From positions 1 to 25,527 of the forward strand of contig PLHN01000207.1 in the NCBI GenBank assembly GCA_003139975.1: a DNA stretch of 25,527 bases, given 5' to 3'. Under the pieces are notes generated by a model. The model saw nothing but the letters and a program-made list of their open reading frames with translations, was not told the DNA's origin and did no database searches. Positions 1 through 25,527 of the stretch are shown piece after piece. The stretch is from Acidobacteriaceae bacterium (GTDB taxonomy: Bacteria; Acidobacteriota; Terriglobia; Terriglobales; Acidobacteriaceae). The position numbers and the translations under genes are program-made. Each line of letters starts with the position of its first letter. Position 1 is the stretch's first letter.

Positions 1-1
1 T

Positions 2-679
2 CTGCGCACCGCGCTGTGGGAGCGGGGACCGGAACTGGAGCGACAGAAGGCCTCCGACTGCGTGCAGGAAGGCGATGAAGGCGTGACGCGGAAGTCCTTG
101 CCTGCCCTGCCCTCGCACTGGGGACACCTTGGACTGATCTTGTCCGCGCTTGCAGCGGCGGCCTTGGCGCTCGGTTACCTGCTCGCTCCTGTGATCGAGC
201 GCCACTTGAAGGACACGGCGCAGTCCCGGCAGATTTCCCCGGCCGGGTTGCCGGTTTCCTTCCACGGAGCGGACCCCAGCAAAGTGCAGGCAGCGACGCC
301 GGATGACCTGCGCAAACTGGCCGAGCGAGGGGACGCGGAGGCTCAGTTTATGCTGGGCACGCTTTATCGCAACGGCGACGGTGTTTTGCAAAACGACACA
401 CAAGCCGTCGAGTGGTTTCAGCGGGCGGCTGAACAGGGATACGTTCGAGCGCTCTCCGCTCTCGGCTCTGCCTACTGGGCTGGGCGCGGAGTTCGGCAGG
501 ATTACTCGCAGGCCTATTTCTGGTACGAACTCGCGCTCGCAAAAGGGGACCAGAACAGCAAGTCGCTGCTCGAGGGCATTTCCACTCAGTTAACGCGTGA
601 ACAAGTGGCCAACGCCCGCCAGCAAGCGGAAGCCTGGTTACAGGCTCACAATCAACCGGGAAGAATTGCTTCTAATTAG
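2..679 (+). CDS. Sel1-repeat (TPR-like) membrane-anchored protein, 5' end possibly outside window
   Basis: The frame is open to the left edge, so the protein may begin upstream; the first internal start is a GTG at 62, giving 205 residues. Counting from that GTG, residues about 22-44 form one hydrophobic membrane segment, followed by a linker and two Sel1-like repeats (about 91-126 and 127-162) with the usual AxxxLGxxYxxGxGVxxDxxxAxxWxxxAAxxG pattern. A short charged tail follows and ends at TAG. Sel1 repeats bind proteins or peptides; the repeats would lie on one side of the inner membrane, most likely periplasmic. This is the only apparently intact plus-strand gene and points towards the asnB end of the polysaccharide operon, so it need not belong to that pathway. 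The exact partner and role are unknown. The identification of the repeats is secure; the start is not. Confidence 0.8.
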   Translation: MRTALWERGPELERQKASDCVQEGDEGVTRKSLPALPSHWGHLGLILSALAAAALALGYLLAPVIERHLKDTAQSRQISPAGLPVSFHGADPSKVQAATPDDLRKLAERGDAEAQFMLGTLYRNGDGVLQNDTQAVEWFQRAAEQGYVRALSALGSAYWAGRGVRQDYSQAYFWYELALAKGDQNSKSLLEGISTQLTREQVANARQQAEAWLQAHNQPGRIASN

Positions 680-683
680 ACTT

Positions 684-705
684 CCGATGCGCGGACCAGC
701 GTCGG
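684..705 (+). terminator. Weak hairpin after the Sel1-repeat gene
   Basis: Five bases after the TAG stop, CCGATGC (684-690) can pair with GCGTCGG (699-705) around an 8-base loop, with one G-T wobble; the stem can be lengthened by a T-A and a wobble pair. No run of T follows, so it is not a classical intrinsic terminator. It may only slow RNA polymerase or protect the 3' end. Confidence 0.25.
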
Positions 706-806
706 AGAAATCTGGCTCGCCGCGCCCGATGCTTGCTTCGCTGCTGCCGGTGAACGATTCAGAGGACCTTCAACCCAGCCTTCTATATTAGTGGGCGTCT
801 CGAACC

Positions 807-946
807 ATGCCGGAGAAGACTGCTGCCACGGAGTTGAAGACTGAAGTCCAGAAATTCTGGAATGCCGAGCCTTGCGGTCCGCGCTATTTGGGCACGCACG
901 AGGATTTCGAAGCGCATGCCCGGACACGTTCTGAATTGGAAGCGCG
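807..946 (+). pseudogene. Truncated SAM-dependent methyltransferase (N-terminal remnant)
   Basis: An ATG at 807 opens a frame whose first ~46 residues read like the start of a class I SAM methyltransferase family: a lysine/glutamate-rich helix, then VQKFWNAEPCGPRYLG, a DFEAHARTRSELE segment and a break. In the family as I know it the next part would be the rest of the substrate cap and then the glycine-rich SAM site; none is present. From about 946 onward the frame runs antisense to asnB, so the continuing 159-codon frame is an artefact. A TATATT hexamer at 784-789 could be a relic -10 box, without a convincing -35. No transposase or repeat marks the break. Recognition rests on a short stretch, so a chance match is possible but unlikely given the FW-x-A-x-PCG and ARTR-x-ELE combination. 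Confidence 0.55.
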
Positions 947-949
947 CCG

Positions 950-2848
950 TCAAAGGTTCTGCTGGCACCAGCGCTGCAAAACGAACAGCGACCAGGGGCG
1001 CGACCACGAAGTTTGGCGGGTTAAAAAGCGATTCCAGACATCGGTTATGGCGGATGGATTGAGACAAGGAGAGTGCACGCTCTCATGTTGCAGTGCCTGT
1101 TCGATCAGTGGTCGTAGTTCGCCGCGCATCCAACGCTCAAATGGCAACGCAAATCCTCGCTTGGGACGATGCACGATTTCGCGGGGCAGATCGACGCCGA
1201 GGCTCGTCAGCAAAAGCGCCTTTGGCGAGTCGCCTCGCAACTTCTCGTTTCCCGGAATGCGGAAGCAGGCTCTCACTAGCGCGTGATCCAGAAACGGGAC
1301 GCGCAGCTCGAGCCCGTGAGCCATGCTCATGAAATCGGAATCGCGGAGCAGGGTATTGCGCATGTAGCACGTCGATTCGAGGTACGAAACGCGATTCACT
1401 GGATCGAGATCTTGGCAGGCGGCGAGCAAAGCCTGCTCCAGATTCTTGAGTTCGCGTTCTCCCGATTCGTAGTCTCCCGCATAAAGGACCTGCAGTTCAC
1501 TCGGAGTAAAGAGAGTGCGCGCCAGAAAGTACGGGTGTGTGAAATCGCTGCCGCTGGCGAGGAAGGAAAGTTTGCGATTTCTATCGCTCTTTTCGGCTAG
1601 CAGGGCCAGCGACGCGGCCACAGGTTTGCGCACTGCAGATGGCAGCCTGGCGAAACGATTGACGGCCTGCTCCATGCGCGGGACGCGCCGGAAATTCGAG
1701 TAGCCGGCAAACATCTCGTCGGCGCCGAGACCGGTCAGTGCGACCTTGACGCCTGCGGTCCGCGCATTTACGGAAACCAGCCAGGTGTTGATTCCGTCGA
1801 TGGTGGGCTGATCCATGGCGCGGAGAGCCTCTGGAAGGCTGGCCAGCGCATCCTCCTGCGAAACCATGATCTCGTGGTGATCGGTTTTGAAACGGCGGGC
1901 GACCAGGCGGGAATGCTCGGCCTCATTGAACTCTTTTTCGCGAAAAACAAGCGAAAAGGTTGCGGGGCGTATTCCGGCTAGGCTCATGACAGCGACCAGA
2001 CTCGACGAATCAATACCGCCGGAGAGGAAGATTCCGACGGGTACATCGCTGACAAGATGCGAGAGCACGGCATCATGGACAACACCGGGAAGGTCCTTCA
2101 GCACCGTGTCCGTGGAGGGCGCACCGATCTCGGCGCTCGCGCTATTTTCGGCGCTTCTGCCGTCGAGAGGATTCGAATATCCCCTGTCCTGAAGGCCGCC
2201 GTTTTCGACCGCAATAAAGTTTCCCGGAGGAACGGCAGAAATTCCTTCGACGATAGTACGAGGCTCGTAGACGGACCCGAAGGCCAGAAAACTGAAAAGT
2301 CCATTGGCATCGAGTTTCCGCGGGACCAACCTCGTCTGCAGGAGGGTTCGCACTTCGGAAGCGAAGAGAAAATGTCTTGCAGAGCGGTAGTAGTAGAGGG
2401 GCTTGATGCCCATGGGATCGCGCACAAGCAGCAGACGATTGCGGTTGGCATCCCAGAGCGCGAAAGCAAACATCCCACGCAATTTGGGAAAACAGCGCTC
2501 GCCCCAGACACGGTACCCGGCGAGGATCACTTCCGTGTCGGAATGGCTTTGGAAGCGGTTGCCCGCCGATTCGAGTTCCGCGCGGAGTTCGCGAAAGTTA
2601 TAGATTTCGCCGTTGAACACAATCTGATTGCCGGTGGCAGGATCGCTCATGGGTTGGTGGCCGAGCGGCGAGAGGTCGATGATGGAAAGACGGGTGTGAG
2701 CAAAACCGAGTTGACCCCCGGAACCTGTTTCAATAATGGATGTGCCGGAATCGTCAGGGCCACGGTGAGCGAGGGACAGCGTGGCACGATCAAGAACGTC
2801 CTTCGGGACGCCACCATCTGCCGCCAAAATGCCGAAGATTCCACACAT
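950..2848 (-). CDS. asnB: Glutamine-hydrolysing asparagine synthase-type amidotransferase
   Basis: This 632-residue protein has both AsnB domains. The N-terminal class II glutaminase starts with the nucleophile Cys2 (MCGIFGI), with R53 in RLSIIDLS, FNGEIYN at 78-84 and D104 in SDTEVIL. The synthetase half carries the PP-loop SGGIDSS (276-282). The family moves ammonia from glutamine to an AMP-activated carboxylate, usually aspartate; AsnB homologues inside polysaccharide loci often amidate other carboxylates such as uronic acids, which fits this setting better than bulk asparagine synthesis. It is the last gene of the minus-strand run, 92 bp after a methyltransferase gene. The ATG at 2848 is fixed by the need for Cys2; no clear Shine-Dalgarno precedes it. 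Its TGA lies within a few bases of the broken methyltransferase, but the C-terminus (RPWSLFVLQRW...) looks natural, so the gene seems intact. Confidence 0.93.
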   Translation of the reverse strand: MCGIFGILAADGGVPKDVLDRATLSLAHRGPDDSGTSIIETGSGGQLGFAHTRLSIIDLSPLGHQPMSDPATGNQIVFNGEIYNFRELRAELESAGNRFQSHSDTEVILAGYRVWGERCFPKLRGMFAFALWDANRNRLLLVRDPMGIKPLYYYRSARHFLFASEVRTLLQTRLVPRKLDANGLFSFLAFGSVYEPRTIVEGISAVPPGNFIAVENGGLQDRGYSNPLDGRSAENSASAEIGAPSTDTVLKDLPGVVHDAVLSHLVSDVPVGIFLSGGIDSSSLVAVMSLAGIRPATFSLVFREKEFNEAEHSRLVARRFKTDHHEIMVSQEDALASLPEALRAMDQPTIDGINTWLVSVNARTAGVKVALTGLGADEMFAGYSNFRRVPRMEQAVNRFARLPSAVRKPVAASLALLAEKSDRNRKLSFLASGSDFTHPYFLARTLFTPSELQVLYAGDYESGERELKNLEQALLAACQDLDPVNRVSYLESTCYMRNTLLRDSDFMSMAHGLELRVPFLDHALVRACFRIPGNEKLRGDSPKALLLTSLGVDLPREIVHRPKRGFALPFERWMRGELRPLIEQALQHESVHSPCLNPSAITDVWNRFLTRQTSWSRPWSLFVLQRWCQQNL

Positions 2849-2940
2849 GGATTTGAACCGTTGATTGAGTGTCCGACGAAAGCATAAACCACGAGACCAG
2901 CCCGGACACCGAGTAGAGCAGGAGGAATAGCCGACCGCCG

Positions 2941-3594
2941 TTACTTGAACGCTTCTACATATAGGGAATGAGGCAAGTCGCGAGAGTCTCCTGGTTCGTA
3001 TGCCGGAACATTATCATCGTACAAGCGGCTCTTCCCTTCTGCGGATCTTTCTACTTCGCCGAAACCTGCTTTCCCGAGCACTTCCTCGATATGTGTGAAG
3101 TCGAAGGCAGTGCGGTGCTGTCCATCGCAGAAAATAAAATTGGAAAACCTGCCGCCGAGCGAATCGAAATGGCGCGGGAAAGAATCATCGAACCAAGCGC
3201 TCTGGCTCTGGCTGTAGGCTTGAATGGCACTTTCGAGATTGGGGACGATCAGGCGAATTCCACCGCGCGGCTTCAGCACGCGCAGGCATTCCCGGAGAAG
3301 CAAGTTCAGTTCGTCGGGATAAAAATGCTCGAACATGTGAGTGGAATAGATGGAATCTACGGAGTTCGAGGGAAATGGAAGGCCGTTGCGTACGTCGAGC
3401 CACAGATCGATTTTGTTGAAGAGATTCGCGTCAACATTGACGAAGCCCTCCAGATACTTCGGACCGCAGCCCAGATGTACGTGACTAGCGCCTGAGGAGT
3501 TCCGCGGCAGCATGTAGCGACGAACCAGATAGTTGGGAAGAGTGGCTTTGGCGATGCCCCAAAAGGCGATGTCCTTGAAGCGCTGGTGAAGCAA
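2941..3594 (-). CDS. Class I SAM-dependent methyltransferase (Methyltransf_11-like)
   Basis: The 217-residue product has motif I VHLGCGPKYLEGFVNVD at about 39-55, an acidic DLWLDVRNGLPFP stretch, and the later THMFEHFYPDE and ECLRVLKPRGGIRLIVPN motifs of the Rossmann-fold methyltransferase family. It probably methylates a sugar or lipid-linked intermediate in the cytoplasm; the acceptor atom cannot be told. The start is TTG at 3594, supported by a GGAGGG Shine-Dalgarno exactly five bases upstream; an ATG inside that spacer is in another frame. It resembles the methyltransferase at 15435-16040 closely: same glycine loop, same EHF motif, and near-identical C-terminal SLY(V/M)EA ends, so the two are likely paralogues. 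It sits between the deacetylase and asnB genes, with 82- and 92-bp gaps. Confidence 0.85.
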   Translation of the reverse strand: MLHQRFKDIAFWGIAKATLPNYLVRRYMLPRNSSGASHVHLGCGPKYLEGFVNVDANLFNKIDLWLDVRNGLPFPSNSVDSIYSTHMFEHFYPDELNLLLRECLRVLKPRGGIRLIVPNLESAIQAYSQSQSAWFDDSFPRHFDSLGGRFSNFIFCDGQHRTAFDFTHIEEVLGKAGFGEVERSAEGKSRLYDDNVPAYEPGDSRDLPHSLYVEAFK

Positions 3595-3599
3595 ACCAT

Positions 3600-3605
3600 C
3601 CCTCC
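3600..3605 (-). promoter_or_regulatory. Shine-Dalgarno that decides a TTG start
   Basis: Read on the minus strand this is GGAGGG, five bases before the TTG at 3594. It is one of the strongest ribosome binding sites in the window and justifies the rare TTG start of the methyltransferase; the next ATG is 27 codons further in. Confidence 0.6.
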
Positions 3606-3676
3606 GAGAGCGGTGGCCCGATTATAGTTCAGGCGTGCGGGGCAGTGGCCTGATTGCCTTGGGACCTTCGGACCAA

Positions 3677-4552
3677 TCAACTTGTGCCCCGCAGCATTTG
3701 TCTGAGCTTCCTCCTTTTTCTTGCCCAGATGGGATCCACAAGACCCGAATACATGAACTGATATTCAGCAGGGGAATAGTACGATTCGATTTCCGTGCGC
3801 CAGATTAGATCAGGCGAATCGGAAGCGAGGCGCACAGTTCCGGGGCACGGCGAAAAGCACAAACGATGGGCTTGCTTGATGGCTTCCCAGGAACCGCGGG
3901 AGATGGCGTCCCACGAGTAAGCCCAGGCAAAGGCATCGACGGCCTTGCCAGTCCAGAGCGCGATCTGTTCGGAACTCGCCCGGATTTCGCGCTCACACTC
4001 GGGTGCCGGCAGTCTTAGCAGGTTAGCGTGGGACAGGGTGTGGTTGCCAATCCAATGCCCGCGGCGCGCGAGATCGGCGAGTTGTCGTGGCATCATCGGC
4101 TTCCAAATCTCGTCCTGGCGGGCCTCGGCGGACACAATATTTCGAATATCGATTTTCGAGTAGTAAAAATCTTTCGCCGCATTTCCTTCGAGACCGATGA
4201 ATTGCGGGACCACAAAAAATATGCCGCGCGCACCGAGGGATTCGAGAATGGGAGCAGCAATCAGGTAATTGCTCTCGCGACCATCATCAAACGTAAACAG
4301 AACCGCGGGCTTCGGGCCTGGCCATGTGGGCGTTCTGGTTTCGACCGCGCGCGCAAACAATTCCGGCGTGATGAGCGCAAAGCGCTTTGCGACCCACTCG
4401 ACCTGACGCTGGAACCGATCGGCGTGCGCGCTCAGGGTCTCGTGCATCTCCACCACGGTGCAGGACGCACTTCCGTGCACTGCCAGTGCGAGATCGTTGA
4501 TGCGCAGGCTGGCTGCGGTTTTCAGCACGACACTGCGAGCCAGTTTTCTCAA
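3677..4552 (-). CDS. Polysaccharide deacetylase, NodB-like
   Basis: The 291-residue product has NodB motif 1 FTFDDG at 86-91 (catalytic and metal-binding aspartates) and motif 2 as HTLSH at 171-175 (the two metal-binding histidines). Such enzymes remove N- or O-acetyl groups from sugar polymers with a divalent metal. Motif 3, normally an F-x-x-P-x-G type sequence, reads FAWAYSWD here, with alanine in place of proline, and motif 4 is not obvious, so substrate or activity may differ from chitin-type enzymes. No signal peptide is clear, suggesting a cytoplasmic lipid-linked substrate. The frame opens at a TTG (4552) with AGGA immediately before it; internal GTG codons are alternative starts, so the first ~10 residues are uncertain. 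The gene follows the GNAT gene by 24 bp. Confidence 0.87.
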   Translation of the reverse strand: MRKLARSVVLKTAASLRINDLALAVHGSASCTVVEMHETLSAHADRFQRQVEWVAKRFALITPELFARAVETRTPTWPGPKPAVLFTFDDGRESNYLIAAPILESLGARGIFFVVPQFIGLEGNAAKDFYYSKIDIRNIVSAEARQDEIWKPMMPRQLADLARRGHWIGNHTLSHANLLRLPAPECEREIRASSEQIALWTGKAVDAFAWAYSWDAISRGSWEAIKQAHRLCFSPCPGTVRLASDSPDLIWRTEIESYYSPAEYQFMYSGLVDPIWARKRRKLRQMLRGTS

Positions 4553-4576
4553 TCCTAAGGTCTGCTCCCGGCAAAC

Positions 4577-5662
4577 TCAGATAGTCCAGTCGCCATCGGC
4601 TGGAACAAAGTAGCAATCGTGGGTAGGCAGCAATCCGCGCCGGTCAAGGAGCCAGCCATTGGGCAACTCGAAGTCGCGTCTGCGAAAACCGGCCTCCAAC
4701 AATCGATTCCGGCTTGGTGCGGCCAGATTGCGCAGAACAATCATATCTGTGCGGTCGCGATATTTCTTGTGCAGGGCGGCAACGATCGCTGCCAGCGCAG
4801 CGGGTTCCGGTTTCGGAAATATGTCGACCACATTCAAAGAACGAATCTGCATCTTATAACCACGCCGCCGTTCGTTGACAGCCACGAACATCTGATTTTG
4901 GTTTCGTCGACTCTGGAAGACAAACAACGCCATCGATGGGTCCCTTCCCGAAAAATACCTCCAGCGCATGTAGGATTCATCTCTGCGGGCGGTGAGGTAA
5001 CTCGTCGACTCCCTTCGCAACAGTTCCATAACTTCTTCAACCGAGAACAGTCGCGCCAGTTCACCCTCCTGATCGGGCGGAAGCCGGAGCTTGCGAACGT
5101 GGCGTAACCATGCTGTCGCCGCTCCGGCGGCACGGGCTAGCGATGGGCGAGCGCCGCGGCGCCTCGCGAGTTCCTCGACAACGGGGGGCCAATGGACGAC
5201 TCCCAGGAGCTCGTGATCGGAGTCTGGGATTGGAGTTGCGCCGCGGGCCTTCCACAGCCGCGCCGCGATCGCATTGGCAGAATTGCCAAACACGGGGCTT
5301 TGATTGGGGGCGCCCGTGAATTTCAGAAATAGCGCTCCGCCGGAGCCGCGATGGGCTTCGTCAACGTAAAAACAGGTCGAACCCAGCATCAACACCGGAT
5401 TCTGCCTAAACACGAACATTTGAGGAAGATACAAGATACAGCCGACGAGCGCGTCCTGGTTCGAGCGCGCGCCGCAACCGAGAAGTCCGAATTCACTGCG
5501 GGTGGGATTTTCAAGCAACAGCCAGGTCAGACGGGACAGCGTTTCGCCGGGCGCGCGCCCGGATTGTGCAGCCACGAAGCCGGCCAGCTCCGGCAAGTCG
5601 TGTTCCGACAAATCGACAACGCTCACCTTCGACAACGGACCTGCAGCATTTGAAGCACTCAT
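4577..5662 (-). CDS. GNAT-like acyltransferase of polysaccharide loci
   Basis: The 361-residue protein has a GNAT-like core: hydrophobic strands, then FYVDEAHRGSGGALFLKF at about 98-115, which resembles the acetyl-CoA pyrophosphate loop (R/Q-x-x-G-x-G/A). A second part contains SYMRWRYF at about 229-237, a signature I associate with GNAT proteins next to deacetylase genes in exopolysaccharide clusters, followed by a C-terminal strand-helix region that may be a second GNAT half. It probably acylates an amino sugar or peptide-like substituent in the cytoplasm. Its ATG overlaps the stop of the upstream glycosyltransferase (ATGA, 5659-5662), so the two are translationally coupled, and the deacetylase follows 24 bp later, pairing acylation with deacylation. 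The fold call is moderate; the substrate is unknown. Confidence 0.65.
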   Translation of the reverse strand: MSASNAAGPLSKVSVVDLSEHDLPELAGFVAAQSGRAPGETLSRLTWLLLENPTRSEFGLLGCGARSNQDALVGCILYLPQMFVFRQNPVLMLGSTCFYVDEAHRGSGGALFLKFTGAPNQSPVFGNSANAIAARLWKARGATPIPDSDHELLGVVHWPPVVEELARRRGARPSLARAAGAATAWLRHVRKLRLPPDQEGELARLFSVEEVMELLRRESTSYLTARRDESYMRWRYFSGRDPSMALFVFQSRRNQNQMFVAVNERRRGYKMQIRSLNVVDIFPKPEPAALAAIVAALHKKYRDRTDMIVLRNLAAPSRNRLLEAGFRRRDFELPNGWLLDRRGLLPTHDCYFVPADGDWTI

Positions 5663-6837
5663 GGGTGTATCACATCGTGATAGAGATCGCTCAACCGGCG
5701 CACTTGATCTGCCAGTGTAAGGCCGTTGAGGATAGTTTGACGGGCATTCCCTCCGAGACTTGTCCTCAAGTCCGGCGAACCGAGCAGTTGTTGCAAGGCA
5801 TCGGTCATTTCTGGCACACCGTCAACCGGGATCAACCAGCCGTTTTGGCGATGCTGAATGATCTCGCCGATGCCTTGCCCCTCACAAGCGATCACTGCCT
5901 TGCCGCAAGACATGGCTTCAAGATACGCGCAGCCTAGGCCTTCGAAGCGGCTGGGCAGCGCAAAGATCGTACATTCGCGCATGGCTTTGGCAACCCCGGC
6001 GCGATCCTGGCGACCGAGAAAGGAAACTCTTTCGGAAATTCCCAGAGATCGGGCGAAGGCGGCGAAACGGGTTTGATCAGGACCTTCTCCGATCAAGCTG
6101 CAGTGCAGGCTCGGAAAGTGCGGCGCAATCTGAGCCATGGCCTTGAGCACGACCTCATGCCCCTTGCCGCGGAGAAGATTGCCAACCATTAAGATAGCGG
6201 GGGCGCGGTCAGGCATGGGCTTTTCTTCGGGAACAAATCTCTGAGGGTTCGTGCCGTTATAGATCACACAGCTCGAGACCTGGCCCTGCATGCCGTCTTC
6301 AAGAATCTTCTCGATCGCGCGGCTGATACAGATGACCGATGCGGCCCGGCTGTAAATCTCCTTCGACAGTTTCGCCCGCCGTGCGGCTGCCCGAGTCCCC
6401 GGTTCGAAACACGCGTTGAAAACGTCAAGCCCGTGGATGGTGACGACAAATGGAATGCGCAGGCGTTCGGCGAGCAAGAACGCGGCGTGACCGCAGGGCA
6501 GCACAGCGTGGGCCTGAATGACGTCAATCTTGGCGCGCTGATGGAGTGCCCTGATGAACGGTAGAACACGACCGTAAAGGAATAGGCCGGCGGTCGTCAG
6601 ACCGGAATTTCCCGGAAACGTGGGATAGCGGAGCCATTCGGCGCGGGCTTCCAACAGCGGGCGCCGGCGTTGGTGATGAAGAGGAGACACTCCGATAACA
6701 GTTGACCGCAGATTGAAGTCAGCAAAGTTGACAATCGGTTCGGAGATGTACGTGCCATAAACGGGATTTGCTGCGTGCGGGAAAAACGGAGTGATGGTAA
6801 GGACATGAAGCGGCGCACGATCTGGAAAAGAGTTCAC
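5659..6837 (-). CDS. Glycosyltransferase family 4
   Basis: A 392-residue GT-B protein. The N-terminal domain starts with a strand and a PxxxNPVYGTYI loop typical of GT4 acceptor domains; an HAVLPCG and TIHGLDVF region follows; the C-terminal nucleotide-sugar domain begins at VGNLLRGKG and has the EX7E motif in SRFEGLGCAYLEAMSCGKAVIA. GT4 enzymes are retaining transferases using nucleotide sugars to extend lipid-linked glycans at the cytoplasmic membrane face. The start is a GTG (6837) without a good Shine-Dalgarno; no ATG lies nearby in frame. The 3' end overlaps the GNAT gene by ATGA, and the ACP gene ends 24 bp upstream. Donor and acceptor cannot be told from sequence. Confidence 0.9.
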   Translation of the reverse strand: MNSFPDRAPLHVLTITPFFPHAANPVYGTYISEPIVNFADFNLRSTVIGVSPLHHQRRRPLLEARAEWLRYPTFPGNSGLTTAGLFLYGRVLPFIRALHQRAKIDVIQAHAVLPCGHAAFLLAERLRIPFVVTIHGLDVFNACFEPGTRAAARRAKLSKEIYSRAASVICISRAIEKILEDGMQGQVSSCVIYNGTNPQRFVPEEKPMPDRAPAILMVGNLLRGKGHEVVLKAMAQIAPHFPSLHCSLIGEGPDQTRFAAFARSLGISERVSFLGRQDRAGVAKAMRECTIFALPSRFEGLGCAYLEAMSCGKAVIACEGQGIGEIIQHRQNGWLIPVDGVPEMTDALQQLLGSPDLRTSLGGNARQTILNGLTLADQVRRLSDLYHDVIHP

Positions 6838-6861
6838 GGAATCGAATTTATGAAGGCCGCC

Positions 6862-7128
6862 CTAGTTGACTTTACTGGCTTGACCGAGTGCCATTGTGAC
6901 AAGTTCGGCAATACCGCCGATGGTCGAAAAACGTGGATCTTGCATATCCGTTTCCGAGAATTGCATGCCGAAGCGATTTTCGATCTCGCTTACAAGTTCC
7001 ACGATTTCCAGCGACGTCAGCAAGCCGGACTGCAGGTAGTCAATTCCCAACGCCTCCCGCGCGCCGCAATGGAGTTTGGCGCGAGAAGAAAACCAATCCA
7101 CGATCCAATTCGAAACGTCTTCATCCAT
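6862..7128 (-). CDS. Acyl carrier protein
   Basis: An 88-residue acidic helical protein with the carrier-protein core GLLTSLEIVELVSEIENRFG. Ser39 is the expected 4'-phosphopantetheine site, but the usual Asp before it (DSL) is Thr38 here. The helix II sequence EIVELVSEIE and the spacing are otherwise typical of free-standing ACPs that serve acyl-adenylating enzymes. I chose the ATG at 7128 over an in-frame TTG at 7170 because the extra 14 residues look non-coding and a modest AAGAGA lies before the ATG. The gene follows the cyclase-family hydrolase by 72 bp and shares a block with an AMP-forming ligase, so the obvious idea is that the ligase or an associated step loads this carrier. It is unlikely to be the fatty-acid synthesis ACP, because no fab genes are near. 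Confidence 0.82.
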   Translation of the reverse strand: MDEDVSNWIVDWFSSRAKLHCGAREALGIDYLQSGLLTSLEIVELVSEIENRFGMQFSETDMQDPRFSTIGGIAELVTMALGQASKVN

Positions 7129-7200
7129 CACAAGATCTCTTTGATCCAAACACGAGTCTCCGCGGCGCAAGACCGCTCAGCAGACCGGTCCCAGTAAATA

Positions 7201-7860
7201 TTACCTTTCGATGGCCACGCAGCGCGTGGGAGCTCCGTCGGCGCCTTTGATTTTGAGTGGCAGGACCATAAGTTCAACCACTGACTTTGACAAAGAACGA
7301 AGGTTGCACAAATATTCGACCAGCACAACCTCCGCGCCCAACAGAACCTTGTGATTGGGAGAGTCGTTCCCGCTATTGCGCGAATGGGCCGGATTGTCTG
7401 GCGACGGCGTGTCCATGGCGATCAGGCGGCAACCATCATCCACCAGCCAGCGCGCAGCCTCTTGCGAAAAGTACGGATAATTGTTGTAGTACGTCATCTG
7501 GCCGAAGTAATCGGACCAATCCGTACGCAGAATCAGCCGCGTCGGCACCTTGCCCCCGAGTTTTTCCTTTAGAGCTGGAGTGCCAATCTCCTGATTCGGT
7601 TGAGCGGGAGCGAAATTGATTACCGTTGCTTCTCCGATTAACACATCGAGCGGGACTTCGTCGATGCCCCTGCCGCTTGGAATGAAGTGTAGCGGAGCAT
7701 CGGTGTGGGTTCCCGTGTGCGTGCCCAGGGTAACCTTGCGCGTTTCTCTTCCTTCGATTCCGTGGCGGCCGAGAATGCTGATCTCTACGACGGGGTGCCA
7801 GTGTGTGGGGAACGTCATCATGCCTTCATGCAGGCTCAGGGAGAGGTCAATGATCTTCAT
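7201..7860 (-). CDS. Cyclase-family (kynurenine formamidase-like) metal-dependent hydrolase
   Basis: The 219-residue protein begins MKIIDLSLSLHEGMMTFP and carries the family signature HTGTHTDAP at 48-56, whose histidines and aspartate bind zinc or manganese in characterised kynurenine formamidases; HSRNSGNDSPNHK later supplies further conserved polar residues. Known members hydrolyse N-formylkynurenine, isatin or lactone-like substrates, and some act in polyketide cyclisation, so the family alone does not set the reaction. The ATG at 7860 overlaps the stop of the acyl ligase (ATGA, 7857-7860), showing translational coupling; an upstream in-frame extension of 21 codons lies inside the ligase gene and was rejected. 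Placement between an acyl ligase and an ACP suggests hydrolysis or ring closure of an intermediate in the same small pathway. Confidence 0.85.
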   Translation of the reverse strand: MKIIDLSLSLHEGMMTFPTHWHPVVEISILGRHGIEGRETRKVTLGTHTGTHTDAPLHFIPSGRGIDEVPLDVLIGEATVINFAPAQPNQEIGTPALKEKLGGKVPTRLILRTDWSDYFGQMTYYNNYPYFSQEAARWLVDDGCRLIAMDTPSPDNPAHSRNSGNDSPNHKVLLGAEVVLVEYLCNLRSLSKSVVELMVLPLKIKGADGAPTRCVAIER

Positions 7861-9464
7861 GCAGGAGTGCTCTCTTTGGCGAGAGATGCTGTGTCTACCG
7901 GCGGGATCTGGAGCTTCTCCCAAACCAACTCCCGCAACCGGACTTTTTGAATCTTACCATTCGATGTGCGCGGGAATTCGTCGATGGCCATATAGCGTGA
8001 GGGCTGCTGATGGGCGGCCAAAGCCTGCTTGCACTGGGCCATGATCGATTCGAGAACAGAATCCAGACTCGTTCCTGGGTCGAGCTTCAAGACCGCGACG
8101 ATGTCTTCGCCATAGATCTCATGAGGCACGCTCACCACGGCTGCATCGACTACGCGAGCGGCGTGCAGGAGAACTTCTTCGATCGCCGCGGGGCTGATGT
8201 TGATGCCGCCGCGTATGATGAGATCTTTTCTTCTGCCCGTGATGAAAAGCGAACCGGTTTGATCGATGCGGCCGTAATCGCCGGTTGGGAACCACGCTCC
8301 TGCGTCTACTTTCCGGAGATCGCCGCTTCCGGAGAGATACCCGGCCATCAGATCGGGCGTCAGAACCTCGATCTCTCCTTCATCGTCGGATGGAACGACG
8401 GAGCCGTGGATATCGCACGCGCGCAAGCGGATTCCCGGCAGAGACTCGCCGACGTAGCCTTGGGTGTTATCGCGCGGATCGTCACTCGTGCGCGAACGAG
8501 CGGTCACGAACAAGGTTTCTGACAAACCATAACTTTCGATCAGCCTGACCCCGTAGCGTGCCTCGAAGTCCGCTTTTACTTTTGCAGACAGCGGGGCAAA
8601 ACCGACAAACATCTTTCTGATGGAAGACCGGCAGTAGTCCTCTCCCTGGCGGCCGCGATCCATTTTGAGGAGGATGGAGAGCACGGTAGGCGCAAGCCAC
8701 AGCGTGTTGACCTGGAATTTCCTGGCTCTTTCCCAAAACGTCAGGCTCGAACGCGCGTCGAAAACGTGATCGACAACCACGCTGGCGCCGGTGAGAAATG
8801 GCAAGAGCAACAAATTGTAAATGCCCCCCATGTAGGCCATGCTGAGGGTGAGATAAAAGCGCGAGTTGGAGTCAATCTCTTGCACTTCTGCGAGTGCCAT
8901 CGCATTGCGGACCATGCGGCCCATATGGTGTGCCAAACCCTTCGGTTTCGCCGTTGTGCCGGAGGTGTAGACAATCAATGCAAGATCGTCGTCGCTCATC
9001 TCACTGAACGGCACAAACGAAGACGAATCCGCGAGCCGGTTGAAATCAATGGCAACCTCAGTGCCCGGCGCTACCGGATCCTGCGAAGTGGACAAGCTGA
9101 TGGGACCGCGCAACGCGCTCGAAAGTCTCTGCCGCGCCGAAGAACTCACCGCCGTACACTTCGGCCGGCAGTTCGCAAGGATGTAGTCGGCTTCGGTCGC
9201 GCTTAGGTTGGGATTCACCGGCACAATGGTCGCGCCGCAGTAGAGGCAGGCAAAGTAAAGGACCACGAGTTCGGAGCAATTTGGCACCACGGTGGCGACG
9301 CGATCGCCAGGGTTAACACCCTGTTCGCGCAGATAGACTGCAACCGCGCATGCTTGCTTATGAAATTGAGCATAGGTGAACTCGCGCCCCGTGGCGGCAT
9401 CCACGAGGAACACGCGCTCACCGGAAGCATCCATGCGATCCGCAACAAGATCGCGAAATATCAT
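7857..9464 (-). CDS. AMP-forming acyl-CoA synthetase / acyl-ACP ligase
   Basis: A 535-residue ANL-superfamily enzyme. The P-loop YTSGTTAKPKG lies at 166-176, the aromatic/acid A5 motif appears as SYGLSE, the hinge as TGRRKDLIIRGGINI, and the catalytic lysine near the C-terminus in PRTSNGKIQK. Such enzymes activate a carboxylic acid with ATP to an acyl-adenylate and transfer it to CoA or a carrier-protein phosphopantetheine. It is joined by ATGA overlaps to the aldolase gene upstream (9461-9464) and the cyclase-family gene downstream (7857-7860). With an ACP encoded next, the acceptor may be that ACP rather than free CoA; this is inference. The length and motif order are normal, so the gene appears intact. 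Confidence 0.92.
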   Translation of the reverse strand: MIFRDLVADRMDASGERVFLVDAATGREFTYAQFHKQACAVAVYLREQGVNPGDRVATVVPNCSELVVLYFACLYCGATIVPVNPNLSATEADYILANCRPKCTAVSSSARQRLSSALRGPISLSTSQDPVAPGTEVAIDFNRLADSSSFVPFSEMSDDDLALIVYTSGTTAKPKGLAHHMGRMVRNAMALAEVQEIDSNSRFYLTLSMAYMGGIYNLLLLPFLTGASVVVDHVFDARSSLTFWERARKFQVNTLWLAPTVLSILLKMDRGRQGEDYCRSSIRKMFVGFAPLSAKVKADFEARYGVRLIESYGLSETLFVTARSRTSDDPRDNTQGYVGESLPGIRLRACDIHGSVVPSDDEGEIEVLTPDLMAGYLSGSGDLRKVDAGAWFPTGDYGRIDQTGSLFITGRRKDLIIRGGINISPAAIEEVLLHAARVVDAAVVSVPHEIYGEDIVAVLKLDPGTSLDSVLESIMAQCKQALAAHQQPSRYMAIDEFPRTSNGKIQKVRLRELVWEKLQIPPVDTASLAKESTPA

Positions 9465-11404
9465 TCCGCAGCCGCCATTCTGGCCTGTTGCGCCGCGGTG
9501 ACCATGGTTGAGATCGCGGTCCAGCGCGCCACCTGACCGCGGTAGGCTTGGCTCGGGTCAAGGCGGAGGATGGTTCGATCTGGCAGATCCTGCTTGAGGC
9601 GCGGGAAGTAACCGGCGGTGATCAGCACGGCATCCGCGGATAGAAGCTGGTCGACGGCCGTGGCATCAGCAGCGCTTGGAGGACACAGGAAAAGGGCAGC
9701 TGTCAGGCCAAGATCCAGATGCATGCGATCGGAGAAATCGGCGATCTCCCAGGCATTCGGAGGCGCGTTGGCCGGCAGGGTTCCGCGGACAGCAACATTG
9801 CGGAAAATTTGAGAATACCGAACGAGCGCATCAATCGGCGGATTGCCATAGACCAACAAGCCCAAGTCGCCGTGACGTTGTGCCACGCACAACAGAATTT
9901 CCTCTTCGAAAGCGGCGCGCAGATGCTTGGAGCGAATCGGAATTACGCGCTCTTCTCCAACCACATTCCGGATTAGTGCCGAGTGATCGCTAGCCCATGA
10001 CCCGCCGTCCAGATCCAGTAGATAAAACGCTATGCTATCGCGGGTGAGATCCAATACCTGCTCCAACAGCGGCAAGGAGCCGTACCTGACACGGCCAACC
10101 ACCGTCGCATCTTCGGCCAGAACCAAGTCGGCTAGAACCAGGTCGGGGCGGGGGCTTTCGGATGGCACAAGTTCCAGGACGGGTTTCGCCCGGCGTTTGG
10201 CGCAGGTCACGCTCATTCCTTCAACCAGCGACCGCACTGACTGAAGCGAAGCGCTGATGGCGTGTTCGGAAATGCCGGACGCGCAGAACGAGATCAATGC
10301 CTCGTTGCGAGTGTTCTTTGGCGCCTTCGGCAAGCTGCGTGCGATGCGATCGAGTTCCGGCTCATTCAGCTCTACGGGATTCAGCTTTCCCATCGCGATC
10401 ACAAGGCGACGCAAATCGACGCCATGGTTCTTGGCAGCCGCAGCCACTTTGGGCAGGAAAGAAGAATGGAACTGGCTGTAGCCCATCGCCACCGAAATCA
10501 TGTCGTAGAGCTGCATCTGCGACATGAGCGGGCCCATGAACTGTTCGGCTGCATCCATTACTTCGAAAAGATCGATCCCGGTTTCGATCCCGAGGTTCTT
10601 GAAAACGGCGACGGCGATTTCGGTAGGCACGTTGCCGGCGCTTCGGCCCAAACCATAGAGCGTGGCGTCGATCATCGTTGCCCCGCAGCGGAACGCCTCA
10701 ACGCTATTGGCAACCGCAAATTGCAGATTGCTGTGTCCGTGAAAGCCGATGGCGCAGTTACAGATTTCGCGCGTCGCGCTCACGTAGCGGCGTACGTCTT
10801 CGGGAAACATACTCCCCGCGGAATCTACGCAGTAGACAGCCTCGGCCCCAGCCGACTCCCCACCTTTTGCTTTTGCCGCAAACTGTTCGTGCGTAACGCC
10901 GTACGTCTTCATGAAGTTCAGACACGGGATCAGCCCGAGACTGCGCGCAAGCTCGATGTAGGGATATGCCTGCTCGATCTCAGGAGCGTTGTAACCGATT
11001 CGAACGAAATCGAGGCCGGCGGCACGAGCCGATTTCAGGTCGTCGGCGGTGCCGATGCCGGGAATGAAGAAAGCTCCGATTTTGGCAGATGAGAAACCCG
11101 CGGAGGCAGTAGCAGATTTGGCCGATTCGATCAGGCGCTCGTCGCTTGTGGGCATGGAGCCTTTGCCAGCACGAGCAGCCCCCAAGCCCAGACCGTGTCC
11201 TACTTCAATCCACTTGAACCCGAGCTTCGCCAGAACGCCAGAGAGAATGATAGTGTCGCGTTCGGTGAATTTGAAATCCACCGCATAGCTTCCGTCACGC
11301 AGAGTGCACTCGAGGATCTCAACCCGGTTTGCGGAATCTGGCGACGGGGCGATTGGCCGGTCTGTTTGCTGGTCAGTCCCTAAGATTTTGTGGGCCGCGG
11401 CCAT
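9461..11404 (-). CDS. HMGL-like aldolase (DmpG-type) with long C-terminal extension
   Basis: The 647-residue product has an N-terminal TIM-barrel aldolase domain (about 26-310) of the pyruvate carboxyltransferase / 4-hydroxy-2-oxovalerate aldolase family: TLRDG at 34-38 with metal-binding D37, HGHSN at 222-226 with the two metal histidines, and GLGRSAGN at 251-258. Members make or break C-C bonds next to a 2-oxo acid with a divalent metal. Beyond ~residue 360 is a 280-residue region I do not recognise, with alternating hydrophobic strands and helices suggesting an additional alpha/beta domain; it contains a 5-codon tandem duplication. Stand-alone DmpG enzymes are ~340 residues, so this is a fusion or extended form. 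The ATG at 11404 follows AAGGAA closely. It opens a coupled block with the acyl ligase and cyclase-family genes, suggesting it makes the acid they process. Confidence 0.85.
   Translation of the reverse strand: MAAAHKILGTDQQTDRPIAPSPDSANRVEILECTLRDGSYAVDFKFTERDTIILSGVLAKLGFKWIEVGHGLGLGAARAGKGSMPTSDERLIESAKSATASAGFSSAKIGAFFIPGIGTADDLKSARAAGLDFVRIGYNAPEIEQAYPYIELARSLGLIPCLNFMKTYGVTHEQFAAKAKGGESAGAEAVYCVDSAGSMFPEDVRRYVSATREICNCAIGFHGHSNLQFAVANSVEAFRCGATMIDATLYGLGRSAGNVPTEIAVAVFKNLGIETGIDLFEVMDAAEQFMGPLMSQMQLYDMISVAMGYSQFHSSFLPKVAAAAKNHGVDLRRLVIAMGKLNPVELNEPELDRIARSLPKAPKNTRNEALISFCASGISEHAISASLQSVRSLVEGMSVTCAKRRAKPVLELVPSESPRPDLVLADLVLAEDATVVGRVRYGSLPLLEQVLDLTRDSIAFYLLDLDGGSWASDHSALIRNVVGEERVIPIRSKHLRAAFEEEILLCVAQRHGDLGLLVYGNPPIDALVRYSQIFRNVAVRGTLPANAPPNAWEIADFSDRMHLDLGLTAALFLCPPSAADATAVDQLLSADAVLITAGYFPRLKQDLPDRTILRLDPSQAYRGQVARWTAISTMVTAAQQARMAAAE
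10116..10145 (-). repeat. 15-bp tandem duplication inside the aldolase gene
   Basis: Two adjacent 15-base units (10116-10130 and 10131-10145) differ at only two positions and encode DLVLA twice in a row within the unrecognised C-terminal region. The unit is exactly five codons, so the reading frame is kept. It looks like a recent small slippage duplication. Confidence 0.75.
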
Positions 11405-11445
11405 TTCCTTGAGAACCTGCTCTGACGAACTGGCTGGAAAACGTC

Positions 11446-11471
11446 AGTATACTATCGTTCCCTATTGTAAA
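11446..11471 (-). promoter_or_regulatory. Possible promoter before the aldolase gene
   Basis: In the 83-bp gap between the glycosyltransferase and aldolase genes, the minus strand shows TATACT (-10-like, 11446-11451) and TTTACA (-35-like, 11466-11471), each one or two bases from consensus. The spacer is only 14 bases, shorter than the usual 16-18, so strength is doubtful. If real it would let the aldolase-ligase-cyclase-ACP block be transcribed apart from the upstream glycan genes. Confidence 0.3.
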
Positions 11472-11487
11472 CGCGCCAGCCGCAGCC

Positions 11488-12657
11488 CTAGTGCGTGGAG
11501 ATCAGCGTCTTCGCCAGATCAAGCAGCTGTGTGACGTGCTTTCCCCAGTTGAACTCTCTGGATCGGGCGCGGCCGGCCCGCGACAACTGGGCTGCCAACT
11601 CTGGATCATTAGAAACCTGGAGGACGCAGTCAGCCAACCCCTCCGGGGAAAAACGTGGGAAGTAGACAGCCGCGTTCCCGCCGATTTCCCGATGCACGGC
11701 TAGGTCCGACGCAACGATGGGCAAGCCGCTCCACATCGCCTCGACCAAAGGATGGGCAAACGATTCCGCGTATGCGGGTGTGACGTAAATGTGGCAGGCA
11801 CGGTAAAGATGATGCAGCGAACGATAAGGAATGGCTCCGAGCTCGACGATGTCTTGATCGGCGCGCAAATCGCTCACCAGCGACGAAGCGGCTTCGGCGT
11901 GGTACGTTCCGGGGTTCTGGCCCGAATCCAAGCGGCAGGTGAGATAGAGCTTCACTTTCCTGGCCGGCATTGCCTTCTTCAAGATGGGAATAGCCCGGAA
12001 CAGGGTTTCAAAATTCCGGTAGTAGTTGTAATGGCTGACAAATAGCAGGCGGAGAGCATCCTCGCCGTGGATCAATTGCGTTTGCGTTTCTGCCGGCAAG
12101 GGAGCCGAATCGCCCGCGAAAGCTGTCGGGTCGAAACCATGGTGAACGGCCACGACTTCCCTGCTGCTCCACGCGGTGAGTTCGCGGGCAAAGGCTTTGC
12201 TGGGAGCTACTGCCACGTCGGCACGGCGAATGGATTCGCGCGCGAACCATCCTTTAATTAATGTATCTGCCCAGATCGCGTAGTCGCCGCGGGCACGAAT
12301 ATCACGGACAAAATCGGCGGAAGTGTAGAGCGCGTTTCGAGACAAGAGAATCTGCGGAACGGGAGAATTCCTGAGAGCGAAGTTGCCGGCAGAAATCAAG
12401 ACCTGCGCACCGCTGTTCCGCACCAGGCCTGCAAGTTTAGTCTGTTCATGAAAGAAGCGCCGAGTCACGCTGAAAGAATCCGCGTTTTCGACAAACGAAA
12501 TGCTGGGAAGGTCCCCAAATTCGCGGCGCAAGCCGGAACTTAGTAGGACGGTAGCTGCGGCGGTCTCTCGCCGTCCTAACTCCGGAATCACATTGCGCAG
12601 GTAAGTCAGTCCCCCGCCCGCGCTCGCGGCCAGTCCATTGATGAACATCTGGATCAT
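11488..12657 (-). CDS. Glycosyltransferase family 4
   Basis: A 389-residue GT-B protein starting MIQMFINGLAASAGGGLTYLRN, a typical GT4 opening with a glycine-rich acceptor loop. The C-terminal domain begins near LRLLFVSHYNYYRNFETL and carries EX7E in AYAESFAHPLVEAMWSGLPIVASD. It would transfer a sugar to a lipid-linked glycan in the cytoplasm. The frame is open for another 53 codons upstream, but those lie inside the polymerase gene; the ATG at 12657 overlapping that gene's stop (ATGA, 12654-12657) is the best start, with another ATG three codons later. It is the last gene of a coupled trio: glycosyltransferase, polymerase, glycosyltransferase. Confidence 0.9.
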   Translation of the reverse strand: MIQMFINGLAASAGGGLTYLRNVIPELGRRETAAATVLLSSGLRREFGDLPSISFVENADSFSVTRRFFHEQTKLAGLVRNSGAQVLISAGNFALRNSPVPQILLSRNALYTSADFVRDIRARGDYAIWADTLIKGWFARESIRRADVAVAPSKAFARELTAWSSREVVAVHHGFDPTAFAGDSAPLPAETQTQLIHGEDALRLLFVSHYNYYRNFETLFRAIPILKKAMPARKVKLYLTCRLDSGQNPGTYHAEAASSLVSDLRADQDIVELGAIPYRSLHHLYRACHIYVTPAYAESFAHPLVEAMWSGLPIVASDLAVHREIGGNAAVYFPRFSPEGLADCVLQVSNDPELAAQLSRAGRARSREFNWGKHVTQLLDLAKTLISTH

Positions 12658-14075
12658 CGGTTGGAAACGACTGCCCCAAAGTGCGCAGGCAGGTGAGCGG
12701 GGCGAACAAAAATAGCCGAAGCAGGCGCTCTCAATGTGGCCGGCATAAGATCTGCGAGCAGGAACGCGAAGGTCCAGAAGAAAATCGACGGATACGCCCC
12801 AACTGCAAAGAGCCAATCTTCAAAACCTGCATGCACGAAGCCAGCCAGCAGGACCATGGCCAGGGGAATGGAGTAATGGCGGAAATTGGTTGTTCTCTTC
12901 ATCCAAACGCACACTCGCCACACATTCGATGCGGTGAGCGCGAGAAGCGCCGGGAAGGGCACGACGCCGAGAAGCCCCACCCACCCTGCAATGGTCATGT
13001 AGCTGCTGCCATGTTCACGAACCGTCTCTGCGCTCGAAGCAAATCTCCCGAAGTAAAGTCCCGGATCCTCGCCAGTAGGGCTTGTGCCGTAACCAGTGCC
13101 GAACAGAGGATGCTGCTTGATCGAGGCGATTGAGTCTTCCCACGGCGTTTTTCGAGAGCCCAGCATACCCTCGTCCTTGTGTCCCTTGTAAAGGACTTCA
13201 TCTTCCAAAGCGGAGAGCCTTTGGTTGAGGGACGCAGGAGCCACCATTCCACTCACCGCCATCAGGAACACGACGAAACCAACCACCTTCGCCAGCAGTT
13301 TGTATTGGCGAAGGCAAACGCAAAATACCAGTGTGACAAGAATCAGGGAGATCATGGCGGCGCGGGCCATGCTGAAGAAAATGAGATACGAACAAAGAAG
13401 CAGGGCTGCGAGTCTTCGCGTCTTCAACACCGGTCCCTCGGCCGTCAACCATCCCCACAGCAAGAGGGGGAAGATTCCAATGCTCATTGCCGCGCCAAGC
13501 GAGTTCGGATTTCCCCAAATGCCGGCGCCAAGGCCGAGATAACAAACGGCCGTGCCTACGGTTGCGATCTCACACGCCAGGAGCAGGCCTTTGAAGAAGC
13601 GTTCCTCACGACCCAAAACAGCAACTCGCGCCCCGGAACAGCAGTACAGGAAGAGCAACAGCAAACTGAGCGCTTTCAAGGACGCCATTTGTACGTAAGT
13701 CGAAACGGATGCGGACACAAAAGCCGCAATCACGCAGAAGAAAGCAATCAGATGAATCGATTTGAAATGGCTGCGCGGAACCTTCATCCAGACGACGTAG
13801 CCAGTAACGGCGCCGGCGGCTAATACAACCCAGCGGCCACCAGTCCAAGCGCCTTGGAAGGGAACGTTCATGCCAGCCCAGACGAACGCAATCATAAGCA
13901 ATACGAAGAAACGTTGGTCGTACTTCCAAAGGCTGGCGATGATGATTTCGATCAACAAAATGCCACCCAGGAAGGAAACATCTCGAAAATACTGCAGGTG
14001 GGAGTACACGGCATACAGAACAAAAGCCACGCCCGCGGCCAAGCCCGCCCACTGTGCAAGCTTCCTCGAGTTCAT
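12654..14075 (-). CDS. O-antigen polymerase/ligase-like membrane protein (Wzy/WaaL family)
   Basis: The 473-residue protein is almost wholly hydrophobic, with roughly 10-12 membrane segments. GNPNSLGAAM in the middle and a large hydrophilic loop with SIKQHPLFGTGYGTSP and REHGSSYMTIAGWVG match the O-antigen ligase/polymerase superfamily, where the large periplasmic loop holds the catalytic residues. It probably polymerises repeat units, or ligates the finished chain to lipid or protein, on the outer face of the inner membrane. The two roles cannot be told apart by sequence. The ATG at 14075 overlaps the stop of the preceding glycosyltransferase (ATGA, 14072-14075); the longer frame upstream is antisense-free but lies inside that gene and was rejected. 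Confidence 0.88.
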   Translation of the reverse strand: MNSRKLAQWAGLAAGVAFVLYAVYSHLQYFRDVSFLGGILLIEIIIASLWKYDQRFFVLLMIAFVWAGMNVPFQGAWTGGRWVVLAAGAVTGYVVWMKVPRSHFKSIHLIAFFCVIAAFVSASVSTYVQMASLKALSLLLLFLYCCSGARVAVLGREERFFKGLLLACEIATVGTAVCYLGLGAGIWGNPNSLGAAMSIGIFPLLLWGWLTAEGPVLKTRRLAALLLCSYLIFFSMARAAMISLILVTLVFCVCLRQYKLLAKVVGFVVFLMAVSGMVAPASLNQRLSALEDEVLYKGHKDEGMLGSRKTPWEDSIASIKQHPLFGTGYGTSPTGEDPGLYFGRFASSAETVREHGSSYMTIAGWVGLLGVVPFPALLALTASNVWRVCVWMKRTTNFRHYSIPLAMVLLAGFVHAGFEDWLFAVGAYPSIFFWTFAFLLADLMPATLRAPASAIFVRPAHLPAHFGAVVSNR

Positions 14076-15223
14076 CGGGCCTGCCTTGCAGCCGAAAGTG
14101 CGGCTGCCGCCAACCCGGCGGCGCATGCCTCTGGCGAGTATTCTCGAATTCGTTCGGTGCTCCGCACGCTCATCTGCCGCCTCAGTTCGGGGCTCTTTAT
14201 AAGAGAATCGAGTGCCGCTTTGAGTCTTTCTGGATTCCCTGGAGGCACTATGTAGCCATTTCCCCCGTCCTCGACGAGGTCCGCCGAACAACCAGCGACG
14301 TTGGTCACGACAATCGGAAGTCCGCAAGCCATAGCTTCATTCACGACCAAACCCCACGGGTCACTATGTGTTGGCAGGACCAGCGCCTCTGACAAAGCAT
14401 ACAGGATTGCGAGTTCCTCGCGTTGCACAAAGCCGGGGAAACAAACTGTTCCCGGGCGGATATTTTGAGCCAGCCTGACGAGCTTTGCCCGCGCCGGACC
14501 ATCGCCGGCGAACACTAAGCCTACATTGCTCCGAACGACCTTCTCTAGTTTGGAATAAGCTTCCAGCAGGTCGAAGATACCTTTTTCAGCAACGAGCCGC
14601 GCGCCACACAGGACAAAGCGTTGCGGAAGTGCCCATTTCCGCCTCTGTTCTGCCGCGTGAGCACGGGCCAGATCCGCGTGAGCGGCGAAGAACCGATTAT
14701 CCACCGCGTTGGGCGCTGTGAAGATGACCTGTTCATCTACTCCAAGATTTCGGAGATAGGCAAAGGAAGATTTCCCGGGCACGACGAATGAACTGCACTC
14801 TCGCGCAAAACACCGCTTCAGATACTCTACGGCAGCGTTCCCGGCTCTCTTGTCTCGCTGGTTGCTCTCCGACCACAGGACGAAACGCACATTGTGCCCG
14901 CGCGCCCATCTGAGCGATCCCCACGAAGCCGGGTAGTTATAGCCGCCACAAATAACCGCATCCGGATTCGCCGCCATCAGGGCAGACCGTAGGCCGCGAT
15001 TGAAGAGAAGGCTGTGCTTTCCAGTTCGTAATCGCCAGGAGGAGAGAACTTCATAGGAGAAGCGAATCTCGTCGCCGTAAATGCGCCACTTTCGAAGCGC
15101 GGCGTCGGTTTCCGCCAGGAAGATAACGTGCAGATCCACTCCAGTCTGACGTGCCAGGGCATTGAAGACAGGAATGCGATAAGGGGCGATGATTTCCGTG
15201 ATCAGTGCGATCCGCCTGGTCAT
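14072..15223 (-). CDS. Glycosyltransferase family 4
   Basis: The 383-residue protein opens with ITEIIAPYRIPVFNAL, a hallmark of GT4 enzymes in O-antigen clusters, and has the donor-binding domain from CGARLVAEKGIFDLLEAY onward. The EX7E position reads DPWGLVVNE, with aspartate in place of the first glutamate, a substitution compatible with activity. It acts on lipid-linked glycan at the cytoplasmic face of the membrane. The ATG at 15223 overlaps the TGA of a small 65-codon frame upstream, and its own stop overlaps the polymerase start, so it sits in a translationally coupled chain. Confidence 0.9.
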   Translation of the reverse strand: MTRRIALITEIIAPYRIPVFNALARQTGVDLHVIFLAETDAALRKWRIYGDEIRFSYEVLSSWRLRTGKHSLLFNRGLRSALMAANPDAVICGGYNYPASWGSLRWARGHNVRFVLWSESNQRDKRAGNAAVEYLKRCFARECSSFVVPGKSSFAYLRNLGVDEQVIFTAPNAVDNRFFAAHADLARAHAAEQRRKWALPQRFVLCGARLVAEKGIFDLLEAYSKLEKVVRSNVGLVFAGDGPARAKLVRLAQNIRPGTVCFPGFVQREELAILYALSEALVLPTHSDPWGLVVNEAMACGLPIVVTNVAGCSADLVEDGGNGYIVPPGNPERLKAALDSLIKSPELRRQMSVRSTERIREYSPEACAAGLAAAALSAARQAR

Positions 15224-15417
15224 GACGATGCCGTGGCCTCTCCGTACACTGACGCGCCCTCCAGCGGACAGGCGAAAAGATCCTGCAGGGGTTCGACTCG
15301 CTCAGTGTAACTTCTGCCGACATCTATCCCGTGTTCGCGAGACTGGCTGGTTCCTGCGCTCTTCCAAGCGCAACCAATCCGCAGAAAACGCGAGCGGGGA
15401 TTCAAAGAACGGGGCAT
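15220..15417 (-). CDS. Small uncertain ORF (65 codons), possible gene remnant
   Basis: A 211-bp gap separates the methyltransferase and glycosyltransferase genes. It holds a frame from ATG 15417 whose TGA overlaps the next ATG (15220-15223), the same coupling used elsewhere here. No Shine-Dalgarno is visible. The second half (REHGIDVGRSYTERVEPLQ, then a CPLEG segment) faintly recalls the C-terminal part of DegT/DnrJ-type sugar aminotransferases, where REHGID-x-x-x-x-Y and a later CP motif occur, but the conserved final LP-x-H-P end is missing. It could be a decayed aminotransferase tail, a real small protein, or chance. I keep it because the overlap and codon pattern in its 3' half look coding. 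Confidence 0.3.
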   Translation of the reverse strand: MPRSLNPRSRFLRIGCAWKSAGTSQSREHGIDVGRSYTERVEPLQDLFACPLEGASVYGEATASS

Positions 15418-15434
15418 CCGGCGAAATGGGGGAT

Positions 15435-16040
15435 TTACCTCACAGCTTCCATGTAAAGGCTTTCGGAGCGCCGTGATTCTAGCTCAATGCCCGCGATCTC
15501 CGCAATCCGGCTGCGGCCGAAGGTACTGCATTCGGGCGCTAGAAAACCAGCTTCCTGTAGCATGCGAGCAAGCGAGCGGGCGTCGAACATCTGCTTGTGG
15601 TGCGCTCCCGCATGCACAATGTCGCGAACGCTCGCCGTAAGAAGAAGCCGCGAAATAAATCTGTGAGAGGCCATCGGGTCGGCGTTGCCGGCAAGATAGT
15701 CGCACACCATAATCCCCAGGTCAGGCACGACGATCCGCAGGATGCCGCCGGGTCTGAGAACGCGGAAACACTCACGCGCCACGGCGCGCGATTCCTCGTA
15801 GGTAAAGTGTTCGAAGGTGTGCGAAGAATAGATGCAAGAGACCGACGAATTCCCAAAGGGGATCCGCTTGCGGACGTCGGCGCGGAGCACGCCCCGTGGC
15901 CAGTCGGGAGTGCGAAAAATCCTTCTCCCGAATGGCAAACGCGAGAGCAGGATCGTGGGCGAATTGTCGATGTTCACCCATCCCTCGATCCCCGACGTTC
16001 CACAACCGATGTTTAGCTTCAATTGGACCGCGCCGGTCAT
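15435..16040 (-). CDS. Class I SAM-dependent methyltransferase (Methyltransf_11-like)
   Basis: A 201-residue methyltransferase with motif I LNIGCGTSGIEGWVNID near the N-terminus, DVRKRIPF, YSSHTFEHFTYEE and ECFRVLRPGGILRIVVPDLG, the usual order for this fold. A segment with HAGAHHKQMFD follows and probably forms part of the active-site lid. It likely methylates a sugar of the repeat unit or an intermediate. It shares layout and end motif (SLYMEA) with the protein encoded at 2941-3594, pointing to duplication within the locus. ATG at 16040; a weak promoter-like pair lies upstream in the 137-bp gap. Confidence 0.87.
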   Translation of the reverse strand: MTGAVQLKLNIGCGTSGIEGWVNIDNSPTILLSRLPFGRRIFRTPDWPRGVLRADVRKRIPFGNSSVSCIYSSHTFEHFTYEESRAVARECFRVLRPGGILRIVVPDLGIMVCDYLAGNADPMASHRFISRLLLTASVRDIVHAGAHHKQMFDARSLARMLQEAGFLAPECSTFGRSRIAEIAGIELESRRSESLYMEAVR

Positions 16041-16094
16041 GTGTGGATTACCCGAAATTTCCTTCTTGACCTCAAAAAGGACAACATTTTAGCC

Positions 16095-16123
16095 CTTATC
16101 TTGCCTATTCACGGTATGTGCAA
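16095..16123 (-). promoter_or_regulatory. Possible promoter in the 137-bp gap before a methyltransferase
   Basis: On the minus strand GATAAG (16095-16100) lies exactly 17 bases after TTGCAC (16118-16123), a correct spacing for a sigma-70 type promoter, but both boxes match consensus only partly. A better -10-like TAAAAT (16086-16091) has no good -35. The gap is visibly AT-richer than the flanking genes and is the second longest in the operon, so an internal promoter here is reasonable though unproven. Confidence 0.28.
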
Positions 16124-16177
16124 ACGAGTCTCATCGCAGTGCTTTAACGGTCATTTGCCCGCAAGCCGCTCAACTCA

Positions 16178-17254
16178 CTAGACACCTCCGCCTCCGCGTT
16201 TTTTCCGATTCAGAATCGCAGCTTCCATAATCTGCTGCCATTGTTCGGTCGCGTCGTCCCATTCGAATTTCTCGGCGTGGTGGATGGCTGCGGCCGACAT
16301 CTGTTTTCGTAATTCCGAATCTTCTATCAATCGATCGAGCGCCGCGCCTAACTCGGCGTCGGAATTGGCCAGCAGGCCTGTGACGCCGTCCACCATATAG
16401 TCGGGACTGTACGAACGGCGAGCGATACATGGCAGTCCGCAGGCGGCCGCTTGTCCGAGCACCTGTGGATGACCTTCGAGTTCGCTCGGGAAGAAGAATA
16501 TCTGCGCTTGCCGCATTTCCTCACCCAGTTGCTCCGCATTCAAGTGACCGAGAAACTGGACATTCTGGCAGTTCGCATCTTGCGCCAATTTCCGGCACGC
16601 GTTTTCTCCTTCGCCCGCTCCGGCCAACCGGAACTCCCACTGCGGAAATCGGGTTGCCTGCTGCACGACCAAATCCGCACGCTTGTAGGCTCGGAACGAG
16701 CCGGCAAACAGAATGCCCCTGCTTCTGGAACTGACCGCAGGTTGCGGGCATGGATAATAATAGCGGCGGTCGATGCCATCGTAGACGACATCTACATTCT
16801 TACCGCTCAGTTTGCGCACCGTTTCTGCCATGTGGCGGCTGTTGGCGGCGAGGGCGTCGCATTCCCGCATGGCTCGCCACAGAACTGGGCGTTCTCTCTC
16901 TTGGCCTGCTTCGAGCCCTCCGGATACGACATACGTCACCAGCGCAGACCGCAAGCGCAGTTTCGCACGAGCGGCTAGAAACGCCGCGTCGATGGGTCCT
17001 TCTCTCGGAAAGAAGTAGACATCGGGAGCGCCGGCGAGCAGTTGCACCAGAATGCGCGGGGTATTGGCATGCTTCCCCCAGCGAAGAATCTGGGTGTTCT
17101 TACGTCCGAAAATTCGCGTATCGGGAGCGCCGGCGCTGAACATAATGACACGGTACCGCGCCGGGTCGAGCCGCGCGACTACCTCTTTCACCGTGAGATT
17201 TTGCGCGTTTGTATTGCTCTCGTCGGCAAACGAGGGAGTGAAAACCGTGATCAT
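16178..17254 (-). CDS. Glycosyltransferase family 4 with altered EX7E motif
   Basis: The 358-residue GT-B protein starts MITVFTPSFADESNTNAQNLT and has the donor domain from ILFAGSFRAYKRADLVVQQA. The EX7E site reads SELEGHPQVLGQAAACGLPCIA: the first Glu is present, but the second is Gln. In GT4 enzymes that second Glu contacts the donor nucleotide ribose, so binding may be altered although Gln can still hydrogen-bond. A glycine-rich RKKRGGGGV tail ends the protein. The gene starts 41 bp after the sulfatase-superfamily gene and is followed by a 137-bp gap. Donor and acceptor are unknown. Confidence 0.86.
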   Translation of the reverse strand: MITVFTPSFADESNTNAQNLTVKEVVARLDPARYRVIMFSAGAPDTRIFGRKNTQILRWGKHANTPRILVQLLAGAPDVYFFPREGPIDAAFLAARAKLRLRSALVTYVVSGGLEAGQERERPVLWRAMRECDALAANSRHMAETVRKLSGKNVDVVYDGIDRRYYYPCPQPAVSSRSRGILFAGSFRAYKRADLVVQQATRFPQWEFRLAGAGEGENACRKLAQDANCQNVQFLGHLNAEQLGEEMRQAQIFFFPSELEGHPQVLGQAAACGLPCIARRSYSPDYMVDGVTGLLANSDAELGAALDRLIEDSELRKQMSAAAIHHAEKFEWDDATEQWQQIMEAAILNRKKRGGGGV

Positions 17255-17295
17255 GCGCTCGTGGCTGATGGGATGGTCCTCAAGTCAACAGGATG

Positions 17296-18855
17296 CTAGG
17301 AATGCAATTTTAGTCGAAGGTCCCGCAAAAGAAATTTCAGACGGGCGGAACGATCGCCGGCCGATGTTGTTTTGATGTACTCCATCGCAACTAGCAAGAG
17401 GCGACGGCGAATTTCCGCCGTTTCCCGGCCCTGCAACGGGCTTTTTTCCTTTGGGTCCGAAATTATGTCGTAAATCTCTTCGGCCGCTCCCGCTTCGAGT
17501 CGTATGACCAGCTTGTACCGCGCCTCGCGCACGCACAGAAGCCTTGGCGACAAGCGGGTCTGTTCGTTAAGAGGATTCGTGCAGCCATACACGCACTCGG
17601 CAATCGCCAAATCCGCCGCGTCGCTATCTCGACCATCGGGCATTGCCACACGTTGCAATCGCGTCCACAAACTCTTGCCTCGAAAACCGGATGGTGGCGG
17701 CACATCCAGAATATCGAGCAACGTCGGCGCCAGATGGAGGTGACTGAAGACCATGCCAGTCCCCGAAGCCAGTGAGGTCTGGGAACTCAGTTGTGGCGCT
17801 TGGCGCGTCACTTTTTGCATACCCGGAACACGGCAGAGCAGTGGCACGCGCGCGACCTCTTCTGTCAAACTCACGGGAGCATGGTAGCGTCGGCCATGTT
17901 CCAGAAACTCCTCACCGTGGTCGGCTGTGAGCGCAAACACACAGTTGTCCCACCGGGACGAGCGCTGTAGACCACTCACCAGGCGAGCGATCTGGAAGTC
18001 CACCCAACGAATCCCTGCATCGTAAAGCTCAACAACAGCCTCCTTGTGTTTCTGCAAGCGATTAACCGCTACGTCTGACCGGTTCCAGAACTCATTCAGG
18101 TAGCGCACCCGTGCCGGTGAAAGATATCTTCCAGTTAAGTCGCGGAGCGCGGCTGCGCGTGGATAGTAGGGGTGATGAGGATCCATCAAGTGAATCCAGA
18201 GAAAGAATGGACGCGAATCGATCGACGCGAGCCACGACTCGGCGGATTCCATAACGATGTCTGCGGATGGATATTTTCGTAAGTCATCCACGCTGCCAAC
18301 CGCAGGCGCAGTGATCCTTGCGCGGTACTGAAAATAGAGTTCGTCGTAAAGGTAGGTGAGTCCCACAGCCTGGGCGGACTTCTTCAGCCATCGATTCGGG
18401 CTCCGGCGAAGACGCGCGTTCTGGAGAGAATTCGCAACATTCAGACCCGGAGTTGCGCCCGCGTCGAAGTCGAGAAAGTCGTGGAAGACCTCGAATCCCC
18501 GGTTGTATCCAAAGCGCGTCGAGATGTAAGGGTTGCCCGCCGAAAATGCGGCTGTAGCGTAACCAGCCCGGTGCAGGGCTGTCGCCAGCGTGTCCTCATC
18601 TGGCGCCAGACCAACCACATCCCTCCCTAAGGCAAGCGGCATACGAGACGCCAACATTGCCGGAAGCGAATAATACGTCGGCGCGCCAGCGACAACCGCA
18701 GTTGGAGCAACAAACGACTCCGATGCCAGAGCATCGAGGAACGGAGTCGTGGGGCGAGCATAGCCATAGAATCCACAGTGATCGGCCCGCAGGCAATCTA
18801 CGGTGATCAACACCAGCGATCGCGCTCCCCCGGTCTCTGTCGGGTTCTCTGGCAC
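17296..18855 (-). CDS. Sulfatase / alkaline-phosphatase-superfamily enzyme
   Basis: The 519-residue protein starts with the metal site ITVDCLRADHCGFYGY (about 17-32) and later has LTADHGEEFLEHG with the second Asp-His metal pair, plus a HAPVSLTEEVARVPLL region, all in the order expected of sulfatases and related phosphotransferases. At the nucleophile position, where sulfatases have C/S-x-P-S-R, this protein reads GAPTYYSLPAML, aligning Thr60 with the nucleophile. Thr is used by LtaS/EptA-like phosphoglycerol or phosphoethanolamine transferases, so a phospho-transfer or hydrolysis role is as likely as sulfate removal. No signal peptide or membrane helix is evident, unlike those transferases. 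The start is GTG, one base after the TAG of the deacetylase-fold gene, so the two are tightly coupled. Confidence 0.82.
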   Translation of the reverse strand: MPENPTETGGARSLVLITVDCLRADHCGFYGYARPTTPFLDALASESFVAPTAVVAGAPTYYSLPAMLASRMPLALGRDVVGLAPDEDTLATALHRAGYATAAFSAGNPYISTRFGYNRGFEVFHDFLDFDAGATPGLNVANSLQNARLRRSPNRWLKKSAQAVGLTYLYDELYFQYRARITAPAVGSVDDLRKYPSADIVMESAESWLASIDSRPFFLWIHLMDPHHPYYPRAAALRDLTGRYLSPARVRYLNEFWNRSDVAVNRLQKHKEAVVELYDAGIRWVDFQIARLVSGLQRSSRWDNCVFALTADHGEEFLEHGRRYHAPVSLTEEVARVPLLCRVPGMQKVTRQAPQLSSQTSLASGTGMVFSHLHLAPTLLDILDVPPPSGFRGKSLWTRLQRVAMPDGRDSDAADLAIAECVYGCTNPLNEQTRLSPRLLCVREARYKLVIRLEAGAAEEIYDIISDPKEKSPLQGRETAEIRRRLLLVAMEYIKTTSAGDRSARLKFLLRDLRLKLHS

Positions 18856-18856
18856 G

Positions 18857-20002
18857 CTAGCGATCCGTTCCTGCGGCTTTCACGCCTACCGCGATCTTCT
18901 CAAGCGCGCCAGTAAAGACGCCTTGAGTCGTAATCTGCCATAAGTCTTCGTCGCTAACGTAGAGCAGGTCTGGCCACTTACTTTCCATCGCGCTCAGAAA
19001 ACCGTTGAGCATCGTCAAGGTTGGCGTGCGGAAGTCTCGAATTGTGGAATGAAAATTGATCGAGTGGATTGAAACGATCGCTGGCAGCCCGCCTGAGAGG
19101 CAATCATTTGCCTGCTTGACGACATTCTCCAGATCGCATGCTTCGGTAGCCGGTTCCATTTCCACGTTGCGGAATATCAGAAGCATGCCGTTTGCGTCGA
19201 ACGATGGCCCCTTTTTCCCGCCAGGTCCACCTTGAGCCACACGCACTCCCGCTTCAAACCACGCGGTCTTCGTATCTTGATTGGCACGATAGCCGGGAGC
19301 ACACGCACTGAGCGGAATGGCGGCGAACAGCGCTCGGTAGATTTCCGCGGCACGGTGAATGGCTGCACGCTGATCCGCCAAGGACAAAAATCTCTCCGCC
19401 GGCGGCAAAGCTGGGTCCCAATACTCGTATCCAACCCATGGCATACGCCAGTGGATGTAAGGCGTCCCGGCTCGCCAAAGTGTCTGCAACAACTGACCTC
19501 GCTCGCCATTCGCTTCGAGTTCTCTTGCAACGGCAGCTACGCAAAAATGAGTCAGACAGTGCAATGCGGGCGAGAACAGCCGCTCGCGAATTCCTTCCTG
19601 ATAAGCCTCCATCAGCGAGGGGCGTTGCCAAGGCTCGGGAAGACCGTCTGTCAGGGGCCGCAACAGAATCTCTCGCGTGCTTTTTCCCCCGTGTTGAAAA
19701 TCCACATTCGCCATGATGAAATTCATTCCGATGCAAGGATGACGGCCAGCGCTGTCATGGTGTTTTCTTAGCACGTCGCTTAGAGCTTGCAAATCGCCGG
19801 ACGTTTCCAGGCTGTAAGAGTCGTACGGCTTCTCCCCCAGGTTCAGGCCTTTCGCTTGCAGTTCGTCCCATCCTTCGCGATCGCGCACACCAACCCGGCC
19901 CCAGTCATCGCTTTGAAACAGCACGAGCGGCCGATCGAAGCGAAGCCCAAGTTCAGCGGAATCTTTTGCGCGGTTCCAATGGCGGAAGAGACGATCGATC
20001 AT
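18857..20002 (-). CDS. Divergent polysaccharide deacetylase-fold protein (SDDW type)
   Basis: The 381-residue protein has LFQSDDWGRVGVR at about 28-40; the SDDW pair sits where NodB-type enzymes have their catalytic and metal aspartates. ALHCLTHF resembles the two-histidine motif 2, CAPGYRAN the substrate-binding proline-glycine motif 3, and VSIHSINFH a late histidine motif. Together these suggest the seven-stranded glycoside hydrolase/deacetylase barrel, in a group usually annotated as hypothetical or polysaccharide (de)acetylase. No signal peptide is seen. It is followed after a single base by the sulfatase-superfamily gene, so the two products may act on the same glycan. The barrel assignment is moderately sure; deacetylation itself is inferred. 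Confidence 0.65.
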   Translation of the reverse strand: MIDRLFRHWNRAKDSAELGLRFDRPLVLFQSDDWGRVGVRDREGWDELQAKGLNLGEKPYDSYSLETSGDLQALSDVLRKHHDSAGRHPCIGMNFIMANVDFQHGGKSTREILLRPLTDGLPEPWQRPSLMEAYQEGIRERLFSPALHCLTHFCVAAVARELEANGERGQLLQTLWRAGTPYIHWRMPWVGYEYWDPALPPAERFLSLADQRAAIHRAAEIYRALFAAIPLSACAPGYRANQDTKTAWFEAGVRVAQGGPGGKKGPSFDANGMLLIFRNVEMEPATEACDLENVVKQANDCLSGGLPAIVSIHSINFHSTIRDFRTPTLTMLNGFLSAMESKWPDLLYVSDEDLWQITTQGVFTGALEKIAVGVKAAGTDR

Positions 20003-20045
20003 TCAGATTGACTCATTGGACCGGGCCCGGTTTGTGTTGAGGCCG

Positions 20046-20747
20046 TCATTTGCGAACCCACGCGCTGAAGTTGGCCGTGAAATAGTCGCCTGTACCCCCC
20101 AGCTTTTCCAGGATGCTTCCAGCCACATTAAGAATGGGCACCAGAGTCCACGCTAGCACAGGCACCAGGAACCTCGGCCTGGCAAACGAAATCAGGAACA
20201 CGTTCAATGTGCGAAAAAGGCCGGTGACACTGTTCCCTTCCGGAATCACTTCAACTTCTGCAAAATCGCGAAGCAGGTAGCGCAGTCCCTCGGGCAAGAA
20301 GCGCCAGTATTCCTGGTCGGAGTCGCGCACAAAAACCGACGGAGCGCTGATAAATGCACTGCCGCCGGTTCGCAGCACTCGCCTGATTTCTTCCAACGCT
20401 CGGGCCGGCTCGGGAAGATATTCCAGCACCTGCGTGCAGATCACGAGATCGAATTGACCGTCCGAAAAAGGAAGCGCTTCGGCAACGGCCGCCGCGTTAA
20501 CCAGCGGAGTCAGTTGCGGGTCGATCGCCACGTAATTCTTCACGCGCACTCCGAGCAGTGGGCGATAAGGCTGCAATCGCCCCCCAACATCCAGCACCGT
20601 TAGCCCAGCGGTTGGCAACCGCTCGATTCTCTCTTCAGCAATTCGACGGCGGTGACGCAGAATCAGCCAGTTCGGGTTTCGAAGCGAAGGTCGGACACGC
20701 TCTCGACTGTCCTTTGAAACCTGTTCAAGGGTTGGCTGCGCTCGCAT
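20046..20747 (-). CDS. Class I SAM-dependent methyltransferase
   Basis: A 233-residue protein whose motif I reads VLDVGGRLQPYRPLL (about 51-65), followed by YVAIDPQ, LPFSDGQFDLVICTQVLEYLPEP and RRVLRTGGSAFISAP, the standard class I methyltransferase sequence. The C-terminal ~60 residues are hydrophobic (LVPVLAWTLVPILNVAGSILEKL), suggesting a membrane-associated hairpin and so a lipid-linked substrate. It is not closely similar to the other two methyltransferases in the window. The ATG at 20747 lies eight bases after the stop of the 65-residue gene, without a clear Shine-Dalgarno, so it probably depends on readthrough of ribosomes from upstream. Confidence 0.85.
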   Translation of the reverse strand: MRAQPTLEQVSKDSRERVRPSLRNPNWLILRHRRRIAEERIERLPTAGLTVLDVGGRLQPYRPLLGVRVKNYVAIDPQLTPLVNAAAVAEALPFSDGQFDLVICTQVLEYLPEPARALEEIRRVLRTGGSAFISAPSVFVRDSDQEYWRFLPEGLRYLLRDFAEVEVIPEGNSVTGLFRTLNVFLISFARPRFLVPVLAWTLVPILNVAGSILEKLGGTGDYFTANFSAWVRK

Positions 20748-20755
20748 AGTAAGGG

Positions 20756-20953
20756 TCAGATGTAACCCAGGTCCCGCAAGCGCTGCTCAAGGATTGCCTT
20801 TTCTTTCTGGTCGAGCTTCTCGGCATCGTCGCGAAGAATTTCATGCAGAATGAATTCCAGTAACGACTCGATCGTTGGAAATTGCTTGCCATAGCGCTGT
20901 TCAGCCGCAGCGCAGAGTTCTTCCGGCAAGCTGACCTGCCTCTGGGTGTTCAC
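20756..20953 (-). CDS. Small ribbon-helix-helix-like protein
   Basis: A 65-residue protein with a short strand (RQVSLPEEL), helix A, a turn and helix B (TIESLLEFILHEIL), the order of MetJ/Arc/CopG-type ribbon-helix-helix DNA-binding proteins, then a charged tail ending RLRDLGYI. The GTG start overlaps the flippase stop (GTGA, 20950-20953), so it is made with the flippase. Ribbon-helix-helix proteins act as dimers and commonly repress their own operon, so local regulation is possible, though the strand has little basic character. I do not recognise the family with certainty; a protein-binding role is the alternative. No partner toxin is next to it, arguing against an antitoxin. Confidence 0.6.
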   Translation of the reverse strand: MNTQRQVSLPEELCAAAEQRYGKQFPTIESLLEFILHEILRDDAEKLDQKEKAILEQRLRDLGYI

Positions 20954-22560
20954 TTTCCGATGGCTCCACGTATCCGATCCCGAACCGCAGTCATAATCAC
21001 TTTGTCGTCATCATCCAAGCCAAAGATCAAGGACAGCCCACCAAACACGACATACGAAGCCACCAGCGCCGCGCCAATCCAGGGCCATTGCGGCTGGTGC
21101 TGGCCCACCGCGAGCTTTACGCCGAACACCGTGCCAATGGTCGCCATGGCGGGCACAATCAGGCGAAAATAAGTCCAGTTGTAGGGCGAGAATTGCAACG
21201 CGACACGAACTTCGCGCAGATAAAAATAATTGCTCACCGCATTGCTCAACGCCGCTGCTGCCGCCACGCCCAGCATTCCGAATGGTCTCACCAGGACCAG
21301 GGTGACGGCCACTACAAAAATCGCCATCATCGCCTGAATCCGAATCAGGCGCCGTTGATTGCCTGACATCAGCAGTAGGTAGCCAACCGAGCCCACACCC
21401 GTGTTTATCAACTGACCGAGTGTACCGACGATTAGCACCGCCCAGCCTGCCCCAAATGCAGGACCGAACAGCAGCATGAGCGGTTTGGAGAAAATCATCA
21501 CGACGAACGCCAGCGGCAAGGTCAGCCCGAAAATCCACTTCGTGAGTGTTTGAAAAAGTCGGCTCAGCAGAGCGTGCTCTCCACGCGCGTGCAAGTCTGC
21601 GATGGTGGGAGAGAAAATCTGGTTTACCGACTGCAGAACGATGGACACAAAACCAACAAGCGTGGCCGCGACCGCGTAGATACCGACATCCCGCGCCGCA
21701 AGGAAAACTCCGAGCAGCACCTTATCAGTCTGGGACAAAATAAATTCCAGGAAACTTACGCCCAACGCAGCCGCCGAGAACCAGAAAACCTCAGGTTCCA
21801 TTGCGACCGCGCCGCCCGGGGGCCGCCGCGCCTGCGGCGGAGTCATTTTCCAGGCCATAGAAACAAGCAGAAGAAGAACCACCGCACTCGCCGCCACCTG
21901 CGAGAACAAATAGCCGCGCAGCGCCAGACCGGCGCTCAGAACGATAACGCCGGCCACGACGCTCAGCGGACTGCCAATGAAATTCGTTATCAAGGTGCGG
22001 ACTGCGACGTCCTTGTAACCGGCAAGAATCTGCCCGCAAAACGAGGTCAGTCCTCCCAGTGCAAGCAAGGCCGCGAAAAAAGGTAAGTACGGAATGAGCG
22101 CCGGCGTGTGGTAGATGTGCAGCGCCAACCATGGTCCAGTGACAAGGACTGCGATAGCCATGGCCACATTGCTGACGAGCAGCACCGCTGACATTCGGCG
22201 AAGAAACCCGTGCAGCCGCTGCCATTGCCCGGTTCCAGAGTACGCCGCAACAAACCGCGTCGCCGCTTGTGGCAGGCCCAAACCGTTGAAGATTCCCAGG
22301 AACCCGACAATCGTCATGCCAAGCGCGTAAATGCCCAGCCCATCCGCGCCCAGAACCCGCGCCGCGTAGATCTTGAAGAGATATCCGGCGGCTGCGGTAA
22401 ACAGGCTGCCCGCAAAATACACCGTGGAGTGCCGCGAAATTTCGCCAACCTGACTGCGGAATTGGGCTTGCTGATTTGCCAGTAATGGCGAATCCAGCGG
22501 CTCGATTGTTGTATCGGAGGTGCCCAAGATTTGTCGCTGCTCCGTTGCTATGCCGGCCAC
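20950..22560 (-). CDS. Oligosaccharide flippase (Wzx-like, MOP superfamily)
   Basis: The 536-residue protein has a ~45-residue polar N-terminus, then 12-14 membrane segments beginning with GSLFTAAAGYLFKIYAARVLGADGLGIYAL, a typical polysaccharide-flippase first helix pair with the ARxLG-x-x-x-x-G-Y motif. Charged loops such as RLFQTLTKW and the late LLLMSGNQRRLIRIQ match the family. It would move undecaprenyl-linked repeat units across the inner membrane, feeding the polymerase/ligase encoded at 12654-14075. The start is GTG at 22560, 13 bases after the stop of the GT-B-like gene; its stop overlaps the small ribbon-helix-helix-like gene. No better ATG lies in a suitable place. Confidence 0.9.
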   Translation of the reverse strand: MAGIATEQRQILGTSDTTIEPLDSPLLANQQAQFRSQVGEISRHSTVYFAGSLFTAAAGYLFKIYAARVLGADGLGIYALGMTIVGFLGIFNGLGLPQAATRFVAAYSGTGQWQRLHGFLRRMSAVLLVSNVAMAIAVLVTGPWLALHIYHTPALIPYLPFFAALLALGGLTSFCGQILAGYKDVAVRTLITNFIGSPLSVVAGVIVLSAGLALRGYLFSQVAASAVVLLLLVSMAWKMTPPQARRPPGGAVAMEPEVFWFSAAALGVSFLEFILSQTDKVLLGVFLAARDVGIYAVAATLVGFVSIVLQSVNQIFSPTIADLHARGEHALLSRLFQTLTKWIFGLTLPLAFVVMIFSKPLMLLFGPAFGAGWAVLIVGTLGQLINTGVGSVGYLLLMSGNQRRLIRIQAMMAIFVVAVTLVLVRPFGMLGVAAAAALSNAVSNYFYLREVRVALQFSPYNWTYFRLIVPAMATIGTVFGVKLAVGQHQPQWPWIGAALVASYVVFGGLSLIFGLDDDDKVIMTAVRDRIRGAIGK

Positions 22561-22573
22561 GCTGTTCTGAAGA

Positions 22574-24304
22574 TTATCGCAGAGTGCCCGACCGAGAACC
22601 CCCCAGAATTTCCGACAGTTGCTCAGGCGCCATGGCGCGCACCAACCGGTTGCGCAGGCTAGCGGGAGGAATCGCCCCTTTCAACCTGTTGGGAATTTTC
22701 AAAAGATCGTCCGGACAATCAAGCATCTGCGCCACGCCAAAGCGGGCATACTGAGGCGCATAGCCAACATACGCGTGTCGCAGCCATCCGCACAGGAAGG
22801 CCGGGATTCCGACGCTTGCGCACTCGAAAGCGGTCGTGGATTCGACGGTCACGGCGCACCATGTGTTTTGCAGGATCTCGTTTGACAGTGGCGCCGCGAC
22901 AATGCTCACCACTTGCAACTCGTCCTCGCTTAGCACTCGATTCAGCATCCGTTGGCGCTCGCGCGCGCTCTCAAACGGATGGAGCTTCAGCACAACTCTC
23001 TTCCCCGCTTTCCGGGCTGCCGCGCACAAGCGAGGCACGATTTCCTTATAAATGGCTTCCGGGCGCCAGAGATCGGTTTCGTAGGGCTCGGTGAAGAAAA
23101 CGATCCAGGGCGCGCCATCACTCCACAGCCGGCGATCTTGCATCGGCGTGAAGGGCGCGCCGATGCGAAGGCCACTGGCATCGACTCTACACACGCGCTC
23201 CAGGTAATCCTTCTCCATTTCCCCCTTCACCAGGTAGGTCGAAAAAGCGGGATTCTTGAAGGCCATGATTCCGTCGAGAGCTCCATGATGACAAGCGACC
23301 GCCGGAAGCCGCCGCTGGCGCGCAAGAAGCAGCGGAATCCTGGTATAGGGATTCGAATCGTCCGCACTCAGGCACGCAACCACCTCACGTCGTTCGAACA
23401 CGGCATTCCAAGCATCGCGAACCGCCACGCCCCAACGCAACCACCGCTTCGCATTGCTCAGCACGCCTAGTTGAGCGCTCACCGAGAATTCAGGGTGCGA
23501 TCGAAGCGAACTTTGAAGTTCATTCCATCCGCTCTCCAGCCGCCGCAGTTCATCCTGGTCGCATCCTCGTTTAGCGAATGCGGCGAGCGCTTCGGTCTGC
23601 ACGTTGCGGGGAGTCAAAGAGCTTTCGCCAGTCTCACGCGCCAGCACGAGCAAGAATTGCTGGTCTGGCAATACCTCCGTATAACGGAATGCAGTTCGGG
23701 TGACGTTCGAATAAGCGCTCGGGATCAGCACTACCGGCTCGGATGATCGAGCTGCGCTTGCGGCAAACCTCTGCCTCAACAGATAGCGCTCGTCGTACTT
23801 GTCATAAACGACCTGCCGTAGCTGGCGGAAATTCAGATTGGCTGCCGCGCGCCCAACGCGGCTCGCGCTTCGAACAAGCCGCCGTTGCAGGCCCGCGCCG
23901 AGCACTCTTAGCGGGCAACGCAATTGCAGGCGCAGCGCTTCCGCAAGTGGCGATGGCCGCGTCACGGTCAGTGCCTCGCAGGCTCCGATCTTGTTGGCGA
24001 GGCGTTGTACCAGCCGCAAGTCCTGCATCTCCGGTTGCAACAGGATTCCGATCACGTCCCACCAGTCGATACCGAAGCGATCGACTACACGGCTCAAGCC
24101 TAAGTGCAGCAGGTCGCGCCATGCCAGCAAATCCTCAACTTCAATAGCGAGATCAAAAATGCTAAAAACCGGACACCCGAGTTGGCGGCTCCAGTCCTCA
24201 TAGGACGACTTTGGAGCTTTGCCCAGGTCAACAACTAGGTCCCACTGGCCGCGAACCCATGAACGCTGGAAGGCGTCTTCGGGATGAAGGAGGAGAATTT
24301 TCAT
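22574..24304 (-). CDS. GT-B-like protein, probable nonulosonic-acid or capsule glycosyltransferase
   Basis: I do not recognise this 576-residue protein as a named family. Its second half has features of capsule-type GT-B enzymes: a histidine-glycine loop CHHGALDG (338-345), IVFFTEPYETD opening a second Rossmann-like domain (~400), VVLKLHPFES (437-446) with the KLHP motif shared by CDP-glycerol phosphotransferases, KpsC/KpsS-like and some sialyltransferases, and TVESTTAFECASVGIP (486-501) matching the late Ser-Ser/Thr-x-x-x-E donor-binding motif of those families. The first 180 residues are unassigned and may form a separate domain. It starts 35 bp after the PseI-type synthase stop, so a role in transferring the nonulosonic acid made by that pathway is attractive but inferred. 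ATG at 24304, no clear Shine-Dalgarno. Confidence 0.6.
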   Translation of the reverse strand: MKILLLHPEDAFQRSWVRGQWDLVVDLGKAPKSSYEDWSRQLGCPVFSIFDLAIEVEDLLAWRDLLHLGLSRVVDRFGIDWWDVIGILLQPEMQDLRLVQRLANKIGACEALTVTRPSPLAEALRLQLRCPLRVLGAGLQRRLVRSASRVGRAAANLNFRQLRQVVYDKYDERYLLRQRFAASAARSSEPVVLIPSAYSNVTRTAFRYTEVLPDQQFLLVLARETGESSLTPRNVQTEALAAFAKRGCDQDELRRLESGWNELQSSLRSHPEFSVSAQLGVLSNAKRWLRWGVAVRDAWNAVFERREVVACLSADDSNPYTRIPLLLARQRRLPAVACHHGALDGIMAFKNPAFSTYLVKGEMEKDYLERVCRVDASGLRIGAPFTPMQDRRLWSDGAPWIVFFTEPYETDLWRPEAIYKEIVPRLCAAARKAGKRVVLKLHPFESARERQRMLNRVLSEDELQVVSIVAAPLSNEILQNTWCAVTVESTTAFECASVGIPAFLCGWLRHAYVGYAPQYARFGVAQMLDCPDDLLKIPNRLKGAIPPASLRNRLVRAMAPEQLSEILGGSRSGTLR

Positions 24305-24339
24305 TAAGCAACTGCACTATGCAAACTGGGCGCGGAAGT

Positions 24340-25395
24340 TCAGCGCAACACTAGCGTCCAATCGAGGGGCGTTCCTTTTTCTATGTCGCGGGCGGCGCGC
24401 TGGCCCAGAACTTCTTTCAGGTGCCGGGGGTGCAAGCCATCGGAGGGGCGAACCGACCGCACGTTTTGCACCGTGAAGACCTCGCCTCTCCTGATATTTT
24501 CGGCAACGAAAAGCGAGCGCCGAAATTTGCGGCTGCCGGCTTCGCGCGCCGACGGTGCAAACTGAACGGATCCAAGAGCCTTTTCCGCCGTGCGCACCGC
24601 ATCGACCATCGCCTTAAATTCCTGCGGCTCGAGGGAGAATGCGCCGTCGGGACCGCCGTCCGCGCGACTCAAACAAAGATGCTTTTCGATGATGCACGCG
24701 CCCAGGGCAACGGCGGCCGCGGGCACCGCAATCCCCATCGTGTGATCGGAAAGTCCCGCAGGAGAATCGAAACGCCGGGCCAGTTCGGGAATGGTGCGCA
24801 GGTTGGCTTCCTCGGGCAGCGCCGGGTAAGCGCTCGTGCACTTCAGCAAGGCGATCTCGGTTGCGCCTGCCGCCCGCGCAGCTTCGACTGCTTCCGCAAT
24901 CTCGTCCTCGCTCGCCATGCCTGTCGACATGATCAAAGGTTTGCCCGTGCGGGCCATTTTCTGAATCAGCCCAATATCGACCAGTTCGCACGATGCCACT
25001 TTGTGCGCGGGCACATTCATCTGCTCGAGGAAATCCACCGCCGTCCCGTCGAACGCGCTGGAGAAACAATGCATGCCGAGTTGCTCCGCTAAATCTTTCA
25101 GCTTGGGCTGCCATTCCCAGGGCGTGAACGCTTCCTGATAGAGATCGTGGAGTGTGCGGCCATCCCAGAGCGTCCCGCCGCTGATGCGGAAGCACTCCTT
25201 GTCGCTGCGCAGCGTGATCGTGTCGGGTGTGTAGGTTTGCAGCTTGACGGCATCGGCACCGGCGTCTTTCGCGGCGTGAACGATGCGAACCGCCTGCTCG
25301 AAACTCTGATTATGATTCGCGGAGAGTTCGGCAACGACATAGACGGGCGCGCCGGGTCCAATCAAGCGCTTGTTGATCTGAAGGCTAGGCCCCAT
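24340..25395 (-). CDS. pseI: Pseudaminic acid synthase-type nonulosonic acid synthase
   Basis: The 351-residue protein is a NeuB-family synthase that condenses phosphoenolpyruvate with a 6-carbon amino sugar to give a 9-carbon nonulosonic acid. VVAELSANHNQSFEQA, DAVKLQTYTPDT, STGMAS, LLKCTSAYPA, LSDHTMGI and IEKHLCL mark the barrel; a C-terminal SAF (antifreeze-like) domain begins near SLFVAENIRRGE. GTLWDGRTLHDLYQEAFTPWEW is characteristic of PseI rather than of sialic or legionaminic acid synthases, so pseudaminic acid is the likely product. I chose the ATG at 25395, preceded by AAGGTGAG six bases upstream and overlapping the preceding stop by one base (TGATG), over a GTG one codon earlier. 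The other Pse enzymes are expected beyond the right edge. Confidence 0.9.
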   Translation of the reverse strand: MGPSLQINKRLIGPGAPVYVVAELSANHNQSFEQAVRIVHAAKDAGADAVKLQTYTPDTITLRSDKECFRISGGTLWDGRTLHDLYQEAFTPWEWQPKLKDLAEQLGMHCFSSAFDGTAVDFLEQMNVPAHKVASCELVDIGLIQKMARTGKPLIMSTGMASEDEIAEAVEAARAAGATEIALLKCTSAYPALPEEANLRTIPELARRFDSPAGLSDHTMGIAVPAAAVALGACIIEKHLCLSRADGGPDGAFSLEPQEFKAMVDAVRTAEKALGSVQFAPSAREAGSRKFRRSLFVAENIRRGEVFTVQNVRSVRPSDGLHPRHLKEVLGQRAARDIEKGTPLDWTLVLR

Positions 25396-25527
25396 CACGA
25401 ACTCACCTTTTCGTTGGGATGAGACACGGCTTCGCCGGGAAGAAACGGCGTGCAGCGGCCACTGCGGATAACAGCAAGCGCGTTTTCGCCCTCGTTGAAC
25501 AGCAGGTCAAGCACGCAGGCATAAGGC
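25395..25527 (-). CDS. C-terminal end of an unrecognised gene, cut by the right edge
   Basis: On the minus strand one frame is open from the right edge to a TGA at 25395-25397 that shares one base with the pseI ATG. The 43 visible residues include VLDLLFNEGENALAVIRSGR and end in PNEKVSS. Third codon positions are fairly GC-rich, as in the neighbours, and the one-base stop/start overlap supports a real gene. I cannot name the family from this tail; by position it may belong to the nucleotide-sugar or pseudaminic acid steps. Confidence 0.55.
   Translation of the reverse strand, partial: PYACVLDLLFNEGENALAVIRSGRCTPFLPGEAVSHPNEKVSS
25402..25409 (-). promoter_or_regulatory. pseI: Shine-Dalgarno of pseI
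   Basis: Minus-strand AAGGTGAG six bases before the ATG at 25395. It favours that ATG over the GTG immediately upstream and lies inside the end of the preceding gene. Confidence 0.6.

Follow-up and report, generated by a model that had tools for sequence, protein, structure and literature searches.

A conserved aldolase, ligase, cyclase and acyl carrier protein cassette of bacterial glycan loci with a probable role in the N-acylation of pseudaminic acid

The aldolase, acid ligase, cyclase-family hydrolase and acyl carrier protein (ACP) encoded by a polysaccharide locus of an Acidobacteriaceae bacterium form a conserved, co-inherited unit. They lie in a DNA stretch of 25,527 nt, referred to here in its entirety as the window (GCA_003139975.1, contig PLHN01000207.1, positions 1 to 25,527). 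In our judgement, this cassette probably makes a short acyl group with a hydroxy or oxo function and offers it, in thioester form, for the N-acylation of the sialic-acid-like sugar pseudaminic acid (Pse) within a surface glycan; a pyruvate-derived acyl group, made by a carrier-protein route, is the best reading of its product. In the window organism, the glycan bearing the modified Pse would be an exopolysaccharide, and in several marine species it is probably attached to flagellin. The nonulosonic acids that bacteria display bear diverse N-acyl groups, and to our knowledge the origin of many of these is not known. With this cassette, whose genes are defined and also occur in marine bacteria in culture, one source of this kind becomes directly testable. 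Among non-pathogenic marine hosts, Pseudoalteromonas phenolica has the cassette, and a cyclase relative is listed for Salinivibrio kushneri.

Table 1. Positions of the cassette and of further genes of the polysaccharide locus in the window
Feature	Position	Strand	Basis or remark
Two-domain aldolase P0001, 647 aa	9461-11404	-	Pfam HMGL-like over curated cut-off
ANL-type acid ligase P0002, 535 aa	7857-9464	-	Pfam AMP-binding and AMP-binding_C over curated cut-offs
Cyclase-family metal hydrolase, part of P0003, 219 aa, ATG at 7860	7201-7860	-	Pfam Cyclase
Dedicated ACP, part of P0004, ATG at 7128	6862-7128	-	Pfam PP-binding
Family-4 glycosyltransferase	5659-6837	-	directly after ACP
P0005, uncharacterised, 361 aa	4577-5662	-	candidate acyltransferase by position only
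Polysaccharide deacetylase-like protein	3677-4552	-	conserved downstream neighbour
Wzy_C (O-antigen ligase/polymerase) protein	12654-14327	-	same polysaccharide locus
Wzx-type flippase (Polysacc_synt)	20950-22560	-	same polysaccharide locus
Pseudaminic acid synthase PseI	24340-25398	-	TIGR03586 491.6 bits, cut-off 340.25

The first-pass annotation had assigned these four consecutive minus-strand genes to their families, and all four calls are borne out by Pfam matches over curated cut-offs (Table 1); the ATGA overlaps that it saw between the first three genes could be located at 9461-9464 and 7857-7860. The promoter it suspected in front of the block was not confirmed, as a sigma-70 scan yielding 3 sites per 5 kb versus 1.8 expected was empty in the 83-bp gap 11405-11487. 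By eye, this gap contains only the pair TTTACA/TATACT with a 14-nt spacer. The description of the block as self-contained is apt for an evolutionary unit, but not for the layout, where the downstream gene follows only 24 bp past the ACP gene and three downstream neighbours are conserved as well.

Co-inheritance of the quartet is evident from a sample of 72 named loci that were found through the aldolase alone. The ligase and the cyclase stand behind the aldolase, in the same order and on the same strand, in 21 of these 72 loci from four phyla, and the ACP is also present in 19 of the 21; the remaining two (L062 and L065) possess aldolase, ligase and cyclase. These cassettes account for 21 of the 30 loci with the aldolase type of the window (Y-type, see below) and at least 2.9 kb of visible downstream sequence, the other nine being devoid of the ligase-cyclase pair. 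Neither a cyclase nor an ACP was detected near a catabolic-type aldolase in any of 35 loci, of which 29 show 2.9 kb or more of downstream sequence. The cassette was recovered as well when the window's own ACP or cyclase served as the single query. In a phylogenetic tree, the 22 module cyclases (that of the window plus 21) fall onto one branch, apart from 20 other Acidobacteriota cyclases (support 100/98); the window cyclase is 51-55% identical to distant module members, compared with 31-39% for the 20 other matches in 396 Acidobacteriota genomes. Distances among the module proteins, computed with L043, L062 and L065 excluded, are correlated, a pattern that also reflects species relatedness. 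Conserved co-occurrence and order of the four families, on which the first-pass annotation had staked its proposal, thus extend to four phyla, with the cyclases forming a single clade; homologues of the four genes are not rarely found together.

The polysaccharide locus of this acidobacterium also encodes Pse genes. The window PseI scores 298.2 against the NeuB model, short of the cut-off of 399.65, and the window's contig continues to PseG, a PseF-like fusion, PseC and PseB. Within this one locus, PseB (493.5, cut-off 407.75), PseC (477.2, cut-off 423.5), PseG (188.5, cut-off 153.55) and PseI all exceed their curated cut-offs; the PseF portion of the fusion was detected by phmmer only (92 bits). 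A GNAT protein of the contig matches rimI and PRK03624 below cut-off and does not fit the PseH model, and the GNAT protein of the sister genome is PseH (152.1, cut-off 93.1). These surroundings agree with the first-pass idea that an acid is made, loaded onto the dedicated ACP and used to decorate a sugar, and they allow that sugar to be named as pseudaminic acid.

PseI lies within 15 kb in the same locus in 15 of 22 loci, the window included. The cassettes of Vibrio, Grimontia, Pseudoalteromonas and a Legionellaceae metagenome-assembled genome lie behind PseI, accompanied by genes for a small VOC-like protein, an acyltransferase of the AAC(3) type and a protein with DUF4910. For two loci (L045 and L061), PseB and PseI are found on a different contig, and for three others (L035, L038 and L044) no PseI exceeds the cut-off, with a 41-bit piece at the edge of L044. 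A possible but less probable explanation is that the acyl-CoA or acyl-ACP made by the cassette serves another product, be it a lipid, an O-acyl group on a polysaccharide or a different amino sugar, with the Pse genes being neighbours only through shared surface-glycan islands. It would accommodate the aldolase-ligase-cyclase sets of L062 and L065, where neither PseB nor PseI exceeds the cut-off and no clear Pse pathway is visible, and the methyltransferases and the sulfatase-family protein that the window also encodes and that may modify something. Relatives often carry PseI, mostly without the cassette (19/61), so that co-occurrence alone is weak evidence in Acidobacteriota. Against this explanation stand seven loci (L058, L060, L063, L064, L066, L067 and L103), with the three families Vibrionaceae, Pseudoalteromonadaceae and Legionellaceae among them, in which the aldolase starts at most 2.3 kb behind PseI, and the near-complete Pse sets on the window's contig and in the genome G001.

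The ligase P0002 carries the motif FPRTSNGKIQK, whose GK is invariant in 19 module ligases. The window ACP (PF00550, 23.4 bits, cut-off 20.8) has its phosphopantetheine serine in LLTSLEIVEL, with serine likewise in the aligned module ACPs, and displays the module-typical QDxRF motif. The window cyclase (PF04199, 108.6 bits, cut-off 23.1) contains HTGTHTDAPLH, which fits HxGTHxDxPxH, the metal motif of the cyclase superfamily; the motif recurs in the alignment, with the proline varying. Assignment of this protein as the arylformamidase KynB was considered and rejected (TIGR03035, 91.5 bits, cut-off 223.05). One might argue that the ligase and ACP conduct a separate acylation and that the aldolase turns a sugar aldehyde into an unusual ulosonic acid, given that Y-type aldolases occur without ligase or cyclase alongside PseI- and PseC-like genes in L054, L055 and L056, and that Lys166 and Asn163, typical of Y-type aldolases, could bind a charged acceptor. 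We consider this improbable in view of the adjacency of aldolase and ligase genes in all 21 cassette loci, their ATGA overlap in the window, and the fusion of the ligase to an RraA-like aldolase domain in L047, which ties aldol chemistry to an activated acid.

The N-terminal part of P0001 is an HMGL/DmpG-like class II pyruvate aldolase that retains the DmpG fold and metal ligands. R36, D37, H222 and H224 are kept in all readable rows of the alignment and correspond to DmpG R17, D18 and the metal-binding pair H200/H202. Compared with the catabolic enzymes DmpG and BphI, P0001 has an extra C-terminal domain (approximately residues 360-647) with a Rossmann-like fold, and its active-site histidine and tyrosine are exchanged: Y40, F112 and H313 stand where DmpG has H21, L88 and Y291. 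The Pseudoalteromonas aldolase is of a shorter type than that of the window. Y40 is present in 36 of 36 readable Y-type rows, H313 in 37 of 37, and both in all 121 close homologues; catabolic-type rows have histidine (33/34) and tyrosine (34/34) at the exchanged positions (BphI 20/290). That the block is a catabolic meta-cleavage remnant, whose ordinary 4-hydroxy-2-oxovalerate aldolase splits its substrate into pyruvate and an aldehyde, is very hard to believe: the best named families for P0001 are indeed 4-hydroxy-2-oxovalerate aldolases (291.7 against the NF006049 subfamily model, over the cut-off of 229; 262.9 against the TIGR03217 equivalog model, below the cut-off of 286), but every readable member examined has other residues in place of the His, Tyr and Leu of DmpG, a Pfam scan of 20 window proteins matched no aldehyde dehydrogenase family, the acylating acetaldehyde dehydrogenase (the DmpF-like partner) included, and none of the 35 catabolic-type loci shares the context.

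The exchange of His and Tyr together with the replacement of Leu by Phe recalls engineered BphI variants for which a section of PMC3962088 describes reversed stereospecificity. The exchanged pair of P0001 is a natural counterpart to this laboratory work and should thereby be of interest to enzymologists as well. A bolder proposition, which we regard as rather doubtful in its entirety, is that a natural aldolase subfamily with His and Tyr swapped across the active site and the adjacent Leu replaced by Phe both makes 4-hydroxy-2-oxo acids of the opposite (4R) configuration and catalyses the first step of a so far undescribed route to N-acyl-Pse on a carrier protein, a route that would have spread between Acidobacteriota, Sumerlaeota, Myxococcota and Pseudomonadota. 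Outside Acidobacteriota, an oxidative decarboxylation of the VOC type could then yield an (R)-3-hydroxy acyl group.

Several known systems resemble the proposed Pse acylation cassette in part. The sugar that bears tetronate in Vibrio cholerae O1 is, unlike in the window, perosamine; the remaining tetronate genes, among which we know of no aldolase or cyclase, are presumably of dehydrogenase/reductase types. The likeness resides in a glycan-locus ANL ligase that putatively works with a small carrier protein: passages of PMC12208996 and PMC3441752 describe VC0248-VC0252 (RfbK/RfbL and others) in the activation of 2,4-dihydroxybutanoate for amino-sugar N-acylation. Aeromonas group II polar flagellin glycosylation islands likewise have an ACP and an AMP-dependent synthetase between Pse genes, together with a 3-oxoacyl-ACP reductase, luxE and luxC, and the terms aldolase and cyclase are absent from the main text of the article concerned (PMC7874193). 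None of these last three genes has a counterpart among the 20 window proteins. The Campylobacter jejuni proteins Cj1295 and Cj1296/7 are, we assume, of DUF4910 and AAC(3) type, respectively, as in L066. PMC3068675 lists Cj1295 as an aminopeptidase and links its function to a di-O-methylglyceric acid derivative of Pse, likewise a Pse residue bearing a short oxygenated acid; an N-acetyltransferase, Cj1296/7, has the adjoining gene number. The passages concerned give no route to the glyceric acid group, and neither "aldolase" nor "acyl" occurs in the main text of that article. In Acinetobacter baumannii, a change of genes in the psaGH and lgaHI modules, as portions of PMC9676051 describe it, replaces acetyl by 7-N-(R)-3-hydroxybutanoyl on Pse or Leg; the modules involve two alternative genes, and "acyl carrier" is absent from the main text.

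From the protein families, the gene order, the clade structure, the active-site exchange and the Pse genes, we infer the following chemical steps and their order. The Y/F/H-type aldolase would join pyruvate and an aldehyde into a 4-hydroxy-2-oxo acid, with a configuration probably opposite to that of the BphI product. This oxo acid may be converted further by the Rossmann-like C-terminal domain of the aldolase in Acidobacteriota and some others, or, in most other cassettes, by the VOC-like protein. The cyclase-family hydrolase would hold the acid open or hydrolyse a cyclic or amide by-product, and the ANL ligase would adenylate the acid and load it onto the dedicated ACP. Finally, an acyltransferase, the AAC(3)-like protein outside Acidobacteriota and the candidate P0005 in the window organism, would move the acyl group onto an amino group of Pse or of its UDP-sugar precursor.

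The candidacy of P0005 derives from its position. In the window, and likewise in 10 of 10 fetched Acidobacteriota loci showing the ACP, the gene after the ACP encodes a family-4 glycosyltransferase, and the succession of glycosyltransferase, P0005 family and polysaccharide deacetylase is found in the window and in all seven fetched Acidobacteriota loci with enough downstream sequence. The first-pass annotation of P0005 as GNAT-like was not substantiated, with neither a GNAT match in Pfam nor a plausible PDB profile match; a Pfam search up to E 0.5 returned nothing except a sub-threshold ESPR match, and among the 118 family members listed (P0005 included) none has a Pfam domain or a functional name. 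The deacetylase-like protein could conceivably free an amino group. AAC(3) was found in none of 11 Acidobacteriota genomes. Outside this phylum, an AAC(3)-like gene is absent from both ACP-less cassette loci and accompanies all ten ACP-bearing loci, in one of which (L045) AAC(3) and DUF4910 are fused.

The aldolase, ANL ligase, cyclase-family protein and acyl carrier protein (ACP) encoded in the window probably constitute a conserved acylation cassette directed toward pseudaminic acid (Pse). As the first-pass annotation had described, four consecutive genes of these families could be placed on the minus strand, each passing its Pfam cut-off, and the ATGA overlaps linking the first three were confirmed from the sequence. 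The possible promoter in front of the block is not confirmed: a promoter scan of the 83 bp preceding the aldolase gene gave no promoter-like site. Since the window's 20 main reading frames all lie on the minus strand, the quartet may share a transcript with its neighbors. Its earlier designation as self-contained is upheld only in part. The complete contig (C422) comprises 34,444 bases of a genome in 545 contigs that is 72.7% complete.

Features of the window, of its contig and of related loci
Feature	Location	Strand	Remark
Asparagine synthase-like amidotransferase	window 950-2848		TIGR01536 over cut-off
P0005, 361 aa	window 4577-5662	-	
ACP	window 6862-7128	-	Pfam cut-off passed
Cyclase-family protein	window 7201-7860	-	Pfam cut-off passed
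ANL ligase	window 7857-9464	-	Pfam cut-off passed
Aldolase	window 9461-11404	-	Pfam cut-off passed
Sulfatase-family protein	window 17296-18855		within polysaccharide locus
381-aa protein	window 18857-20002		no known Pfam family
576-aa protein	window 22574-24304		no Pfam/NCBIfam match
PseI	window 24340-25398		curated model 491.6 bits, cut-off 340.25
WbqC-like protein	C422 25507-26169 (L140:1508-2170)	-	between GNAT gene and PseI
Cytidylyltransferase-like/aminotransferase fusion	L140:3628-5424, window's contig	-	phmmer
Gfo/Idh/MocA oxidoreductase-cytidylyltransferase-class III aminotransferase fusion	G001, L139:13727-16000 into L105:2-1813		in PseF place
AAC(3)-like acyltransferase-DUF4910/DUF2172 fusion	L045:6682-8871		
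ANL ligase-RraA-like aldolase domain fusion	L047:12819-15128		Latescibacteria

Co-occurrence and order of the four families across genomes were examined in 72 loci from named genomes, found with an aldolase alignment (28 rows) that left the neighboring genes outside the query. Ligase and cyclase follow the aldolase with order and strand kept in 21 of these loci, and the ACP does so in 19 of the 21, the exceptions being L062 and L065. The cassette loci belong to Acidobacteriota (n = 10; L033-L036, L038-L041, L043, L044), Sumerlaeota (L045), Myxococcota (L061) and Pseudomonadota (n = 9; L058, L060, L062-L067, L103). The ACP and VOC profiles of the locus scan derive from these same loci; the window's cyclase and ACP, used as single queries, recover the identical 21 and 19 loci. 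Among the remaining Y-type aldolases, which carry Tyr/Phe/His where the catabolic DmpG/BphI type has His21/Leu88/Tyr291 (DmpG numbering), seven loci offer less than 2.8 kb of visible downstream sequence, and nine with room lack the ligase-cyclase pair (L047, L049, L051, L053-L057, L104). Neither cyclase nor ACP occurs in any of the 35 catabolic-type loci, 29 of which have at least 2.9 kb downstream. The 22 module cyclases form one branch against 20 other Acidobacteriota cyclases (support 100/98). Pairwise distances of the four proteins correlate with r = 0.88-0.95 across 19 loci (window included; L043, L062 and L065 left out) and with r = 0.77-0.97 across the nine of these outside Acidobacteriota, a correlation for which species history partly accounts.

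The assignment to Pse builds on the genetic surroundings. Past PseI, the Pse synthase, C422 continues on the same strand with genes for a WbqC-like protein, a GNAT, PseG, a fusion protein, PseC and, ending at position 32951, PseB; PseB, PseC and PseG each exceed their curated cut-off, and for the PseF-like part of the fusion the assignment comes from phmmer only. The sister genome G001, which belongs to the same genus, has the order PseB, PseC, PseF fusion, PseG, PseH, PseI, approximately 11 kb of polysaccharide genes and the quartet, followed by a glycosyltransferase, a P0005 relative, a methyltransferase, a deacetylase and an asparagine synthase-like protein, a stretch of about 31 kb in total. 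Both PseI, displaced in the ORF list by a longer overlapping frame and placed from a PseI-model search, and the ACP were positioned separately in this genome. G001 differs from the window's contig in that a PseH-model GNAT, instead of the WbqC-like protein, immediately precedes PseI. Relatives of the 576-aa protein are present near PseI in the sister loci L105, L039 and L040; the sole match of the one in L039 is to a DUF6716 glycosyltransferase, below threshold.

Outside Acidobacteriota, the full cassette reads aldolase, ligase, VOC-like protein, cyclase and ACP, with adjoining AAC(3) and DUF4910 genes, in nine loci (L045, L058, L060, L061, L063, L064, L066, L067, L103). In seven of them the aldolase starts at most 2.3 kb behind PseI, either directly (L058, L060, L066, L103), with DUF4910 in between (L063, L064) or 1.8 kb away (L067), and PseB, PseC and PseG are found farther upstream; curated models were applied to genes of L066, L063 and L064. 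Flagellin genes share the locus in L058 and L063, and phmmer also places them in those of L060 and L103. PseI exceeded the model cut-off in 12 of 17 module genomes tested, made up of 9 of 14 in one search plus those of the window, L066 and L064. Five further module loci (L058, L060, L063, L067, L103) match the L066 PseI with phmmer scores of 391-648 bits. Counting the window, PseI is located within 15 kb in the same locus in 15 of 22 cases (window, L033, L034, L036, L039-L041, L043, L058, L060, L063, L064, L066, L067, L103); in L041 and L043, PseI and cassette share one contig. L045 and L061 have PseB and PseI, but on a different contig from the cassette; in L035, L038 and L044 PseB exceeds its cut-off and PseI does not, and in L062 and L065 neither does. 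As PseI is over cut-off in 19 of 61 control relatives and a full-length aldolase is present in 2 of 61, it is gene position, and not co-occurrence, that carries the argument for Pse. Long Y-type aldolases also occur, with neither ligase nor cyclase, near PseI- and PseC-like genes in L054, L055 (an archaeal MAG) and L056, where this enzyme type is perhaps put to another use.

Judged by its residues, the cassette aldolase is a distinct active-site type. Aligned with DmpG (1nvm), the window protein has Y40 at H21, F112 at L88 and H313 at Y291. With L101 (H, L, F) set aside, and likewise the distant L104 (Y, F, H), 37 Y-type rows show Y in 36/36 (one row is gapped at position 40), H in 37/37 and F in 37/37, versus H in 33/34, Y in 34/34 and L in 34/34 of the catabolic-type rows; Y, F and H recur in 121 of 121 close homologues examined, the window protein among them. 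We take BphI numbering to be DmpG numbering minus one, and DmpG itself, with Thr/Val at 87/290 and Leu/Tyr at 88/291, agrees with this offset. In BphI, Tyr-290 is described as enforcing the (4S) product, whereas two double variants, L87W/Y290F and L87N/Y290F, are described as accepting the (4R) isomer (PMC3962088); single variants are treated in PMC4012138. The natural combination of a bulky residue at BphI position 87 with a non-Tyr residue at 290 suggests inverted stereochemistry. Asn163 and Lys166, each found in 36 of 37 Y-type and 0 of 34 catabolic-type rows, could serve to bind an acceptor that carries a charge. The window aldolase is modeled with a Rossmann-like C-terminal domain, for which a reductase role is possible; this domain is common to other long Y-type aldolases, is missing from the 354-aa aldolase of L066, and finds no match in the remaining cassettes of myxococcal and proteobacterial origin.

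By analogy, a 2,4-dihydroxy acid is a candidate product. The tetronate of V. cholerae O1 is such an acid (PMC12208996, PMC3441752), and a class II pyruvate aldolase is reported to convert pyruvate and formaldehyde into 2-keto-4-hydroxybutyrate (PMC10992282), a possible precursor. Pyruvate-type aldol chemistry behind the activated acid is supported by the ligase-RraA-like fusion of L047, a locus that also has a Y-type aldolase, an ACP and an AAC(3)-like gene, and no cyclase. More speculatively, a VOC-like protein acting as a 2-oxo-acid dioxygenase would lead to a 3-hydroxy acid instead; (R)-3-hydroxybutanoyl is described as an N-acyl group on Pse (PMC9676051).

The proposal that an acid is made, loaded onto the ACP and used to decorate a sugar appears right in outline and is here extended to Pse as the probable target. 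Outside Acidobacteriota, ten loci (L045, L047, L058, L060, L061, L063, L064, L066, L067, L103) have the ACP together with an AAC(3)-like gene, and the cassette loci L062 and L065 have neither. The fusion in L045 suggests that AAC(3) and DUF4910 work in one step. For C. jejuni, a Pse derivative bearing di-O-methylglyceric acid has been linked to the function of Cj1295 (PMC3068675). AAC(3) was found in 0 of 11 acidobacterial cassette genomes (E 1e-5). A P0005 relative and a deacetylase stand behind the quartet in the window and in all seven fetched Acidobacteriota loci with room (L033, L034, L036, L038, L040, L041, L043), and this constancy makes them candidates for a part in the transfer step in this phylum; P0005 showed no recognized domain in searches with Pfam, PDB profiles and family members.

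Acyl-activating cassettes adjoining nonulosonic or amino-sugar genes are already known as a kind, with examples in Aeromonas group II (PMC7874193) and in the 'fatty acid synthesis' genes of enterobacterial flagellin islands (PMC4875605). Elsewhere in the window, the asparagine synthase-like amidotransferase reached 440 bits with the model for XrtA/PEP-CTERM amidotransferases, short of the 816.9 bits set as cut-off. The sulfatase-family protein adjoins the 381-aa protein, and relatives of both occur in L038, L041 and L043.
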